Source of the DNA: a virus
Strand: one strand, 5' to 3'
Length of the DNA stretch: 62,997 nt
IMG/VR virus record: IMGVR_UViG_3300009149_000034
Span: 1 to 62,997 of that record
Positions 1 through 62,997 of the stretch are shown here, in pieces. How positions within the stretch are numbered: the first letter of the stretch is position 1; every line of letters starts with the position of its first letter. The position numbers and the translations under genes are program-made. The notes under the pieces were generated by a model. The model had not been told where the DNA came from and made no database searches. It worked only from the letters and a program-made list of their open reading frames with translations.

Positions 1-275
1 TCCCGTACACGAACAATCTTCTCTAAAAGATACTTGTGCTTTTTCTTTAACGCGTTGTTCTCAGTATCATAAACAATGTCAGTTATAGGATACTCACCAA
101 ACTTACGTAAAGCAGAGTAAATATGTGTACTGTTATAAAACAGAAATTCGGACCACTTGAATACGTCTTTCAACCTTCGCGGGGTATATAACTGACTTTG
201 CGTATAGTACGGGCTCGAGTGCGGCGCTGTATTTCTACTCCAGTAAGGATCAGTGAAGCTCCAAGGATCTGACAT
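1..275 (-). CDS. Probable portal protein, N-terminal part (runs off left edge)
   Basis: The reading frame opens with ATG at 275 (minus strand) behind a strong AAGGAGTT ribosome binding site at 281-288. It stays open for 91 codons to the window edge. The visible residues include RRLKDVFKWSEFLFYN and a following stretch with KFGEYPITDIVYDT. To me this resembles the N-terminus of portal proteins of large myoviruses, the dodecameric ring at the head vertex through which DNA is packaged. That match is from memory and unaligned. The position, minus-strand like the terminase and tail genes, fits a head gene cluster lying to the left. It is divergent from the helicase gene at 340. If not portal, it is still a real gene by its ribosome binding site and open frame. 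Confidence 0.5.
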   Translation of the reverse strand, partial: MSDPWSFTDPYWSRNTAPHSSPYYTQSQLYTPRRLKDVFKWSEFLFYNSTHIYSALRKFGEYPITDIVYDTENNALKKKHKYLLEKIVRVR

Positions 276-339
276 CAGATAACTCCTTTACAGGATGCTG
301 AATTTATCGAAATAATAGGTTAATTTAGGAGTAACCGAT

Positions 340-2370
340 ATGGAAATAGCTTTCGATCTACTAAACAAAGTTCCCATTTTTGTTTCCCCTGATGCTTCCG
401 CAATGTGGAATCGCGTTTTTGGGGCTACTTACAACCCTAAAAGAGAGAAGTGGTTATTCCCAGCCTTCCCTCCATTTAAAGAGAGAGTACTACACGACCT
501 AAGCAAAGTCCACAAGGCTGTATGCTTTAGTGACGACGCCCAAAGTTGGATAAACGCTAACATGAGTTTAGAAGCTTCCGAAGAGTTAGTTGAGTCACTT
601 ACCTTACCCGTGAATAACTATGAGCATCAAGATCATGGGTTGGCTAGAGTTCTTTATAACCACCGGTACATCCTGCAGTGGGGTATGGGTACGGGTAAGA
701 CTAAGGTAATTTTAGATGCCGTGCGCATTTTACGCTGTAAAACAGTTGTGCTCTGCCCTCTCGTAGCAGCTGAAAATTGGATAAGTGAAGGTGCGAAGTT
801 AACCCCCGATTTAAAGATCCGTGCTATGACAGGATCCCGTAAGAAGAAGTTAACGTTCTTACAAGAGGCTGATGGCGCAGATATTCTTGTGATTCCGTAT
901 GACACTGCGAAGCTGTACGGTCTCCCCACTCTAAGCGCTGGGGCTACTAAAGCGTTTAATGCACGTCTAATACACCCAACACCCACACTCAAAAAAGCAA
1001 TAGCCCGAGTGAACAACCCTGACACACAACTACGTCTTGCTCTTGAAGCTGCTAATGGCCGCAAAACACGAGACATTAACCTAGAGACGCTAGAACTCAC
1101 AAAGGATGCACCTCAATGGTTAACGGATATTGAGTACGAGATGATCGTAGCTGACGAGTCACACCGCATTAAACGAATCCAAAGTGCTCGCACTAAAGCG
1201 TGTCTTAAGTTAGCTACGCGAGCTGCACGGCGATACTTATTGAGCGGTACACTAGATCTTGGGGATCCTCGTAACCTTTACCCTCAGTTTAAGTTCTTAG
1301 CTAAGTACCTAATGCCCGATGACTGGAGAACTTTTTGCGGTAAATACGTAGAAATGGCTCCATGGAATAAACACATTGTTAAGGGCTTTAAGAATGTACA
1401 CGTCTTAAATAAGAAGCTCTCTGAAGTATCCGACAAACGAACACTTGATGACTGCGTTGATATGCCCGAACGCATATTCAAAGACATTTTCTTCGATCTT
1501 TCTCCTGGACAACAGCGAGTCTATAATGACCTGGTATTAGGCGGGTTTATAGAACGCCCCGATCAAGAGCCCTATGAAGTTCCTAATGGGGCGGTAAAGG
1601 TCAATAAGCTCCTACAAGTAAGTAGTGGGTTTGTGTATGTTCCTAAGGACACCACCGTATGTGACACCTGTGTACATGTGCAAAAGTGTGTAGAGGATAG
1701 TATAGCCCCAGGGAGTTCTAGGTGTGTAGTAGACGTAGATATCGAAAGAGAAACGTTGCGGTTTGCCGACAATCCTAAACTCAAGATACTAGCGGATCTT
1801 CTCGAGGATATCCAAAGTGACCAGGTACCTAAAGTCATTGTGTGGGCGGAGTATCATGAGGAAATGGACGCAATTGAGCGACTCTTGATTAAACAAAAGA
1901 TAGGGTATGTACGGGTAGACGGTAAAACATCTAAACACATAGTAAAGTTCGGACGTCGTTTTCAAGAAGATCCCGAGTGTACTGTGTACTTAGGACAAAT
2001 CAAAACAGGTATCTCTGTAACTCTGACCGAAGCAGCACATATGATCTACTATGCGCGTAACTGGTACCTAGATGACTGGCTTCAATCTTTAGACCGTAAC
2101 TACCGCTTAGGTCAGACTAAGCGTATGGTGGTTTACCGCTTGTGTGCTCGGGGCACTGTCGAAGAACAACAGATCAAGGCGCTCGATATGCGACAAGACA
2201 TCTCTGCTACGCTAACTAAACGGGTAGACTGTTTAACTTGTAGTCAGTATGAGACGTGTGTAGAGAAAGAGATCTCCCCCTGGACTAATGACTGTATTCT
2301 AGATAGAAAAATGAAGCGGCACATTACTAAGGTGAAACCCATCAAACCTAAAGAGGAGAACTTGATATGA
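340..2370 (+). CDS. SNF2-family DNA helicase/translocase with two cysteine modules
   Basis: A superfamily 2 ATPase of the SWI2/SNF2 class. Walker A is GMGTGKT at residues 115-121, the Walker B box is DESH at 272-275, LLSGT (motif III) follows, and motif VI is NYRLGQTKR near 585. The N-terminal 55 residues, with a W..P pattern around YNPKREKWLFP, recall the HARP-like substrate domain of annealing helicases such as SMARCAL1 (weak resemblance). Such proteins move along duplex DNA or remodel forks and recombination intermediates. Two cysteine clusters of identical spacing, C-x2-C-x5-C-x11-C, lie at residues 441-462 (between the two RecA lobes) and 631-652 (C-terminus). They are not part of the usual SNF2 fold and may bind zinc or iron-sulfur. 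The start is backed by TAGGAGTAACCGAT. It is first gene of the plus-strand replication block and overlaps the next gene by 4 bases. Confidence 0.9.
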   Translation: MEIAFDLLNKVPIFVSPDASAMWNRVFGATYNPKREKWLFPAFPPFKERVLHDLSKVHKAVCFSDDAQSWINANMSLEASEELVESLTLPVNNYEHQDHGLARVLYNHRYILQWGMGTGKTKVILDAVRILRCKTVVLCPLVAAENWISEGAKLTPDLKIRAMTGSRKKKLTFLQEADGADILVIPYDTAKLYGLPTLSAGATKAFNARLIHPTPTLKKAIARVNNPDTQLRLALEAANGRKTRDINLETLELTKDAPQWLTDIEYEMIVADESHRIKRIQSARTKACLKLATRAARRYLLSGTLDLGDPRNLYPQFKFLAKYLMPDDWRTFCGKYVEMAPWNKHIVKGFKNVHVLNKKLSEVSDKRTLDDCVDMPERIFKDIFFDLSPGQQRVYNDLVLGGFIERPDQEPYEVPNGAVKVNKLLQVSSGFVYVPKDTTVCDTCVHVQKCVEDSIAPGSSRCVVDVDIERETLRFADNPKLKILADLLEDIQSDQVPKVIVWAEYHEEMDAIERLLIKQKIGYVRVDGKTSKHIVKFGRRFQEDPECTVYLGQIKTGISVTLTEAAHMIYYARNWYLDDWLQSLDRNYRLGQTKRMVVYRLCARGTVEEQQIKALDMRQDISATLTKRVDCLTCSQYETCVEKEISPWTNDCILDRKMKRHITKVKPIKPKEENLI

Positions 2371-2720
2371 AGATAATACTGGAACGAGAGGAACTCATAC
2401 GTCTCCTCGGTGAGGCTATGGGTGTGAACATAGCGGATGAAGATGTTGAAGTAACTACAGACCCTTTTGAAGTAATTATCAAGAAGATGACGCGTGTACA
2501 TAAAGAGGTACCGGAGTCTTCAGATAAAATAAATCCAGAGAAACAGGTACAAGAGGACATCGAAGAAGAAGAAGATCTTGATATCGCTGAATTGATGGGT
2601 GCAAGTGATTCATTAGTAAAAATAGCGCCGGTCAAAGGATCCAACAAACCTACGTTAGGACCTAACGCAACGAACAAAACTCCGCCCCCTCCGGGGCCTA
2701 GAGGTGAGGAGCAATTTTAA
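2367..2720 (+). CDS. Hypothetical acidic protein, 117 aa
   Basis: I do not recognise this protein. It starts in an ATGA overlap with the helicase stop, and its last base overlaps the next gene, so it is translationally coupled on both sides. The N-terminal 60 residues look folded. The middle is very acidic (runs of Glu/Asp around residues 65-75) and the C-terminus is a Pro/Lys/Asn-rich tail with GPNATNKTPPPPGPRG, likely disordered. A small acidic adaptor or regulator for the flanking helicase and nuclease is possible but purely inferred from position. Confidence 0.75.
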   Translation: MKIILEREELIRLLGEAMGVNIADEDVEVTTDPFEVIIKKMTRVHKEVPESSDKINPEKQVQEDIEEEEDLDIAELMGASDSLVKIAPVKGSNKPTLGPNATNKTPPPPGPRGEEQF

Positions 2721-3583
2721 TGACAAGCAGCATGTCGATGTATGGCGGTAAGGACTTAGTAATCCCGGATGACTTCACCGATCCAGGTTTACCTAGTAGA
2801 GGCGTATTCTCTGCGTCGCAGCATGGAATGTACCATCGGTGTCCTCGGCAATACTTTTATAGGTATATCCTAGGCGAAAAACAGAAACCCGGTATAGCCA
2901 TGACGAGAGGTAAAGCCGTACACAAGGGTGCCGAAGTTACGCATCAATCAACTATTGATACTGGTATGCCTCTCAAGAAAGAAGAAGCACTGGAAGCAGT
3001 CGCTAACGAGTTTGATAGAGATGTAGATAACATCGAATTAGAGAAAGACGATAACCCTGGGCACATTAAAGATCAGACAATACGGAACTTCAGCGTGTAC
3101 TACGATCAGGCGGTACCCATTGTACGTCCGGTCGAGGTTGAGCGCGGCTTCGCCATAAAATTTGGCACAGTACCTGTCATCGGTTTTATTGATCTTGTCG
3201 ATGAAGTTCTGGTAGAACGTGTAGAAGAGACTGATGTTCCTGGGGAAGGTCCGTTAGTTATTGAAGTTGTGTCTGACTTGAAGTTAACAGGGAAAAAGTG
3301 GGCGGCACAAAAGCTACGCCATGAACCCCAGTTAACATTTTATGCTCATGTAGTAGGCACACCTAACGTAAGAATTGACTTCTTACTTGACCTAAAGAGC
3401 GGAACTAGATACGTTCAAGAAAGGTCGTTAAGGAATCCAAATGATGTCAGGTTACTTGTAGAAGACGTGGAAGAGTCTGTGGACAATATAAAGAAGGGAC
3501 GATTCCCGCGGTGTGATCCTACGACCTGGGTATGCAATGACCGCTTCTGCGGCTTTTACGAGAAATGTAGGGGACCAAAATGA
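2720..3583 (+). CDS. PD-(D/E)XK nuclease, Cas4/RecB-like with Cys cluster
   Basis: A RecB/Cas4-type single-strand DNA exonuclease candidate. After a disordered start, SASQHGMYHRCPRQYFYRY (C41) matches the N-terminal helix and first cysteine of Cas4/AddB-like nucleases. Then come GKAVHKG (H68, the metal-binding His), GFIDLV (D158), DLK (D186-x-K188, the PD-(D/E)XK core) and QLTFYA (Q204, motif IV). The C-terminus carries C265, C272, C277 and C283. C41 plus C272/C277/C283 would be the 4Fe-4S ligands, although C-x4-C-x5-C differs from the usual C-x2-C-x5-C. It overlaps the next gene by 4 bases and lies beside the helicase, consistent with end processing in recombination-dependent replication. 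It is a distant paralogue of the gene at 8729. Confidence 0.85.
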   Translation: MTSSMSMYGGKDLVIPDDFTDPGLPSRGVFSASQHGMYHRCPRQYFYRYILGEKQKPGIAMTRGKAVHKGAEVTHQSTIDTGMPLKKEEALEAVANEFDRDVDNIELEKDDNPGHIKDQTIRNFSVYYDQAVPIVRPVEVERGFAIKFGTVPVIGFIDLVDEVLVERVEETDVPGEGPLVIEVVSDLKLTGKKWAAQKLRHEPQLTFYAHVVGTPNVRIDFLLDLKSGTRYVQERSLRNPNDVRLLVEDVEESVDNIKKGRFPRCDPTTWVCNDRFCGFYEKCRGPK

Positions 3584-4761
3584 ACAAGAACCTCACCGAC
3601 TTTTCCTCTATGCCAGCCAAAAAGTTTTGGGATTTAGTAGCTAAGGATGGTGCTAAAGCTCAGCAAACAGTTGAGACGCTTTTCGAAAAAGCGGCGCAGC
3701 ACCTAACTACGCTAACGCAGGAGGAAGCCGTTGAGTGTCTGGATAGCTTGTTCATCTACTCTCATTACAGAATCAAAGAGCACAGTAATGTTCTTACTAA
3801 GTTCTACCCTACCAAGCAGCTAACCAAAAATAGACTGAAGAATTTAGAGTCCCTGTGGTGGGTAGACCACTTCACTGCAGGGATCTCTAAATGGTCTACA
3901 TTAAGTTGGTTCAGCTCGAATAAAACCAAGATAGGTAAAGACGGAAAGAAGAAGTACAACGGTGCCAGCACCCATTTTATACAGGGCTACCACGGATACC
4001 CCTTTTATATTATTCCTTTAATGCACGGTGCGTGGCATGAGCCCAAGAGAAACAAGGACTCCTATTCTATCGAATACGTTAACGCCGGCGGTCTGAAAAT
4101 GCACGAAGGCCGTTGGTGTTACTGGCCGCGTAAGTGGACTAGCCCCCTCCCCGTTGAATTAGTGTCTGAACTTAATCCTGTGAGGTTAGTTAAGCCGTAT
4201 AAAGAACATACGGCTATGCAACCATTCACTAAAGAGCAGTTAATCAACAGCATCATTCTGAAACGATTGATTGATAAAGCTATGCCTGAGAAGTTAGATA
4301 GATCGCGTATGAGCCAACACTCTGATTGGCGTGCATCCAAGAGTGATATGGGCCCTTTGTGGCCTCTTGAGGATGTTAATGATAGCGCCTTTGACAACTT
4401 ACCCGTTGATACATACGCGTTCATCCAAAACTACCAGGGCGAGGCTATCGAGGGTGAAAAAGCTGCTGATACCAAGGATGAGACTTCACACGACAATCCT
4501 GAATACGGTAATGATACACCGACACATGACGATGACCCTATTACTGAGGAAGACATACACCTCAGCACAGGCGAGGTTCAAGAGAAGCTAGTAAAAATAG
4601 GTATAAGGGTAGCAGTAGACAACAAGTTTGGTCCCAAGACCAAGGATGGTATAAAAGAGTTCCAACGTCGTTGGAACATAGCACATTCTACAGACCAACT
4701 AAAAGTGGATGGCATTGCAGGACCCGAGACCTGTAAACGCCTAATCAAAGAAAGCGAGTAG
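3580..4761 (+). CDS. Endolysin: amidase_2 domain plus peptidoglycan-binding domain
   Basis: A likely N-acetylmuramoyl-L-alanine amidase that cuts the glycan-peptide bond of peptidoglycan. The AmpD/amidase_2 pattern is complete: VDHFTAG (H97, first zinc ligand), STHFIQG (H132), GAWHE (H153), SIEYVNAGG (E165) and QHSDWRASKSDMGPLWPL (H247 zinc ligand, K254 catalytic). Residues about 280-320 form an acidic linker. Residues 325-390, with VDNKFGPKTKDGIKEFQRRW and VDGIAGPETCKRL, are a PG_binding_1 repeat typical of endolysins. No signal peptide or membrane segment is seen, so a holin, not found in this window, would be needed for release. Its place among early replication genes is unusual for a lysin. 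It starts 4 bases inside the preceding nuclease gene. Confidence 0.85.
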   Translation: MNKNLTDFSSMPAKKFWDLVAKDGAKAQQTVETLFEKAAQHLTTLTQEEAVECLDSLFIYSHYRIKEHSNVLTKFYPTKQLTKNRLKNLESLWWVDHFTAGISKWSTLSWFSSNKTKIGKDGKKKYNGASTHFIQGYHGYPFYIIPLMHGAWHEPKRNKDSYSIEYVNAGGLKMHEGRWCYWPRKWTSPLPVELVSELNPVRLVKPYKEHTAMQPFTKEQLINSIILKRLIDKAMPEKLDRSRMSQHSDWRASKSDMGPLWPLEDVNDSAFDNLPVDTYAFIQNYQGEAIEGEKAADTKDETSHDNPEYGNDTPTHDDDPITEEDIHLSTGEVQEKLVKIGIRVAVDNKFGPKTKDGIKEFQRRWNIAHSTDQLKVDGIAGPETCKRLIKESE

Positions 4762-4766
4762 CCCAG

Positions 4767-5075
4767 ATGCAATTCAACGAAGTGTGCGACAGGTGTGGTC
4801 GGTCTGAAGAGATCGGCGCAGACATGGATGAGCTCATCCTCCGAGTTGAGGAGAAGAAAGCTATCCAAGGTAACGCTGCAAAAATAGCGGCGTTCGTACA
4901 AAATGAAATTGACGGCCCTCTCCCCGCGGTTATCGTGATCAGTAACAACAAAATTGTTACGGTCATGGACCACCTTTGCTCCTCCAATGGAGGTAAACGC
5001 AAAGGATGCGAGGAGAGGGTGGCCACACTTATAAGTGACATCTTTTTGGATCACCCAAAGAAAGAAGAAGGCTGA
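4767..5075 (+). CDS. Small CxxC protein, 102 aa, function unknown
   Basis: An unrecognised small protein. The N-terminus has VCDRCGRSEEI (C7, C10) and the C-terminal half has DHLCSSNGGKRKGCEERV, so a single zinc site with two CxxC/CxnC arms is likely. The pattern, a knuckle followed by a short helix and beta segment, resembles small phage zinc-ribbon proteins of unknown role. It starts 5 bases after the endolysin stop, with only a weak ribosome binding site, and its stop overlaps the ATG of the next mini-gene. Confidence 0.65.
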   Translation: MQFNEVCDRCGRSEEIGADMDELILRVEEKKAIQGNAAKIAAFVQNEIDGPLPAVIVISNNKIVTVMDHLCSSNGGKRKGCEERVATLISDIFLDHPKKEEG

Positions 5076-5230
5076 TGGAGAAATACGGTGTAGAAGAGAA
5101 GAACGTTGAAGACAAGACGGCTGAAGATAAATCTCTCTGTCCTATCTGCGGTGGTGAGTTACGCGACACAGCTGAAACGGGTGTACTGATATGTCTAAAA
5201 TGCGGAACCGCACCATTCGAAAAGCAGTAG
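5075..5230 (+). CDS. Zinc-ribbon mini-protein, 51 aa
   Basis: A 51-residue frame that starts in a TGATG overlap with the preceding stop. After a charged N-terminus (KYGVEEKNVEDKTAEDK) it has SLCPICGGEL and GVLICLKCGTAPF, a textbook C-x2-C...C-x2-C zinc ribbon. The codons agree with a folded metal-binding peptide, and the coupling to the upstream gene supports translation. Its 3-prime end overlaps the next gene by 40 bases in another frame, so one of the two starts could be misplaced. Function unknown; DNA/RNA or protein binding is plausible. Confidence 0.6.
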   Translation: MEKYGVEEKNVEDKTAEDKSLCPICGGELRDTAETGVLICLKCGTAPFEKQ

Positions 5231-5442
5231 CATCTCCTAGAGAGATAGAAGCCGTTAAGTTAGATACGTTTAGAACGTTGTATTACCTAGTGTACAACGA
5301 TGATCGTGATCTTACACCGTTATCGATTGAATTATTTCATGTGTTAGGTGAGGTGCTCGAAGGCACGCCTCCAAGTCAACTCAGCCTTCATCGTATTGAC
5401 CGAGAACAGCTACTCAGAGAGTTAGCTGCTTTAGAAGATTAA
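5191..5442 (+). CDS. Hypothetical protein, 83 aa
   Basis: Not recognised. A basic N-terminus (MRNRTIRKAV) leads into a helical body with DTFRTLYYLVYN and SLHRIDREQLLRELAALED, which looks like a small all-alpha protein. The first ATG lies inside the zinc-ribbon gene and has no clear ribosome binding site; a second in-frame ATG at 5200 is an equal candidate. It is followed by an AAGGAGTAACTG ribosome binding site for the ParB-like gene 20 bases downstream. Confidence 0.55.
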   Translation: MSKMRNRTIRKAVASPREIEAVKLDTFRTLYYLVYNDDRDLTPLSIELFHVLGEVLEGTPPSQLSLHRIDREQLLRELAALED

Positions 5443-5461
5443 ACACATCAAGGAGTAACTG

Positions 5462-6487
5462 ATGGAAGAGACAAAAACAGAAGAGACAGTTGTGCCCGAA
5501 ACAGCCGTGGAAGAACCCAAAACAGAAGAGAAGGCCGCGCCCAAGAAGAAGGCCGCGCCCAAGAAGAAGGCCGCGCCCAAGAAGAAGGCCGCGCCCAAGA
5601 AGAGCACGCAGATACAAAACCATGAGGTAAGTCTCCAAGACATCACGCTGACATCAGAATGGAATAGGGAGAAAGCGGGATCACTAGTTAGCCTCGTAAC
5701 GTCGCTCAAAGCGATTGGGCAGCTCGTACCTCTCGTTGTGAGGGAATCGGATAAACCCGGTAAATACATTCTAGTGGACGGTAGGCGTAGGTACATGGCG
5801 ATGAAGGAAGCAGGCATAAAAACAGCTATAGTGTCCTTCACAGATGGAGATGACGTAGTTGCTTATTCCAAAGCCATCGCCATAAACCTCAATCGTGAGG
5901 GCCACAACCCAGTGGAGATATCGGATGCTTTTGCGCATATCTCGGATGCGGGCATCAGCAATAGGGAGATAGCTAGGGCTAACGGCGTTAGTGACGCATT
6001 CGTATCCCAGCACCTGGCTCTCCGTGAACTCTCTGACGTTCTGCGGAATGAACTGAAGAAGGGCAATCTGTCTGTGTCTCAATCCAGGGAACTACTTCGT
6101 CTAGACCAAGAAGAAGATGAGGTGTTCTTTGAGCGCATGGCGCACAAGGCACTTGACGGAATGGACTCTGTAACACTCAAAGACGCGATCACCCTTTACT
6201 TCGAGAAGAAGAAGGCTAAAGAGGCAGCTAAACCCGAAAAAGGGAAGAAGAACAAGAAGGCTACGCCGTCAAAGAACGAGGGTGAGAAGAGCGAAGGTGG
6301 TCGTGGTAGGCCTATAGCTGTTCGAGATTTCGCTAAAGTACCTATCAAGTACATTAAGGCGGATGAGACTCGTCAACTGTTAACAGACATGGAAGAGAAG
6401 AAAGCCAAATCCTCCTCAACGCTGAATCAGAAGTATCTCAAAGGGTACATTGACGGTGCGATGGCAGTTGCTGGCCTGAAGGATTAG
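5462..6487 (+). CDS. ParB-like partition/nucleoid-binding protein
   Basis: ParB/Srx-fold protein. A Lys/Ala/Pro tail (residues 24-47) precedes the ParB N-terminal domain: GQLVPL at 86-91 and LVDGRRRYMA at 104-113, the equivalent of the GERRxR nucleotide-binding box that binds CTP in chromosomal ParB. It is followed by NLNREGHNPVE and a helix-turn-helix around residues 155-185 (ISNREIARANGVSDAFVSQH). Chromosomal ParB loads at parS sites and spreads as a clamp. No ParA partner is visible here, so a role in plasmid-like partition, replication or transcriptional regulation cannot be separated. The C-terminus is Lys-rich and then globular. The start is supported by AAGGAGTAACTG. It converges with the sigma gene, with 2 bases between stops. 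Confidence 0.85.
   Translation: MEETKTEETVVPETAVEEPKTEEKAAPKKKAAPKKKAAPKKKAAPKKSTQIQNHEVSLQDITLTSEWNREKAGSLVSLVTSLKAIGQLVPLVVRESDKPGKYILVDGRRRYMAMKEAGIKTAIVSFTDGDDVVAYSKAIAINLNREGHNPVEISDAFAHISDAGISNREIARANGVSDAFVSQHLALRELSDVLRNELKKGNLSVSQSRELLRLDQEEDEVFFERMAHKALDGMDSVTLKDAITLYFEKKKAKEAAKPEKGKKNKKATPSKNEGEKSEGGRGRPIAVRDFAKVPIKYIKADETRQLLTDMEEKKAKSSSTLNQKYLKGYIDGAMAVAGLKD
5531..5602 (+). repeat. Four perfect 18-bp tandem repeats encoding KAAPKK
   Basis: The unit AAGGCCGCGCCCAAGAAG occurs four times head to tail at 5531, 5549, 5567 and 5585. It adds a histone-H1/HU-like basic tail to the ParB-like protein. Identical copies at the nucleotide level point to recent slippage expansion, so copy number probably varies between isolates. 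The unit is also more GC-rich than the surrounding gene. Confidence 0.95.
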
Positions 6488-6489
6488 TC

Positions 6490-7518
6490 TCACCAAGCAA
6501 CATCTTCCAACGCTTTGATATCCCGACGTTTGAGTTCGCTACGTAGTTCTCTTAAAGTACGCTCTTTTATCTGTCGTACACGCTCAGGCGTTATGCCCGT
6601 TATCGCAGATAATTGAGGTAGACTCTTAGGTTCAGAGCGACGCTCAAACGTCGGCATGTCATAATAGCGAAGAATTATAAACTTATCGCGGGGTCTGAGG
6701 TTCAAACAGTTTAATGTTTTACGCAGTAATTGAGAGGTATCAGCCCCTACTGAGTCCCTCTCAATATTAGTATCATCGGTTAAAACTAAATCATCCATAG
6801 GCAAGGTGGTATTCAGAGTTTCAGTTTTCAATATGGGTACGAACTCGTGCTCCGAACTCTCTGGACACTCACTGTATGGCGCATTCCGTAATGATCCTTC
6901 TATGCGTAAATCGCAGTGACGACATATATATGCCCCGTGTTTTCTTAACTTCTGTTGTTCTTTTCTTTTATGCGATGGCAGATGAACTGTTGAATTAGAG
7001 TTAATCTCGTCCATCATCTCTTTACGCACCCACCATGCTGCGTATGTAAGAAACTTAGTTTTTATCTTAACATCGAACTTATCTACCGCGATCATGAGAC
7101 CAACATTTCCTGCGGAAATGAGTTCTAGTAGCTGTTCAAAGTTAGGAGAAAAAGACTTAGCGGTCTTTACAACGAATCGGAGGTTGGCGTTTATCAATTC
7201 TTCTCGTGCCTCTACGTCGCGGTCTGAGCCGCAAAGTGGGCAGTACTCAGGAGATATGTAAACGTCAAATTTAGTATTGCAATTACAACATGAGCATAGA
7301 CGTCCCCTAGTACGTTTAGGTAGCGGATCGCCACACTCTGGGCACCCCTTCCGCTTAACTTTCAAAGGAAAGTATTTATTGCAATGAGGACAAGTGCGGT
7401 AACGTATTAATAGTTTACGCTCTTGTTCATATGTTAATACTGGATGTTTACTTAGATCGTCGTAATACGTTTGGTATATGCGTGAAACATTCACATCCGG
7501 TGTAGCAGAATTGTACAT
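6490..7518 (-). CDS. Sigma-70-family RNA polymerase sigma factor with zinc-ribbon insertions
   Basis: A phage sigma factor that would redirect host RNA polymerase. Residues 26-41 (PVLTYEQERKLLIRYR) match region 1.2. Region 2 is at 104-175, with ANLRFVVKTAKSF, ISAGNVGLMIAVDKFD and TYAAWWVRKEM (promoter melting and -10 recognition). Region 4, a helix-turn-helix, is at about 268-330 (LPQLSAITGITPERVRQIKERTL). Metal motifs interrupt this frame: C43/C46/C59/C62, then C75-C80 with C93/C96, between regions 1.2 and 2, and C199/C202 with C218 before region 4. Ordinary group 1-4 sigmas lack these. The ribosome binding site GAGGAGG lies 6 bases before ATG. It is divergent from the gene at 7622 and shares an operator-like intergenic region, so autoregulation is possible. 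Confidence 0.92.
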   Translation of the reverse strand: MYNSATPDVNVSRIYQTYYDDLSKHPVLTYEQERKLLIRYRTCPHCNKYFPLKVKRKGCPECGDPLPKRTRGRLCSCCNCNTKFDVYISPEYCPLCGSDRDVEAREELINANLRFVVKTAKSFSPNFEQLLELISAGNVGLMIAVDKFDVKIKTKFLTYAAWWVRKEMMDEINSNSTVHLPSHKRKEQQKLRKHGAYICRHCDLRIEGSLRNAPYSECPESSEHEFVPILKTETLNTTLPMDDLVLTDDTNIERDSVGADTSQLLRKTLNCLNLRPRDKFIILRYYDMPTFERRSEPKSLPQLSAITGITPERVRQIKERTLRELRSELKRRDIKALEDVAW

Positions 7519-7542
7519 CTACATCCTCCTCTGCATGTGTTC

Positions 7543-7604
7543 TACATTCTGTCAGAATGTAATTGACTTGTCCAGAGGCCTGCCGTATGGTGAAAACTCA
7601 CCAT
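7543..7604 (+). promoter_or_regulatory. Sigma-70-type promoter with two perfect dyads (operator-like)
   Basis: TTGACT at 7563-7568 and TATGGT at 7586-7591 are separated by exactly 17 bases and point to the gene at 7622. A perfect 9-bp dyad TACATTCTG-T-CAGAATGTA (7543-7561) abuts the -35 box. A second perfect dyad ATGGTGA-AAAC-TCACCAT (7587-7604) covers the -10 box and expected start. Dyads at both promoter ends suggest dimeric repressor or activator sites; the first also lies upstream of the divergent sigma gene. The second could instead form a short hairpin at the extreme 5-prime end of the transcript. Confidence 0.6.
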
Positions 7605-7621
7605 TCAAGGAGACGTAAACA

Positions 7622-8653
7622 ATGCCAAAAAAAGAGAAAAGTAACGCCAAAAATGAGACAACAGACGCAACGGAGACAACAGACGCAATTGAGAAAGTAG
7701 AAACTACAACAACAGAATTAGCGCCTTCTAATTCAACATCTGGGTACGCATCTCCCGTCTTGGAAGACCTGGCTAAGAGTAATCCCAACCCGCTATTCAA
7801 AGCTAACTTGGGATCAAAATTAACAAAGACCTCCAAGCCTTCCCTTTCTAAGATAGTCAGCGCTCTCAGTGCACTCCCTATGGAGACACAAGAGAATCTC
7901 AACGCTCTCTTGAAGAAGATGAGTACTGACAGGGTAGGTATGATCCTGTCGGATGATCGTCCTCAGTTTACTGAGCTACGTGTTTTTCACGGATCTGGGA
8001 ATGATCCGAATCGCCCAGAGAACTGCTTAGTGGGACACTTCTACCTCACATCCCGAGTTAACGTAGGTGCCGAGTTCGTCGGTACACCCATCGCGCTCTG
8101 GCAAGGTAGAACAATGTGGCCCGGTCAAGATGAAGGTCGTAAGTCTCCCATCTGTAGTAGTATGGATCGTAAGGTGGGTAGTAAGTACAGTGAGTGTGAT
8201 ACATGTCCCAACCGCCCTTGGAAAGATGGGCAACGCACAAACTGCAATAATGACGTAGTAGTATTCATGCTGAGTAAAGACCTAGACGAGCTGGTTATGG
8301 TGCGCTTTGCGCGTATATCCGCCAGTGGTGGTGAGCAACTTATCTCACAAGCTAAGCGCACCTTAGTCCCATGGCAACGATGGTTTAGCTTGACCAATGA
8401 AAAGAAGTCCTCGGGTGACTATAGATGGTATGAGATCAAAGCTGCCCCGCTGGATGAAGATGCCACAGTAGATCCCGCTCTGATGGAGGTAGGAGCCATA
8501 CTTAATGATATGGCGATGCATGACATGATCCTACCTGGGTTGGCCTATATCTATAGGTCTGCGCAGAACGCCATTACAGGTGATGGGGATGACGAGGGTG
8601 ACGCGGGTGAGTCCAAATCAGGAGACTCTGACGCTGAAGACTTCGACATGTAA
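7622..8653 (+). CDS. Probable single-stranded DNA-binding protein (zinc-containing, acidic tail)
   Basis: No family is recognised with certainty. Residues 1-50 are low-complexity Thr/Glu-rich, and residues 100-300 form a beta-rich core with VGHFYLTSRVNVGAEF and VGTPIALWQGRTMW. A Cys group follows (C at start of SSMDRK, then ECDTCPNRP and TNCNN), a likely zinc site as in T4 gp32-type proteins. The C-terminus is strongly acidic and ends DAEDFDM, like the partner-recruiting tails of SSB proteins. Its own strong promoter, a terminator right after the stop and its place between nuclease and primase genes fit an abundant replication protein. The SSB role is inference from architecture and context; a recombination mediator is an alternative. 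The ribosome binding site is AAGGAGAC. Confidence 0.6.
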   Translation: MPKKEKSNAKNETTDATETTDAIEKVETTTTELAPSNSTSGYASPVLEDLAKSNPNPLFKANLGSKLTKTSKPSLSKIVSALSALPMETQENLNALLKKMSTDRVGMILSDDRPQFTELRVFHGSGNDPNRPENCLVGHFYLTSRVNVGAEFVGTPIALWQGRTMWPGQDEGRKSPICSSMDRKVGSKYSECDTCPNRPWKDGQRTNCNNDVVVFMLSKDLDELVMVRFARISASGGEQLISQAKRTLVPWQRWFSLTNEKKSSGDYRWYEIKAAPLDEDATVDPALMEVGAILNDMAMHDMILPGLAYIYRSAQNAITGDGDDEGDAGESKSGDSDAEDFDM

Positions 8654-8662
8654 GTAACGCTC

Positions 8663-8714
8663 GAGAAGGGAGGGAGGCACACTATATAGTGTCTCCCTCT
8701 TCTTCTCTTTTTTT
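8663..8714 (+). terminator. Rho-independent terminator after the SSB-like gene
   Basis: A GGGAG...CTCCC stem encloses the perfect palindrome ACACTATATAGTGT (8679-8692, allowing a two-base bulge) and is followed by a pyrimidine tract ending in seven T at 8708-8714. It ends 3 bases before the AAGGAGT ribosome binding site of the next gene. Partial readthrough would make the SSB-like mRNA more abundant than downstream transcripts. Confidence 0.8.
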
Positions 8715-8728
8715 CGAAGGAGTAACCC

Positions 8729-9550
8729 ATGTCGTCGATCACCCCCTCTTCGTTTGTAAAAGAGTATGGTCCTTGGTCAGTATCTAAGGCTAACACCGCT
8801 AAAGAGTGCCCTTATAAATTCTTTCTTACTTATGTAGAGAAACGTAAAGAAGGTACTCTTACTAACCCCGACGCGTTAGTAGGTAACGCGGTACACTCTA
8901 TTCTAGAATATATGTTAACAGGTCGTTCATGGCCTATGGCATTTGAGGGAGTAATAGATGAATACTCCTTAACATCTAATGAAATTGATCGCGTGGCATC
9001 TATGCAGTTCGCAGTACTCGATTTCATTGAGCGTCTAGTTGTATCAAAACGTAAATTCAATATTCAACAGACACAAGTAGAACAAAAATTAGCTATAGAT
9101 ATCGATGGTAACAAAGTAGGTTTCTTCGATAATAAGAAAGGTTTTTTACGCGATGTAATCGACTTAGCGTTAATCGCCAAAGACCCAATAGTAATACTCA
9201 TTGACCACAAAACGGGTAAAGTACGCGACATCAGCTACTACCGTAGACAGTTTGAAGTATACATGCTCTTAGCGAAAGCGCTAAATCCGCACCTAACACG
9301 TGCAAAATACGGGGTTCACTACTTACAGGAGAGCGACACCTTTTTTGCGAAAGGTACCGAAGATATTTCAGATATCACGCCGCTCATGGAAGGAATTATA
9401 AAATTCCTAAACGACTGCACCGTGGATACCCATAATTTCAAGGAAACACGCAAGTCACGCCTGTGCGATTGGTGTGACCATCGGGCTCATTGTCCTGCGT
9501 ATAAGGAAAGTGACAGTGACCATGGCAAACAAAAGGTCATCCAACAGTAA
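8729..9550 (+). CDS. Cas4/AddB-type PD-(D/E)XK nuclease with 4Fe-4S signature
   Basis: A second RecB/Cas4-like nuclease. WSVSKANTAKECPYKFF carries C27, VGNAVHS gives H56, LRDVIDL gives D142/D145, LIDHKTG gives D159-x-K161 and RQFEVYML gives motif IV Gln. C246, C249 and C255 (C-x2-C-x5-C) complete the exact C...C-x2-C-x5-C set that holds a 4Fe-4S cluster in Cas4 and AddB. Expected activity is metal-dependent cleavage or resection of single-stranded DNA ends. No Cas1, Cas2 or CRISPR array lies nearby, so a replication/recombination role is more likely than spacer acquisition. The start has AAGGAGTAACCC. Its last 29 bases overlap the primase gene. Confidence 0.88.
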   Translation: MSSITPSSFVKEYGPWSVSKANTAKECPYKFFLTYVEKRKEGTLTNPDALVGNAVHSILEYMLTGRSWPMAFEGVIDEYSLTSNEIDRVASMQFAVLDFIERLVVSKRKFNIQQTQVEQKLAIDIDGNKVGFFDNKKGFLRDVIDLALIAKDPIVILIDHKTGKVRDISYYRRQFEVYMLLAKALNPHLTRAKYGVHYLQESDTFFAKGTEDISDITPLMEGIIKFLNDCTVDTHNFKETRKSRLCDWCDHRAHCPAYKESDSDHGKQKVIQQ

Positions 9551-12500
9551 GAAAAAGGGATTCTCAAGAGAAAGAATTTGGAAAATTTGGGGCAGCGTCG
9601 GATCTCAGGGGTGGTTCGACCTTGCACAAGAATTCTCTAGAGATAGTAAATTTTCATACGCGGGTAAGGATATATTAAAGGGTATATGTCCCCGCAAAGA
9701 ACACGCAGACACTACACCTTCCTTTTATCTAAATGCAGGCAAAGGGTTTGCTCGGTGCTACGGGTGTGACTTCTTTACGTCCAACCCTCTTAACATGGCA
9801 TCTCTCCTTCTGGAGAAAACAGAGGATGAGTGTTTACACATTCTACAGGAGCGCTTCAACCTCACCTTCATTACTACGAAGGACATTGAAGACTTAGAAG
9901 CTCAGCGGCTAAATCAACAAACAAAACAGGTGATACAGAGAGCGACACATGCTGCACTCTGCGAAGCTGTTTACGACACGTCTTTTACAAAATACCCCAC
10001 AGGTAGAGCTGCTGTAGAATGGTTACTGACAGACCGTAAGATTCCTATCGACGCTATACCCTCTCTCCCGATAGGGTTAATGCCCCCATTAACAGAACTT
10101 GTTACACGAATAAGCCAAGATTATCTTACGGCGCATAGGGCATGGATTGCGGCGGGTAAAGCAACAAAAGAACCCCGTAATCTAAGTGATCATGTAGGAG
10201 TCTACTTAACCGCAATACACACACAACCTATCTTTAACGGTAGCGTCGTATTTCCTATGCATGTTACTCCCAATGACATTGGTAGATTTAAACTTCGCGC
10301 ACCTCATAGCCAAGCACACAAAGATATAATAATCCCAAAAGATCCCTACGAAGAAAACCTGGGCGTATACGGTATGGGCTGGAGTCCTTATCAGAGCATA
10401 GGAGATCCCACACACCCCACTGAATGGGTGTACCTAACTGAAGGTGAATTTGACGTTCTTACGTACATGGCACAGTCATTACAACAAGGAGGACCCAAAT
10501 TTATACTGTACTCTGTAGGCGGCACCAGTTCCTCTAAAGGCATTGAACCTATCCTTACAGCCGTTGGTTACAAAGGAGCTTACCTCATAGGGGATGCCCC
10601 GTATAAGGGTAGTCAAAACTCAGGTGATGTACTGAAGGATTGGATTAAACATACATCAAAACTTAGATCAAAAGTATTCGTGGGCTGGGACGAACTTGTT
10701 CCATCTAATGACCTAGATGAAGCAGTTCTTACACACGGTATAGCTAAAATAGAGGATACTCTTTGGAAAAATCCTGATGATACTTTTGAACCCACCTGGA
10801 AATGGGTAGCGCAAAATGCTTTAGAAGAATTACAAGGGGTCCCTGAGGATGACCGTCGCCTAATAATGGAAAAGGCCACTAGGCATGGTCAACTACTACG
10901 GAATAAAACAGACATTCAGTCTTTCGTAGATGAGATAGGCGCGGCCTACAACGTAAAAACATCACACCTTAAGCGCGAGATTGCATCTAGTGAAGACACA
11001 GAGATGGGCTTTATTCTTAGATGCACTGATGCATTACAAGACATGGTGTTCGTTGTGGGCACTGAAGTTGGTGCTGGTGGTCGTTGGTTAATCTTCTGCG
11101 AAAAAGAAACTAAGGCATTTCACCGTGTACGTCTAGATAGTGAACAGTCTATCGCGCAAGAAATAGCGCCTATGTGTGGAACGCTATTGTCCTTCATAGA
11201 TGATAAAGTAGGATTTCCTTCTTTCTTAGAAAATCCCGCAGACTCTGAAAATTTAATCTACAGCAAAGTAGATACACAACTGAGGTTTTACATGAAAGAG
11301 GCGTTTCACAATTTAGCGTTGGGATCTCCTAACTTTGATTCTGCGCAGCACCTACGGCAGGGGTATCACCACATTGAATCTGCTGATAAAACTACTAAGG
11401 AGTACATTGTATGCGGCACAGACGTGTTCCGTATTGAACGCGAAGGTGCATCCTGTGAATTTGTAGCTCTAGAGGGTCCATCAGACCAGGGTATAGTCTT
11501 TGATGTAGGGTTTGAAGGAGAACTAACACCCTCATGGTACCCTGGTGGACTATCTGTAGATATTCTTAACCAAGGTAAAAGCCTAAACATCAATGCACTA
11601 TACGACACGATTCATGACTTTCTCGACACAGGTTTTCAATTTAAAAACCATAATGTAACTGTAGAAATGTTGACTGCGCTATTACTATCCTTTCCTATTC
11701 ATACAGCTCTTCCACGCCAGCTTCTCATGTTTTTTACAGGAGATACGTCTTCAGGTAAAACTCACTTAGTGTCTGTATTCTCAGGATTCAGTGGTGAGAA
11801 GATACAGTTACTCCTATGTGCTAGAGGTATCGATCAATATACGCCAGCAGGGGTATTTGCAATGACTCACAGAGACTCTCGCCTTCTAGCGCTAGACGAA
11901 TTTGAGTCTACAGATCCTGAGAAGAGGGAACGTGTAGAGACTATTCTACAGGGGTTCCGTGGCTTAGTTACGGGAGAAACAGCGCGCGTTAAAGCTCGTC
12001 CTGATGGTTCATACAGTGTTAGTACGCACAAACTCCCCGTAATTTTCTCCGCTATTTCTAGCGCAGCTAAGCCACAAGATCTCAACCGCCTTCTGACTGT
12101 TGAGATGGACCGAGTAAAGAACAGGGATAAACCTACTACTCTCTTACATAAGAAGTACGGGCAATCTAAGATCGATAAATTGGCTAAGGATATAGCTATA
12201 GCAATGTACTCCCGAGTACCCGAATTCTTACAGTGTTACAGCGATATTGAACACGAGTTCAGCACATACCAAGCTACACTACCTTTCCAAGTTCCAAATC
12301 GATTTGCTACGTCCCTATTCGGTGCTCTTGCTATGATGAAAATGCTTGGGCGTGACTGGAAAGCATTCTTTAGAACCTATGTGATCCTACATGAGAGTGC
12401 GCTACATCGAGCATCAACTACTACCGAATCAGAGAGCTTCTTGAAAGCAATGATGTTCAACCCGGCATTACGCCAGATGGGGACGGACTCTGCAGCGTCG

Positions 12501-12665
12501 GTAGCACAATTACTAGCTAACAAAGAAAGGAGAACCGAGATCAATACCTCTGCATGTGGTGTATTCTATGATGAGAAAGAGAACTTGCTCCTAATTCTAT
12601 TAGAGCAGGCTATACCTCGTCTAATGCCGTACAACCATCGTGCACGTAACATCTCTAGCACATAG
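9522..12665 (+). CDS. DNA primase-helicase fusion
   Basis: A 1047-residue replication protein. A CHC2-type zinc finger is at C56-x4-H61-x17-C79-x2-C82. A Toprim primase centre is at about 303-340 (LTEGEFD with E307, then YSVGGTSS). A C-terminal P-loop NTPase has Walker A GDTSSGKT at 740-747 and Walker B LLALDEFE with D792/E793. The ATPase looks closer to SF3/D5-like or DUF927-type helicases than to the DnaB RecA fold of T7 gp4. It would synthesise lagging-strand primers and unwind the fork with the polymerase at 12915. ATG 9522 is chosen over an in-frame start at 9474 because it has an AAGGA upstream and avoids a longer overlap; the sequence begins MANKRSSNSKKK, a basic tail. Confidence 0.9.
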   Translation: MANKRSSNSKKKGFSRERIWKIWGSVGSQGWFDLAQEFSRDSKFSYAGKDILKGICPRKEHADTTPSFYLNAGKGFARCYGCDFFTSNPLNMASLLLEKTEDECLHILQERFNLTFITTKDIEDLEAQRLNQQTKQVIQRATHAALCEAVYDTSFTKYPTGRAAVEWLLTDRKIPIDAIPSLPIGLMPPLTELVTRISQDYLTAHRAWIAAGKATKEPRNLSDHVGVYLTAIHTQPIFNGSVVFPMHVTPNDIGRFKLRAPHSQAHKDIIIPKDPYEENLGVYGMGWSPYQSIGDPTHPTEWVYLTEGEFDVLTYMAQSLQQGGPKFILYSVGGTSSSKGIEPILTAVGYKGAYLIGDAPYKGSQNSGDVLKDWIKHTSKLRSKVFVGWDELVPSNDLDEAVLTHGIAKIEDTLWKNPDDTFEPTWKWVAQNALEELQGVPEDDRRLIMEKATRHGQLLRNKTDIQSFVDEIGAAYNVKTSHLKREIASSEDTEMGFILRCTDALQDMVFVVGTEVGAGGRWLIFCEKETKAFHRVRLDSEQSIAQEIAPMCGTLLSFIDDKVGFPSFLENPADSENLIYSKVDTQLRFYMKEAFHNLALGSPNFDSAQHLRQGYHHIESADKTTKEYIVCGTDVFRIEREGASCEFVALEGPSDQGIVFDVGFEGELTPSWYPGGLSVDILNQGKSLNINALYDTIHDFLDTGFQFKNHNVTVEMLTALLLSFPIHTALPRQLLMFFTGDTSSGKTHLVSVFSGFSGEKIQLLLCARGIDQYTPAGVFAMTHRDSRLLALDEFESTDPEKRERVETILQGFRGLVTGETARVKARPDGSYSVSTHKLPVIFSAISSAAKPQDLNRLLTVEMDRVKNRDKPTTLLHKKYGQSKIDKLAKDIAIAMYSRVPEFLQCYSDIEHEFSTYQATLPFQVPNRFATSLFGALAMMKMLGRDWKAFFRTYVILHESALHRASTTTESESFLKAMMFNPALRQMGTDSAASVAQLLANKERRTEINTSACGVFYDEKENLLLILLEQAIPRLMPYNHRARNISST

Positions 12666-12692
12666 CTAAAGGACGCTCTTGAGAGATACAAG

Positions 12693-12914
12693 ATGGCTCT
12701 CTCACCTGCTGAAGTAGCTAAATCGAAAATACTCAAACGGGTCACTCCCTACCTAGGCGCAAACATAGAAGCTAAGGACGTCGTTGTTATCCGCGCAGAC
12801 AGCTGGCTTATGAATGCACAAGAAGGGATTGACCATGCAGTGGAAGAAGCAGAGTCTGAGGAGACCTCCGAAGGAGACCCCCTCAAGGACACAGCTGCTG
12901 AGCATGAGTGGTAA
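12693..12914 (+). CDS. Hypothetical protein, 73 aa
   Basis: Not recognised. Residues 1-50 (AEVAKSKILKRVTPYLGANI and a following beta segment) appear folded and the last 25 residues are acidic (EEAESEETSEGD). It begins 27 bases after the primase stop, with a GAGAG at a suitable distance, and ends directly before the polymerase ATG. Its place between primase and polymerase suggests an accessory replisome role, but nothing in the sequence proves one. Confidence 0.65.
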   Translation: MALSPAEVAKSKILKRVTPYLGANIEAKDVVVIRADSWLMNAQEGIDHAVEEAESEETSEGDPLKDTAAEHEW

Positions 12915-15908
12915 ATGATAGACTGTACCCTATGTGGTGACCATGCATGGCAGGGACCTGGTTGCTCTGAATGTGACCAATATAAGAACGCTCACTATAC
13001 AGAAGGTACCGGCGCGAACATTAAAAGTGATCCCGCCGCGTACTTCTGTATAGCTGAGTCTCCTGATGTTACAGGGGTCTCTGGCAAATTAAACGTCCAC
13101 CAAGGATGGTCTTTTGATATTGAGAAAACAATCAAAAGAGCATTCGCTACACATAAAGGAGAGATAGACCAAACCTTAATGGGTCTCACAGGGCGCTATA
13201 CATACGCAATGCGCTGCTCTAAAGAGAAACCCGTAAAGAAAGATATCCTAGCGTGTGCTCCTCTAGTACATGCTGAATTATTAGAATACGCCGTAAAAGA
13301 TAAGCCAATTATGGTTTTCGCCTTGGGTGAAAAAGTACTCACCTCTTTAGGGATTGCTGTTAAGAAGTATCGGTCGTTTCAAGGACGTTTTACTAAGACG
13401 ATGTTAGGAGATCGTGAAGTAATTGTTTACGCATCTTTGTCTAAACGCCAGTTAGTAGCTAAACCAGGTCATATAGAAATCCTCAAGAAACACATGATGG
13501 TTTTTATGGACGCGGTACACGCTATATCTAAAGGTAAGGACATCCGGACAAGGACGGAAATAGCTACGTTAACGGCCAAATACCATTTTCCTAAAAGTGT
13601 AAGTGCCCTTCGTAAACTTGTTGAATACATCACAGAATACACGTCGGGAGGTTTCGACGCTGATAAACTTCCTCTAGCAATCGACACAGAAACGAATACC
13701 GTTAATCCTCATCGAGATAAATTAAAGATACTATCCTTTGTAGTATCTTGGGCACCTGGAGAAGCAGCGTCTATCCCTCTAGAACATCCTCAAAGCTACT
13801 TTACATTTGAAGAAGCGGCTCCTTACGTACAGAGGATCTTAGATTGCGCTAAACCTAAGATCCTACATAATGCTAAGTTCGATCTAAAGGTGCTATGGCG
13901 GAAGGGGTGGAAAGTACGTAATTTTGCGTGGGATACGATGCTAGCGGAGCATCTTTTAGAAGAAGATAAGAAAGGATATTACAGTCTAAAAGAACTTACG
14001 CGCGTGATGCTTCCTGACTACGCTGATTATGAAGAAGACATTGACACCTTTATGACTGAGTTAAAAGCTAAAAAGGCTAAGAAGGAAACCGCCAGACTAA
14101 AGAAACTAAACCGTCCTCTCCCTCCGAAGCTAAAAGGCGCAGCTGCCAAGCTCGCGGATGATGGTGGGTACGAAGAAGTACCTCTGCGTATACTGAATCC
14201 TTATGGGGCGATTGACGCAGATGTAACTCGTCGCATTGCTATTATCCAACAAGCTAGGATGAAGCAAGAACAAAAAGATCAGCGTAAACTGCGGGATGAG
14301 CTACGTAAAAACCCCTATGCGACTAAGTATATACTGACACGTACAGCACCTACAGATAAGCCACTTCCTAATTTGATGCGAGAGCAACTTACATCCGCCA
14401 GTGAAGTTCTTGGCAACATGGAATTAGTGGGCATGCCCGTAGACAAAGACTACATAGAGGAACTCGTTGTAGAGCTCGACCGGTCTATTACTCTATCTAA
14501 GATTCAACTTAGTACTATGATACCGTCCTACGTATTCGAGGAGTTCAATCCTAGTAGTAACCCTCAACTCAGAAAGTTACTATATGGTACAGGGTATATA
14601 CATCCTGAGACAGGCGCGACTGTCTGTTACAAGGATATTGTGGAACCTCCTACTACTGCTAAGGGCGCAATATCTACTAATGCCGCCTTCTTAAAACAAC
14701 TAGTCAACCAAAATGACTGTGTGTTCTCAAAGGAACTTCTAATATTCAGAGCTATGTCTAAGGCTCGCAATACATTCGTAGAGAATATCAAAGTGCTGAG
14801 CGAAGAAGATGGGCGTATGCATACTTCCTTTCATATAGCTGGAACTTCCACTGGACGGTTAAGTTCCTCTAATGAAAATATGCAGAATGTCCCTAAACAA
14901 ATAGGTAAACACAATATCAAAAAGATCTTTGTACCTTCAGACAGAGAAAACAATATTATACTAAACGCCGATGCCAAAGCTGCTGAGGTGCGCATATACG
15001 CAGCATATAGCAAAGATAAAAATCTAATTGAGGCTCTCAATAATGGGATGGACCCACACTCGTTCTTCGCTTCAATGGTATACGCTCCTGAAAAGGTCTT
15101 AGCAAACGTACCACCTTCAGACTATAAGACCGTCATGGACACAATAGGAATTGACTCAGTGCACGCCTGGTCTTATGACGACTTTCAAAATCGCAGTGAC
15201 TTCATAGGTTCAAATAAGAATCCTGGACCAGACCCTACATATGGTAAACAACTAAATAAGTTGCGTACTAACATCAAGAGGGTGGTCTTTGGTATTCTCT
15301 ACGGCGCAAGTAAGTACAAGATTTCTTCTATAGTAGGGATCTCTGAGGAGCAAGGCGCGGCTATAATATCGTCGCTATTCACCATGTTCCCGTCTATCCC
15401 TGAATACATCAAGAGAACATATGAGCAACTGAATCATCTGAAAATGGTAGAGACATTCTTTGGACGACGCCGCAGGTTTGATACTGCGGGTATGCCGTTT
15501 AAAATGAAGAACAAAGCACAACGACAAGCAGTGAATTTCAAAATTCAAAGTACTAGTTCAGAGATAGTAATAAGAGTTATGAACGATATCGCAGAACCCA
15601 TCAAGCATGATTTCAACGGGCAATTAATGATCACCGTACACGACTCTGTCGTAGGTGAGATCCCGAAAAAATATATATCCCAGATGCCTGCATTCATGGA
15701 AGAGTACGGTGTAAATAGAGTAAGGAAACTCTATGACTGGCTTCCAGTCCCATTTCAGTGGGACGTTGAAGTAGGGCCCTCATATGGAGAGCTATCTCCC
15801 GTAGATCGTTATCTAGAAAATGACTCATCTGTGGTACAAGAGGAAGTCGTTGGCGCACTTGATTTCTTGGATCAAGAAATAAAGTCCGAACTCGCACAGA
15901 GCGTATAA
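12915..15908 (+). CDS. Family A DNA polymerase with 3'-5' exonuclease and N-terminal UDG-like domain
   Basis: The replicative polymerase, 997 residues. Residues 1-200 resemble family 4/5 uracil-DNA glycosylases: Cys pairs C4/C7 and C17/C20, FCIAESP in place of GEAPG, YTYAMRC (C101) with C114, then FALGEKVL. The Cys set suggests a 4Fe-4S cluster. The exonuclease has IDTETN (D257, E259), ILHNAKFDLK and the later DTMLAEHLL. The polymerase has GRLSSSNENMQN, motif A NADAKAAEVR (D686), motif B R-x3-K-x7-YG with Phe at the ribose-selectivity position, QSTSSEI and motif C TVHDSV. The glycosylase-like part may act on, or only sense, uracil ahead of the polymerase. Catalytic competence is uncertain because AESPD lacks the usual Gly. 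Last protein gene of the replication block. Confidence 0.95.
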   Translation: MIDCTLCGDHAWQGPGCSECDQYKNAHYTEGTGANIKSDPAAYFCIAESPDVTGVSGKLNVHQGWSFDIEKTIKRAFATHKGEIDQTLMGLTGRYTYAMRCSKEKPVKKDILACAPLVHAELLEYAVKDKPIMVFALGEKVLTSLGIAVKKYRSFQGRFTKTMLGDREVIVYASLSKRQLVAKPGHIEILKKHMMVFMDAVHAISKGKDIRTRTEIATLTAKYHFPKSVSALRKLVEYITEYTSGGFDADKLPLAIDTETNTVNPHRDKLKILSFVVSWAPGEAASIPLEHPQSYFTFEEAAPYVQRILDCAKPKILHNAKFDLKVLWRKGWKVRNFAWDTMLAEHLLEEDKKGYYSLKELTRVMLPDYADYEEDIDTFMTELKAKKAKKETARLKKLNRPLPPKLKGAAAKLADDGGYEEVPLRILNPYGAIDADVTRRIAIIQQARMKQEQKDQRKLRDELRKNPYATKYILTRTAPTDKPLPNLMREQLTSASEVLGNMELVGMPVDKDYIEELVVELDRSITLSKIQLSTMIPSYVFEEFNPSSNPQLRKLLYGTGYIHPETGATVCYKDIVEPPTTAKGAISTNAAFLKQLVNQNDCVFSKELLIFRAMSKARNTFVENIKVLSEEDGRMHTSFHIAGTSTGRLSSSNENMQNVPKQIGKHNIKKIFVPSDRENNIILNADAKAAEVRIYAAYSKDKNLIEALNNGMDPHSFFASMVYAPEKVLANVPPSDYKTVMDTIGIDSVHAWSYDDFQNRSDFIGSNKNPGPDPTYGKQLNKLRTNIKRVVFGILYGASKYKISSIVGISEEQGAAIISSLFTMFPSIPEYIKRTYEQLNHLKMVETFFGRRRRFDTAGMPFKMKNKAQRQAVNFKIQSTSSEIVIRVMNDIAEPIKHDFNGQLMITVHDSVVGEIPKKYISQMPAFMEEYGVNRVRKLYDWLPVPFQWDVEVGPSYGELSPVDRYLENDSSVVQEEVVGALDFLDQEIKSELAQSV

Positions 15909-16291
15909 AAATGGTACTGGATTTCTGCAGAACAAGCCAGAAATGGGAGAGGTTACCTCTCTAGTGCATTCCTTAATGTATGCACGCCACTAAAGGCAGG
16001 CAGGGGCCCTCTAGGCTATTGTTCTTGCGAACAACCGCCCTAGGGCCCCACGCCCCCACTTTCAGCTAGCAGTACCCATGGAGGAACGCCTAACTCTAGG
16101 GGTCGAATTGGACGTGTGGCGCCGACCTAAGCAGTTATACTAACTGGATAGTTTCTCTTACGGGAGAACAGGGGGTGCTACACCCCCATGGATTATTTGC
16201 TACCAGGCCGGGCCTTTTGGTGCCCATTCCGCACAAAAGAACCTACGTAGCAGTTAGTAGGAAGAGAGCAGCCACGCGCTGCTCTTTTTTT
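15909..16291 (+). ncRNA. Candidate structured non-coding RNA ending in an intrinsic terminator
   Basis: This stretch holds no convincing gene but about ten local inverted repeats in series. Arms: 15922-15927/15938-15943; 15947-15952/15956-15961; 15964-15969/15980-15985; a long hairpin 16003-16049 (GGGGCCC/GGGCCCC with an inner GTTC/GAAC); 16101-16105/16123-16127; 16132-16136/16142-16146; 16153-16157/16164-16168; 16171-16177/16181-16187 (GGGGGTG-CTA-CACCCCC); 16242-16246/16257-16261; and the terminator. TATAAA at 15904-15909 could be a -10 box, though no -35 is seen; readthrough from the polymerase is the other source. It lacks RNase P, tmRNA, 6S and group I intron signatures as far as I can tell. 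Function unknown. Confidence 0.6.
16265..16291 (+). terminator. Rho-independent terminator, plus strand
   Basis: An 8-bp perfect stem AGAGCAGC/GCTGCTCT with loop CACGC is followed by a run of T from 16285 to 16291. It ends the replication-block transcript and the candidate RNA 2 bases before the stop codon of the converging terminase gene. On the minus strand there is no T-run after the hairpin, so it acts in one direction only. Confidence 0.9.
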
Positions 16292-16293
16292 GC

Positions 16294-17880
16294 TTACTCC
16301 TGCCAGAACTTCATGTCCCCGTGTAAAACCTTCCACGCGATCCACCCAAACAACGCAGCATGCAAACAGTCATCAGACTTCTGAGGGAAGTGACGCCATA
16401 CCTTTTTACCTTGCGTAGTAACCTCTTCGAACTCATTCATCATATCGTCTAACGCAGGTTTCATCTCTAATAGAGGTCCAAACTCAACCTCTTTCTTCTT
16501 GAGAAGCATAAAGAAGTTATCTATGAGTGTAGTCCTATCCCCGTGGTACCGGTCTAACCCATTAAACTGTAACGCTGTCTTGAATGAACCATACTGTACT
16601 TGTGTAACCTTATGGTGCCCCAAAGATTTACGCAGTAAATCATTAGCTAACGCCCCCTCCCCTGCGTCACCTACGGCCATGGATACCCCGTATAATTTAC
16701 ATATATGTGCTATATCCTCATGCGCCTGTACAGGATTCATACCAGGGTAAATCTTATAGGTCACACAACACAATTTACTGTCGGTTGCGCGCTGTCCCCA
16801 AACCCATAAGACCGTTCGGGATACACCTGTAGTTCCACCCCCCGACCAGTCAATACCCGCAACATACTTGCTATACCCGCGTAACTTAGCAGACTGTGGG
16901 TACGCCACTAACTCAGGTCCAACGCACAACGCCTCGAGCTCCTCTAAGGATATAAGGCGAGATCCTATAGCGTCACTGACACCCAAAACCTCATTCCTAA
17001 AAAGGGAGATGGGTGACTCTTCATACTTTTGTTTTATACGCTGCCACCTGCGTTGTGCATGCTTGTACTCTACAGGTCTATTAACCATAGACAACGGCAC
17101 GTTCTTAGGCATTATAAGCTGACTAATGTGAAAACCTTTGAGCGTTTTTTTCGGCTGCATGTCCACCCATTGACCTAAGAATGGGTTTAGGTACGCAGAG
17201 CACTTAACACAAATGGGACCGTCTTTGCCCATGGCTCTCTCGCTATCTATGAACGAATACTTACCGCATGCAGAGCATTTCATAACCCACTCAGTCTGAG
17301 TACTGAGGTCCCACAAGAATTGGATTGTATTCTCCATCGTCTTGGGAGTACCTGCGTAGGTTTCATACGCATAGTTAGACTCAGACATGGTCTCATTGCC
17401 CACAGTTATAACTGGGTCATATAGAATATCCTGTACCTCATCGTACATGTTCCGGTCAGTTGAAGGACCACGGAGCCTGTCTGCGTCGTCACACCCATAT
17501 GTAAAGAGCATTTCTGCCCCATTAGTAAACTGTTTATGAAATACACGATCTGCTAGTTCAGTGTGTAAAAAGTTCTCTTTTAGGATAGGAGAGTACATCA
17601 TCGTTTTTCCAACACGACTATTAGAAAAACGGGTAGTTTGCTCCTTAGAAGGACTTACAAACATTGTCGAAAAAAAGGGTATAAGAGAACATTCAATGAT
17701 GGAGAAGTTGGCTAATGTTGTAGACTTCGCCACCTGGCGACTGGTCTTAAAAAGAGTACGCCTATATCGACCATCATAGAAAGCCTTGTGCATTGGCCAG
17801 TCGTCTAAGCGGAATGGTTTACCGTCTAAGCGAACCCAAGCCTCTGCCACTTGCGATAAGGTAGCACGATCAACAGTCAT
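16294..17880 (-). CDS. Terminase large subunit
   Basis: The DNA-packaging motor, 528 residues. The ATPase has a Walker A-like SRQVAKST at 47-54 and Walker B NMYDEVQD with D147/E148. The C-terminal RNase H-like nuclease starts at GIDWSGGG near residue 345, with further acidic residues near VGDAGEG and LDDMMNEF. Between them lies a zinc-finger pattern, C202/C205 and C224/C227, as in lambda gpA-type terminases. It would cut concatemers and drive DNA through the portal. No ribosome binding site is evident before ATG 17880, yet N-terminal conservation (DDWPMHKAFYD) supports this start. No small subunit gene is recognised next to it. It is divergent from the MoxR gene. Confidence 0.93.
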   Translation of the reverse strand: MTVDRATLSQVAEAWVRLDGKPFRLDDWPMHKAFYDGRYRRTLFKTSRQVAKSTTLANFSIIECSLIPFFSTMFVSPSKEQTTRFSNSRVGKTMMYSPILKENFLHTELADRVFHKQFTNGAEMLFTYGCDDADRLRGPSTDRNMYDEVQDILYDPVITVGNETMSESNYAYETYAGTPKTMENTIQFLWDLSTQTEWVMKCSACGKYSFIDSERAMGKDGPICVKCSAYLNPFLGQWVDMQPKKTLKGFHISQLIMPKNVPLSMVNRPVEYKHAQRRWQRIKQKYEESPISLFRNEVLGVSDAIGSRLISLEELEALCVGPELVAYPQSAKLRGYSKYVAGIDWSGGGTTGVSRTVLWVWGQRATDSKLCCVTYKIYPGMNPVQAHEDIAHICKLYGVSMAVGDAGEGALANDLLRKSLGHHKVTQVQYGSFKTALQFNGLDRYHGDRTTLIDNFFMLLKKKEVEFGPLLEMKPALDDMMNEFEEVTTQGKKVWRHFPQKSDDCLHAALFGWIAWKVLHGDMKFWQE

Positions 17881-17946
17881 ACTTGTAAATTACAGTAATA
17901 ACAACAACTTGCAAATCAAATAATTTTGCAAAGGAGGACAAAGGAA

Positions 17947-19188
17947 ATGAGCAGACCTAAAAAGGGTGAGGGAGAAGCACAACATTACTGCGAACTCAAC
18001 GACATCCCGAGAGCGTCGGTTAAGCAGATCAAGGATCAGATCAAGCTTTCGATGGATACGCAGCAACACAGAGGCGTCCCCTGCATCGTCGGAGAAGCGG
18101 GAATCGGAAAGTCGCAGATCGTGGCGCAGCTAGCAAAGGCTAGCGGTGCCAAGGTGTACGACATCAGGACTGCTCACTACGGGCTCGTCGGTGCCGGCAT
18201 CCCCAGCACCAAGAACGCACCAGAGGGATTCTTTGACGTGGTGGTCCCGTCAGTATTTCCCAAGCCCGGAGAAAAGAGCATCATGCTCTTCGAGGAGATC
18301 AACCAGGGTCTCCCACACGCTATCTCCATGTTCTTCAGTCTCATCGAGGACAGGCGCATGTTCAACTACGTGCTGCCGGAAGACACGACCGTTATAGCGC
18401 TGATGAACCCGGCCACTGCCCAATACGCAGTGACTGCGGTCGAGAAGAACGCAGCGCTGAAGAGGCGCCTGAAGTGGATCTTCGCGATAGCGAACTTCCG
18501 GGACTGGCTCGAGCATGCCAAAACGCCGGCGTTCCACGATTCCGACAGCGTCGCTTTCCAAGGAGAGCCCAAGCCCTGCCATCCGCAGGTCCTGTCGTAC
18601 GTGCAGATCTTCAACAGCAACCTGTACGACACCAAGGCAAGAGACCAGGGAAAAGTATACGCCTGCCCAGCAACGTGGCAGACGGTCTCCCTGGACATGT
18701 ACATGATGGAGAAGGGTGGATACGACGTCACGTCCCCCTTCGCGCTGAACAGGATCAGCGCGAGCATCGGGAACACCATGGGCATCCACTACCTGGAGTT
18801 CGTGAAGGATCACAGCACCGCAGTGCGTGCCGACGACGTAATCGAGGATTACACCAAGAGAGCCAAGAAGGCCGTGATCAGCCTTCTCGAGAGTTCACAA
18901 CACGAGAAGATCAACGAGCTCAACGTTAACGTTCTCCGGTATATGTTTGGTGTACAGCCCAAGGCGAAGAAGGCGGCGCACAACCTGGTGGAGTATCTCC
19001 TGGATCTCCCGAACGAGATGCGGTCTAGCGTCCTCAATCAGCTGCGCACGGTCTCGGATGAGAACGATGCGAACGACTACCTCTTCGACATCGTGCGAAA
19101 CTTGCAGCGCCACAAGAACTGGGTAGACGTCCACACACAGTTGGACGAGACCCAGACGCTGGTAGAGAAGGCGCTCGAAGAGGTCTAA
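17947..19188 (+). CDS. MoxR-type AAA+ ATPase
   Basis: A 413-residue AAA+ ATPase of the MoxR class: Walker A GEAGIGKS at 49-56, Walker B IMLFEEIN with E116/E117, sensor 1 as IALMNPA, and an Arg-finger region with KNAALKRRLKW. MoxR ATPases work as chaperone-like remodellers with a VWA-domain partner. Such a partner is encoded at 21008, beyond two minus-strand genes. The ATG at 17947 has AAGGAGG 9 bases upstream; an earlier in-frame TTG at 17926 lies before that site and is unlikely. The gene is visibly richer in G/C-ending codons (CTC, ATC, AAG, GCG) than its neighbours, suggesting separate acquisition or very high expression. Its stop overlaps the converging gene by 4 bases. Confidence 0.88.
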   Translation: MSRPKKGEGEAQHYCELNDIPRASVKQIKDQIKLSMDTQQHRGVPCIVGEAGIGKSQIVAQLAKASGAKVYDIRTAHYGLVGAGIPSTKNAPEGFFDVVVPSVFPKPGEKSIMLFEEINQGLPHAISMFFSLIEDRRMFNYVLPEDTTVIALMNPATAQYAVTAVEKNAALKRRLKWIFAIANFRDWLEHAKTPAFHDSDSVAFQGEPKPCHPQVLSYVQIFNSNLYDTKARDQGKVYACPATWQTVSLDMYMMEKGGYDVTSPFALNRISASIGNTMGIHYLEFVKDHSTAVRADDVIEDYTKRAKKAVISLLESSQHEKINELNVNVLRYMFGVQPKAKKAAHNLVEYLLDLPNEMRSSVLNQLRTVSDENDANDYLFDIVRNLQRHKNWVDVHTQLDETQTLVEKALEEV

Positions 19189-19931
19189 ACCCCACGGAGC
19201 TTCATTACGGTGAGGCCTAAAACCTTAGCTTGTTCTTCCAAGAACAATCTACAGCTCGCTAACTTGGACAACTGGACTCCTAGGCGGTCCTCTGGAAACT
19301 CTGTGTTCTGGAGGACCGTCTTGTCCAGTTGCTTCCAAGCATAGCGTGTTTCACGCTGTAAATTTTTGGCGTCGGAGGATATTATATTGTCCAATACCCC
19401 TTGGCTGAAGTCTAACTCTTCAGGCGCTACAGCCCACCCCGCTCTCTTTAGAACCGTAGCTACGAACATCTGAACGTCGTCATCGAAATCAGGTACATCA
19501 TCGCCATAAGGATCTTGCCCTCGGATTACCGCGGCTTCTATAACTGCCCACGCCATGTGATACACGGAAGGTTCCTGCAAACACTCTGGATTAAAGGGCA
19601 TCCCGTTTAAAGCCTGCACAGTATTCTGGAATACTAGGTTATCCCAGTAGAAAGCTAAATTAGATTGTAAGGTTAAGGCCGCTTCTAGCTTATTTCTGGC
19701 CTCACTATCTAAGTCAATATCGTCCTGCTCTAGGGTTAACCAAAAAGTCTCAGGCTCCCAGTCTTGAATTTGAATACCGTAGAGAGTACGTACCGATGCG
19801 TAGATAGCAGACGCAGGGCAGTCTTCAGGGAGATCCTTCAACAGACTTCTGGCTTCATCCTTATTTTCACCAGAAAGATCAACTGTGAGTTTCACAGTAA
19901 GTTCAGCTAGTTTCTCAAATTCAGGGCGCAT
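19185..19931 (-). CDS. Hypothetical protein, 248 aa, possibly virion-associated
   Basis: Not recognised. Mostly helical and acidic, with PDFDDDVQMFVATVLKRAGW and a C-terminal RLFLEEQAKVLGLTVMKLRG; no transmembrane segment or metal motif. It is co-directional with the gene at 19935 (3 bases apart) and with the terminase. The pair looks like a minus-strand structural or morphogenetic unit inserted between MoxR and its VWA partner. A tail/head completion or chaperone role is only a guess. Confidence 0.75.
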   Translation of the reverse strand: MRPEFEKLAELTVKLTVDLSGENKDEARSLLKDLPEDCPASAIYASVRTLYGIQIQDWEPETFWLTLEQDDIDLDSEARNKLEAALTLQSNLAFYWDNLVFQNTVQALNGMPFNPECLQEPSVYHMAWAVIEAAVIRGQDPYGDDVPDFDDDVQMFVATVLKRAGWAVAPEELDFSQGVLDNIISSDAKNLQRETRYAWKQLDKTVLQNTEFPEDRLGVQLSKLASCRLFLEEQAKVLGLTVMKLRGV

Positions 19932-19934
19932 GCG

Positions 19935-20939
19935 TTACCGGTAAGCGGCCAGTTGTTTTTGCGCTATAGCCATCAAGTCAGCAGGTAAGGTGGGGAGTAA
20001 CTGATAGAGAGCCTCAGGATTAACTGTCTGTCCATCAGTGGATATTTCAGCCGCTATATCATCCCCCAGTAGGTCCTTCCAAAAATCTAGGGGTAACGCA
20101 GCGAGCTTCGACTTATCCATCATGAAGTCAGCCCCCAGAGACACCTGATCTTCCGCTATCTTTTCCGTGTTGAAAACAGTCAACATAGGGTCAGGTAACT
20201 TCGTGCCGTAGTACTTATCAATACCCGCCTCTTTGTCTAGCCCGTGTATTGTGCTAGCTAACTTGATCTGTAACTGGCGATCATTCCACATAGCAGCTTT
20301 TCCAGCGAACTCCTGTGCTATTTTACTGAATGCCCTACCAATAGGAGTGTCCCCACTAGCTGCAGAACGAGCATCCATGTAGTCCTTCAACGTACGGGTG
20401 CTAGTAACTGTAAATCCGGCCAATTTATAGGTAGAAGGAGATAACGTAACGTCATGCCGTTTAGCCGCTACACCCAATCGAGAGAAGGTTTGCGCCCTAT
20501 CTTCAATTGTGAGCTCGGCGTACTTATGGCGTAATGCAGTCTCTGCATACTTAACATCATCCGCAGATGCCACACGGTATCTACTTTTCTCAGGTAGGAG
20601 CCAGTACTCCTCTGACGCGGTCTTCTCCGTAGGAGATTCAACGTAAATATCTTTCTCTATCCCATAAAGTTCCGCAGCCTTATTTAGTTCTGCATCTACA
20701 GTAGCAGGAACGTTAGAAGCCAGCTTACGATACGCAATGGATAACGCAGCATGTTCTTTATTATGCACAGGAAATTTACGTTGTGCCGGCCATGCAAATG
20801 CAGAATCAGCTAACTTCTCAAATTCATCCTCGGCAATGTTCGCTGTCTTAGAGAATTCTTTAAGCGTGGGAAACTTGTCCGTAAGAACACGGAGGCGCGA
20901 GTACCCAGGGTCATTGGTTTGGTCGATCACTGTGGTCAT
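19935..20939 (-). CDS. Hypothetical protein, 334 aa, possibly head-associated
   Basis: Not recognised. The body has Ala/Lys-rich helices; motifs such as FPVHNKEHAALSIAYRKLA and the C-terminal half (GRAFSKIAQEFAGKAAMW, then many charged residues) suggest a soluble virion-internal or assembly protein. It lies 3 bases upstream of the 248-aa gene in one transcription unit. The 5-prime side faces the VWA gene divergently over about 70 bases. Confidence is high that it is a gene, low on function. Confidence 0.75.
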   Translation of the reverse strand: MTTVIDQTNDPGYSRLRVLTDKFPTLKEFSKTANIAEDEFEKLADSAFAWPAQRKFPVHNKEHAALSIAYRKLASNVPATVDAELNKAAELYGIEKDIYVESPTEKTASEEYWLLPEKSRYRVASADDVKYAETALRHKYAELTIEDRAQTFSRLGVAAKRHDVTLSPSTYKLAGFTVTSTRTLKDYMDARSAASGDTPIGRAFSKIAQEFAGKAAMWNDRQLQIKLASTIHGLDKEAGIDKYYGTKLPDPMLTVFNTEKIAEDQVSLGADFMMDKSKLAALPLDFWKDLLGDDIAAEISTDGQTVNPEALYQLLPTLPADLMAIAQKQLAAYR

Positions 20940-21007
20940 AGTGTACCTCGTCAGTTACCTAAACAAGGGGTGTGTTACATACCCGCCAAATTATAGGAGG
21001 TAGTGTA

Positions 21008-22414
21008 GTGGAAAACAAGGAAAACCCTTCGGTGAAAGAAATACGAGATGAGTCTTACAAAGCCATGGGCGCCGTCATGCAATGGCTCAGCAGCCCCCGT
21101 GGCGGAGACAACTTCTACGGACGGATCATGAATGGGTGCGGCAGAACGCCCAAGGAGGGGGTAAAAACAGCGTGTGTGACTCTTACCTCGGAGGGAAAGT
21201 ATCTCCTCCTCTGGGATCCAGCATGGTTCGTTAGCCGTAAGATGCCAGACCGCATCCTGACGGTGATCCATGAAGCGGGGCACATCGTCCTACAACATCT
21301 GGAAAGAGCCCTACGTCTGCGGCTCTCCGTACGAGAACCAGAAGTGTTCCAACGGCTCCTACCCATCTTTAATATCGCTGCTGACATGGCGTCAAACGAT
21401 ATTGCTCTCAGGCCCTTCGTAGATTCCGGAGTCTTCAAGAACTACAAGGACGGGTTTCTCTTCCCGGAGAACCCACAATACGATTTTCCAGAGAATCAGA
21501 CGTTCGAGAAGTACCTGGAACTCCTCATTCAGAAGGCTAAGTCCGAGGGGTACAACCCCAAAACAGGTGAGGGCGCTGTACCCCAATGGATGGAAGGGAT
21601 GCAGGGACACCTGCCCTGGTGGAATGAACTCGACTCAATGACAGAGGATGAGATCGAGAACATGCACCAGAGAGCGAAGAGGGAATCGAAGAAGATCGTT
21701 AAGAAGGCTGTCGAGCAGACAAAGAAAGACCGCGGAACAATGCCTTCAGGTCTGGAGGGTCTGATCGAAGGAATGCTCGAGGAACCTCAGGTTCCCTGGA
21801 CAGTGATGCTCCAGAACCTGATGAAGGGGAGCATTACCTCCAAGCTGGACGAGAGCACCGCGTGGCCTAACATCGGACTGCTCACGGAAGAGGCGATGGC
21901 GCAGGGGATGGAGCCTTATCCGGGTTTCCAGAAAAAGCCAGGTATCCACGTGACCGTGGCTATCGACACTTCTGGAAGTGTTTCGGACGAGAACTTCAAG
22001 AAGTTCATGGGTGAGATCCAAGGAATTATGAGCAGCGAACAGGCTGTGAGCGTGCACGTACTCATGTTTGATGCCGCTATCCAACATGAGTTCATCCTCA
22101 AGGAGGACTCCAATATCGATAACCAGCATCGTTATCGGTATGGGTACGGAGGAACATCCTTTACACCAGCACTCCGGCATATACTGGGAGTGGATGATGA
22201 CCAGAACTGGGAAGAAAACGCAGAACGTCTGAAAGAGCCCGCCCCTCGCCCAGACATGGTTGTCATGTTCACGGATGGTTACGCACCTGTAACCGAGGAA
22301 GAGGGCGGACCTATGCCCAAGTATGAACCCCCATGCCCACTAATGTGGGTGATCACCGAAGACGGTACTGTTCATCCAGGCATGGGCAGTAGGGTCGTCA
22401 AGATGGAGTACTAG
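21008..22414 (+). CDS. Metallopeptidase-like/VWA-domain protein (DUF2201-like), MoxR partner
   Basis: A 468-residue protein. The N-terminal half has HEAGHIVLQH (H88, E89, H92), a zincin-like motif, followed by NIAADMASND, as in the predicted metallopeptidase part of DUF2201-type proteins. The C-terminal half is a VWA-like domain with an intact MIDAS: AIDTSGSVS (D320, S322, S324), a GGTSFTPAL threonine and MFTDGYAP. VWA proteins of this kind bind a MoxR ATPase, which is present at 17947. GTG 21008 is preferred because AGGAGG sits 7 bases before it; an upstream GTG at 20972 precedes that site. First gene of a four-gene operon with the reverse transcriptase (next ATG 3 bases after the stop). Codon use is G/C-ending-rich like the MoxR gene. 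Confidence 0.85.
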   Translation: MENKENPSVKEIRDESYKAMGAVMQWLSSPRGGDNFYGRIMNGCGRTPKEGVKTACVTLTSEGKYLLLWDPAWFVSRKMPDRILTVIHEAGHIVLQHLERALRLRLSVREPEVFQRLLPIFNIAADMASNDIALRPFVDSGVFKNYKDGFLFPENPQYDFPENQTFEKYLELLIQKAKSEGYNPKTGEGAVPQWMEGMQGHLPWWNELDSMTEDEIENMHQRAKRESKKIVKKAVEQTKKDRGTMPSGLEGLIEGMLEEPQVPWTVMLQNLMKGSITSKLDESTAWPNIGLLTEEAMAQGMEPYPGFQKKPGIHVTVAIDTSGSVSDENFKKFMGEIQGIMSSEQAVSVHVLMFDAAIQHEFILKEDSNIDNQHRYRYGYGGTSFTPALRHILGVDDDQNWEENAERLKEPAPRPDMVVMFTDGYAPVTEEEGGPMPKYEPPCPLMWVITEDGTVHPGMGSRVVKMEY

Positions 22415-22417
22415 CCC

Positions 22418-23029
22418 ATGAAGATCTACCGACTTAAACTGCGTCAGAGGCGTCTGGATAATACTCGGAAGCATGCTTTCCACTACTTCCCATTCGACAA
22501 TGTCTACTTCGTTCCGACGAACCAAGTATCGATTAGTCGGCGCCTATTCAGGTACTGCCTAATAATCGATGTTGATCCGACGTTACGGAGTGCCATTAAA
22601 GATGTGTCAGTACAGAAGCACCGAGTGTTAGAGATCCCTCGTAGAGACAACATCGCATGGACAGACACCGATAAGGACGAAGACGTTACAGAATTCCTGA
22701 ATAAGGGAGACTGGACTATGCTGGTACCTACATACGCCCGTGTAGACAAGCATACGAACACAGCTAAGCTAAGTTACGTCTTGTCCGACGCAGTTAAGGG
22801 TATGCACAATCTGACCGCGCACCTTCCAGGTGTTAAGATCCAAACACCTAAACGTACAGTGCCTGCAATTTGTGCCCTGTGTGCACAAGCAGCGAACTAC
22901 TACGCTAACAAGTGTTCACCTGGAAGGCGCGTGTGTGCCAATAACATAGCACTATCTAGCGATGCGCTAGACCTACAAACCATCGTTGACATTGAAGAGT
23001 CTATCCGTGGTGCAGGAGAAGTAAAATGA
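22418..23029 (+). CDS. Hypothetical protein with C-terminal Cys cluster, RT-operon member, 203 aa
   Basis: Not recognised. The N-terminal 110 residues mix beta strands and basic segments (KIYRLKLRQRRLDNTRKH, RRLFRYCLIIDVDP). The C-terminal part has a C-x2-C-x10-C-x6-C cluster in CALCAQAANYY...CSPGRRVC, a likely zinc or iron-sulfur site similar to others in this phage. GGAG precedes ATG 22418. Its TGA overlaps the ATG of the reverse transcriptase, so the two are translationally coupled. The basic surface and metal site would suit a nucleic-acid-binding partner of the transcriptase, an inference from context. Confidence 0.8.
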   Translation: MKIYRLKLRQRRLDNTRKHAFHYFPFDNVYFVPTNQVSISRRLFRYCLIIDVDPTLRSAIKDVSVQKHRVLEIPRRDNIAWTDTDKDEDVTEFLNKGDWTMLVPTYARVDKHTNTAKLSYVLSDAVKGMHNLTAHLPGVKIQTPKRTVPAICALCAQAANYYANKCSPGRRVCANNIALSSDALDLQTIVDIEESIRGAGEVK

Positions 23030-24207
23030 CTAATGGATACGAGGATACACGACTAGAGGAAATACACGTAAATACCAAGTTAGATCCTTTGATCATTGAT
23101 GACTTCTCCTTAGCCTTCTTCCTAGGCTTCCGGAATAAAACCTTGTGGCATGCGCTCTACGCAAATACCGGCAACATGTATAAGGTGTTCAAGATACCCA
23201 AGAAAACTGGGGGATACCGGATGATCCATGCGCCGGAGCCGCTGATGAAGCACTTATTGGACAGAGTACATGTACGTTTACTGATGCCCCTACAGGAAAA
23301 GTTAGGGGACCACGTCACCGCATACCGTGAAGGTAAATCCATAACGGATGCGGTGGCGTACCATATTCCTAAGTGCAAAATTTGCGATTCAGCTCCTCCA
23401 GACAAGACACCCAAGAAGCATGACTGCCCTAAACGTGGTGTCTACATACACATGGATCTCAAGAACTTCTTCTCTAACACCCGTCGAGCCTGGGTTCGTA
23501 ACTACTTCATGCACAAAGGATATAGCTTTTACGTTAGCGGGCTAATTGCGCAGCTTGTTACTGTCGACGACATCCCTAACCCTAGGTACCCCAATGCGGT
23601 AGGACACCAGAAAGACAAATTACGAGAATTCTTTACAGGTGTACCGCAAGGAGGACCCACGTCAGGGGCGATATGCAACTTGGTTGCAGACTATAGGATG
23701 GATAAACCCATACTAGAGTACATACGGGAACTAAACAAACGACATGGGTTAAACGGTGAAAGGTCCTGGAGGTATTCTCGTTACGCAGATGATATGACAT
23801 TCACCTGCGGAATAGATCTTACGAGAGAAGAGAAGACCCAAATAACTAAAGAGATCCAAAAGGTCGTCGAAAAGTCGGGCTACCGCATAAATGAAAAGAA
23901 GACGCGTATCTCTAACTCGTACTACCGTAAAACGATGTTAGGTGTAGTATTTAATCAAAAGCCTAATATACCAAAAGAGAAGTACATGCGTATGCGCGCC
24001 ATCATCCACAACTGTGTAACTCAAGGAATCAAAAGTCAGGTTAATAGAGTACACAGGAAAGACGCAGATGACCTAGTCCTCTACCTTAGAGGAATGGTTA
24101 GCTACTACTCACAAGTCCACCCTAAGAAGGCAGCAAAGCTTAAAGAGGAACTCGATGTGGCAATAGCTAATCACCTAAAGGAGGAAGGAGCGCAAGCTGC
24201 ATGTTAA
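23026..24207 (+). CDS. Retron-type reverse transcriptase with a Cys/His insertion
   Basis: A 393-residue RNA-dependent DNA polymerase. Block 1 is IPKKTGGYRMIHAPEP (57-72). SITDAVAYH (105-113) parallels the retron NAxxH motif, as DAVAYH. Motif A is HMDLKNFF (D144), block 4 GVPQGGPTSG (205-214), the catalytic YADD 253-256, then GYRINEKKTRI and MLGVVFN, the place of the retron VTG motif. Between NAxxH and motif A lies an insertion with C117, C120, H132 and C134, a potential metal knuckle not found in ordinary retron RTs to my knowledge. It lacks group II intron maturase/endonuclease domains, and no template/variable repeat pair marks it as a DGR RT. It overlaps both neighbours; there is no adjacent room for an msr-msd RNA, the usual retron template. 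Confidence 0.93.
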   Translation: MTNGYEDTRLEEIHVNTKLDPLIIDDFSLAFFLGFRNKTLWHALYANTGNMYKVFKIPKKTGGYRMIHAPEPLMKHLLDRVHVRLLMPLQEKLGDHVTAYREGKSITDAVAYHIPKCKICDSAPPDKTPKKHDCPKRGVYIHMDLKNFFSNTRRAWVRNYFMHKGYSFYVSGLIAQLVTVDDIPNPRYPNAVGHQKDKLREFFTGVPQGGPTSGAICNLVADYRMDKPILEYIRELNKRHGLNGERSWRYSRYADDMTFTCGIDLTREEKTQITKEIQKVVEKSGYRINEKKTRISNSYYRKTMLGVVFNQKPNIPKEKYMRMRAIIHNCVTQGIKSQVNRVHRKDADDLVLYLRGMVSYYSQVHPKKAAKLKEELDVAIANHLKEEGAQAAC

Positions 24208-25607
24208 AAAAAGAGGCTTACTACGAGGGACCTATATTTACACTAGCCCGTTCTAATGCAGAGGACCGTCCTGAGTTACTTTTCATCAATACTACACGTA
24301 ACGAAGATTTCAATGAAGAGGATATAGAGACTATTGCGGAGAGTTCCCTAGTAAAAAAATTACTGGGGGACTCTTTTATATTAGTACTAGCGCCACAACG
24401 AAAATGGAATCAACGTTATCGGTGGAATAGTGACCCCAAGGAACACGACTTAAAATTGAATGTACTGCATGTTACACCTGACGTTAGTAACTTACTAATT
24501 AATAGATTAGATGAACCTTATCTGCGAAATGCGAAGGTATGGTTACGGAAGTCAGATGGTACCTTAAAAGCTTATGTGCCAAATGATGTTCATAATTATT
24601 GTCCCTCTCCTGCAAAATACGTAATGTCCTGTGAAGACTGTATGAGGAAAGGTGAGTTTACTGCTTGTGAATTTAGCAAGTTTGCCTCGTACATATCCGA
24701 GGACTTTAGCGGTATGGATAACTTCGATGCTATTAGATCTAAGCTTATACACCGTAAAACTAAAGTAGGTCCGTACTTATTCGTAAGTGCTTCCATGACA
24801 CATCCAGGTATAGAACCGTACTTACGACCCGCACGTGAGCATTACTTTGAAGTCGTAGAATCTGTCGCAGATATCCGTCGAAAAGCTAACTTAGAAAGGA
24901 CCAGATTCAACAAATTTAAGAAAGCAGAGTGTGCCAATTGTATGCTGCATAATACTTGCCATACACGTTTGTATGATGATTACTTTATACGATACTGTAG
25001 TGGAAAGTATGAAGGCGACGAAAAGACAATAGCCTCCAGGATGGTTGATAAAGTTACGATCCCTTATACACCTACACAACTACGTTATCTCACTCTAAAT
25101 TCTGGGATATTAAATAAGCGTGTGAATAGGTGTAAGTACACGGCGACGTTCAAACTGTTTGAAGGACCCTATTATGATACTACGGATGGAACTACAACGT
25201 CGCGTCCTACGTTACTATTCGGTATACATAGAACTCTGCTCCCCGGCCAGTGCTCATTCATGCCTATAAGAGACTTCGATGATGCCGTGAGACTACTTAA
25301 TGGTAAAAAAGACTATGTGATACCTAAGGATCGAAAGTACTTTAACACCGTTCAAACTGCTACTCTTCTACAGTTGTGTCATCAGCAATACTCAGTAGCT
25401 CGAGGAGGATGGGGCTGTACGTCCTACCCGAGAGCGTTTACAACCTACGACAGACTCTATGACTGTTTCAAGAGTTACCACTACTATCCGCATAGCTCCA
25501 TAACAGCCAATTGGACAACGGTAGCAGCAAAAAATCTAAAAGATGTTTACATAGAATACAAGCGTTTCATGCTAGAGGAGAAATCAGTATCACCGTTGAG
25601 ACGATAA
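24201..25607 (+). CDS. Cys-rich protein of unknown function, RT-operon member, 468 aa
   Basis: Not recognised. It starts 7 bases inside the reverse transcriptase gene. Two metal-type clusters are visible: CEDCMRKGEFTAC in the first half and CANCMLHNTC followed 12 residues later by another Cys (C-x2-C-x5-C-x12-C). The second resembles those in the SNF2 helicase at 340. Many Tyr/Arg/Lys residues and a basic C-terminus suggest nucleic-acid contact. No nuclease, helicase or transmembrane signature was found. Codons are A/T-richer than the VWA gene. It ends 1 base before the converging gene at 25609. As last member of the operon it is the best candidate for an effector or dedicated RT accessory protein, but this is inferred only from position. 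Confidence 0.8.
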   Translation: MLKKEAYYEGPIFTLARSNAEDRPELLFINTTRNEDFNEEDIETIAESSLVKKLLGDSFILVLAPQRKWNQRYRWNSDPKEHDLKLNVLHVTPDVSNLLINRLDEPYLRNAKVWLRKSDGTLKAYVPNDVHNYCPSPAKYVMSCEDCMRKGEFTACEFSKFASYISEDFSGMDNFDAIRSKLIHRKTKVGPYLFVSASMTHPGIEPYLRPAREHYFEVVESVADIRRKANLERTRFNKFKKAECANCMLHNTCHTRLYDDYFIRYCSGKYEGDEKTIASRMVDKVTIPYTPTQLRYLTLNSGILNKRVNRCKYTATFKLFEGPYYDTTDGTTTSRPTLLFGIHRTLLPGQCSFMPIRDFDDAVRLLNGKKDYVIPKDRKYFNTVQTATLLQLCHQQYSVARGGWGCTSYPRAFTTYDRLYDCFKSYHYYPHSSITANWTTVAAKNLKDVYIEYKRFMLEEKSVSPLRR

Positions 25608-25608
25608 T

Positions 25609-26715
25609 TTAAACAGAATTAGGGTCAAAGTCAGAACAAACACTACTAACCGCAGCTAGAGCCTCGCTCTCAGCTGTTTGGGCAGAGGCTAACGTAGCCT
25701 CTGCCTCTATTTTGGTTTCAACCGATGCGGCTAGTGCGGCGTTCTTTTGATTCAACTTATTAACAGACGCAGCATACTCACTGTTAGCCCAACCACAATA
25801 ACTCGTAACTAGCGAAGATAGATTTGATTCATATGTCTCGACGTTTTGACGAGGTAAAACAGCGGGATCAAATGTACCAAGTAAATACCCTCCAGGACCG
25901 TACATCGCTATAAGGGCATCGCGCATAGCACCACGCGCTGCCAGATCAGAACCTGTAGAAGGGGCAGTAGGCCATCGACTAGTGTCACCAGCAGATGTGC
26001 ACCAAGCGTCATAAGCCACGATCATACCACCGGACAAAATAGGATCTACATTAGTACGTAACCCTGTAGCTCCGATTACATACGTATGGAAGAAATTATT
26101 CACAGCTGGCTGATACGTAGTCCAATTACTCGTAAATTGAGTACAGTAGTTAACTGCCTCTTCCATTAAGTCTACGAGAGATTGCGCGTCAGAAGCAGCA
26201 CTCTGTGCCGCGGTTACGGCAGCTTCCGCTGCGGTTAACTCCACCTCGGCTAACTGACGTGCTGAGCGTGCTGAAGTAAAGTCGTCTTCTAGTTGCTGCA
26301 CGAAAGCAGGAGATACGGATGGGTGTGAAGACATCGAATCAACAGCGTAGAAGCTAGTCTTATACAGATACCAATCACTACTAAGAGTATCTACTTTAGA
26401 GTAGATAGCGTCCTTAGCTAGCACCGCATCTGTCAACTTATCAAAGTTTACCGAAAACTCTGCGTCTAAATAATACGTATCACCAGCCGCAATAGCAGCA
26501 GCACGACTGACTGCCAAGGTCTGAAGATCCCGAGGGGTCCCAACACGGGTGAATGTGTCTAAGGCTACATCCGCAGGATCCGCGATTGTAAATACAAAGA
26601 TCTGATATTGGGGTAATTCCCCTGGGGAAGTTACAACCGTTCTTATACGGTATGGGCGAGTACCATCAGGTAGTGTAATCTGCTGTCTATCCTGTTCCAA
26701 CGCAGTGTATTCCAT
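25609..26715 (-). CDS. Virion-like protein with coiled coil, 368 aa
   Basis: Unknown function. The N-terminal 100 residues (YRIRTVVTSPGELPQYQIFVF, then YxRVGTPRDLQTLAV-like features) resemble the start of the two genes upstream in this unit. The centre contains an Ala-rich coiled coil (AEVELTAAEAAVTAAQSAAS) and the C-terminus another Ala-rich helix. Such combinations occur in baseplate or fibre-attachment proteins. It is third in a three-gene minus-strand unit (28399 to 25609) with 2-4-base spacing. No enzymatic motif seen. Confidence 0.7.
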   Translation of the reverse strand: MEYTALEQDRQQITLPDGTRPYRIRTVVTSPGELPQYQIFVFTIADPADVALDTFTRVGTPRDLQTLAVSRAAAIAAGDTYYLDAEFSVNFDKLTDAVLAKDAIYSKVDTLSSDWYLYKTSFYAVDSMSSHPSVSPAFVQQLEDDFTSARSARQLAEVELTAAEAAVTAAQSAASDAQSLVDLMEEAVNYCTQFTSNWTTYQPAVNNFFHTYVIGATGLRTNVDPILSGGMIVAYDAWCTSAGDTSRWPTAPSTGSDLAARGAMRDALIAMYGPGGYLLGTFDPAVLPRQNVETYESNLSSLVTSYCGWANSEYAASVNKLNQKNAALAASVETKIEAEATLASAQTAESEALAAVSSVCSDFDPNSV

Positions 26716-26717
26716 GA

Positions 26718-27092
26718 TTAACCCTCTATATACGTGTAGTCAAACACACCAGGAAACTCCCCGGTAGCTTCACTGTACGCCCTTGCTAACCCTTCAGTAC
26801 GTGACCGGGTGTAGACTGCAAATTCCAACGCGGTCTCTATAGAAGGATACTCACGATAAGCCTCATCCGATAGGTAGTAGGGAGAACCAATCACAATCGC
26901 TTCCTCTTTACTAGCGGGAGTATTATCTATATGCCACACGGTAGCTACGTGTTCAAAGTAATCCGTCTCAGTATTCATAACGAATATTTCCCGTTCGATC
27001 CCTATACTACGAGTTACCTTGTTAGTTACTCGATACATGGGAACACCAGGTATGACTTCCTGCGTTTGTCTCAACTCAATCGTGATACTCAT
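26718..27092 (-). CDS. Small virion-like protein, 124 aa, single copy of a shared domain
   Basis: A short beta-rich protein: GVPMYRVTNKVTRSIGIERE, IFVMNTETDYFEHVATVW and SPYYLSDEAYREYPSIETAL. The pattern (Y-R-V-x-T-x-V, then F-V...Y...VAT) parallels the N-termini of both neighbours, so the three genes probably arose by duplication of one domain. Its start overlaps the upstream stop by 4 bases. The role is likely structural. Confidence 0.7.
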   Translation of the reverse strand: MSITIELRQTQEVIPGVPMYRVTNKVTRSIGIEREIFVMNTETDYFEHVATVWHIDNTPASKEEAIVIGSPYYLSDEAYREYPSIETALEFAVYTRSRTEGLARAYSEATGEFPGVFDYTYIEG

Positions 27093-28399
27093 TCGAATGT
27101 CTCCGTCGATACTGACGAGAAGTTGTCAGCGTCGAATGCGTCTACTAACGACTGTGCTTGCGTTTTCATCGCTGCTAATAAACTTTGGGCCTCATTAAAG
27201 TCAGATACGACTGTATCATATGTGTCTACTCTATAATAGAGCTCGTCATCTCCTGTTATATTCCTCGCAGCTACACCATCATCATACGGACCATATACAC
27301 TAATACCGCGTGTTACAGTGTACGTAAGCGCCCCCTCGTACGCTGTAAATCCCGAGGAAACTACTGCTTCATCCCCCACACTTGAACTAACCGTATTAGT
27401 AACGGTAGGAGGCACGACCCCCATCTCTTCCCATAGCGGTGTAGTATCAATCGTCAGGGTATCACCTGTAGTCGCAGATCCCCCTGGAAGTTCTAATAGA
27501 TATGCAGACAAGAATTTAGTTAAAGCCGGAACACTCGTCACTACGTTATCTAAGTCACTCAGCGTAGCAACCCTCACGAGTTGTTCTCGCGTGTCCTCCA
27601 ATGCTCTTCTAAAAACGATACTATCATGCAGGTCTGTTTCGGTAGTAGCAGTGTCCACTTCTACGTGAAAGTAGTAACCATCTGTACCAGCAGGCGACCC
27701 CATAGCTTTAGTAATATACCTCAGTCTAAGTTGGGTACCCATCGTTCCAGTGTAAAGTACCCACTCATCGGATTCAAACTGATTTAAGTCATAAGAGTCA
27801 GCGAGAGTTTGTAGGTCGTCGCGCATAGTATTCACGAGAGTCACGATAGAAGTCTTGCTAGTATCGAAGAAAGAATAATCGCCTACTAAAAACTCGGTAC
27901 CTACGAATCCGGTGTAATCCCTGTCAGCTTGTCCGTCACTATAAGGCCCATATACAGCGGTTCCTCTAGTTACTGTAAACTTTATATTTTGAGCATACGC
28001 TAAAAAATTCTCTCCTACTATGCCGTCTACGCCTACGACACTATTCACAGTATATGTTTTACCTGCGGATACACCCATTTCCCGCCATACTGGCGAGAGC
28101 GGAGACATGATAGTTATCACATCACCAGCCAGGAAGGTTCCTACAGCTCCCAGAAAACTAGTGGAGCGTATTAAATTAACAGGAGGTACATCCACAGAAA
28201 GTGTAGCCAGATCAGACAGGGTAGCTACTCTCGTATACTGTTCTGCTGTCGGAAAAGAGGCTTTGGTAATCACGAACGGCGTTTCTAACTCATCCGGCGT
28301 AGTAGAAGTTTCAACTTTAGTTCTAACAAAATAACCGTCATCCCCTGGGGGAGATCCGATAGCTCTCTTCGTAAAAGTTACTGTTATCTTTGAAGGCAT
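27089..28399 (-). CDS. Virion-like protein made of two tandem repeats, 436 aa
   Basis: Residues about 1-215 and 219-430 are copies of one another. Each has GSPxGxDGYxxxxxVxT early, then RVATLSDL, a MGV segment after W-x-E, TVTRGxxVYGPYxDG, and a final helical stretch rich in LxxxAxS. This tandem duplication gives a beta-rich, repetitive protein of the sort used in tail tips or fibres. First of a three-gene minus-strand unit, divergent from the RuvC-like gene by 43 bases. No catalytic residues were recognised. Function is inferred as structural from composition only. Confidence 0.75.
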   Translation of the reverse strand: MPSKITVTFTKRAIGSPPGDDGYFVRTKVETSTTPDELETPFVITKASFPTAEQYTRVATLSDLATLSVDVPPVNLIRSTSFLGAVGTFLAGDVITIMSPLSPVWREMGVSAGKTYTVNSVVGVDGIVGENFLAYAQNIKFTVTRGTAVYGPYSDGQADRDYTGFVGTEFLVGDYSFFDTSKTSIVTLVNTMRDDLQTLADSYDLNQFESDEWVLYTGTMGTQLRLRYITKAMGSPAGTDGYYFHVEVDTATTETDLHDSIVFRRALEDTREQLVRVATLSDLDNVVTSVPALTKFLSAYLLELPGGSATTGDTLTIDTTPLWEEMGVVPPTVTNTVSSSVGDEAVVSSGFTAYEGALTYTVTRGISVYGPYDDGVAARNITGDDELYYRVDTYDTVVSDFNEAQSLLAAMKTQAQSLVDAFDADNFSSVSTETFE

Positions 28400-28442
28400 T
28401 CGCCATTGACCTTTCTAGTGAGACCTGAAAAAATGTTATGCA

Positions 28443-29036
28443 ATGTGTCCCTTACAGTCAAGATTCTACATAGGTGTCGATCCCTCTGTCACTAGCACAG
28501 GTGTAGTAATTATAGGCCAAAATGAAACGTATGTTCACCGTATACAACCAGGCAAACGACGTGGTCCTGAATGCTTAGACTATATAGTCACACATTTAGA
28601 TATGGCTATAGCGAATAGCGAGATCGCAGATACGTGGAAAAGTCTTACCCCCGGTGAATTACTAGCCGCAGTAGAAGGACCAGCGCTAGGTGCAACCAGT
28701 CGTGCAGATGACCTAGGGCAAGTACGGGGAGTAATCCTACTTACGTTATATAGGCACGGGATACCTTCTTTGATTGTAGCGCCTACATCTCTAAAAAAAT
28801 TTGCAACCGGGCATGGACAAGCTAAAAAAGATAAGATGATCCAAACAGCGGTAGCAGAACTAAAACGAGAACTCAACGATGACGAGGCAGATGCCTACTG
28901 GCTAAGTAGAATAGCTCAAGCATATCATGACGAGGGCGAGACTCTCACCAGAGCACAAAGAGAAGTTTTACATGGTATAAGAAACCCGAAGACTCGAATG
29001 CAGAGTCCGATGTTTACAAGAGACATCTCGGTATAA
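28443..29036 (+). CDS. RuvC-like Holliday junction resolvase
   Basis: A 197-residue RNase H-fold nuclease. YIGVDPSVTSTGV gives D13, LAAVEGPALGA gives E78, and LNDDEADAYWL gives D147/D150, the four-carboxylate RuvC set. Lysines near K128-K131 lie where the RuvC family has a conserved basic patch. It would cut branched recombination or replication intermediates before packaging, working with the helicase and the Cas4-like nucleases. Only a weak ribosome binding site (GTGAG) precedes ATG 28443. It is separated by 26 bases from the ribonucleotide reductase, which has its own strong AAAGGAGTAATT. Confidence 0.85.
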   Translation: MCPLQSRFYIGVDPSVTSTGVVIIGQNETYVHRIQPGKRRGPECLDYIVTHLDMAIANSEIADTWKSLTPGELLAAVEGPALGATSRADDLGQVRGVILLTLYRHGIPSLIVAPTSLKKFATGHGQAKKDKMIQTAVAELKRELNDDEADAYWLSRIAQAYHDEGETLTRAQREVLHGIRNPKTRMQSPMFTRDISV

Positions 29037-29062
29037 CAAACCCCCTAAAGGAGTAATTCAAT

Positions 29063-31741
29063 ATGCTAAAGATAGGTCGAGTACTGTCCCAAGAAGGGGA
29101 AGATCCCTACAGCAACGTTTACTGGGAAGCTGCTGAAATCGATGTAAAGAACGACATGGGAGAATGCATATTCTACTTAAAGACAAGTGCGTTTCCAACA
29201 GAATGGTCAGAATCTGCACGAAAGACAGTAGCCCAAAAATACTTTAGAGCATCTAGAACAGACAACTACCAAGAGACCAGTGTTAAGGACATGGTCGAAA
29301 GAGTTGTAAACTACATCAAGACTGAGGGTATTAGTCAGGGGTACTTTGAAGACGGAGAGAATGCTAACATCTTTGCAGATGAACTAACCCTTATCCTGCT
29401 AAATCAAATGGCCTCCTTCAATAGTCCCGTGTGGTTCAATGTAGGAGTTCCTGGAGTAGACAAACCCACAGCCTCTGCGTGCTTCATTAATGAAGTACGC
29501 GATGACATGTCTAGCATCCTGAATTTGGCTAAAACAGAAGGTCTAGTATTCAAGGAGGGCTCAGGTAGTGGTGTGAATTTTTCTGCGCTGCGAGGATCAA
29601 GAGAACCTATCCGGGGGGGTGGTACTGCCTCTGGACCAGTGTCATTCATGCAAGGGTATGACGCGTTTGCTAATGTAATACTCAGTGGGGGACGAACTCG
29701 ACGCGCCGCTAGGATGTGTATCTTAGATATCGATCATCCTGATATCGAACAGTTCATCAACTGTAAAGCAGATGAAGAGGATATCGTTAAACTCCTGGCA
29801 CTAGGAGGTATGACTACGAACTTCACAGCACCCAACTCCGCATATGGTGTCGTTAAACATCAAAGCGGGAATAACAGTGTACGTCTTACCGACGACTTCA
29901 TGTCATTGGTCAGACAGGTATTACATGGGTATGACGAAGACAGGAACTGGGATCTTGTGAATAGATCAGATGGTAAGGCCGCTGAAACAGTGTCTGTTAA
30001 GCACATCTTCCGATCCCTGGCCAAAGCTGCGCACAAATGTGGTGATCCAGGAGTACAATTCCACGACACTATCAACCTGTACAACACGTGTTCTAACGAT
30101 GGAACTATTGAGGCGTCCAATCCATGCAGCGAGTTTATGTGGCTGAACAATTCAGCATGTAATTTAGCATCAATAAACCTCGCACAGTTCTCAAAAGAGC
30201 CCAAGAGCTTTGATACTAAACTGTTTAAACACGTCGTACGCATGCTGATCATAGCTCAAGATATCCTGGTAACTAACTCGAGTTACCCTACCGAAGAGAT
30301 TGAAAACAACTCTCAGGCGTACCGACCTCTCGGGTTAGGTTACGCCAATATCGGTGGTCTCTTGATGTCGTGGGGAATTCCGTATGATTCCGCTGCAGGT
30401 ACTAACTTCGCAGCCAGCATCACGTCCCTTATGACAGCACAAGCCTATCTGACCAGTGTCGAGCTCGCAGAGAACCTGGGTGCGTTCCCACGCTACGAGC
30501 ACAACGTAAGCCCTATGGAAGACGTTCTACAGCTACACTACGACAAAACTAAGCGCCTATCCCCGGATATGGTCGGCATTAACAAGCAAGCCAAAACTAC
30601 CTGGCAGGAGGTAATGGGACTAGGATTCGGGCGAAAGAAGACAATGGATGAAGGGCTAGGTTTCCGTAATTCTCAAGTAACCTTACTGGCTCCAACCGGA
30701 ACTATTTCATTCATGATGGATTGCGCTACTACTGGAATTGAACCTGAGATGGCCCTAGTTAAGTACAAGTCTATGGTAGGAGGGGAGACTATAAAAATAG
30801 TCAATCCTACCGTCAAGGAAGCACTCAAGAACCTGGGTTACGCTGAAAAGGACCAGGAGTCCATAGTGGCATACGCGGAGAAACACGGGCATCTGGAGGG
30901 CTCTGGATTGAAGGACAAGGACCTTCCTGTATTTGACTGCTCCTTCCGTGCAGATGGGCAAAAGAGGCAGCTAGCGGTAGACGCCCACTTGAATATGGTA
31001 GCGGCCATACAGCCCTTCCTATCGGGTGCTGTTTCTAAGACCTACAATGTCCCACATGATGCGACAGTTGACCAGATAGAACGTACCTTCCTGCGCTCCT
31101 GGGAAATGGGACTAAAGTGTGTGACGATTTATCGAGAGGGATCCAAGCTCAGTGAACCCATGCGTGTGCGAGAAATCCAAAAGAAAAAGAAGGAGGGAGA
31201 ACAACAGACGCTGTACCGAAGACGCTTACCTGATGAGAGAGATGCAGTAACACACCACTTCAACGTGGCATCTCATGACGGGTATGTGACCATCGGGAAG
31301 TATGCAGACGGTAGTCCAGGGGAACTGTTTATCCGTATGGCAGGTCATGGTTCAGTCGTATCCGGCATTCTAGATGCCTTCGCTACGTCTGTCTCACTCA
31401 ACTTGCAATACGGAGTACCCCTACGAGTACTAATCGATAAATTTGCCATCATGAACTTCGCGCCTAACGGGGTAACTCAAAATAGGGCCATTCCTTTTGC
31501 TAAGTCCATTATCCACTACATCTTCACATACATGGAGAAGAAATTCTTAGGTGAAGAAGCAGCCGAGATAGAATCTAACTCAATAATACCTCCACCCTAT
31601 ACCTCACCTGGAAATGGAAACGGCGAAGAACTTGCACGTCTAGATGGCGAGATGTGTCCTAATTGTGGTAATATCATGCGACAGGCTGGGACATGTTCTT
31701 ACTGTCCTAACTGCGCACATAGCTCAGGAGTATGCTCATGA
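29063..31741 (+). CDS. nrdJ: Class II (adenosylcobalamin-dependent) ribonucleotide reductase
   Basis: An 892-residue enzyme that reduces ribonucleotides to deoxyribonucleotides for phage DNA synthesis, using B12 rather than a diiron or glycyl radical partner. NSPVWFNVGV and SACFINEV (C140) form the first active-site elements, FKEGSGSGVNFS the next, and NPCSE (C355, E357) the thiyl-radical/acid pair. APTGTISFMMD follows. The TSCPD-like segment is at about 725-820 and a C-terminal Cys-rich tail (CPNCGN...CSYCPNC, ending VCS) is the redox-swapping zinc/thiol tail of NrdJ proteins. No NrdB-type small subunit is present, in line with class II. The start has AAAGGAGTAATTCAAT. It overlaps the next gene at ATGA. 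Host B12 supply is implied. Confidence 0.95.
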   Translation: MLKIGRVLSQEGEDPYSNVYWEAAEIDVKNDMGECIFYLKTSAFPTEWSESARKTVAQKYFRASRTDNYQETSVKDMVERVVNYIKTEGISQGYFEDGENANIFADELTLILLNQMASFNSPVWFNVGVPGVDKPTASACFINEVRDDMSSILNLAKTEGLVFKEGSGSGVNFSALRGSREPIRGGGTASGPVSFMQGYDAFANVILSGGRTRRAARMCILDIDHPDIEQFINCKADEEDIVKLLALGGMTTNFTAPNSAYGVVKHQSGNNSVRLTDDFMSLVRQVLHGYDEDRNWDLVNRSDGKAAETVSVKHIFRSLAKAAHKCGDPGVQFHDTINLYNTCSNDGTIEASNPCSEFMWLNNSACNLASINLAQFSKEPKSFDTKLFKHVVRMLIIAQDILVTNSSYPTEEIENNSQAYRPLGLGYANIGGLLMSWGIPYDSAAGTNFAASITSLMTAQAYLTSVELAENLGAFPRYEHNVSPMEDVLQLHYDKTKRLSPDMVGINKQAKTTWQEVMGLGFGRKKTMDEGLGFRNSQVTLLAPTGTISFMMDCATTGIEPEMALVKYKSMVGGETIKIVNPTVKEALKNLGYAEKDQESIVAYAEKHGHLEGSGLKDKDLPVFDCSFRADGQKRQLAVDAHLNMVAAIQPFLSGAVSKTYNVPHDATVDQIERTFLRSWEMGLKCVTIYREGSKLSEPMRVREIQKKKKEGEQQTLYRRRLPDERDAVTHHFNVASHDGYVTIGKYADGSPGELFIRMAGHGSVVSGILDAFATSVSLNLQYGVPLRVLIDKFAIMNFAPNGVTQNRAIPFAKSIIHYIFTYMEKKFLGEEAAEIESNSIIPPPYTSPGNGNGEELARLDGEMCPNCGNIMRQAGTCSYCPNCAHSSGVCS

Positions 31742-31932
31742 AATGTGTTCAAGAAGGTTGTGATAATTCCAATGGTCCCGAAGCTTTAGAGATAAGGCAC
31801 AAGGGAGAAATCACGTGCTTCGTGTGTGAGAAGTGCCTGGGTAGAGCGAAAGGTCTAAAGGTATTTCTCAAGAAGAATGACGCCGGCCTCTACTCGATAG
31901 AGCAGTTGACACATCTGGAGAATCCACACTAA
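31738..31932 (+). CDS. Small zinc-binding protein, 64 aa
   Basis: MKCVQEGCDNS and CFVCEKCLGRAKG supply two Cys pairs, a small treble-clef or ribbon-like zinc protein. ATG 31738 is chosen over ATG 31732 because CAGGAG at 31725-31730 is then 7 bases away rather than 1. It overlaps the reductase stop (ATGA) and its stop overlaps the next ATG, so all three are coupled. Whether it works with the reductase is unknown. Confidence 0.7.
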   Translation: MKCVQEGCDNSNGPEALEIRHKGEITCFVCEKCLGRAKGLKVFLKKNDAGLYSIEQLTHLENPH

Positions 31933-32405
31933 TGGCACTCGTCTCAAGTTCGTTAGCTAGTGGCCTTATAGCCGCGGAAGATCCTCCAGCGGAAACAAGC
32001 GCTGTTGCTGCAGACCGATTTAGTAGTGCTTTCATAAGTTACTTCAAAACGGCACAAACGACTTTGGGACCGGTTAATCCACTAACCTGTGACCTCCCAT
32101 CAGCTAAACAAGCGCTGGTGGGAGGGATCACGGGTGCATTCAATACTACCGGAGGGAATGCTGTAGCTAACCTAATAGGTGTAGCAATTCTGGCGTATCT
32201 GAACGCAGGTCCTGCTAGTCTTTTTTTTGACACCGCAACATCCGTAGCTATAGTGACACCTCTAGGGACATACATGTCGAGCATATCAACACCTGTCGCA
32301 CAACAACAGGCAGCTAAGAACGCAGTAGCTGCAGCGATACAGACGTGGTTAGCTAGTGGGGTTCAAGTGACGTTTCCGGGACCTAATGTTTCGGGGATTA
32401 CTTAG
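31932..32405 (+). CDS. Hypothetical Ala-rich protein, 157 aa, possibly virion-associated
   Basis: Not recognised. Low in charge, rich in Ala/Thr/Ser/Val, with LPSAKQALVGGITGAF, a moderately hydrophobic stretch NLIGVAILAYLNAGPASLF and PVAQQQAAKNAVAAAIQTWL. Such composition occurs in small tail or fibre-associated proteins, although this one is on the plus strand. A single weak membrane helix at about residues 80-98 is an alternative that would fit a holin-like role only poorly. It is convergent with, and overlaps by 4 bases, the fibre gene. Confidence 0.6.
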   Translation: MALVSSSLASGLIAAEDPPAETSAVAADRFSSAFISYFKTAQTTLGPVNPLTCDLPSAKQALVGGITGAFNTTGGNAVANLIGVAILAYLNAGPASLFFDTATSVAIVTPLGTYMSSISTPVAQQQAAKNAVAAAIQTWLASGVQVTFPGPNVSGIT

Positions 32406-35281
32406 GGCTTAGAAAAGCCCACGAGATACCAACCGGACCCGTCACATACAAGCGTGACACCCTCATACTGCATAAGCTCTATATTGCCCGAGGGACTATA
32501 TATATCCTGAGTACCGCCGTGTTGGTCTAGCAAATCAACTTGGTTAGCACTATCATTGTAGATATAAATTATCTGGCCAGCTACCCCGTTAGTAAAAGAT
32601 TGTACATCACCGGGATTAGTAGGAGCAGTTATGTGTAGCACCGAACGTCCAGTTACATCATAATCTGTCAACGGAGAACCTGTCCCAACAGTTTCAGTCA
32701 CATAATCCGTAGCTACCGAACCAGCTACATGTAGAGTAGTGAGAGGTATAGTAATTCCTACACCAACGTGGCCACTCTCAGCAAGAACCAACTGGTCAGA
32801 GTTAAGCCCAGTAGCGGTAGAATTAGCTGTTTCTAATACCATATTACCTGATGTAGCAACTAATCCAGTAGCCGTACCTTGTGTTATAGTTATTCTAGCG
32901 GCAGTCACAAATCCAGAACCACCGCTATTTACACCGGAAAACTGAATCTGAGCTAGATCATCACCCGTCGTCGCGGCGGTTAATGAACCTATGATACCAT
33001 TCGCGGAGTGTCCCACCTGTATAACGGCAGGTTGATTAGAAAGCGCAGTGTAGTTGTGTACAGTAAGTCCTACATCTCCAGCAGGACCATTAGCTCCTAA
33101 TACACCACCTTTCTGAGTCCACCCGCCCGACTGTAATGAATTACCTCGTAATGTAGCTGTACCGTCTACAGAGCCAGCATTATCATAGGCTATCATCTCA
33201 AGAGAGGCTGCAACACCCGCGGCCCCTGCTGTACCTACCTGCGTTACCTCAATAGCCGCCGCAGTAGCCGCTGCAGTAGTCGCGTCAACACCCTTGAAAC
33301 GTACTATACCTAGAGCATCACCATCCGAAGTCGTAGTTAGAGTACCCACCGTGGTTCCGCGGGATCGCTGTAACGTCAATAGAGATGTATCCGTGGCACT
33401 ATTAGAATACGCGTCAACTTGAGCAGTGACCATAGTAGTGCCTGCAACATGTAAGAGCTCGGCAGGATCAGTACCTATACCAAGAGGGCTCTCAAGAACA
33501 TTACCCAAATTCAAAGCACCGCTTTGGTAAATGCCGTAATCCACATTAGTTGCGCTCTCAAAGAGAGCGACATAACTGTGATTAGAACCCGTGGGTGCTC
33601 CGCCAGATACGTCCGTCTCAACATGTAAACCTATGACATCCTGCAATGCTGTTACTGTAGCGGTAGCCTGTACCGCAGAGCTCTTAAGCCCTACAATCTT
33701 TGGTCCTAAAAGAGAACCTGAACCTAACGCAGACAAGGGACCAGCCTCGGCACTAAATGCCCCACCATACATATTAGTAGCATCTCCTTGAAGGAGATCC
33801 GCAGTACCACTAATACCCGTTAAAATACCTAGAGCACCCGTAGGCTCATTACCCTGTACTACATACTCGCCACCCGTGAGATCTAGTGTAGTGTAGCTAT
33901 CTGCTGTTATAGTTGTGCTCTTGGCTGTAAACGCAGAATAGGCTGCAGCGTTGAACGCTGGAACATTAGTGTACTCTAATACTGATGTAATAGGTGTCGT
34001 CCAATAACCATAGGTTCCTTCGAATGTCCAGTTACCCGTGACCACTTCTGCTAAATCTAAGTCAGGCTTGCTATTGATAGCGTCTACGGCGTTCTCTGCA
34101 AAATCTTGGAGAGTGTCCGTAGCCAATATACCTATTGGGTTAAGGGTCAATGGGGAAGCATCCGTGTACGCATTCATCACAATGATGGTAGAGCCACCTA
34201 CGATTCGGTCTATTGTATAGGCATGTTCTCCAAAGTAGATGGGGGTTGTCAGGGATCCAGCTTCACCCTTAACCACAGTACCGTCTAAAAAGAAGAGGTC
34301 ATCTCCGACGCGTTTACACAATGGAATACAGAGAGGTAGTTTCTCAGGCTCAACGGAAGACAAGAATAAATCAGGCGCTACAACGCCCACAGATGCACCG
34401 TACTTCTGCCGGCGTCCTACAGCGGTAGTCGCCGCTGGATTAAACCAATCGGTGAGATCCGTTAACTCTGAGAAGTAAATCCCTACAGTATCCCCATCTG
34501 CTATCGGATTTATGGCGTTCCAAGGATTCCACGTAGAGGGCTGCAAGAGATGCATCTCTCTCTCGTAGGTACCCAAAGAGTCATACGTTTGGGCGGTAGG
34601 ATAGCTAGGACCTGACGAGGTAATAGCTGTATTTAAGTTACCCCCGGAAGCAATAGTATACGTTATCCCAAAGTCACCAGACGCTAAAAGTAAAGACACA
34701 AGTGTGCTAACTAAGACCGATCCATCATCAGAGACTAGGATCTCGAAGATATTAGAAGGGTCTCCAATAGGCGTAAGCGTACATACCCCAGAATTCACAG
34801 TGTCGTAGGTAAGGCGAATCTCAGGAGTATCACCACCCTTGGCCGCTGGTAGTCTCCCAGTAAATATTAGTGTCGCAGCCGGAGAAGTAACACCGTCATC
34901 AAATGTCCACGTGTGTACAGTGCCCTTATCTACATCAGGCGTAACAGCCGGTTGAATATAAATGTCATCTGCGAACTGTAACAGCCCCGTGGTGTGGTCC
35001 CACATAGTAATCAACGGTATTGGGCTACCAAGAGCGCCAGTAGTACCTGAAATTAACCACTTAATATTAGTGTCAGAGAGATACTTTAACGCCTCTAACT
35101 CTTGTCGATCTACTTCAGTACGATTCCGCAGATTCTCTGGGGGGCGTACAAACACAGAAGCGGCTGCTCGTTCTCCATCTGTATATGGTTTAATGGAGTC
35201 TGCACCACCCGTAGAATAACGTGCGCCAGAATCACCCGTTAAGGTGGAACCTGATTCATAATTGACTCTCTGATCGGCCAT
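32402..35281 (-). CDS. Tail fibre protein, 959 aa
   Basis: A long, Gly/Thr/Ala-rich fibre. The N-terminal 100 residues (MADQRVNYESG, with PPENLRNRTEVDRQELE) probably attach to the baseplate. The shaft is beta-structured and low in Cys. The final 80 residues (RSVLHITAPTNPGDVQSFTN, GQIIYIYNDSANQVDLLDQH, then LMQYEGVTLVCDGSGWYLV) follow the common fibre C-terminal pattern ending in a Trp-Tyr strand, likely a trimeric tip. It would contact host receptors. The neighbouring upstream gene at 35294 is a small tail protein. No endosialidase or lyase motif was recognised. Confidence 0.8.
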   Translation of the reverse strand: MADQRVNYESGSTLTGDSGARYSTGGADSIKPYTDGERAAASVFVRPPENLRNRTEVDRQELEALKYLSDTNIKWLISGTTGALGSPIPLITMWDHTTGLLQFADDIYIQPAVTPDVDKGTVHTWTFDDGVTSPAATLIFTGRLPAAKGGDTPEIRLTYDTVNSGVCTLTPIGDPSNIFEILVSDDGSVLVSTLVSLLLASGDFGITYTIASGGNLNTAITSSGPSYPTAQTYDSLGTYEREMHLLQPSTWNPWNAINPIADGDTVGIYFSELTDLTDWFNPAATTAVGRRQKYGASVGVVAPDLFLSSVEPEKLPLCIPLCKRVGDDLFFLDGTVVKGEAGSLTTPIYFGEHAYTIDRIVGGSTIIVMNAYTDASPLTLNPIGILATDTLQDFAENAVDAINSKPDLDLAEVVTGNWTFEGTYGYWTTPITSVLEYTNVPAFNAAAYSAFTAKSTTITADSYTTLDLTGGEYVVQGNEPTGALGILTGISGTADLLQGDATNMYGGAFSAEAGPLSALGSGSLLGPKIVGLKSSAVQATATVTALQDVIGLHVETDVSGGAPTGSNHSYVALFESATNVDYGIYQSGALNLGNVLESPLGIGTDPAELLHVAGTTMVTAQVDAYSNSATDTSLLTLQRSRGTTVGTLTTTSDGDALGIVRFKGVDATTAAATAAAIEVTQVGTAGAAGVAASLEMIAYDNAGSVDGTATLRGNSLQSGGWTQKGGVLGANGPAGDVGLTVHNYTALSNQPAVIQVGHSANGIIGSLTAATTGDDLAQIQFSGVNSGGSGFVTAARITITQGTATGLVATSGNMVLETANSTATGLNSDQLVLAESGHVGVGITIPLTTLHVAGSVATDYVTETVGTGSPLTDYDVTGRSVLHITAPTNPGDVQSFTNGVAGQIIYIYNDSANQVDLLDQHGGTQDIYSPSGNIELMQYEGVTLVCDGSGWYLVGFSKP

Positions 35282-35293
35282 TTGTGTCCTCCC

Positions 35294-35857
35294 CTAGGTG
35301 TAGATTGTCACACCTAGGCGCCAGTCGTATACAATAGACATTGTAGCTGTGAGAGTGATGCCTGGATGCACTTGACGTGCGTACATCCTACGAAACCCTA
35401 CGGGATACAAGGGTGAAAGGGTAGGATCGTCGACAGCTCCTCGTGTAAAAATACCTGCTTCGGTTACGGTAGAACCCGTCAGTGTCCCAGGGGGGACTGT
35501 TTTACTTATCTCAATAGCAAAATCGGGTGCTCCGAAAGAAGCCGGGCGTTCCGACGAAATAGGATTAAACTTACTTATCCAAAGCTGACTATGTAAATCT
35601 GTGTCAGCGGACGTAGGCGGCGTTGGATCATCGCCAACACCTAATGAATGAATCCTATTGTAGATGGGGTTTTGTTGAAAAAGGTCGCCACCCTCAACTG
35701 AGGTAGCTTGCGCTAATAACCCTATTACAATATCTCGTCCATCGTCAGTAATTTGATTTCGATTCTCGTACCGAAAAATGCGTTGAAGTATACCGTTTTT
35801 TACGTCGTATGCGGCTACAGCCATCTGGCCATAGAGCTTCATTTTGATGTCTTGCAT
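35294..35857 (-). CDS. Tail/baseplate-associated protein, about 187 aa
   Basis: Resembles short phage tail-collar or fibre-connector proteins: LYGQMAVAAYDVKNGILQRIF, ITDDGRDIVIGLLAQ, RIHSLGVGDD and EAGIFTRG are typical of proteins linking baseplate and fibre. The start is ambiguous. ATG 35857 has GGAAAGG upstream and avoids the 3-prime end of the 1058-aa gene. ATG 35932 would add 25 residues and a 32-base overlap without a ribosome binding site. Transcribed between the baseplate protein and the fibre. Confidence 0.7.
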   Translation of the reverse strand: MQDIKMKLYGQMAVAAYDVKNGILQRIFRYENRNQITDDGRDIVIGLLAQATSVEGGDLFQQNPIYNRIHSLGVGDDPTPPTSADTDLHSQLWISKFNPISSERPASFGAPDFAIEISKTVPPGTLTGSTVTEAGIFTRGAVDDPTLSPLYPVGFRRMYARQVHPGITLTATMSIVYDWRLGVTIYT

Positions 35858-35900
35858 TACCTGCACCTTTCCAGATACCACACCGTAACACAAATTACCT

Positions 35901-38900
35901 CTACGGGTAAATATATGGTGATCCTCCGTCATTCACAAACAGACTAATAGCCCTATCCACCATCTCTGACGGGGACGGAGAAGCGCCTATAACCTTGCGT
36001 ACGTACCCAGGATCTTCCCCCCCAATACATATAGGCGTGAGTCCTATCGTAGTATCCGGAATAGGGGTAGTTCCTACATTAACTACGTCTAACCCTAAAC
36101 CCGTAAAATCTACAGTAATTCCAGCATCCCAGGCGGTAAGTGGAGTAACTGTGAATGCTGTAGCCGAGTCAGGGTCATAGTCAACAGTGTAATCAGTATT
36201 CTCGACTAGCGGATCACCCCCGTTAACTGTCGCATTTAGTATAAACTTAAGTATGCGTTCACTTGCGGCCATAGGTAGAACAAAAGGAGCGTCCACACCA
36301 CCTGATGTAACAAATCCAACAGGTACCGCAATAAATTTAACATACCTAAAATAGTCACCAATCTTCATATACCTATCAGATAACCCGATACCTAAAAAAT
36401 GATCAGGTGTATCTAAGGTATCGGCTCCATATCCAAATGAAAACGCCCAATAGTAATCGAAGACTTCGGTTAACGCCGCAATATCTTCATATGGACGTAC
36501 GGGCTCTACATAAGGATATGTATAAGACGGCTTAGCTACCAGAACTAACTCATCTAAATCTTGAATGAACTCATCGGTATAATCTAACTTATCGGAGAAT
36601 TTCACATAGAACATGTGAAACTTCAGGTATCTATCAAACAGTATGAAGGCGGCACAGTGTCTTAATGAAGCAGCGTCAGGGACTAAAGTAACGTTACCAT
36701 CATCATCAGCACCTATGAATAAACCAGGATCTCCTATCCTGGCATCATCCGAAGGACCAATGATATTCTCATATAGCTCAGTAGCAGCTATACGTCTAGG
36801 TCGGGAGGCACTAGGCCAAAGCATCTCAGGAATTACCTTATCGTAGTACCACTGTGCATCTTCTATATAATCCGTAACAGTAAATGCCGTAGTCAGGGGC
36901 TCAAATGACCTAAATGTTAATGTGCCCCAATTAGACGAGTCCATGATATCGTCACGTATCGGAATGTTATAGGGGTACTGGTATACACGTTGATCCGTCG
37001 TTATTGTTTTTAAGTAATCTCTTGTTTCTACCCACTCAAGAGTAGCCTCATTAACTACACCGTATTCTGCCTCTACTTCAACGGTGTTAGTATCAATGAC
37101 ATTCAAAATCTTAAAGCGCCCTATATTCAATTCCTCTGTAGCTTGTTCAATAACAATACTACGTCCCACATCTATCTCCGCGAATGTAGCAGACAAAGAC
37201 TGAAAGCGAGGATAGGGATGCAGTGCTGTGGGTGATAAGAATTCACCATCCGCACCGCTCTGAGTTACCCCATTACCGTAAGACTGGAGAATCTCACCAT
37301 CATTGCGCACTAAACGCAAACCTGCAGTTACGTTCAAAGCAGCCTCAATACGCTCCAGAGATGGTCCCAGGATATACAGCTGCATAATACCACGTAAAAA
37401 CGACTTGTACACTTCAGACGAAACGCTGAACCTATTTAAGAGGTCACCATAAACATAAAATAGGTTGAAGCGGTCAACAGTAACTTGTGGTACCCAAAAT
37501 GCTACCTGCTTAACCTTACCCTCGGTGTACTCCTCGAGAGACCCACCTGTACCGAATACAACTTCGTGCAACCATGTATAGGTACATGTATGTATTAACA
37601 GAGGCTCTATAGGTCGAAGAGGTGTGAAACGACCGTTAAGGTAATCTACTTCATAGTCGACGCCCTCTACAACTCTGCCTGAGTAATACCGATGCGCATG
37701 AGCTACAAAGTTACTGATATGTCTCACGCCGGGAAATACTGTTTGAGGTGCTGTTTGTGCTATTGTCCAAGAGGTAGATGAAGTCGATGTTGTATCAGCG
37801 TCGGCCACTAAGTAATCAATGATAGCTATATTAGCAGCTACCCACTCCTTTATGACATAGACACCGGCGTTAGGGTTACCTTCAGGAATTATAAACCACT
37901 TATAGTCAGACAACGCTGTAGGGCCACCTAAGTCATCAGTCCCTATACCTAAATAAAAAGGTGACACTGTATTTGTTGTTACCTGTACATAGGTACCTGC
38001 AAACGACAAGGTCACAGCACTGGGGAATGTAGTCTCAGTCGCTATGGTAGGTAGAGTGTTAAGTGGTGTACCTATAGCTTCTAACCCAGGACGCTCTCTA
38101 ACCACTGAATATATGACATCAGACGGCACAGACAAAGAGAAGGGGCTATCTACATCTCCTACTAGGTATGTATCATCGATATAGTCAATTCTAGAATCCC
38201 TAAACTCCTCAAAGTAAACACCCCGGCGCAACTTCCAACTCAATGGTCCTGGAGCTGTCACTAAAGGTGAATGCTGTGTGACATGTAACCGTACAGACGC
38301 AGGGCTCAGGATAGCACTAATGACATAAAGACCGTTATACTCAGGATTAGTTGCATCATAAATCTGGATAACATCTTGTAAGTTATTCGATGTGAATCCT
38401 GTGTAAGTAGCTGATACAAAAGTTATTGTTGATCCCGCTACAGTATATGTGCCATCAGAAGCTAACGGAAAAGTAGCAGTATCTAAATCAACGCCGGCGT
38501 AACCATCCAGTCGAAGCGTATCACCTCTTTGTACATCCGTATTCGAATACCATGACTCTGTACGACGGACGTCAGTCATGCGGTTACCCGTATTCAGTGT
38601 AATATATCTCCACGCTACGCCCTGCAGTGGTAACACATCACCTTCTACGGTGGTATGAACTCGAAAGATGTCATCCTTGAATCGAATATAGCCGTCATTA
38701 TTCTCTACTTCAAAATCAACGTCTCTCTCTAAGAGAACATCAGGAGAAAATATAGTATTCTGTAGATAGTTGATACTGACACTATCTCCAGGCATGTCGT
38801 AATAGAACCTGTTATCCTCTGGGGCACTTCCCTCTATGAAGAGAAGTTCATCTTCTCGAATCGAGAATAATTTCCACTGTTCTTTGTTGAAGATAGGTGT

Positions 38901-39077
38901 GTCTACTATCCCGATATTTAAGATAGTACCCATCAAGTCTAGGTATGTTTGACCCAGATAAATTTCAGATGACTGGTAGTATGCCTCAAGATCTTCGGTG
39001 TCCCTCCAAAACCTTTGCCAGAAGGACGACAGCCCTTCAAGTAAAACGGATGATAGATCGCCTATGTTGGTAGCCAT
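35901..39077 (-). CDS. Large baseplate protein, 1058 aa
   Basis: Not assigned to a named family. The N-terminus SSFWQRFWRDTEDLEAYYQ, followed by ILNIGIVDTPIFNKEQW, looks like wedge-type proteins that follow baseplate J in myoviruses. The rest alternates beta-rich blocks with many Tyr/Asp residues. Immediately downstream of the baseplate J-like gene (4 bases apart) and upstream of the connector and fibre, it probably forms the peripheral baseplate that holds fibres. No enzyme motif seen. Confidence 0.75.
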   Translation of the reverse strand: MATNIGDLSSVLLEGLSSFWQRFWRDTEDLEAYYQSSEIYLGQTYLDLMGTILNIGIVDTPIFNKEQWKLFSIREDELLFIEGSAPEDNRFYYDMPGDSVSINYLQNTIFSPDVLLERDVDFEVENNDGYIRFKDDIFRVHTTVEGDVLPLQGVAWRYITLNTGNRMTDVRRTESWYSNTDVQRGDTLRLDGYAGVDLDTATFPLASDGTYTVAGSTITFVSATYTGFTSNNLQDVIQIYDATNPEYNGLYVISAILSPASVRLHVTQHSPLVTAPGPLSWKLRRGVYFEEFRDSRIDYIDDTYLVGDVDSPFSLSVPSDVIYSVVRERPGLEAIGTPLNTLPTIATETTFPSAVTLSFAGTYVQVTTNTVSPFYLGIGTDDLGGPTALSDYKWFIIPEGNPNAGVYVIKEWVAANIAIIDYLVADADTTSTSSTSWTIAQTAPQTVFPGVRHISNFVAHAHRYYSGRVVEGVDYEVDYLNGRFTPLRPIEPLLIHTCTYTWLHEVVFGTGGSLEEYTEGKVKQVAFWVPQVTVDRFNLFYVYGDLLNRFSVSSEVYKSFLRGIMQLYILGPSLERIEAALNVTAGLRLVRNDGEILQSYGNGVTQSGADGEFLSPTALHPYPRFQSLSATFAEIDVGRSIVIEQATEELNIGRFKILNVIDTNTVEVEAEYGVVNEATLEWVETRDYLKTITTDQRVYQYPYNIPIRDDIMDSSNWGTLTFRSFEPLTTAFTVTDYIEDAQWYYDKVIPEMLWPSASRPRRIAATELYENIIGPSDDARIGDPGLFIGADDDGNVTLVPDAASLRHCAAFILFDRYLKFHMFYVKFSDKLDYTDEFIQDLDELVLVAKPSYTYPYVEPVRPYEDIAALTEVFDYYWAFSFGYGADTLDTPDHFLGIGLSDRYMKIGDYFRYVKFIAVPVGFVTSGGVDAPFVLPMAASERILKFILNATVNGGDPLVENTDYTVDYDPDSATAFTVTPLTAWDAGITVDFTGLGLDVVNVGTTPIPDTTIGLTPICIGGEDPGYVRKVIGASPSPSEMVDRAISLFVNDGGSPYIYP

Positions 39078-39081
39078 ATGA

Positions 39082-41259
39082 CTAACCCTTTATATAGAAG
39101 CTGATGTTACTAGACTTGGCACGGTAGTTAACCGTTCTATCCGTTATCCCTAAATACCCATACCAACTAACTAGCGCCCCAGGAGTATTTATAAACGTCA
39201 ACGAGGACAACACTTGAGGCGCAACGATGCTATTACCATTGAGAAGTGTAGCTCCATTTGAGTTTAAATCAAAAATGGATACTACATCCTCTGTGGAGTA
39301 ACTGGCTATTTGACCATCTGGAGAATGTAGATGGTAATAGATAGTAAATGGGAATACTACGCCTATACCCGCGTACTCATTCCGCAGCTGCGTAGCTAAG
39401 TCAGAAAAATCGAGATCATCATTAGGATCAAAATTATTGATGTAGGTAGCCAAGAACTCTGCCGCGGCGCTATGGTCTAATGTATCTCCTGATGTAGGTT
39501 TCATCCTATAAGGAATGGTCATCTCGAGCCATATAGGATTCCTGGCCCGCACAAGTTGATTTGCGGCAGATATACGCCGGTCTCTGTTAGTTACGTAATC
39601 CGCCACATTGGTGAAGTCACTTAAGGTCTTGTACACTACACGTAAATTCTGCCCATCGAAATGATCTAAGTAGGATACCGCAGGACTAACTGATGGATCG
39701 ATATATCCTACTTGAATAAGTGTAACCGTATCTGCCGACTGGCCAGAAGTAGGGTTCAAAACCTGCACGCGGTACTGCGTTAATGACGGTTCTAGCATAG
39801 GCCCGACAGGATCAGAGTTAACCCTGTTGTTAAACACTATCGTCCCCGTAGACGGGTTGATTATTGCACCATCAGAAGCTAATGGCGACGTTATCTCTAC
39901 CCAAGTAACATCTTGTATAGGTACCCCTGCTAATACAATTACACCAGGTTCTTGTATATGCCGTGATGTACCTACGGGTATTGTAGGATCTGACGTAGAC
40001 TGTAAAGCGGTACGAACATAGTCACCGGGTAAGAGGGGAATATCATCGAAGCTGGGTGCGATATGCCCAATAGAATAAATTAAACCAGGGTCAGGATTAA
40101 GGGGTACTGACCAATCAACGGTCTTCTCGTCGTAAGCTTCGGAAAAAGGTACCCCCGCACTAATTAACAACTCAGTAGGGCGTACTTCCGTAACTGTATA
40201 ACCGAGTGGCGCACCAGATATACCCTCCCTAATATATATTACGTCACCTACACTTACCGCCGGCGCGTCCGTAAACTTGCGTCCTCCAGGATACCCATCC
40301 GCCGTATGGTCATCATTAGTGAGCCACGGATCACGAAACACGACCGCCTTACTATCGGGACGAGGGAAGTATCCTCCGATGGTACCCGACTCCTCCGCAT
40401 CAGTGTAAGGCATCTCTACATAGGTATCGAAGAATCCCCCTGTATGGATATCAATATGCGGGGCTATCTCGTATTTACGATCACGTACCATCTCAACCTC
40501 GCCCATACCAATGGTAAGGGTTTCAGTTATAGCAGGAAACTCTTCTTGAAGAACGGTGTCGCAAGAACGATTATTGATTAGATTACGAACAGTTATAGCT
40601 GTCTGCGCGCGATCAATCAAATCAGTTGTCGTCTCTACATTTTTACCTGTCTTTATATCGTAAAGATTCTCTGCGTAAGAGAAGTATGGAATACCGTTCT
40701 CAGAGTCGTATCCCACAAATTGTCCCGCCTCAATATTGTAGGATTCGCCTACAGCAGAAGCTACCAATGGTATGTCAACTACGTAGTCCACTAGTACACC
40801 ACTGCTATTGTACACAGGCAGAAGTGTTGAAGCAGGGATCGTATAAGGATCAACTAATGCATCGATGTAAAAAGCAGTCTCATTAGTTCTCCAGAATTTT
40901 GTGTCCAACGCGATAGATAGTGCTGTCTTCTGTAAGAAGTGGAACCTAGCTGTTGTTCTAGCAGCAGTACCTGTCTTTCTACTCAAGAACCAGTTAGACA
41001 GGATCTCATCCGCCGCTTGTGTTATGTCGTCTGCGTCTAAATCAGCCGCTTCGGATATACGGTATAGCGATTGTCGATCTCCAACTAAGTCTATCTCTCC
41101 ACGCAGATACGCGAATAAATAAGTAAAAGCTTTAACCGCTAGATCACGCATAGCGGTGCCTTTTTTGAATGAGGCGTCAGGCACCTGTTCAGTTAGAAAC
41201 GCGACTAAGAAATTCTCAGCATCCGTTAAATCTTCTTGTGAAATTCTTATGTCAGCCAT
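39082..41259 (-). CDS. Baseplate J-like / gp6-like wedge protein
   Basis: A 725-residue protein with the hallmarks of baseplate J: an N-terminal helical domain (DAENFLVAFLTEQVPDASF, GTAMRDLAVKAFTYLFAYL) and VGESYNIEAGQFV in the middle. ATQLRNEYAGIGVVFPFTIYY lies near the C-terminus. J-type proteins form the ring of the baseplate wedge that switches during contraction; this supports a contractile tail. It lies next to a gp25-like small gene, the usual pairing. Good confidence on class; the exact phage equivalent is not assignable by eye. Confidence 0.85.
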   Translation of the reverse strand: MADIRISQEDLTDAENFLVAFLTEQVPDASFKKGTAMRDLAVKAFTYLFAYLRGEIDLVGDRQSLYRISEAADLDADDITQAADEILSNWFLSRKTGTAARTTARFHFLQKTALSIALDTKFWRTNETAFYIDALVDPYTIPASTLLPVYNSSGVLVDYVVDIPLVASAVGESYNIEAGQFVGYDSENGIPYFSYAENLYDIKTGKNVETTTDLIDRAQTAITVRNLINNRSCDTVLQEEFPAITETLTIGMGEVEMVRDRKYEIAPHIDIHTGGFFDTYVEMPYTDAEESGTIGGYFPRPDSKAVVFRDPWLTNDDHTADGYPGGRKFTDAPAVSVGDVIYIREGISGAPLGYTVTEVRPTELLISAGVPFSEAYDEKTVDWSVPLNPDPGLIYSIGHIAPSFDDIPLLPGDYVRTALQSTSDPTIPVGTSRHIQEPGVIVLAGVPIQDVTWVEITSPLASDGAIINPSTGTIVFNNRVNSDPVGPMLEPSLTQYRVQVLNPTSGQSADTVTLIQVGYIDPSVSPAVSYLDHFDGQNLRVVYKTLSDFTNVADYVTNRDRRISAANQLVRARNPIWLEMTIPYRMKPTSGDTLDHSAAAEFLATYINNFDPNDDLDFSDLATQLRNEYAGIGVVFPFTIYYHLHSPDGQIASYSTEDVVSIFDLNSNGATLLNGNSIVAPQVLSSLTFINTPGALVSWYGYLGITDRTVNYRAKSSNISFYIKG

Positions 41260-41262
41260 GAT

Positions 41263-41709
41263 TTACCTATCCACTCCTTGCGGAGCTACTTGCACAGGTA
41301 TACTAGTGCCCGCCTCGTTAGATATCCTTACCCAAATAACTAACCCGTCCTTACCATCCGATGATCTAATAGAGAGGAGGTACGCATTCTGTAAACGTTC
41401 CTCAGGGGGAGACATACTCTCAATGTCCTGCGTCTTAACTTGGTCATTAGCATCAGAAAGAGCTACATACACAGCGTCTTCCGCGCTACTAACATCACTC
41501 ATATTACCGCCTACGAGAGTAGGGAAACTCGTACCGTAGTTAGGATCTAACGGGTCACTCCCCTTCTGGGTCATAAACGTTTTCAACCATCTATCTACTA
41601 GTGCCCATGCACCTGATATTTTAACAGATGCTTCATACCCAAAAGTAAACGTGCGAAATCCTCTCACCTCGTCTTCTGGTACCCCCCTAAAAAAGATGTC
41701 ATACGCCAT
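41263..41709 (-). CDS. Baseplate wedge protein, gp25-like
   Basis: About 148 residues beginning MAYDIFFRGVP. It has FTFGYEASVKISGAWALVD, a GSDPLDPNYGTSFPTLVGG segment matching the GxRpf..pfG.gl.. type region of gp25/W proteins, and an alternating strand end. gp25-like proteins nucleate sheath assembly beside J-type wedges, and this gene is immediately upstream of the J-like gene. ATG 41709 was preferred to ATG 41739, which would overlap the previous gene by 28 bases. Resemblance is moderate. Confidence 0.65.
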   Translation of the reverse strand: MAYDIFFRGVPEDEVRGFRTFTFGYEASVKISGAWALVDRWLKTFMTQKGSDPLDPNYGTSFPTLVGGNMSDVSSAEDAVYVALSDANDQVKTQDIESMSPPEERLQNAYLLSIRSSDGKDGLVIWVRISNEAGTSIPVQVAPQGVDR

Positions 41710-41711
41710 AA

Positions 41712-43070
41712 TTAGCCCCACACTTCCTCTTCGTCCCATCCCCCCTGGTCTTCTTGTTCTAAGCCCTCTTCAACCCAGCTACTCGGAGTATTCTCTGACT
41801 GCTGGTAGAAAGTATACGCATTTGCGGTGGTTAGATCCATGTTACGTGACTCTTCTAGAGTTTCATTCGCTGACGAGTAATTACGTTCAGATCGCCCCGC
41901 GTTAGCAAATGAGATAGCCCGTGCCCGACCTATACCAGCGTAATAGATAGGAGACAACGCTTGTTCAGTAATACCTGATACCGACGATGCCGAGATAGGC
42001 TGCGTAATTATGTCCTTACTTGAATCTATATATTTAGAAGGAGCTACCCAGATATTCGATACATCAATAGTCGTATGTGAGGATACTAAAGCAAAAAATG
42101 AATCCCAAAGAGACTGATCTAAAAAGTGAGGAGATATATCAGGAAAAGATGACCCCTTAATGAAGTCATGCATCGTATACCCTGGCGCACTACCACTGTC
42201 CAATGAACGTCGAGAAATGCTAATAGTCTGCGGTATATTAAATGCGACCTCTAACTTCCTATATACAATACTTAATGTCAGTAATTGTGCGGACGTAAAA
42301 GCAAAATACTGAACATTACCTCCTGTATTCGGCGGTGTACCATCTGGACTCCACGTAGCACGCTCCTCGTTAGGGTGTTTCACCAAGTAAAACGCCTCTT
42401 CTAGCGTAATCGCTACCGCACTTTCGTTGGCAGCGTCAGATGAAAACATAATGTAATTAGCGTCTCCTACAACGGTTAAGTTGCCGGATCTATCAATCAT
42501 ATAATGCATGCATGTTCGAGATTTAGAACCTACAGCTGCTTGCAATGCGCCACTAACACGCTGGGGGTGTGACAATGTAGTACTATCAGAACCTTGCGCG
42601 ATGTACACCGTCTTGCCTTCGTGCTCATAAGGTACAACACCCATACCCGCTGCAGCGTTATTTAACCATCCACCCCAGCCGCGGCTACCTGGTACATTAG
42701 TGGCGTGCCAGGCATGGCCGTATGAATGTAAAACAATGTGCTTTATCTCTCTGGGAGTTCCAGGCATCTCATACCCTAACTTAGGCGCTGGTACATGAGA
42801 TACAGTCACTGTCGATGGAAACCCTTCTGCGCTCATTACCCGTTGTGGTATCGTACCACTCTGGCTAGGTCGTTCAGATCGAGCGCGAAGGTTATACTTT
42901 GCCGCGGCATTACCTTTAGTTTCCAATGCTAACTTATGCAACGAGTCAAGCCATGGACTAACTGCGTAAGCATCAGTAACGTCAGGTGCTTCATAACCAG
43001 AAACTAAGTCTTCTGGCATACGCGTCTCGAGTGCCGTCAAGGCATCTTGTTGTTCCTGCGTAAGCGCCAT
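41712..43070 (-). CDS. Baseplate-associated amidase (AmpD/amidase_2-like)
   Basis: A 452-residue protein whose middle carries an amidase_2 pattern: REIKHIVLHSYGHAW (H115), TCMHYMIDRSGNLTVVGD (H189), ESAVAITLEEA (E224/E225), and GYTMHDFIKGSSFPDISPHF (H301, D311). H115 and H301 would be zinc ligands. Its position beside the gp25-like gene and among tail genes points to a virion-associated peptidoglycan hydrolase that locally opens the cell wall at infection, distinct from the endolysin at 3580. The C-terminal 130 residues (with YYAGIGRARAISFANAGRSE) lack a recognised domain. It overlaps the upstream stop by one base. Confidence 0.75.
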   Translation of the reverse strand: MALTQEQQDALTALETRMPEDLVSGYEAPDVTDAYAVSPWLDSLHKLALETKGNAAAKYNLRARSERPSQSGTIPQRVMSAEGFPSTVTVSHVPAPKLGYEMPGTPREIKHIVLHSYGHAWHATNVPGSRGWGGWLNNAAAGMGVVPYEHEGKTVYIAQGSDSTTLSHPQRVSGALQAAVGSKSRTCMHYMIDRSGNLTVVGDANYIMFSSDAANESAVAITLEEAFYLVKHPNEERATWSPDGTPPNTGGNVQYFAFTSAQLLTLSIVYRKLEVAFNIPQTISISRRSLDSGSAPGYTMHDFIKGSSFPDISPHFLDQSLWDSFFALVSSHTTIDVSNIWVAPSKYIDSSKDIITQPISASSVSGITEQALSPIYYAGIGRARAISFANAGRSERNYSSANETLEESRNMDLTTANAYTFYQQSENTPSSWVEEGLEQEDQGGWDEEEVWG

Positions 43071-43768
43071 TAGTACTTACCACCCTGGATATCTTTAATG
43101 CTATCGACGAACTTACGTTTACGATAACTTAACTGTCCTTGTGTAAGATTGTGCTGGCGCATCAACTCTGTGTTATTCAAGGATCTTCCTCCCCCGTACC
43201 CAGTGATGTCCTCAAACAGCTTCTGGTCAGACTTAGGTAAACCGTGGTAATAAAAATCAACTAGTCCGTTATCGGATGTACTATCTTCGACGAATGCACC
43301 TTCCGACTCCACTAATTCCCGCCTACCAAAAGACCGCGTAAAATCTTCTACCTTCTTAGGGGTCCAACCTAATTCATCAGCCAACTCTTCAGTTGTAGCG
43401 TCTTGCCCCGTAGAGTCGTATATCTTATTCTTCGCTACAGCGAAGGTATTGAAGAGTACCTGCTTATTCTCAGGTAACCTGGCTACATTCTGATAGGGAT
43501 AAACATGCCGAGACAGTTTACGTAGACGGCTGGCTACGTGTGTACCTATCGCAGCCCCCATATTAGGGTTATATGTGTCTAACGCCCCTACAGTGAGCAT
43601 CCTAGCTTTAGACTCTAACGCGGGTCTGGGTACAGTACTTCCCCACTTCTGCACCTCACGTTGCATTAGAGGATTAAGTCTATCCAAGAGTAACTTGAGC
43701 GTTTGTGGATCTTTCGTCTTTCTCCACTCACCCCATAATTCTAGGTCTTCTTCTTGCCTACTCTGCAT
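43070..43768 (-). CDS. Sigma-70-like factor encoded within the tail operon
   Basis: A 232-residue protein with sigma-like layout. A region 2-like helix set is at 10-90 (GEWRKTKDPQTLKLLLDRL, GALDTYNPNMGAAIGTHVAS, RLRKLSRHVYPYQNVARLPE). A region 3-like helix-turn-helix is at 121-145 (ATTEELADELGWTPKKVEDF) and a region 4-like end at 180-225. It resembles FliA/WhiG-type and phage late sigma proteins sometimes found embedded in structural clusters. It may direct late transcription or be a virion-associated derivative. It overlaps the amidase by one base and is preceded by AGGAGTAGGTT. No Cys motifs, unlike the sigma at 6490. Confidence 0.75.
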   Translation of the reverse strand: MQSRQEEDLELWGEWRKTKDPQTLKLLLDRLNPLMQREVQKWGSTVPRPALESKARMLTVGALDTYNPNMGAAIGTHVASRLRKLSRHVYPYQNVARLPENKQVLFNTFAVAKNKIYDSTGQDATTEELADELGWTPKKVEDFTRSFGRRELVESEGAFVEDSTSDNGLVDFYYHGLPKSDQKLFEDITGYGGGRSLNNTELMRQHNLTQGQLSYRKRKFVDSIKDIQGGKY

Positions 43769-43771
43769 AAC

Positions 43772-46333
43772 CTACTCCTGGAACGCGATATGTCCATCAG
43801 AAGAATATAGGATTTTCCTGTACAACTCCAATGTAGTATCCCAGTCATATCTGGTCTGAGGGATATCTCCATGGGTATCGTCCATAGGACGCCAACCGTC
43901 TGTACCTGTACCTGTGGGAGAACGTTCTTCATCGTCGCTAACGTTCGTAAATTTAGATCCCGGATCAATCCCCGTACCTTGTTTTAGCTTATAAATTCTA
44001 GACCAGAAAACAGCCCCCCCTGTTTCTTTGTCTGGTGTAGGATCACGTAACTTACTGTAGAAGGACGTATTTTTACCTTGTAAAACGTTATCTTTAATCA
44101 ACGTATCAATAGGTTTATTGTGCCACAACTCAACATACTCTTCTAAAGTACAAACCGGCCTTGAGATTAGACGCATGGCATCATCGTAATTATCGAATGC
44201 TGCCTTATATTGCTCTGTAGGTGCCAGGATAAGCCTGTCAGTATCCTCGTACTGAAGAACATCGTCCTGATTATATACTACAGCTTTACCAGTCGTAGTA
44301 AGTATATCCGGGTCCTTACGGAAGAAGAGAGAGTCATAAAAGGTCGACGCCTTCTCAGGATCTTGTAATATATCTCGTACGGTACTTAGCGGCTCTTTCA
44401 CCTGATCCCTGGAGTTCTCAACTAGTGTACGGGTGAAAGACATAATGATACTAGTCGACATAGTAGGTGTATCCCCACCTGCAACCCACCGGTGCTGTAC
44501 AGAACCAATATACCCTATAAGATGTAGCCCAGACATTTTTGAGTCAAAGACTACTCCTGGGAATCCTGGAACAGCGTAAGGATTAAAATTTGATCCTGCA
44601 CTGGATTGACGCGCCTCGTACCTAGCACGATAATACTCATACTTAGTGTACATAGCTAAAAGGGCTTTAGCACCCTTAGTAAATTTTACAGACTTATTCT
44701 TTGGTTTAACCGTGGTATCCGCCTGTGGCGTATTCTGTAATTCTGCAATAGCCTCATCTGGTATTTCGACACCATTATATGTACCAGCCTTAGGCCCACT
44801 AGACTTCTTAGTACCACTATAACTCTTCTGAATATTACGTATCCAAGGGGGTGTACTGAGTTCTCTAATTACAGGGCCCTTGTATGTCTCTTCTGATGAG
44901 ATGATAAAGTTATCTTCATTTGACCCTGGAGCCTTAATGTACTGCTGCATACGCTTATATACAGCCCATGGAAAACCTGAAGATAGTTCTTGTTGTACTA
45001 GCTTACGAAATAGCGGTCCCGTACCCGATGATAACTTCCTAGCCATAGAAGATCCACGCCCACCACGCATCTTTACACGGGTAGGTTGCTCCATATAGTT
45101 CTCTGTAAAAGAGATCCGTTCTACCATAGAAGGAAAGAACATATTACACATCGGTGCTAACGATACAAAACATTGTGGTTTAACGAAGAAATTAGCTAAC
45201 CCTCTGAAGTTGGAATCACCCTTAGCTTCCTTACCTACAATGTTACCTACTATCTTTTGTACACCAACAGCTGGGGGTGAAGGGATCATTGCTACTTCCA
45301 TGTACATCTTAGTGTACACACGCATAAACATATCCCACGCATTTCCAGCTCTACTACCAGCATGTTTCTTTAAAGCACGTAAGGCTTTATAGCCACCTGT
45401 CTCCTTGATAAGAGGAAATATACCTCCCCCGGTGTAGTCATCCTCAAATAAGGGGAGAGCGACCCATCGTTTATGAAATCCTACCATCTTCATCCACCGA
45501 GCGAAAAAATTCTTCATAATTACGCCGGCTTGAGCTCGTGATAGCTTCTGTTGTGACTTGGCATAAGCGTCATTACTTACAGCTAATTCATTGAGACTCT
45601 CTACTTTTGCATTTAGCGCATCTCGTTCCGCGTCTGTAATACCTGGCTTATCCAATTCAGCATTGATCTTCTCTAGGTCATTCTTACTAGGAGACGCAAC
45701 AGGGCGCAGGATAGATTTCAAAACGAAAAGGACTAGATCGATGGGTCGTGATATAGGGCTACTCTTCAAAATATCTACGGTATACGGCTTTACCGCAGCT
45801 GCTGAAACATTCTCCGCTGCGCCCGCGTCTACCGTAGTATCTAATTCTGACTCAAAATTATCAGTTACAGACCCAGTATATCCTGCGTCTACACCATCAA
45901 GGTTATTCTCACCTGTAAAAGGGTTGAGATACTCGCCGGCGTCTTTACGTTTAACTTTTTCATTATATGCTGACAACTTACTAAAGCGTATCTGCTTGAA
46001 TATTTGTATCTGAGATACACAATGCAAAACTAAACTGCGCCCATTAGATGACGACGCATACGACCATCCTATTACCTCAAATTCACCCATGAGTCTGAAT
46101 TGGGGGTTAGCGGGTTCAATAAACTCATCTAAAAAGAATAGTGCTATCTGCAAACGATCCTGTTCACCTATACGTTCGATTATAGGGTGCGGCGTCATAG
46201 TTATATTAGCTGTTGGCATCTGCCATACGCCGTATGAGATATCCACGCCATTGACGGGTATCTCTAAGCCATTGATGTAGCAGAGCCACGCCGCCTGATA
46301 GAACTTAGTGGGTGTAAAGGTCTTATTCGCCAT
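43772..46333 (-). CDS. Large tail protein, possible baseplate hub, 853 aa
   Basis: Function not certain. The N-terminus has VNGVDISYGVWQMPTANITM and then GEFEVIGWSYASSSNGRSLV, reminiscent of gp27/gpD-type hub domains that begin with paired beta barrels. The middle is helical and charged (residues 200-300), and the C-terminus basic/acidic mixed. Lies between a 164-aa tail gene and the sigma-like gene with 1-3-base gaps. A hub role fits position upstream of the amidase and wedge genes; resemblance only. Confidence 0.6.
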   Translation of the reverse strand: MANKTFTPTKFYQAAWLCYINGLEIPVNGVDISYGVWQMPTANITMTPHPIIERIGEQDRLQIALFFLDEFIEPANPQFRLMGEFEVIGWSYASSSNGRSLVLHCVSQIQIFKQIRFSKLSAYNEKVKRKDAGEYLNPFTGENNLDGVDAGYTGSVTDNFESELDTTVDAGAAENVSAAAVKPYTVDILKSSPISRPIDLVLFVLKSILRPVASPSKNDLEKINAELDKPGITDAERDALNAKVESLNELAVSNDAYAKSQQKLSRAQAGVIMKNFFARWMKMVGFHKRWVALPLFEDDYTGGGIFPLIKETGGYKALRALKKHAGSRAGNAWDMFMRVYTKMYMEVAMIPSPPAVGVQKIVGNIVGKEAKGDSNFRGLANFFVKPQCFVSLAPMCNMFFPSMVERISFTENYMEQPTRVKMRGGRGSSMARKLSSGTGPLFRKLVQQELSSGFPWAVYKRMQQYIKAPGSNEDNFIISSEETYKGPVIRELSTPPWIRNIQKSYSGTKKSSGPKAGTYNGVEIPDEAIAELQNTPQADTTVKPKNKSVKFTKGAKALLAMYTKYEYYRARYEARQSSAGSNFNPYAVPGFPGVVFDSKMSGLHLIGYIGSVQHRWVAGGDTPTMSTSIIMSFTRTLVENSRDQVKEPLSTVRDILQDPEKASTFYDSLFFRKDPDILTTTGKAVVYNQDDVLQYEDTDRLILAPTEQYKAAFDNYDDAMRLISRPVCTLEEYVELWHNKPIDTLIKDNVLQGKNTSFYSKLRDPTPDKETGGAVFWSRIYKLKQGTGIDPGSKFTNVSDDEERSPTGTGTDGWRPMDDTHGDIPQTRYDWDTTLELYRKILYSSDGHIAFQE

Positions 46334-46334
46334 C

Positions 46335-46829
46335 CTACACCCCTAGTTCTATTAGAGTAGCAATAACAATGATCGCGCAATAGCCTGACACACGTACAAT
46401 CGGACTATGTGAACTTACTGCAGAGGAAACAACATCTGCTTGTGGTCCCTGTAATCCATGTACTTTTAACAACTGAGGGGCCGTTGTGTACTCAACCCCC
46501 TGGTATGCTATGTCCATATCTATGTTTATAGCTGTACGTTTTTCACAAATGAGTGTTTGTAATAGTGCTCGGTCATTGTACACGTTTGTGACAATAGGTC
46601 CGAGGTCGCTATTTACAGTACGTAAAACACACTCCCTAGTTCTAACGGCGGCTAATTGTGTATCTACAATATATGCCAACAGTGTTTTACGTTGTAATTC
46701 AATGTCAGCCATAATAGTGAATGGTTGAGCCATGCGCACTTCCAGATCCGTCATGGGACCCCTATGGCAATCCCGTATCGACGGTTCTGCCGGGTATCCA
46801 GAAGTATAAAAGTCCCACTCAAAGCTCAT
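46335..46829 (-). CDS. Hypothetical tail protein, 164 aa
   Basis: Not recognised. Predicted mixed alpha/beta, with VRMAQPFTIMADIELQRKTL and a C-terminal hydrophobic tail GYCAIIVIATLIELGV. The last 20 residues could be a short membrane-seeking helix or a strand in a trimer. It is 3 bases after the upstream stop in the tail operon and 1 base before the 853-aa gene. Structural role inferred from location. Confidence 0.65.
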   Translation of the reverse strand: MSFEWDFYTSGYPAEPSIRDCHRGPMTDLEVRMAQPFTIMADIELQRKTLLAYIVDTQLAAVRTRECVLRTVNSDLGPIVTNVYNDRALLQTLICEKRTAINIDMDIAYQGVEYTTAPQLLKVHGLQGPQADVVSSAVSSHSPIVRVSGYCAIIVIATLIELGV

Positions 46830-46832
46830 AGT

Positions 46833-47273
46833 TTAATCCCAGTACACCGGAAGTGTTTTAGTGGCCTCTTGATCATGCTCATCTAAACCCATGAAACGAA
46901 CTACTACTCTACCAGCCTGTACCCACAAAAGAGTCTTATCTATTATGACAGTAATTCGCTGACTATCGGAGCGAAAAATCTTAGAGTTAGTTCCGTCGTA
47001 GGGCGCGTGAAATACTTGACCTAAAGTCATAACAGGTAAGAAAGTGACACCCGAGTCCTCACTGATCTCTACTGAGACATCATCTAACTCTGTCCAGTCA
47101 GAAAAGTAGTATGTAGTGAACTCTAAGAACTGGTCACGCGGAACATTGACCTGATGATCTGCCGGGTTGGAATAACTGTAGCGGGGCTCTACGGCGCTAG
47201 CTGCGTTACCGTACTCTGAACGGCCAAAGGACGCTAGTCCATACCCCCCTTTACGGGAATTAGATGATGCCAT
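46833..47273 (-). CDS. Hypothetical tail protein, 146 aa
   Basis: Not recognised. Starts with a Ser/Arg/Gly-rich disordered 25 residues, then beta strands: VPRDQFLEFTTYYFSDWTEL, VSVEISEDSGVTFLPV, RITVIIDKTLLWVQAGRVVV. A small beta-sandwich tail-associated protein is likely. It lies 26 bases after the 190-aa gene. Confidence 0.65.
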   Translation of the reverse strand: MASSNSRKGGYGLASFGRSEYGNAASAVEPRYSYSNPADHQVNVPRDQFLEFTTYYFSDWTELDDVSVEISEDSGVTFLPVMTLGQVFHAPYDGTNSKIFRSDSQRITVIIDKTLLWVQAGRVVVRFMGLDEHDQEATKTLPVYWD

Positions 47274-47299
47274 TCAGAAATACTCCTCACCGCCACAGT

Positions 47300-47872
47300 C
47301 TACTCCTCGTCTACCGTAGCAACTACCTCTAACGGTTTGGGGGAATCGTCATCATCGATATCCCACTGTAAAATGCCGCACTCTAAGAGAACTGTCATGT
47401 CATTTCCATTGAGGATACCCTCAGGACAGACAGACATCTTTAACTGGTAGGGCTCGAATTCTACTTCTTCATCTAGTAGAGCTACGAAATCTTTACGTCT
47501 AGCTTCTTCATCTTTGATTACTGACGGGTACTCTTCACGCAACTTTTCAATAGCAGCGTCGAATTCTTCCTTGCGTTCTACAATCTGGAATGTCTCGCCC
47601 TCGCCAGGGCGCGCTCCTGGTGTAGCACGTTTAATTGTCTGTCCGTCCTCACCCTTGTCCGCGTACTCCTCGCATAGTGCGATACGATCACGCGTAAAAG
47701 CTTGGAACTCAGGTAGGGGTGTTTGTCCCTTCTCCAGAGCTTCCAAGATGTTCTTTATCCGTGATTGATTACGCGCTATAGCGTACGCAAAACGCGGGAG
47801 GGTCTCATCGCCTAATCGCCGTAGGACTTGATTCAATGCAGGAAACGTCTTGTGGGGCACCTTAACTTTCAT
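47300..47872 (-). CDS. Hypothetical protein, 190 aa
   Basis: Not recognised. Mostly helical with Lys/Glu-rich surfaces (NQSRIKNILEALEKGQTPLP, FDAAIEKLREEYPSVIK) and a C-terminal strand pair with an acidic DDDDSPK. A soluble assembly factor or tail-associated protein. A very strong ribosome binding site AAGGAGTAACCACA and a promoter-like pair upstream suggest this gene starts a transcription unit. Confidence 0.7.
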   Translation of the reverse strand: MKVKVPHKTFPALNQVLRRLGDETLPRFAYAIARNQSRIKNILEALEKGQTPLPEFQAFTRDRIALCEEYADKGEDGQTIKRATPGARPGEGETFQIVERKEEFDAAIEKLREEYPSVIKDEEARRKDFVALLDEEVEFEPYQLKMSVCPEGILNGNDMTVLLECGILQWDIDDDDSPKPLEVVATVDEE

Positions 47873-47908
47873 TGTGGTTACTCCTTGTTACGTAAAAGGT
47901 GTTAACCG

Positions 47909-47937
47909 ATATTAACCACATGAAAGTTTCCTGTCTA
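47909..47937 (-). promoter_or_regulatory. Putative promoter for the 47872-to-35294 baseplate unit
   Basis: On the minus strand TAGACA (47937-47932) and TAATAT (47914-47909) are 17 bases apart, 37 bases before the ATG of the 190-aa gene. It overlaps direct GGTTAA repeats (GGTTAATATCGGTTAA). The -35 matches 5 of 6 consensus bases and the -10 matches 4 of 6, so this is a candidate only. Confidence 0.35.
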
Positions 47938-47970
47938 GTCTATTGTAGGGATAATGCCTTACAGCCATAG

Positions 47971-48231
47971 TTAACTAGCCCAGGGCCAAAGCATTACCGG
48001 GCTTGAAAACTCGACGATTTTACCACAATCGTCACACTGCAGCTTCCACTCGTCTTCAACTTTGGACCAGGAAGTATGTCCACAAGTTTGCTCCTGGGAT
48101 CGCGCTTCCGCAGCGATCACGCCAATCTGAGCATTCTTAGTTGCTATATCACTATCTGCACTATCCCGGAGAGCCTCAATTTCTTGCTCAAGAGCCCTGA
48201 TAGCTGCCAAATTTTCTTCATACGTTGCCAT
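47971..48231 (-). CDS. Coiled-coil plus zinc-ribbon protein, 86 aa
   Basis: Residues 1-45 form an amphipathic helix (ENLAAIRALEQEIEALRD), then TCGHTSWSKVEDEWKLQCDDCGKIVEF supplies C/H and CxxC metal ligands, a ribbon-like fold. Preceded by AGGAGTCAGT. Sits 8 bases downstream of a giant fibre gene. Perhaps a fibre assembly factor, but the sequence alone does not say. No family recognised. Confidence 0.65.
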   Translation of the reverse strand: MATYEENLAAIRALEQEIEALRDSADSDIATKNAQIGVIAAEARSQEQTCGHTSWSKVEDEWKLQCDDCGKIVEFSSPVMLWPWAS

Positions 48232-48239
48232 ACTGACTC

Positions 48240-51200
48240 CTAGTAGTTTGCCCCTGAAGCCTCATTGACGTTACTAGTACCATACTGATTGGTGGTATTC
48301 GTACCTGAAGTTGCGGCGTCAAGCGTTGACGAACTAGACGAATTACCCAGGATAGTACTTCTACTAAACTGATCTACGTATATCCCTACAGTACCTGATG
48401 CCATGTAGCAAACATTGCCGACAATAACCCAGCTATAACAAGCATTGGTCGCACTTGCTGCTACACATCTGCCTAGTGTATCGCCATCATGTCTAAGGAA
48501 ATTGCCTACAATTATGCCATAATGAGCACCAGCCACACCCCAAATTGCCGAACTTACTTGGTAAGAACCATTATTTGAAACAGCCGATCCAATATAACAT
48601 CCATTAACTCTAGTATAATCAGCACCTGAATTAAGAAATAAGTTACATTTGCTGTTAGTACCAATTATTCGGCAATTAGAAAATCCATTGTAATAACCAT
48701 TTACATGCACCATTCCATCTGTTGGATTACCTGCTAAAGTATAATCCATCATTCGCTGATACCAATAACAATTAGAAAACTGGTTCTGCTGACCCGTAAT
48801 ATAAGTATTTCTTGAAGAACAGTTTGTTGAAGTGTTCCAACCAGTATTAAAAGTGCAATTGTCAAAATGACAATTGTCTGCTTCTACAGTTAAACATTGT
48901 GGATTATGCCCAGTTTGATCTGATTCTCCAGCATAAACTTCAACATTGGAAAATCTAGAGTCATTTCCCTGGCAGTAAAGAACGGTAGCGTAGCTCGAAC
49001 CGTAGGCACAATTATAATAACAATCTGACATTTTTGTACTTACAGCATTAGATGTCATCCATACAGAACCACCAGTACAAGTTGAATTTACACTACTGAC
49101 CTTAGAAATATGGGCACCTGTACCTGTGACATATATTAACCAATCAGATGGGAAGAGCGTATTAAAAGAAACGTTGTCGAGTGTACAATAGTCTCCCGCA
49201 ACACTAATCGCGTAACCATAAGACCCAGGTCCTTGAGGATTTATCTGGAAGATGCAGTCTCGTATACTCGAATAATCTGCGCCTAACTGTACCCCGTACA
49301 CCTGATTCGTCATGGTTGTAGAGCGAGTGAACGCGACACTCTGAATCTCTACATGGTTGGTAAAGTTCAAGCAACAGTCTGCATCCCCCGAAGTAAAGCG
49401 TATAAACGTATTACCTGCGCCCGAACCTACAATCTTCAACTCATATGCAAAGGTCTGTACAGTAGTCCAAGATATGTCATGCGTTCCCGCTCCAAGAATG
49501 ATCTGCGCATCTCCCGTAAGATTTTGAAGCAGTGTTGCAAACGCCGTCGAATTCGAACCATTTACGTAGTAAACTCCGTCAATCAGCGAATACCCTGTAC
49601 CTATAGTCTCCGTACTGAAAACCTGACCGCTAAGTGGCGTAAACGCAATTCCGCCAGCAGTTGTTATCTCAGCTCTCAGATTAGCTGCGGCTGTACCGTC
49701 TTGGTACCACTGAAACTGTGTGTCCGCGCGATACCGATGACCCCCTGTGGAGTCAATAAAAACGTCACCTCCGGCAGTTACACTCAAATCGTCTGTAGGT
49801 GTAAGATTTACATCCGCACCCGCTGACAAAAGAATATCTCCCGTTACCCCAATAGTTGAAATAGTAAAATCTTGCCCTGAAGCAGGCGTCATGGTCATGG
49901 CACCTGAGGTATTAATCCACAGCCTACTCTCACTATTTTGTGTGATATAGACATTTGATAGTGTGGACGTACCTAATGAGAGCTGTCCTGCTGTAGAGAA
50001 CAGCCCAGTATCCCCGGAAATAAACTGAATATCTCCGTTCCCTGTAGTCGTAACTGTAAAGTTAGCCGACGCTCCAGGAGTCCACGCCACTACGCCAGTA
50101 GAATCAATATCCAGAATCAAATGATCATCTTCATAGACCTGGTACCTACCCGCACCATTCAGATTGTTATAAATGGTAGTGACGTCGAAGTCCCCGTCCA
50201 GGTCAATCGCTGCCCCTGCTCCGGCTGCCCGTAACAAGATGTGGGGCTCCGTAACCAGTGAGTCCGTAACGGTGAGCGTGATATTCGCATCCGTTAGTGC
50301 GTCCAGAGAGATGCCGCTACTGAAGGTCGCTACCGCAGTAGCATTATTCTTTATGTAAAAAGAACTACCTGCTGCGTCCTTGTCGTAAACGAGATTAACA
50401 ACTCCGTCAGATTCAACATTAACAGTCGCAGAACTCCCCCCGCTCGCAGTAGCCCGAAGACTTGCACTGCTGGCACCCCCTCCAGTAGCGGTAGCCGTCC
50501 AATCCACAATACTGCCACCAGTGCCTGAGTTAGTAACGGTACCTCCAAGCCCTACATTCGCAGAGGTACTGAGTATGGCCGACGCTGCGATACCTTCCAT
50601 GCCTGCGGGAAGATCCCCTAGAAGAATGCCTATATTAGTCGTATCCGCAGCCAACGCCAAATTGTCAGACGCAGACACCGTAATGTCCCCACTCGTAGTG
50701 GTCTGTACAGTCAGGTTCGCGCCTGCAACTGTGAAGTTCGATGTTCCTGCTGCATCCAGAGAAATCGACGCACTGTCTATCGTGGTCGCACCTGTAGTAT
50801 TGATATCAACAATACTCGAAGTAAGGTCGATCTCTCTATCCGCCGAGATATTTACATCCGCAAGAGTAGTAGCAGAGGTGGCCCCTACATTCAGAGCAAC
50901 GGTTCCGGTTCCAGTAACTGTTAGGTTTGAAGTACCGGTAGCGTCTATAGAAAACGTAGCGCTATCCATGGTTAGCGCTGTAACCGAATTGAGATCAATG
51001 ACGTTAGCAGTTAAGTCAAACTCTCCACTTACGCAATCTACAAAAATATCACTAATGGACGTCAGCAGAATATCTCCCGAAACAACTGTTTCAAGAGAAA
51101 GGTTACCGTTCTGTACCGCAAAATTAGATGCGCCTCCCGCATCAATTGTTACCGCACCAGAGGCATTGATGTCTACTGTAGCTGCAGTTAAATCAATTTG

Positions 51201-52412
51201 AGAACTTGCTGAAACTAAAACATTAGCATCCCCACTACTACTAGTAGCGGCTAATGTGAGCGCGACCGCTGCAGTTCCAGTAACTGTAAAGTTAGAGGAC
51301 GTCACAGCATCAATTGAAATAGAAGCCCCACTATCCACCGTTACAGTAGATGTCGCGTTAATATCGACATGTAGCGCTGTAAGGTCTACTTCATAATCTG
51401 CGTCTAATCTAATGTCCGCAGTACTCGAAGTAAGAATGATGTCGTTAACCGCATCAACCGTAACACCTGTAACCGAATTGAGATCAATGACATTAGCGGT
51501 TAAATCAAATTCCCCGCTAGAGCAATCCACGAAAATATCGCTAATAGACGTCAGCAGAATATCTCCCGAAACAACTGTTTCGAGAGAAAGGTTACCGTTC
51601 TGTACGGCAAAATTGGATGCGCCTCCTGCATCCAACGAAATCGCATTAGTAGCGTCTACAAGGAAAGAACCTGTAATATTCGTATCAACATCCCCCGCAT
51701 TGGCAGTAATATCTACGCCACGCGCAGAAGTCAGAGCTATGTTTCCACTCCCCGTAGTCTGTAATGTCAAATCCGCGGCGACAGTGAAATCAGAAGCAGC
51801 CCCTGCCCCGAGAGAGATCGCTCCAGTAGCATCAATATACACCGGTCCAGCAGTAGCATCGATATCTACATAGTCCCCGCCAGAAAGAGTCAGACGATCT
51901 ACAGACGTTACTGAAATATGTCCCGACGTGACTGTCTCTAGAGTGATACCTGCGGTGCCGTCTACTGTTACGGCGGAAGTATCTCCTCCTTGTAAGTACA
52001 CTTGTGTCTCAGAGAAAGAGGCTTTCTGTGATCCTCCAACCGCGACACCTATCGTATTAGAGGATACATTGTAAAAACCAGTATCTACATCCTCTTCGAA
52101 AGCATATCCGGGGGCACCTACTGTACCCGCTCCAGCAGCTACAGTATCCCCAGCGGTATCAGGGTGAAGTACAGTTCCAGTTCTATCCCAATAAGCTATA
52201 CCAGAAACAGCATTATCTACATAGGTCTTTACAGCTAACTGTGTAGGAACAGCGGCATTAACAGCACCAACACCACCGAGATCCGTAGCCGTATTGAAGT
52301 TGGTTATAGTGGTCCCCGTCTTTAAGGTGAATCCACCAGCCGTAATACTAGCCTGAAGAACATCATTAATCTCAAAATTGAAGTCTCCAGTGGTATCCCA
52401 TTCGTAGCTCAT
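48240..52412 (-). CDS. Giant tail fibre/tailspike with C-terminal parallel beta-helix, 1390 aa
   Basis: The N-terminal 1000 residues are a repetitive beta shaft of short units such as DLTANVIDLNSVT, IDAGGASNFAV and SGDILLTS, with Asp/Thr/Ser/Ala bias. From about residue 1000 (VNGSNSTAFATLLQNLTGDA, GAGTHDISW) it becomes a pectin-lyase-like parallel beta-helix. Recurrent FSNCxxxN/DNCxF ladder motifs follow, as do many Cys (uncommon in fibres). That part may bind or cleave surface polysaccharide; catalytic residues cannot be assigned. The beta-helix part is AT-richer than the shaft, suggesting module exchange. Its 5-prime end faces a hairpin-bearing gap. Confidence 0.85.
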   Translation of the reverse strand: MSYEWDTTGDFNFEINDVLQASITAGGFTLKTGTTITNFNTATDLGGVGAVNAAVPTQLAVKTYVDNAVSGIAYWDRTGTVLHPDTAGDTVAAGAGTVGAPGYAFEEDVDTGFYNVSSNTIGVAVGGSQKASFSETQVYLQGGDTSAVTVDGTAGITLETVTSGHISVTSVDRLTLSGGDYVDIDATAGPVYIDATGAISLGAGAASDFTVAADLTLQTTGSGNIALTSARGVDITANAGDVDTNITGSFLVDATNAISLDAGGASNFAVQNGNLSLETVVSGDILLTSISDIFVDCSSGEFDLTANVIDLNSVTGVTVDAVNDIILTSSTADIRLDADYEVDLTALHVDINATSTVTVDSGASISIDAVTSSNFTVTGTAAVALTLAATSSSGDANVLVSASSQIDLTAATVDINASGAVTIDAGGASNFAVQNGNLSLETVVSGDILLTSISDIFVDCVSGEFDLTANVIDLNSVTALTMDSATFSIDATGTSNLTVTGTGTVALNVGATSATTLADVNISADREIDLTSSIVDINTTGATTIDSASISLDAAGTSNFTVAGANLTVQTTTSGDITVSASDNLALAADTTNIGILLGDLPAGMEGIAASAILSTSANVGLGGTVTNSGTGGSIVDWTATATGGGASSASLRATASGGSSATVNVESDGVVNLVYDKDAAGSSFYIKNNATAVATFSSGISLDALTDANITLTVTDSLVTEPHILLRAAGAGAAIDLDGDFDVTTIYNNLNGAGRYQVYEDDHLILDIDSTGVVAWTPGASANFTVTTTGNGDIQFISGDTGLFSTAGQLSLGTSTLSNVYITQNSESRLWINTSGAMTMTPASGQDFTISTIGVTGDILLSAGADVNLTPTDDLSVTAGGDVFIDSTGGHRYRADTQFQWYQDGTAAANLRAEITTAGGIAFTPLSGQVFSTETIGTGYSLIDGVYYVNGSNSTAFATLLQNLTGDAQIILGAGTHDISWTTVQTFAYELKIVGSGAGNTFIRFTSGDADCCLNFTNHVEIQSVAFTRSTTMTNQVYGVQLGADYSSIRDCIFQINPQGPGSYGYAISVAGDYCTLDNVSFNTLFPSDWLIYVTGTGAHISKVSSVNSTCTGGSVWMTSNAVSTKMSDCYYNCAYGSSYATVLYCQGNDSRFSNVEVYAGESDQTGHNPQCLTVEADNCHFDNCTFNTGWNTSTNCSSRNTYITGQQNQFSNCYWYQRMMDYTLAGNPTDGMVHVNGYYNGFSNCRIIGTNSKCNLFLNSGADYTRVNGCYIGSAVSNNGSYQVSSAIWGVAGAHYGIIVGNFLRHDGDTLGRCVAASATNACYSWVIVGNVCYMASGTVGIYVDQFSRSTILGNSSSSSTLDAATSGTNTTNQYGTSNVNEASGANY
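50981..51137 (-). repeat. 157-bp direct repeat, copy A (inside the giant fibre)
   Basis: Nearly the same sequence as copy B at 51470-51626, offset by 489 bases. It encodes GGASNFAVQNGNLSLETVVS and the following strands up to FDLTANVIDLNSVT. The copies differ mostly at third codon positions. It marks an internal duplication in the shaft. Confidence 0.9.
51470..51626 (-). repeat. 157-bp direct repeat, copy B (inside the giant fibre)
   Basis: Partner of 50981-51137; same reading frame and nearly identical product, with FVDCSSGEF where copy A has FVDCVSGEF. Differences are spread over all base types and are mainly silent, so this is not a template/variable pair of a diversity-generating retroelement. 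Confidence 0.9.
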
Positions 52413-52519
52413 ACTAGTCCTCGCTGTGAGACTGCAGGTTCATGACGGGAAGAGAAGAAGAGGAGGCATTTTTTACGACGTAAATAACCTCCTCCTCTTT
52501 CACCTCACCTCAGGACTAG
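52411..52519 (-). promoter_or_regulatory. Hairpin-rich spacer between two fibre genes
   Basis: The gap has nested inverted repeats: outer CTAGTCCT (near 52414) with AGGACTAG (52512-52519), then AAGAGGAGG with CCTCCTCCTCTT, and an inner TTTACG-A-CGTAAA. On the minus strand the stem is followed by a T/C-rich tract, so a weak terminator or attenuator between fibre transcripts is possible. An mRNA-processing site or recombination hot spot for fibre exchange is an alternative. Confidence 0.5.
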
Positions 52520-55500
52520 GCCGACGCTACTAGAGCCTCCGACGTAATTAGCGTCCCGGTCCACTCGATATTCTCATCCGCGGTCCCGTTACACGTAATC
52601 CTTAATTCTCCACCTGTACCAGCTTCGGTAGCAGCAGTTACAGTTACATCCCAATCATCTGCATTCCCCTGCTCACCAAACTTATTCACATTAGTCGATC
52701 CCGACACCAGTGTGGGGGCACCACCCGTGGTAGCTCCACCTAGTACTAGGAAAGTAACATCCCAACCCGCTACAGCGGTTCCACCACTCTGCTTGGCAAC
52801 GACTGTGCACTTACAAGAGTAAGCCTTATTTACCGCGAGGCTCAGAGTTCCTGCAGCATCAGGGGTTAGGTAATCAGTAGTGGTACCCGTAGTAGTGTGT
52901 GCACGGAGGTGTGCAACCGCTCCCTGAGAATCTCCATCCGCAGCTAGTGCTCCACTCGAGATAACCAGCGCATCATTCCAAGTAGCAAGAGCATCAGCAC
53001 CGAATACATATCCATCAGCATTAAAGAAGATATCATCTGCTGAAGTTAGGTATATATCTCCGGAAGTAGTAGTACTGAGCGTAAGGTCTGCGCCAGCAAC
53101 CGTGAAGTTCGAAGCTGCGGCTGCGTCAAGCTGGATGGTAGTACCTGTGTTAAACGAAATTGCCTGCGCTACATCCACGGAAAATCCGCCAGTACCAACA
53201 TTCGCAAAGTAAACCCCTGCGTTCCCGATACGAAGTTTATCAGAATTTCCTACAGAGAATGTCAACTCAGATGCTGCATTATCCCAATACATACCTGACG
53301 TAACTGCATTGAGGAAGCTATACGTCGGTGTGAGGGCTACGCCGTCTACCGCATTGATATGCCCAGAAGAATCAAACCTGAATATCTGCGCCGGGGTACC
53401 TGCGCCGTTGTAAACATCGATGTTCTTAGCGCCAGATCCCGGAACATTATTTATCTCAAAATTACCGCTGTCCAGCCACATCGAGATATTACCAGCAGAA
53501 GTACTCTTATCCGCCATCGTAAGAGAGTACGCAGCCGCTGATGTGGATGTCGGATCCCCGATCATCACCGTTCCGGGGCCTACTCCAGGACCGCCAGTCG
53601 GGTCAAACCCAAAGCCCACCGCGCCCTCAGTCGAGATGGTAACAGCGGCATTACCGTTATTCGTGAAGATGGTCTTAGCTGCCGAGGTGACGTTAACATT
53701 CCCGGAAGTCGTAGTAGACAGTGTAAGATCTCCAGTATCAGACACGATGGACCGTGTCCCAGCACCCTCGAGAGAGATCGTCGCCGCGGAACTAGCCGTT
53801 GAAAGTATTAAACCCTTTGTATCAGTGTCACTTTGCGTGAGGGTTAATACCGCTATGTTCTGACCGTCAGCTACCGAAAATGCCAGGGCCCCTTCTGCAG
53901 AAGTTGCAGCAATCGTATTCCCAGCCTCGTACGCACCCTGGAGAGTCTCTACGGAGATGTGGTTATCTACATAAGCTTTGATGGACTCACTCGTAGCCAA
54001 AGTTACAGCTGAAGCAGTAGCCATCGTATCGTCATCGATGATCCCGCTCACCCCCGTAGTACCGTTGATGTCGAAGCCCCCACTTGGAACATCAATACTA
54101 ACTGTTGTCGAACCAGTGGTATTACCAATGATAACTTCCGAAGTAAAAGCACCAGTCGCTATACTAACAGTACGCTCTCCCTGAGTACCGATGTTAATGT
54201 TCTGATCGACATCATCAGTACCGATTCCTATGGCACCCGCCGAAGAATTCAACTCTAAAACACCAGCAGAATCGATGTTCACCGAAGTTGTCCCGTCGAT
54301 GTCCAGGGTATCTACATTGATCACACCATCAATATTGCCAGATCCGTCTCCCGTGAAGCTTACAACATCGTTGGTAGAGGTAACTTTGAAAGCGTAAGAC
54401 GTTCCAGCAAGCTGGAAGTCCACGTCGTAGGAATCAACACCCACATTAGCATTGGCTCCACTTGTATACGCATCATCCAACGTCCAGGTCTTGATGACTA
54501 CCTGGTTACTAGAAATCTCGAGAGTTGTGTTGTCAACTGCAACAGCGAGATCATTCGCCTGGAAATCAATACCTCCTCGAGACTCAATAGTCCCACTGCC
54601 TACATTGATAGTATTACCAGTCTTGGTGAGACCAGTACCCGCGGTCACCATACCAGCGCCAGAGAACTGCGAAAACGCTAATGGTGTAGTATCTACGGTT
54701 ATAGTACCGTTCGTTATTAGTACCCAGCCACTATCCGCATTAGCAGTACCTTCCTGTACGAACATAAAGTCGCCGCCCTGAACCTCGCTAACAGGAGAAC
54801 CATCGAAGTCAGTCGTACGGGTAATTTTCCAGGGGGTTCCTGCGTCACCGACAACTGTTACTTCGTAAACACCGTTATCGGCATCTGCTGTTTCCGCACC
54901 TGCAGCCGCGTTCTTGAAAAGAATTCGGTCGCCTACTGTGAGATCAGTTACACCATCGATCCCGCCAGTATTGATCGACCCATTAGCGTCGGCTTCAAGG
55001 TACGCTCCAACACCCGTGCCTGTTTTAGTATACGCAGGTAGGTCAGCAGCAGTAGCAACCCTAACAGCCGCTTTGGGATGAAGACCTTCAGCGACGGTAT
55101 CAACATACCCCTTGGTAGCCAGGTGACTATCGAGAGTAGGAGTTACACCAACCACAACACCAGAAAAGTCACGAGAACCCGTAGCTAACATGTATTGAGT
55201 ATGGTCATCGTCACCTAGACCTGATATGGATCCGTGATCAATGCTAGCCTCTACTACATCTAAACTAATAATGTCAGATGCTGGTGACGAGATGGAAAGC
55301 TTAGAACTTCCTGCACCGAGAGTATAAAACTCGAGATCTAACACGTTCTTAGTCTTGTAAAGTCCCTGCCCTGTACCTTGGTTACTGGCAGTATTAGCCT
55401 CACCACCTGCAGAAACCAGGTTCTCAATCTTATTGATATTCTCAACCAGAAGACCTGCTAGAGAATAATCCGACCCTACAAAATAACTAGCCCCCGTGAT

Positions 55501-55629
55501 GGCCGTGTCCAGGTTACCAAAGCTGGATGCTTCTGACAAACCAAAGGCCGCACCTAAGTTGGTGTACCCACCAGCATAGTTAGCGTCAACAAAGGTAATG
55601 TCGCCAGTCGTTTTGAAATTGTAAGCCAT
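52516..55629 (-). CDS. Tail fibre protein, 1037 aa
   Basis: Carries a widespread phage fibre module at residues about 150-330: DDHTQYMLATGSRDFSG, ATKGYVDTV, GLHPKAAVRVATAADLPAY, GVTDLTVGDRILFKN, DNGVYEVTVVGD and NADSGWVLITNG. Then comes a beta shaft with SGDIYLTSADD-type units like those of the 1390-aa neighbour. The C-terminal 130 residues (VNKFGEQGNADDWDVTVTA, then LRITCNGTADENIEWTGTL) resemble the end of the next upstream gene product and may be a shared receptor-binding or trimerisation domain. The start has TGAGGAGGACACGTATC. Confidence 0.85.
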   Translation of the reverse strand: MAYNFKTTGDITFVDANYAGGYTNLGAAFGLSEASSFGNLDTAITGASYFVGSDYSLAGLLVENINKIENLVSAGGEANTASNQGTGQGLYKTKNVLDLEFYTLGAGSSKLSISSPASDIISLDVVEASIDHGSISGLGDDDHTQYMLATGSRDFSGVVVGVTPTLDSHLATKGYVDTVAEGLHPKAAVRVATAADLPAYTKTGTGVGAYLEADANGSINTGGIDGVTDLTVGDRILFKNAAAGAETADADNGVYEVTVVGDAGTPWKITRTTDFDGSPVSEVQGGDFMFVQEGTANADSGWVLITNGTITVDTTPLAFSQFSGAGMVTAGTGLTKTGNTINVGSGTIESRGGIDFQANDLAVAVDNTTLEISSNQVVIKTWTLDDAYTSGANANVGVDSYDVDFQLAGTSYAFKVTSTNDVVSFTGDGSGNIDGVINVDTLDIDGTTSVNIDSAGVLELNSSAGAIGIGTDDVDQNINIGTQGERTVSIATGAFTSEVIIGNTTGSTTVSIDVPSGGFDINGTTGVSGIIDDDTMATASAVTLATSESIKAYVDNHISVETLQGAYEAGNTIAATSAEGALAFSVADGQNIAVLTLTQSDTDTKGLILSTASSAATISLEGAGTRSIVSDTGDLTLSTTTSGNVNVTSAAKTIFTNNGNAAVTISTEGAVGFGFDPTGGPGVGPGTVMIGDPTSTSAAAYSLTMADKSTSAGNISMWLDSGNFEINNVPGSGAKNIDVYNGAGTPAQIFRFDSSGHINAVDGVALTPTYSFLNAVTSGMYWDNAASELTFSVGNSDKLRIGNAGVYFANVGTGGFSVDVAQAISFNTGTTIQLDAAAASNFTVAGADLTLSTTTSGDIYLTSADDIFFNADGYVFGADALATWNDALVISSGALAADGDSQGAVAHLRAHTTTGTTTDYLTPDAAGTLSLAVNKAYSCKCTVVAKQSGGTAVAGWDVTFLVLGGATTGGAPTLVSGSTNVNKFGEQGNADDWDVTVTAATEAGTGGELRITCNGTADENIEWTGTLITSEALVASA

Positions 55630-55660
55630 GATACGTGTCCTCCTCAGGGGGTGTTTATAA

Positions 55661-55708
55661 GTTCCTACAAGGAACCTTTTGTACTATGTCATCGTCTTTG
55701 TAATTATA
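55661..55708 (-). promoter_or_regulatory. TATAAT -10 element and leader hairpin before the 1037-aa fibre gene
   Basis: On the minus strand a perfect TATAAT lies at 55708-55703, about 75 bases before ATG 55629, but no good -35 is seen at 16-18 bases. Downstream, GTTCCT-ACA-AGGAAC (55661-55675) forms a 6-bp hairpin in the leader. Possibly a promoter for a phage sigma factor with relaxed -35 needs. Confidence 0.35.
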
Positions 55709-55738
55709 GGAAATTGGCGGGAGACACTAAAAGAAAAA

Positions 55739-56917
55739 TTACGCGCCTTCAGAGACCATGGCTCCATAAAGTGCGCCACACCAATGGACGTCTGCTACGT
55801 CAGAATAAGGCCAGATCTCTATTGTTGAATCTGACGTATTCACATTCACTGTAACATCCCATGAGGAAGCACCTGCGTCTGCCGCAAACTTGTTGTAATT
55901 CACGGTACCTACGATACGTGGCACCCCACCATTAGCCACACAAAACTCTACTACCCACGCAGCTGCGGTATTATTGAAGAATCCCATGAGGTTAAGCCTG
56001 AAGATATACCCCATACTGCGCCCGATAGATAAGGGACTTGCTGACGCAGGGGCTATCGTTCCTTCTGGACCAATTTTTGTCGAATAACCTGCGCCAGAAA
56101 CATCAACAGTCTCTCCGTAGACCGGTACTTCTGTTACTTGACTCGATCCTGCAATACCCGCGGATACCATACCCCCCGCTAGAGCTCGCTGTGCAGGCCA
56201 AGTAGCATTCGCACCATACCCGAAAGCAGAAGCGTAATTATGTGCCGCGGTAGAAAGGTTACCGTAAGACAGCGCATGGATCCCGCCTGACGCTAAACAA
56301 GTGTTACCCTCTGCTCGGGAGTAATCTGTTAATGCTCTACAAGCATTACCAAAAGCGTGTGCGTAATCACCCTGTGCTAAGTTGCTTTGCCCGTCTGCAA
56401 AACTGTAATTGCCTGTAGCCAAATCACCGTAGAGAGGCAACAGCGCAGCGCCTGTGCCGGAGCCTGCTCCAAATACGCCACTTCCACCCCCTCCAATGTT
56501 GGCGTCTACCCATTTAATAAACGCCGTGAGCTTGGGCTCAAAACCACGCTCTCCTGTATGGGGAGCAAGTGAATTATCCTGATTGGTCTCAAAAGCCGCA
56601 GGGATAGCCAAGCCGCTAACCCCGAGAGGGATACCTCCTAATAATGTTGACACATCTTTAGTAGGAAGCCCGTCATCGACAGTCAACTTTATGAGATAAC
56701 TACCTACTTCTGTAATCGTTGCTGCTGTAGTAGCTAATGTAGGTGTAGCGATAGTAGCTGCGGTGGATCCCAGAGGTTCAGAAAAGAATTCCCAAAGATA
56801 CGTCGTGTGTGCTGAAGGGCAACTAAGTGTTATTCCCCCAGAACTTAGATCTGCCCTTGAAATGCCCAACACCCCTGCGGGCTTAGCAGTTTGATCTATT
56901 GTGAACAGTGCTGACAT
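55739..56917 (-). CDS. Fibre/spike protein with YadA-head-like repeats, 392 aa
   Basis: The N-terminal 120 residues contain an Ig-like or PKD-like strand set (HTTYLWEFFSEPLGSTAATI, GSYLIKLTVDDG). After a short linker, SFADGQSNLAQGDYAHAFGN and following copies (A-x-G-x2-S/C-x-A-x2-G) give about five 14-residue repeats of the YadA/trimeric adhesin head left-handed beta-roll. The last 130 residues echo the C-terminus of the 1037-aa fibre (NYNKFAADAGASSWDVTV). ATG 56917, 2 bases after the previous stop with AGAGG upstream, is preferred over ATG 57043, which would extend into the neighbouring gene. Confidence 0.8.
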   Translation of the reverse strand: MSALFTIDQTAKPAGVLGISRADLSSGGITLSCPSAHTTYLWEFFSEPLGSTAATIATPTLATTAATITEVGSYLIKLTVDDGLPTKDVSTLLGGIPLGVSGLAIPAAFETNQDNSLAPHTGERGFEPKLTAFIKWVDANIGGGGSGVFGAGSGTGAALLPLYGDLATGNYSFADGQSNLAQGDYAHAFGNACRALTDYSRAEGNTCLASGGIHALSYGNLSTAAHNYASAFGYGANATWPAQRALAGGMVSAGIAGSSQVTEVPVYGETVDVSGAGYSTKIGPEGTIAPASASPLSIGRSMGYIFRLNLMGFFNNTAAAWVVEFCVANGGVPRIVGTVNYNKFAADAGASSWDVTVNVNTSDSTIEIWPYSDVADVHWCGALYGAMVSEGA

Positions 56918-56918
56918 T

Positions 56919-57869
56919 CTAAACCTCTGTTGTTGTCTCAGGAAGTTGTTGGATCCCGCCCCCTGTTGGACCTTCTCCTCCACCAGTGTCTGTGACATCA
57001 CCACCAGTGTCATAATCCGGAACGCCCTCCGGTCCCGGTGCACCAGGAGGAGTACCTACGTAAGTTTTTCCCGCGCCGCTATACGTACTCAACGCTTGCG
57101 CCTCTACATCATACGGTAAAAACACGCTGTCATCCGGCGATATGGTAGCTACCATCTTGAGGTCAGTCGGGTAACCCGTAGCTCCTAGTGCTATATTGAT
57201 ACTCTTAACCAGGTACTGAAAAGAAAACTGCGTGGCACCCTCGCGTCCAGCGTTCAACTGCCAAGTCAGGTTCATCATAGCACCGGATACGATCATAGAA
57301 TCATACCTGAGATGCATCACGAATCCTCGTCGAGCCAGCATTGTCCCCCTACCTAAATAGGTAAATAGCCGGAACATGTTCATCGTCCAATCATCTTGGT
57401 ACGTATTCATTAATGTACCGGAGTAATTGAACACCGGGGGGGATGTACCGTAAAAAAATGCTACATAGTTATCTGCTAGATTCTCTGACAACTGGACTTT
57501 CTCATTGAAAGAGTGTGTTGCCGACTCCAACAAGAAATCTAAATAGCCCAGCCCCCCAGTTGAAGTGGTTAAGTCAGACGCGACAACTCGCGCTATCTGC
57601 TCCATCGTGAAGTCACTCATCTCTTCTACGAGTGCCTCTAGTCCACCCTCTGGAATCTGAATGAGCATGCGCGCCATGCTGCCCTCAAATTCATGATGTC
57701 GACCCTCACGATGCCGCATGTACTTAGGTGTTGCGAGAGGAGTGTCCGCGAAAACCCCTTGTGCAAACATCTCTCTACCTACGAGATAATTGCCCTCCTC
57801 ATTAGCAACATTCAGAGGCACTAAAACGTTATCATCTAAAAAACTACCTTGTAGAGGTACAATTGCCAT
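56919..57869 (-). CDS. Hypothetical virion protein, 316 aa
   Basis: Not recognised. MAIVPLQGSFLDDNVLVPLN begins a folded N-terminus. The middle (FEGSMARMLIQIPEGGLEAL, LGYLDFLLESATHSFNEKV, NMFRLFTYLGRGTMLARRGF) resembles tail-tube initiator or baseplate hub proteins by composition only. The C-terminal 60 residues are Gly/Pro/Thr-rich and probably disordered. The gene is in the tail cluster with one-base overlaps on the upstream side. Confidence 0.7.
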   Translation of the reverse strand: MAIVPLQGSFLDDNVLVPLNVANEEGNYLVGREMFAQGVFADTPLATPKYMRHREGRHHEFEGSMARMLIQIPEGGLEALVEEMSDFTMEQIARVVASDLTTSTGGLGYLDFLLESATHSFNEKVQLSENLADNYVAFFYGTSPPVFNYSGTLMNTYQDDWTMNMFRLFTYLGRGTMLARRGFVMHLRYDSMIVSGAMMNLTWQLNAGREGATQFSFQYLVKSINIALGATGYPTDLKMVATISPDDSVFLPYDVEAQALSTYSGAGKTYVGTPPGAPGPEGVPDYDTGGDVTDTGGGEGPTGGGIQQLPETTTEV

Positions 57870-58078
57870 TATTGCCGCGCTTTCAGTGCAGTACTCTCGA
57901 GGTAATCCCTATAAGGAACAGCCCCAGTCTCATTTACCATGATATATGCACGCTCAATCAGAGGAGGAAATACCACATGAGCTTCATGCTTATTCCGTAG
58001 ATTACCTACGATGTTACGATTAGCTACCCTGAGAAAATTCTCAGGTTTTGGGAGCATATACTTTACACGTTTATCCAT
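57869..58078 (-). CDS. Small tail-associated protein, 69 aa
   Basis: Basic short protein starting MDKRVKYMLPKPENFLRVANR, ending in RDYLESTALKARQ. It begins one base after the stop of the tape-measure gene and its stop overlaps the next ATG by one base, so it is translated as part of this operon. It may be a tail terminator or adaptor; nothing distinctive is seen. Confidence 0.65.
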   Translation of the reverse strand: MDKRVKYMLPKPENFLRVANRNIVGNLRNKHEAHVVFPPLIERAYIMVNETGAVPYRDYLESTALKARQ

Positions 58079-61000
58079 CTACTTCGTCTCCTCTAACTTA
58101 GCCGTGATTTTCTCTGTTGCTACGCCGAAAGCTTTCACGCTTTTATTAAATATAACAGCGGAGTCATTGAATGACTTGCCACTTCCTGGAGCTGCACCAC
58201 CACCTAATAAACCAGTGAGAGTATCTGCAATATTACCTAACGCGCTCTTAGCCTTACTCTCTTTTTCTGTAGGTGCCGCAGTTAAAGCGATATCTTCCTC
58301 TATAGCTACAGACTCCGCACCCGCTAAACCTGAAATTCGTCTGTAAGCAGCTTCTTTAGTCTGCAAACCTGCTTTAACAAGATTAGCTTGAAGTCCTATA
58401 ATCTTACCTGCTCCACCAGAAGCAATCATTTTATCAATATCTTCTTTACTCTTACCCTCTAAACCTAAGTCATCCCATTGTGCTATATTCCCCTTCTTAG
58501 CAGATTCTGAAATCCCCGAGACGGGCCTGAGTAATGACTCGAACCCCGCTTGCGTTTTTGTATATTGCCCTGTAACTGCCAGATTAGCGAATAGTTGATC
58601 TCTTTGGGTGTCACTCTTTGTCGCACCTCTATTCATAAGAGAAAAAACCTCACGCTGTTCTTCCGTAAGACCCCTACCCTGTTCACGTACACTCTCCCAA
58701 AACTCTCCAAACCCCGCGTCAGACTTCTTATCCTTAATCCACCTAGCACGAGTATCGTCAAAACCCGATCCCCCCCGCATGTATGCACTTAAAGCTCTCG
58801 CCTTTTCCTCCGTTATTCCTTCCGTAATACCACCTAGTGTCTTCTGTTGCGCCTTTGTTAACCCTCCCCCACGCTCTCGTATACCAAAGAGAGATCCGCG
58901 CTGACCTGCTAAAGTCTTTTTACGCTCCTCCAAACTCAAATCACCGAAGGCATCTTCCTCCGCCTTCAGAAACCCACTAGCATCCTTAAATTGTTTCGTC
59001 ATTTGCCCCCGCATCTGCTTTTCGGCTTCTCCCGATCCTTGCGCGCCTATCTCACCTATCATCCCATAAAGTTTAGCTTTATTCTCTTCACTTAACCCTT
59101 CGAATTTACCAATACTAGTACCGGCACCCTGCATACCCTGCATAGCATAATTTCTAAAATCTTCAGTTAACCACGCTCCCCCATCACCAGTACCACCTCT
59201 CTTTACCGTATAATCTGCACCAAGAGCCGCGGCACCTTTTTCAACAATGCTTTCTACGTCTGTTTCGCTAACCCCTAGAGCTTTAGCTAATTCACTCTTA
59301 CCTCGAGCACGTCCTTCTTTACTTTTGTATCTCTCCATACCCCCAAAAACTTTAGACATGGTGCGAGACTCACTACGAGCAAAATCAATCATCTTATCTT
59401 TACCAAAAAGTTTTTCTACCTTATCACCATATATGAATTTATTTAAACCTGAGTCCATACCGAACTCCAAACTATTACCTGCCATAGTCTCTACGATACC
59501 TTGGTCAGCACCAAAATAAGATGCTAACCCTCCCGCCATAGACATAGCATCACTCACCATATTACCTGCATAACGCCAGTCGACGCCCCCTTTACCAGCA
59601 GCAGTTCTTTCGTATGCTGCACCGGTCTTATTGGCCATAAGACCATAAGCGTACATCATATCTTTTCCGCGGTAATTAACGTCAGATGCTGCAAAATCTG
59701 TTTTTTCTGAACCAGTCAGCTGTGCCCCACGCTTCATAATTTTGCCAGCATTACGTTGTAAAAAAGCCCGCTCTGACGCAGAATGCGTTACTTGTATATC
59801 ATCACGCCGGCGAATATACCTTCCTTCTTCAGCGGCGGCACGATCCTCAAAGAAATTAGACACGCCCGAACCTATACCGGAAAAGAACCCACCTAATGTA
59901 TCTATATCCTGCCCAAAAGCCTGAGACGTAGTAGTTCCTACTTCACTAAGTCTCCTACCCCCTGCCGAACGTGAAACCATCCCTCCTAATCTTCCCCAAT
60001 AACCAGGAGCAGCGTCCTGTGTTTTCTTATAATCTTCCATCGACCTTTCTTGAATACTCTGATTCAAAGACTTCTTCTGCATATCCCAGAACTCAGTGGA
60101 TCCCCCTAACTCCATCATCTGTATAGCTGCGTCATCCCCGAACAACCTACGTGCTCCAAAACCTAGCGCTGCTTTACCCTGAAGGCCCTCTTCTCTACCT
60201 GTATCAATAGCCATTCGGTACTGCATGGCCATCATCTCTTGTGGAGATAGTTGATCAACCGCCTGAGACATGAGTTCTCTTTGCCGGAGAGGGTACATCG
60301 CCATCTCACTCATAGATGCACCCTTGAACTGCTTCTTGGCGCGCTTCCTCAAACTCTTGAGCCCCATAGCCCCAGGGCTAGATAGATCCCCAAGAGCCTC
60401 CTTATCCAGGGCCCAGTCCCCTCCAGTGCGCATACTAACAGCCAACCCTAAAGCCTCATTGGACATCATAGAGGCACCTATCTGCATATTACGTCCCGCT
60501 ACACCCTCAACACCCCCGAGCATCTGAAGTTGTCGTGGAGTCATAGACCCAGCCGCAACACCCTGTCGGGCAGACGCCAATGAGTACATACCGTAGTTAT
60601 ACCCAGTGCCTGCGCCTAATCCCGCGCCAGCAAAAGTAGCTGCACCAGCCATACCACCACTAGATTGAATAGCCTCTATAGACGCACCCGCTGCTCTCGA
60701 GTAAGTCCTCATGCCCGATGCTGCTTCACGCATCTGCATTTGATCCATACCAAGTTGTGTACCCATCTGCGACATTGTTCGAATGACGTTGCTCACATCA
60801 GGGTCTTGCGTAAGCTGCATGAATTCTTTGATCGTACGCGCGGTAGTTCGAAGATTCTGTTTAATAGCCTGCACATCCTGGCTTTGATCCATCAAACCAG
60901 ACTGCCCACCCTGCTTGAGGATATTCATCAAGTCCATCTGGTTGAACATCCCGCCCGTCTCAGACTTAAATGAACTACTACCTGCTAACCCCCTAACTTC

Positions 61001-61855
61001 CCCTGCAAGGTCTATCGAGTGAGATTTGCTGAGCCCAGGACCTAACGGACCTACATTACTACCGCCCAAAACCCAACTTCTAGACATATTCTGAATGGAC
61101 GCGCCCATCTCTCTATCTTGACGTCCTCCTGCAAATGGGAACATAGCGGCGTTACCCATAGCCGGAGCTGCGCCACTAAAGTGAGCAGCCGCTGCACCTC
61201 CTAGAGCACCTACTACAGCACTTACCCCCCCAAATCTAGACCCTATACTTGCGCCTAAACCTGCGCCTATACCGTACCCCGCTGTCTGACCAGCTATACG
61301 CGGTGTTTGTGCCGCAGCAGAATACAACATATCTGCACGTTGCTCTCTATTACGGATCTCTTGCTCCCATGCAGATTGAAACATTGGGGCAGAAGGAGGC
61401 TGAGGAGTAAACGGAGTAGATATGACAGACATAGGTGGCATTCTAGGAACAGGTGCTTGAGACAGAGGAGACGTGGCATAACCGTACCCGCCCATCTGAG
61501 GAGGAGACACCAACAAGGGTGAGGGCGATGCATAACCTCCCATACCACCAAAGCCACCACCCATACTACCGTAACCACCACCTACACCACCCATATCAAT
61601 ACCGGGTAATCCTGCGTATTGTTGAGAATATTGCCCTGTGGATAGGTGACCACCGATCTGCTGTGCTATGGATGCAGTAGAAGGTGAGGCACCTATAAAC
61701 TGCGAAGCTGTCTGTATCTGCTGAGAGGCCATCGACTGTGCGGTTAATGCTTGCTCTGAAAGAGCCATAGCTGCTTGCGCAGGGCTAGGCGTAACTGACT
61801 GTGCAGGAGCCCCTTGCCCTTGCATCAACCCCAGATTAGCTTGCATTGTGTTCAT
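58079..61855 (-). CDS. Tape-measure-like tail protein, 1258 aa
   Basis: Assigned by length, composition and position. The N-terminal 150 residues are Gly/Met/Pro-rich and probably disordered (GGGYGSMGGGFGGMGGY). A Gly/Ala hydrophobic stretch lies around 190-235 (GYGIGAGLGASIGS, AVVGALGGAAAAHF). Long helices with Met/Gln/Lys/Glu follow. A 1258-residue tape measure would suit a tail of roughly 190 nm at about 1.5 angstrom per residue. It directly follows the frameshifted chaperone pair, with an ATGA overlap, as expected. It is high in Gly/Met for a tape measure, so a head-internal or scaffold-like protein is a less likely alternative. Confidence 0.7.
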   Translation of the reverse strand: MNTMQANLGLMQGQGAPAQSVTPSPAQAAMALSEQALTAQSMASQQIQTASQFIGASPSTASIAQQIGGHLSTGQYSQQYAGLPGIDMGGVGGGYGSMGGGFGGMGGYASPSPLLVSPPQMGGYGYATSPLSQAPVPRMPPMSVISTPFTPQPPSAPMFQSAWEQEIRNREQRADMLYSAAAQTPRIAGQTAGYGIGAGLGASIGSRFGGVSAVVGALGGAAAAHFSGAAPAMGNAAMFPFAGGRQDREMGASIQNMSRSWVLGGSNVGPLGPGLSKSHSIDLAGEVRGLAGSSSFKSETGGMFNQMDLMNILKQGGQSGLMDQSQDVQAIKQNLRTTARTIKEFMQLTQDPDVSNVIRTMSQMGTQLGMDQMQMREAASGMRTYSRAAGASIEAIQSSGGMAGAATFAGAGLGAGTGYNYGMYSLASARQGVAAGSMTPRQLQMLGGVEGVAGRNMQIGASMMSNEALGLAVSMRTGGDWALDKEALGDLSSPGAMGLKSLRKRAKKQFKGASMSEMAMYPLRQRELMSQAVDQLSPQEMMAMQYRMAIDTGREEGLQGKAALGFGARRLFGDDAAIQMMELGGSTEFWDMQKKSLNQSIQERSMEDYKKTQDAAPGYWGRLGGMVSRSAGGRRLSEVGTTTSQAFGQDIDTLGGFFSGIGSGVSNFFEDRAAAEEGRYIRRRDDIQVTHSASERAFLQRNAGKIMKRGAQLTGSEKTDFAASDVNYRGKDMMYAYGLMANKTGAAYERTAAGKGGVDWRYAGNMVSDAMSMAGGLASYFGADQGIVETMAGNSLEFGMDSGLNKFIYGDKVEKLFGKDKMIDFARSESRTMSKVFGGMERYKSKEGRARGKSELAKALGVSETDVESIVEKGAAALGADYTVKRGGTGDGGAWLTEDFRNYAMQGMQGAGTSIGKFEGLSEENKAKLYGMIGEIGAQGSGEAEKQMRGQMTKQFKDASGFLKAEEDAFGDLSLEERKKTLAGQRGSLFGIRERGGGLTKAQQKTLGGITEGITEEKARALSAYMRGGSGFDDTRARWIKDKKSDAGFGEFWESVREQGRGLTEEQREVFSLMNRGATKSDTQRDQLFANLAVTGQYTKTQAGFESLLRPVSGISESAKKGNIAQWDDLGLEGKSKEDIDKMIASGGAGKIIGLQANLVKAGLQTKEAAYRRISGLAGAESVAIEEDIALTAAPTEKESKAKSALGNIADTLTGLLGGGAAPGSGKSFNDSAVIFNKSVKAFGVATEKITAKLEETK

Positions 61856-62127
61856 TGCTTAGTCTTCTCACCATGTAAAAGAGGTGAATTTGCAGTAATA
61901 CGATCAAGCTTACTCATGATTCTCATGCGCCCTTCGACCTTAGCCACAAATTCAGCCAACCGGCGCTCACTCGCCGGGGTATATCCTGAATTATACCGCA
62001 CTTGGTACAGCTCTTCACTGTAGTCTTCTAAAAGACCTTCAGTATATTCTACTGATGCTCCACTTATGGGACTCAAAACTTTCACTAAAAGTGCAGCAAA
62101 AGCGAACTTCTCATTACGCTCTCGCAT
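61852..62127 (-). CDS. Tail assembly chaperone, frameshift-fused C-terminal part (T of G-T)
   Basis: From ATG 62127 this reads MRERNEKFAFAALLVKVLSP and ends HGEKTKQ; but no ribosome binding site precedes that ATG, and the same frame stays open upstream for another 34 codons to 62229, directly into the 3-prime end of the 200-aa gene in the -1 frame. The natural product is thus probably a 325-residue fusion made by -1 slippage, not a separate 91-aa protein. In lambda-like and many other tails this G/GT arrangement recruits the tape measure, which lies directly downstream here. Helical and charged, no catalytic motif. Confidence 0.75.
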   Translation of the reverse strand: MRERNEKFAFAALLVKVLSPISGASVEYTEGLLEDYSEELYQVRYNSGYTPASERRLAEFVAKVEGRMRIMSKLDRITANSPLLHGEKTKQ

Positions 62128-62225
62128 AAGTAATTCAGATAATACGCGTTCTTGAAAAGACCCAAGAGGTGGTAGCGGGGCACCTCGGAGTAGTGCTTGG
62201 GACCGGGCTTGACCCGCTACCGAAC

Positions 62226-62247
62226 TTAAAAATCCTCGGGGGATCCA
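62226..62247 (-). other. Programmed -1 ribosomal frameshift window
   Basis: Just before the TAA of the 200-aa gene, both the zero and -1 frames are open for only 22 bases (a TGA at 62250-62248 closes the -1 frame upstream). That window holds two homopolymers, CCCCC (62242-62238) and TTTTT (62232-62228); the second runs into the stop codon (GAT TTT TAA). Slippage of tRNA-Phe on TTTTT would join residue F200 to LSSVAGQ. It is not a canonical X-XXY-YYZ heptamer. Confidence 0.6.
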
Positions 62248-62828
62248 TCAGCAAAAACAGCCGCTATTTTACTGTCGAAAGTATGCAAAAGCCGCATCAT
62301 TTTAAACGCAATGGGACCAGGTCTACCCATAACGAATCGCAACTTTTTAGTGAACAGCTCTTCCGCCGCTTCCTCATCCGTGTCGTAACTCAGGAATTCA
62401 AACTTACGCTCCCCGAGTGCTCCAAGAGATGCTGCTAAATTATACCTCGCAGACAACTCGGAAACAGTCATGTTATATGTGGGGTTCTGTTCCTCAATAA
62501 GTTGCTGTGTACATACAACATCTCGGTACAAACGCGTACGCAACTTTAATGACAAAGAGCCTATGTGATACGTCTCTTCGTAGTAATCATGCGTCGCCAA
62601 ATGCTCCATAATTTGGCGTGCTTCCAATAAATCAATGCCCGCCTCTTTTAAACCCTCCTCGTACGTAGGGGGTTTAGATGTGACAGGGCCGTCCGTATTC
62701 TCCTCTTTTTTCTTCTGAATATCTTCAGGTCTCTTCTCCTCTGTTTTACGTGGTACAGCGTCCACTGGCTGCGCATCAGAAGAGTCTATAATGTCTAAGA
62801 GAGGTAATCCTTCATTCTTGTCCGTCAT
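62226..62828 (-). CDS. Tail assembly chaperone (G-like), 200 aa
   Basis: The first 85 residues are Lys/Glu/Pro-rich and likely disordered. The rest is helical: EAGIDLLEARQIMEHLATHD, IGSLSLKLRTRLYRDVV, YNMTVSELSARYNLAASLGAL, matching the size and type of tail chaperone G proteins. The last residues GSPEDF overlie the slippage window. Position just before the GT part and the tape-measure gene makes the assignment. The ribosome binding site AGGAGTAACTC is 5 bases before ATG 62828. TATAGT on the minus strand about 45 bases upstream could be a -10 box; its -35 is poor. Confidence 0.7.
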   Translation of the reverse strand: MTDKNEGLPLLDIIDSSDAQPVDAVPRKTEEKRPEDIQKKKEENTDGPVTSKPPTYEEGLKEAGIDLLEARQIMEHLATHDYYEETYHIGSLSLKLRTRLYRDVVCTQQLIEEQNPTYNMTVSELSARYNLAASLGALGERKFEFLSYDTDEEAAEELFTKKLRFVMGRPGPIAFKMMRLLHTFDSKIAAVFADGSPEDF

Positions 62829-62919
62829 GAGTTACTCCTACAGTAATGGGTTATTGAAGACTATACAAAAAAGAGTGGTATAAGGAAAGGCGAAATACAC
62901 ACCAAAGGGGCTTAATACG

Positions 62920-62997
62920 ATGATATGTAAGAAATGTTTTTACACGGTCAACTACGCACAGGACCCCACCGCCACGAAATGCACCATGTGCGGTGAA
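62920..62997 (+). CDS. Zinc-ribbon protein, N-terminal part (runs off right edge)
   Basis: ATG 62920 follows AAAGGGG and reads MICKKCFYTV, then KCTMCGE after a 14-residue loop: two C-x2-C pairs of a zinc ribbon. The frame is open to the window end (26 codons). It is divergent from the tail chaperone gene; the 90-base gap between them holds the TATAGT-like element. Function unknown; another of the many small metal-binding proteins in this phage. Confidence 0.6.
   Translation, partial: MICKKCFYTVNYAQDPTATKCTMCGE

What the first reader, a model, noticed from the sequence alone, without database searches (positions are those of the whole stretch)
15909..16291. Structured non-coding RNA candidate, about 380 nt
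It is the only large non-coding gap in 63 kb, made of about ten successive perfect or near-perfect hairpins and ended by a clean intrinsic terminator. It is placed directly after the polymerase gene and against the terminase. I could not match it to RNase P, tmRNA, 6S, group I introns or tRNA. The density of stems is far beyond what a spacer needs.
Basis: seen in the sequence. Interest (0 to 1): 0.78.

Follow-up and report, generated by a model that had tools for sequence, protein, structure and literature searches.

The report
Phage array of retron-like RNAs
The gap holds two back-to-back copies of a folded RNA that looks like the template a retron reverse transcriptase copies into small hairpin DNAs; the same phage encodes such an enzyme about 7 kb away, and related phages carry arrays of up to about ten such RNAs, so this virus group probably makes a whole set of these RNA-DNA hybrids.

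Summary
Window 15909-16293 is a 385-nt non-coding gap, more structured than shuffles (z -4.2), ending in an intrinsic terminator. It is not a single RNA. It contains two tandem modules with a fixed plan: a 7-9 bp closing stem, an unpaired G directly after its 5' strand, hairpin P2, a 7-bp hairpin P3 with a 3-base loop, a variable hairpin region, AG, then the closing strand. The same module recurs, with overwhelming covariation, in over 20 related uncultured phages, in this gap and at a second conserved site, as arrays of 1-10. A generalised form of the descriptor picks out the E. coli retron Eco1 (Ec86) ncRNA exactly. The window encodes a retron-class reverse transcriptase at 23026-24207; 27 of 28 clade contigs of at least 40 kb have one, against 0 of 16 unrelated phages. 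Cultured Staphylococcus jumbo phages (PALS_2, MarsHill) carry 3-4 tandem modules of this plan directly upstream of an annotated retron-type RT. Best reading: a phage retron-like system with many template RNAs, most served in trans by one RT, some with one msr and several alternative msd hairpins. It is a new variant: two RT motifs and RT adjacency deviate from canonical retrons. msDNA is untested.

The parts
15909..16293 (+). Non-coding gap holding the two-module retron-like RNA array (transcribed strand +)
   Evidence: strand from G.U versus A.C test and terminator
15913..16076 (+). Module 1: a1/P1 5' strand 15913-15919 (GGTACTG); candidate priming G 15920; P2 15921-15944; P3 triloop hairpin 15946-15962; msd-like hairpin region 15963-16067; AG; a2/P1 3' strand 16070-16076 (CAGTACC)
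16077..16137 (+). Spacer with a further hairpin between the modules
   Evidence: sequence and fold only
16138..16259 (+). Module 2: a1 16138-16146 (TACTAACTG); candidate priming G 16147; P2 within 16148-16170; P3 16171-16187; msd-like region 16188-16248; AG; a2 16251-16259 (CAGTTAGTA)
16264..16291 (+). Intrinsic terminator ending the array
   Evidence: also at array ends in L024, G002 site 2 and G021 site 2
12915..15908 (+). Family A DNA polymerase, same strand, ends directly before the array
   Evidence: Pfam PF00476 1.8e-71
16294..17880 (-). Terminase large subunit, convergent
   Evidence: Pfam PF05876 5.3e-12
20972..22414 (+). VWA / putative metallopeptidase protein (DUF2201), first gene of the RT gene cluster
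22418..23029 (+). X203: conserved Cys-rich protein overlapping the RT start, no known family
23026..24207 (+). Retron-class reverse transcriptase (393 aa, YxDD), proposed to use the array RNAs in trans
24201..25607 (+). Y468: conserved Cys-rich protein overlapping the RT end; no family and no fold match

Best explanation
The gap is the 3' untranslated end of the polymerase transcript and carries two tandem retron-like template RNAs. In each module the 5' and 3' ends pair (a1/a2 = P1), leaving an unpaired G exactly at the end of the 5' strand. The phage RT encoded at 23026-24207 would recognise the two short hairpins (P2 and the triloop hairpin P3 = msr), prime on that G, and copy the variable hairpin region just 5' of a2 (msd) into a small hairpin DNA linked to the RNA. 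In relatives, arrays of 1-10 such modules sit in this gap and at a second conserved site, so one RT would make a set of different msDNAs in trans. In some arrays one a1+msr is followed by several hairpin+a2 units, which would offer alternative msds. SHOWN: structure, covariation, strand, conservation, retron-class RT, shared gene cluster, and the same kind of array directly upstream of a retron-type RT in cultured phages. INFERRED: transcription as part of the polymerase message, RT use of these RNAs, the priming G, the product DNA, and the purpose. The purpose most likely lies in conflict with rival phages or host defences.
For: Covariation over 63 modules. Strict descriptor finds 1-9 modules per gap against 0-0.15 in dinucleotide shuffles. 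P2 was not used in selection, yet has stems of 5 bp or more in 47% against 7% of shuffles. + strand: allowing G.U gives 50 modules, allowing A.C gives 35, Watson-Crick only 31. A generalised descriptor finds the Eco1 ncRNA exactly, TGCGCACCCTTA|G...GGATGTTG[TTT]CGGCATCC...G|TAAGGGTGCGCA, at the annotated retron in E. coli; L024 P3 is GATGTTG[AAA]CGGCATC. The RT matches retron RTs best by PADLOC (RT_XIII 3e-59; top of the table for all 18 members), by PDB profile (top 12 all retron RTs) and by fold (top 17 all retron RTs, then DRT2, group II, DGR). RT in 27 of 28 clade contigs of 40 kb or more against 0 of 16 controls. PALS_2 and MarsHill: 3 and 4 tandem modules directly upstream of their annotated RT. 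The retron literature says a1 ends at the priming G and that Eco1 RT binds an 8-bp stem with a 3-base loop (PMC6868368).
Against: No transcript or msDNA data exist. In this clade the array lies 6.7 kb or more from the RT, unlike canonical retrons. Two retron RT motifs deviate: NAXXH is AVxxH and VTG is [LM]LG. The 4-mer around the G is TGGA/TGGC/CGGA in the window's group; TAGC/CAGC appear only in more distant members. Five or six RT-bearing contigs show no array (all fragments). Almost every genome in the clade has both RT and arrays, so their co-occurrence says little about a direct link. No promoter was found.
Confidence: 0.85

Rival explanations
1. A large ornate structural RNA of the GOLLD/ROOL kind, unrelated to the RT, acting as an RNA scaffold or cage.
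For: Large, hairpin-rich, phage-encoded, variable length; such RNAs exist (PMC12286853).
Against: No Rfam match; no tRNA island; modular 100-200 nt units with retron plan instead of one 500-800 nt fold; retron RT in almost every genome of the clade; array directly upstream of the RT in staphylococcal jumbo phages.
Confidence: 0.07
2. Template RNA of another RT system (DRT-type defence RT or diversity-generating retroelement).
For: Several non-retron RT systems also use structured ncRNAs; retron motifs NAXXH and VTG are altered.
Against: Profile and fold searches place retron RTs far above DRT, group II and DGR RTs; no TR/VR-like repeat pair linked to the RT; RNA plan equals that of Eco1.
Confidence: 0.05
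3. A structured 3' UTR or bidirectional insulator between two convergent operons that only stabilises or terminates transcripts.
For: Convergent position and terminator.
Against: Conserved multi-helix modules with triloop and unpaired G are not needed for that; about half of the relatives have no gap here at all, and arrays also sit at other sites.
Confidence: 0.02
4. Chance or sequence artefact.
For: Single-sequence folds of GC-rich DNA can look structured.
Against: Covariation against shuffles and slides; 0 of 4,868 control windows.
Confidence: 0.01

Closest known systems
Retron Eco1 (Ec86) msr-msd RNA and RT
   Same: Order a1 - G - hairpin - triloop hairpin closed by G-C - variable hairpin region - G - a2; recovered by the generalised form of the descriptor; RT fold matches.
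   Different: Eco1 has one RNA directly upstream of its RT and an effector gene; here there are several RNAs in arrays, far from the RT, in a phage core region; RT motifs deviate.
Type XIII retron RTs (best PADLOC model; that this is the class of Mx162 is from my memory)
   Same: Best PADLOC model for the window RT and top of the table for all 18 clade RTs.
   Different: PADLOC finds no known accessory protein in the two RT neighbours X203 and Y468; Zn-finger-like CxxC..HxC insert in the phage RTs.
Retron-Nex1 (Ne160) duplicated msr-msd copies
   Same: Several msr-msd repeats with no RT within 1 kb, as reported in PMC6868368.
   Different: Described there as possible retrotransposition; here arrays are at conserved sites and sequence-diverged but structure-conserved, in phages with a core RT.
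Retron-type RT of Staphylococcus jumbo phages (PALS_2, MarsHill)
   Same: Tandem modules P1-G-P2-P3-hairpin-G-P1'; RT role was unresolved in the literature (PMC10638138).
   Different: Array directly upstream of the RT; P3 has an AATA tetraloop; RT only about 25% identical.
GOLLD / ROOL
   Same: Large phage-encoded ornate RNAs of unknown function.
   Different: No sequence-structure match; different, modular architecture.

Membership tests
Retron | Retron-class RT (sequence profile and fold) | tested here: met
   PADLOC, NCBIfam, PDB profile and Foldseek all rank retron RTs first
Retron | Catalytic YxDD | tested here: met
   RYADD/RYSDD/RYCDD in all 24 aligned
Retron | NAXXH motif in RT region X | tested here: not met
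   AVxxH in nearly all members; the H is kept. 2 of 16 validated RTs also deviate at N (PMC6868368)
Retron | VTG triplet at start of RT region Y | tested here: not met
   LLG or MLG in nearly all members
Retron | ncRNA ends complementary (a1/a2), about 8-30 nt | tested here: met
   7-18 bp, 7 and 9 bp in the window; covaries
Retron | Conserved priming G at the 3' end of a1 | tested here: inconclusive
   G present at exactly this place, but it was part of the descriptor; context TAGC/CAGC only in distant members
Retron | msr with short hairpins followed by a longer msd hairpin | tested here: met
   P2 (not used in selection) and P3 conserved; variable hairpins follow
Retron | ncRNA encoded directly upstream of the RT | tested here: not met
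   6.7 kb or more away in this clade; met in PALS_2 and MarsHill
Retron | Production of 2'-5' branched msDNA | not testable with these tools
   needs wet-lab work
Retron | Effector protein | tested here: inconclusive
   X203 and Y468 are coupled to the RT in all 21 contigs checked but match nothing
Diversity-generating retroelement | TR/VR repeat pair near RT | tested here: not met
   only a structural-gene internal repeat and a short weak pair in the window; DGR RT ranks far below retron RTs
GOLLD/ROOL and other Rfam families | Match to covariance model | tested here: not met

The most novel reading that the evidence does not exclude
A phage-borne multi-template retron: one RT serves several loci of template RNAs in trans, and within some arrays a single a1+msr can pair with any of up to nine identical a2 copies, each following a different hairpin. 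The array would then be a cassette library of alternative msds from which the phage makes a repertoire of hairpin DNAs during infection.
Probability: 0.5. Interest if true: 0.92.

Novelty: new variant of a known kind. Interest (0 to 1): 0.85.

Why it matters
Known retrons pair one RT with one template RNA and mostly serve bacteria against phages. Here a whole lineage of large uncultured phages keeps a retron-class RT as a near-universal gene, together with arrays of many diverged template RNAs away from it. That raises a testable question: what does a phage need a repertoire of hairpin DNAs for? It also offers an answer to the unexplained RT in cultured Staphylococcus jumbo phages, which were noted to lack DGR features (PMC10638138). 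Multi-template arrays could also be useful for making several DNAs from one transcript.

Tried and rejected
Rfam at gathering threshold and at E up to 10: only a weak Tymo tRNA-like hit (E 0.027, far below cut-off), judged chance. AGCAGTRCC is not dispersed elsewhere in the genomes, so a trans sponge is unlikely. MAFFT of whole modules failed to align P1; covariation was therefore counted on pre-cut P1+P3 pieces, which leans towards the structure because P1 selected the modules. pRNA, type III antitoxin and guide-array ideas were considered and dropped once the RT was found. Isolated descriptor hits in G022, G025, G027 and G028 are background; two G023 regions first passed over turned out to hold arrays on inspection. 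Y468 fold search gave nothing. H34 and H35 RT regions show no convincing array.

Full report
1. OBSERVATION. The gap lies between the stop codons of a family A DNA polymerase (12915-15908, +) and a terminase large subunit (16294-17880, -) and is 385 nt long. It folds better than all 100 dinucleotide shuffles on both strands (z -4.2 and -5.8) and ends in a terminator on the + strand (the generic scan missed it). Rfam, ARAGORN and blastn against phage genomes give nothing usable.

2. RELATIVES. Scans with the polymerase and terminase proteins gave over 60 loci of an uncultured phage lineage. In about half the genes abut; in the others the gap is 128-1154 nt, and in more distant phages 1.2-3.2 kb including small genes. 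The gaps have little general sequence similarity but share a repeating plan.

3. THE MODULE. Plan: P1 5' strand - G - P2 hairpin - P3 hairpin (about 7 bp, loop NNA closed by G-C) - variable hairpins - AG - P1 3' strand. A strict descriptor finds 1-9 modules per gap in 20 of the 28 gaps tested, where shuffles give 0-0.15. In the 63-kb window it finds two, both in this gap on +. In 0.96 Mb of unrelated viral DNA it finds 20 in all, and never two within 385 nt. P2 was not part of the selection and is still enriched. Over 63 modules, every P1 pair and all but one P3 pair change on both sides; 99.0% of cells pair against 56.0% in shuffles. Because P1 complementarity was used to find modules, the shuffle comparison is the cleaner proof. 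Allowing G.U adds 19 modules, allowing A.C adds 4, so the + strand is the RNA.

4. ARRAYS AND A SECOND SITE. Arrays run from one module (L180) to about ten (L188). Whole-contig scans found further arrays at a second conserved site, between a secreted-protein gene and a small gene plus a deoxynucleotide monophosphate kinase, in G002, G004, G005, G008, G021, G024 and L341, and upstream of the kinase in G023. G027 has the site without an array. Several genomes with no gap or no array at the polymerase have arrays elsewhere (G021, G023, G024, G026). Array ends carry terminators on the same strand in the window, L024, G002 and G021.

5. ONE 5' STRAND, MANY 3' STRANDS. Some arrays hold one P1 5' strand and several identical 3' strands. 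L014 has nine copies of ACAGCAGTRCC separated by eight unrelated hairpins (mean alignment score 0.352 against 0.327 shuffled). Identical copies between diverged hairpins argue that every copy is used. In the retron reading each hairpin+a2 unit is an alternative msd for a shared a1+msr. This is inference.

6. THE REVERSE TRANSCRIPTASE. Window 23026-24207 encodes a 393-aa RT (PF00078 4.4e-21). PADLOC ranks retron RT_XIII first, also across 18 clade members. NCBIfam ranks retron families above group II and DRT. A clade profile against PDB gives retron RTs in the first 12 places. The AlphaFold model (pLDDT 87.9) matches retron RTs in the first 17 places, then DRT2, group II and DGR. Against this, NAXXH reads AVxxH and VTG reads [LM]LG. 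The gene sits in a tight four-gene cluster VWA/metallopeptidase - X203 - RT - Y468 in the 21 contigs examined; X203 and Y468 match nothing known. RT is found in 27 of 28 clade contigs of 40 kb or more and in 0 of 16 unrelated viral contigs.

7. LINK BETWEEN RNA AND RT. (a) A generalised descriptor (any triloop sequence, G before a2) run on E. coli recovers the Eco1 ncRNA precisely. (b) The literature states that a1 ends at the priming G and that Eco1 RT binds an 8-bp stem with a UUU loop (PMC6868368), which is what P3 resembles. (c) Cultured Staphylococcus jumbo phages PALS_2 and MarsHill have an annotated retron-type RT with a 1.2-1.3 kb non-coding stretch directly upstream holding three and four tandem modules (shuffles of the PALS_2 stretch give 0-1). 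Their RT had no assigned role (PMC10638138). Point (c) ties the array architecture to a retron RT by adjacency.

8. CLASS. It works like a retron and its RT belongs with retron RTs, but two motif tests and the adjacency test are not met in this clade, so I do not file it as a canonical retron. It is a retron-like, trans-acting, multi-template variant. Duplicated msr-msd copies away from an RT have one precedent (Retron-Nex1). I found no description of phage retron arrays in the open-licence literature searched; subscription papers and preprints outside that library were not searched.

9. UNCERTAIN. Transcription, msDNA, exact msd limits, and purpose are not shown. The clade contigs are probably fragments, so absences mean little. 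Purpose candidates: superinfection exclusion, or decoys against DNA-sensing host defence.

Noticed in passing
L011, L017, L021, L026, L034 (polymerase genes): The polymerase match is split at about residue 650 in five contigs by extra sequence of a few hundred to about 1,300 bases, suggesting an intron or intein at a conserved site.
   Followed up: no
L187 / L342 (QMZE01000001.1): A 78,677-base phage contig of this lineage is binned in a GTDB genome labelled Archaeoglobales; probably mis-binned.
   Followed up: no
window 24201-25607 and 22418-23029: Two Cys-rich proteins translationally coupled to the RT across the clade, with no sequence family; Y468 has a confident model (pLDDT 84.9) and no PDB fold match.
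   Followed up: partly
window RT, residues about 117-134 (nt about 23374-23427): A zinc-finger-like CxxC...HxC insert follows region X in nearly all clade RTs.
   Followed up: no
L189, L191, L195, L208: Distant relatives have tandem repeats with TAG triloops and near-palindromic AGATCT closing strands, a possible further module subtype not caught by the strict descriptor.
   Followed up: no
MarsHill (L355 2256-3050), PALS_2 (L352 3959-4534): Cultured Staphylococcus jumbo phages carry unannotated tandem retron-like RNAs upstream of their RT.
   Followed up: partly
window 50978-51143 and 51467-51632: 166-bp direct repeat, 90% identical, inside one large gene (48240-52412).
   Followed up: no
window 6490-7518 and 43070-43768: Two sigma-70-like factors; phage-specific promoters may explain why no sigma-70 consensus promoter was found near the array.
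   Followed up: no

Follow-up and report, generated by a model that had tools for sequence, protein, structure and literature searches.

We identified a reverse transcriptase (RT) operon in a phage genome that, together with a non-coding RNA (ncRNA) array, probably forms a phage-core, retron-like system with multiple templates. The sequence analyzed here, referred to as the window, is a 62,997-base IMG/VR virus record. It encodes a DNA polymerase, primase, helicase, RNR, sigma factor, RuvC, terL and a baseplate protein, and by this gene content it is part of a myovirus-like genome. The RT operon, its neighbors and the array are listed in Table 1.

Table 1. Positions of the operon genes, the AAA gene and the array elements in the window.
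Feature	Position	Strand	Evidence or remark
Non-coding array of retron-like RNA units, candidate RT template	15909..16290	+	between DNA polymerase gene and terL
Array unit 1	15913..16076	+	predicted fold
Unit 1, 5' half	a1 15913-15919; candidate priming G 15920; P1 15921-15944; P2 15946-15962	+	predicted fold
Unit 1, 3' half	msd-like hairpin 16003-16049; a2 16070-16076	+	predicted fold
Array unit 2	16138..16259	+	predicted fold
Unit 2, 5' half	a1 16138-16146; candidate priming G 16147; P1 16152-16167; P2 16171-16187	+	predicted fold
Unit 2, 3' half	msd-like hairpin, then a2 16251-16259	+	predicted fold
Terminator-like hairpin with T-run, array end	16265..16291	+	by eye; missing from consensus scan
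MoxR-type AAA ATPase	17947..19188	+	AAA_5 2e-7, phrog_1297 5e-39; syntenic in all module phages; start possibly TTG at 17926
VWA/metallopeptidase-like protein, partner of AAA, not of RT	21008..22414	+	DUF2201 domains, phrog_1314 (PHROGs); AAA and VWA also occur without RT
G2, 203 aa orphan, invariant C-terminal four-Cys knuckle	22418..23029	+	no family match; homologues at same place
RT, retron clade, 393 aa, YADD	23026..24207	+	RVT_1, PADLOC RT_XIII and PDB profile scores
G4, 468 aa orphan, two four-Cys groups	24201..25607	+	AF2 pLDDT 79, no fold match

The RT and its partners in a fixed gene order

The first-pass annotation described a four-gene operon built around the RT. All four ORFs do lie on the + strand with the spacing of +3, -4 and -7 bases that it gave, and the same gene order returns in dozens of diverged phage contigs, indicating that the operon did not arise by chance. 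The core of this operon differs from the four genes as first read: VWA pairs with AAA, and the RT pairs with G2 and G4. Two features had been overlooked: the AAA gene that accompanies VWA, and the hairpin array in non-coding DNA.

The identification of the first gene product as a VWA/metallopeptidase-like protein was confirmed by matches to Pfam DUF2201_N and DUF2201/VWA (E 9e-13 and 5e-15, respectively) and by a HEAGH zincin motif. A MoxR-vWA pair, in which a metallopeptidase is fused to vWA, is known from jumbo phages, and a virion assembly chaperone role has been proposed for it (PMC7824862). This locus shares both genes of that pair, with a MoxR-type AAA about 2 kb upstream of a vWA protein that carries an N-terminal metallopeptidase domain; unlike this locus, the jumbo phage pair was described without an RT. 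VWA relatives are widespread in phages, and many contigs contain AAA and VWA in the absence of an RT. Therefore, VWA is not RT-specific: it serves as co-chaperone to the MoxR-type AAA encoded upstream, and is a neighbor of the RT with a separate history. The view of the four genes as one RT set thus holds for G2 and G4, which co-occur with the RT, and fails for VWA.

Single-protein scans of viral contigs with RT, G4 or VWA returned no relatives, and alignment-based scans were needed. The RT-alignment scan yielded six contigs with the same flanking genes and RTs of 32-56% identity, and the AAA-alignment scan yielded many more contigs. Mapping of family HMMs onto the contigs established a common order of terL(-), AAA(+), two minus genes, VWA(+), G2(+), RT(+), G4(+), minus genes and RuvC(+). 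This module is present in 32 IMG/VR contigs, several of them near-identical, and G2, RT and G4 are all supported in 27 of the 32. In two others (L198 and L212) the contig end falls before G4, and three (L218-220) have the order VWA-RT-G2like-G4like, where G4like has weak support (hhalign probability 82%) and G2like is supported only by its Cys knuckle. No module contig extending beyond VWA lacks the RT. As for the RT-less controls with a related terL, phages Arash and D181, the RT is absent genome-wide.

Across about 250 loci, the HMMs of G2 and G4 match those of the module only, save one weak G2 match in L226 (E 8e-4), and the G4 of L211 was recovered as a held-out HMM match (4e-35). A search for co-occurrence of the partner families, which had been proposed as a check, thus places G2 and G4 beside the RT with this single exception. 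The RT is always better conserved than G2 and G4, and in most genomes also better than VWA. From these patterns, the module looks like a vertically inherited core rather than recent cargo.

G2 and G4 had been called unrecognized, and neither has a match in Pfam, PHROGs, PADLOC or NCBIfam; sequence searches of phage proteins and the PDB gave nothing useful. Their AF2 models are of moderate confidence (pLDDT 79 each), and Foldseek returned no match below 0.001 in the PDB for either model or in BFVD for G4. Moreover, no PADLOC match pointed to a retron effector among G2, G4 or their homologues. The four-Cys patterns (Table 1) and the fixed co-occurrence suggest that G2 and G4 are probably metal-binding, and likely nucleic-acid-binding, partners of the RT.

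DNA modification, anti-defence, superinfection exclusion or a replication step had been suggested as roles. Fixed retention in the core genome favors a core phage function among such roles, and makes an accessory exclusion or defence cassette less attractive. Retrons are bacterial defence elements, normally with one template, and the position of the RT in the retron radiation and the fast evolution of G4 would fit an accessory system in which an RT-DNA complex holds G4 or G2 as a toxin until another phage is sensed. We regard such a system as unlikely, given that G2 and G4 have no known effector domain and that the module occupies a fixed core-genome position with no losses in 32 contigs, in contrast to patchy defence cargo.

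A retron-clade RT and a candidate template array

The RT matches RVT_1 (Pfam, 4e-21) and has an intact YADD. Its best PADLOC model is RT_XIII (3e-59), which is also the best model for most other members tested. Compared with the PDB, the RT clade profile scored 2e-48 for retron RTs, 5e-17 for group II RTs, 8e-8 for DRT2 and 2e-4 for AbiK, a lead of about 30 orders of magnitude for retron RTs in these structure-based scores. By profile, the RT therefore falls within the retron radiation and is distant from the RTs of DRT, Abi and group II elements, in agreement with its original designation as retron-type. In a 189-row tree, which answers the call for a phylogenetic placement, the main module RTs group into a single clade (SH-aLRT 95), and the L218-220 RTs sit on a very long branch of unsure placement.

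The YxDD active site is kept as YADD or YSDD in all members except L218-220, which have YSDN, and part of the clade carries a Cys insert ahead of motif A. Of the motifs defined for retron RTs (PMC6868368), NAXXH in region X is absent, being AVAYH in the window and variously substituted across the clade with the H mostly retained; VTG in region Y is likewise absent, with MLG in the window and MLG or LLG throughout the main clade. MoxR-vWA systems can be linked to DGRs (PMC7159879), which might suggest a DGR-like RT that diversifies a phage gene, or a DRT-like RT that makes template-free DNA. Such an RT is highly improbable, since a TR/VR repeat pair was looked for near the RT and not found, and the RT is far from DRT and Abi RTs by profile score.

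No msr-msd adjoining the RT was found at the window operon, where the genes mostly abut or overlap and so leave little space for one. A template within the operon was rejected because strong hairpins occur only in coding DNA of single genomes, at no common position. The template and product of the RT had been left open by the first-pass annotation; the template can now be narrowed to a candidate multi-unit array 3' of terL. In each unit, a predicted a1/a2 stem encloses two short hairpins and a long msd-like one. A descriptor built on this layout has two matches in the window, both within the 382-nt gap, and none elsewhere on either strand; the control rate of 51 matches per 2.73 Mb predicts about 0.007 for the gap. 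A repeat-rich gap at 61856-62225 was also inspected; it has no array layout and is probably coding.

The array folds with a z of -4.3 on the + strand, and the minus strand folds better (z -5.5). We prefer the + strand for two reasons: on it the msr-like hairpins come before the long one, which is the order in retrons, and the T-run hairpin follows unit 2. Compensatory changes in P2 were equaled in 0/500 shuffles, partly by construction since the descriptor selecting the units demands hairpins, and the repeats of the window gap alone were not significant in the shuffle test. At the a1 end the canonical AGC priming site is missing, and a CTG/GA boundary there places a G after a1; AGC is found at the a2 side. 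Rfam gave no gathering-level match for the window, and a Tymo_tRNA-like match at 16135-16205 (21.6 bits, E 0.026, below the Rfam threshold) was taken as chance.

The array abuts terL, and the roughly 7 kb that separate it from the RT include terL and two further opposite-strand genes. This location, the good folding of both strands and the lack of retron-specific motifs in the RT would also be explained if the array were a packaging or terminator/processing RNA of terL and the DNA polymerase gene, and the RT used a template elsewhere, such as the operon RNA, or none. We consider this explanation rather unlikely, because the units are retron-like in anatomy (a1/a2, two short hairpins and one long one, a leader with many complementary copies) and because phage Arash, with a related terL and no RT, has just a 22-nt gap 3' of terL. 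The arrays of other phage RTs bear on the same question.

Recurrence of hairpin arrays in relatives and beside other phage RTs

In a gap survey, most module genomes had about 160-1550 nt of hairpin-rich non-coding sequence at the terL 3' end; L185 and L198 had no clear gap. In L183, the leader GGTACTGG starts a few bases past the DNA polymerase stop; four copies of GCAGTACC come after it, and the long hairpin preceding each copy is a different one (0/200 shuffles); a1 (GGTACTG) is the reverse complement of a2 (CAGTACC). Three a2-type copies follow one a1-like leader in both L175 and L180, and single units are present in L182 (a1/a2 of 10 nt) and L211 (13 nt). An RNA closed by a1/a2 is predicted twice in the window, twice in L180 and once each in L183, L175, L177, L182 and L211.

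Gap repeats beat all or nearly all shuffles in L183, L214, L216, L218, L219, L220, L188, L200, L201 and L184. The arrays of other subclades differ in sequence, and the window-subclade model barely reaches them; the single held-out unit that model R1 recovered at E<0.05 was in L179 (6662). A DNA search of the arrays against phages gave no match.

Comparable arrays also occur apart from terL, immediately upstream of related RTs. In phage contig L017, whose RT belongs to the same radiation, the region immediately upstream of the RT contains ten GGAAAGGTAGGC-like copies, all preceded by different hairpins, and one leader, ACCTACCT, that is complementary to the GGAAAGGTAGGC-like motif. Among 165 RT loci, L017 is the outlier; the Staphylococcus jumbo phage Madawaska comes next, and immediately upstream of its RT lie five tandem units that all have the hairpin around ATGAATACG. 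LY01 and S6 retain all five units, and the joint fold contains ten compensatory pairs. These arrays tie retron-like units to phage RTs and lower the probability that the window array is purely a packaging signal.

The paper on these S. aureus jumbo phages left the role of their RT unresolved (PMC10638138). The RT (Madawaska gp208, DC4 UFVDC4_00113; PMC10638138) resembles the window RT in being retron-like, at about 25% identity, and in having a tandem hairpin array. It differs in that its array adjoins the RT and in that no G2 or G4 was seen.

A proposed mechanism and its relation to known systems

On balance, we favor a model in which RT-G2-G4 reverse-transcribes the msd-like hairpins of the array. 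The ncRNA would be a + strand transcript of the region that separates the DNA polymerase gene from terL, and the RT, together with its obligate Cys-rich partners G2 and G4, would recognize the msr-like P1/P2 hairpins of this RNA. Copying would start at the G directly after a1, while a1 pairs with a2 behind each hairpin, and one or several long msd-like hairpins would be converted into branched RNA-DNA molecules. In relatives, where a single leader a1 faces three to four identical a2 copies, one priming element could serve several templates. The sequences themselves establish the operon, its constant gene order, the kinship of the RT, the layout of the array and the presence of similar arrays beside other phage RTs. 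From these features we infer that the array is reverse-transcribed, that a branch forms, and that this RT uses an array so distant from it.

The products may act in the phage's own cycle, which is the weakest step of this explanation. Fixed retention argues for a core role, and the fast-changing G4 and hairpins argue for contact with a changing partner. Since G4 and the hairpin sequences change fast under a conserved architecture, host takeover or counter-defence by ssDNA or RNA-DNA decoys is tentatively favored. A role in replication or packaging is our second choice and somewhat doubtful, and superinfection exclusion, the third, is less probable again. In its most complete form, the proposal is a core phage retroelement, inherited vertically, whose RT works with two new Cys-rich protein families. 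A single a1/msr leader would prime a whole array of different a2-tagged hairpins to give a set of msDNAs for use in the phage's own cycle, and related arrays would serve other phage retron-type RTs, those of cultured S. aureus jumbo phages among them; we regard this as a possibility somewhat short of even.

If true, phages would make specific ssDNA for their own use via a core retron-like RT and template arrays. For large phages whose RTs are unexplained, cultured S. aureus jumbo phages among them, this would provide a concrete, testable answer. Additionally, one leader with many templates would be a natural design for producing several ssDNAs per transcript.

As had been claimed, the gene set corresponds to none of the retron, DGR, Abi or DRT systems described. 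DRT, Abi, DGR and group II RTs have the RVT_1 fold in common with this RT, with far weaker profile scores and an unmatched gene set. The nearest relatives are bacterial retrons (msr-msd-RT-effector; closest PADLOC model RT_XIII), which share the RT clade and YADD with the phage system, and whose ncRNA is likewise closed by a1/a2 and combines short msr-like hairpins with a long msd-like hairpin, as predicted for the phage ncRNA. In contrast to bacterial retrons, the phage RT has NAXXH and VTG substituted, the phage a1 end is without AGC, and the multi-unit template array is remote from the RT rather than part of a compact contiguous msr-msd-RT cassette. The phage system also differs in its orphan Cys-rich partners, in having no known effector and in its phage-core inheritance. 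Because NAXXH, VTG, AGC at a1, a contiguous cassette and a known effector are all missing, we do not class the system as a retron type, although its anatomy is retron-like.

For multi-template retron arrays, we found nothing in the literature beyond a remark on Retron-Nex1 (Ne160), which has duplicated msr/msd repeats (PMC6868368). We found no precedent for a one-leader-many-templates array or for core-phage status, and these duplicated repeats are the nearest case. Like the phage arrays, Retron-Nex1 has several msr-msd copies and no RT within a kilobase (PMC6868368). However, Retron-Nex1 is bacterial and its msr and msd are duplicated as a whole, whereas in the phages many a2 copies can stand opposite one leader, and the RT operon is fixed in synteny.

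Features of the window

The + strand block of AAA, VWA and RT genes is flanked and interrupted by minus-strand genes, mostly of no known function, whose placement is conserved too. Over unit 2 of the hairpin array, at window 16135-16205, a tRNA-like 3' element from Rfam scores below threshold (21.6 bits, E 0.026). GC skew is strong (-0.36) at 58001-60000, within a 1258-aa minus-strand ORF.

Coordinates of the features in the window and compared phage loci
Feature	Location	Remark
Minus-strand genes	window 19185-20939 and 25609-28399	conserved position
Repeat array	L017:4546-5600	directly 5' of phage RT
Five tandem retron-like hairpin units, Staphylococcus phage Madawaska	L004:3115-4394	
Same, phage LY01	L253:607-1891	
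Same, phage S6	L254:621-1897	
Module RT with YSDN	L218:13493-14518	
Module RT with YSDN	L219:13400-14425	
Module RT with YSDN	L220:13451-14485	
RT with TIR-like C-terminal part	L018:5818-7374	phage contig, by eye

Arrays in other phages

In the phage locus L017, a GGAAAGGTAGGC-like motif occurs ten times, with a different long hairpin ahead of each copy and one complementary leader only; the RT carries a Cys-rich extension at its N-terminal end. The non-coding stretch of L019, whose RT is related, has no clear repeat. The unannotated five-unit arrays lie directly 5' of an RNA-directed DNA polymerase gene, and their conservation across these three S. aureus jumbo phages is accompanied by compensatory changes.

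Other RTs

In L218-L220, YSDN replaces YxDD, the gene order is VWA-RT-G2like-G4like, and the terL-side array consists of three-hairpin units in tandem. Judged by eye, the C-terminal part of the L018 RT reads like a TIR domain, resembling retron type XII.
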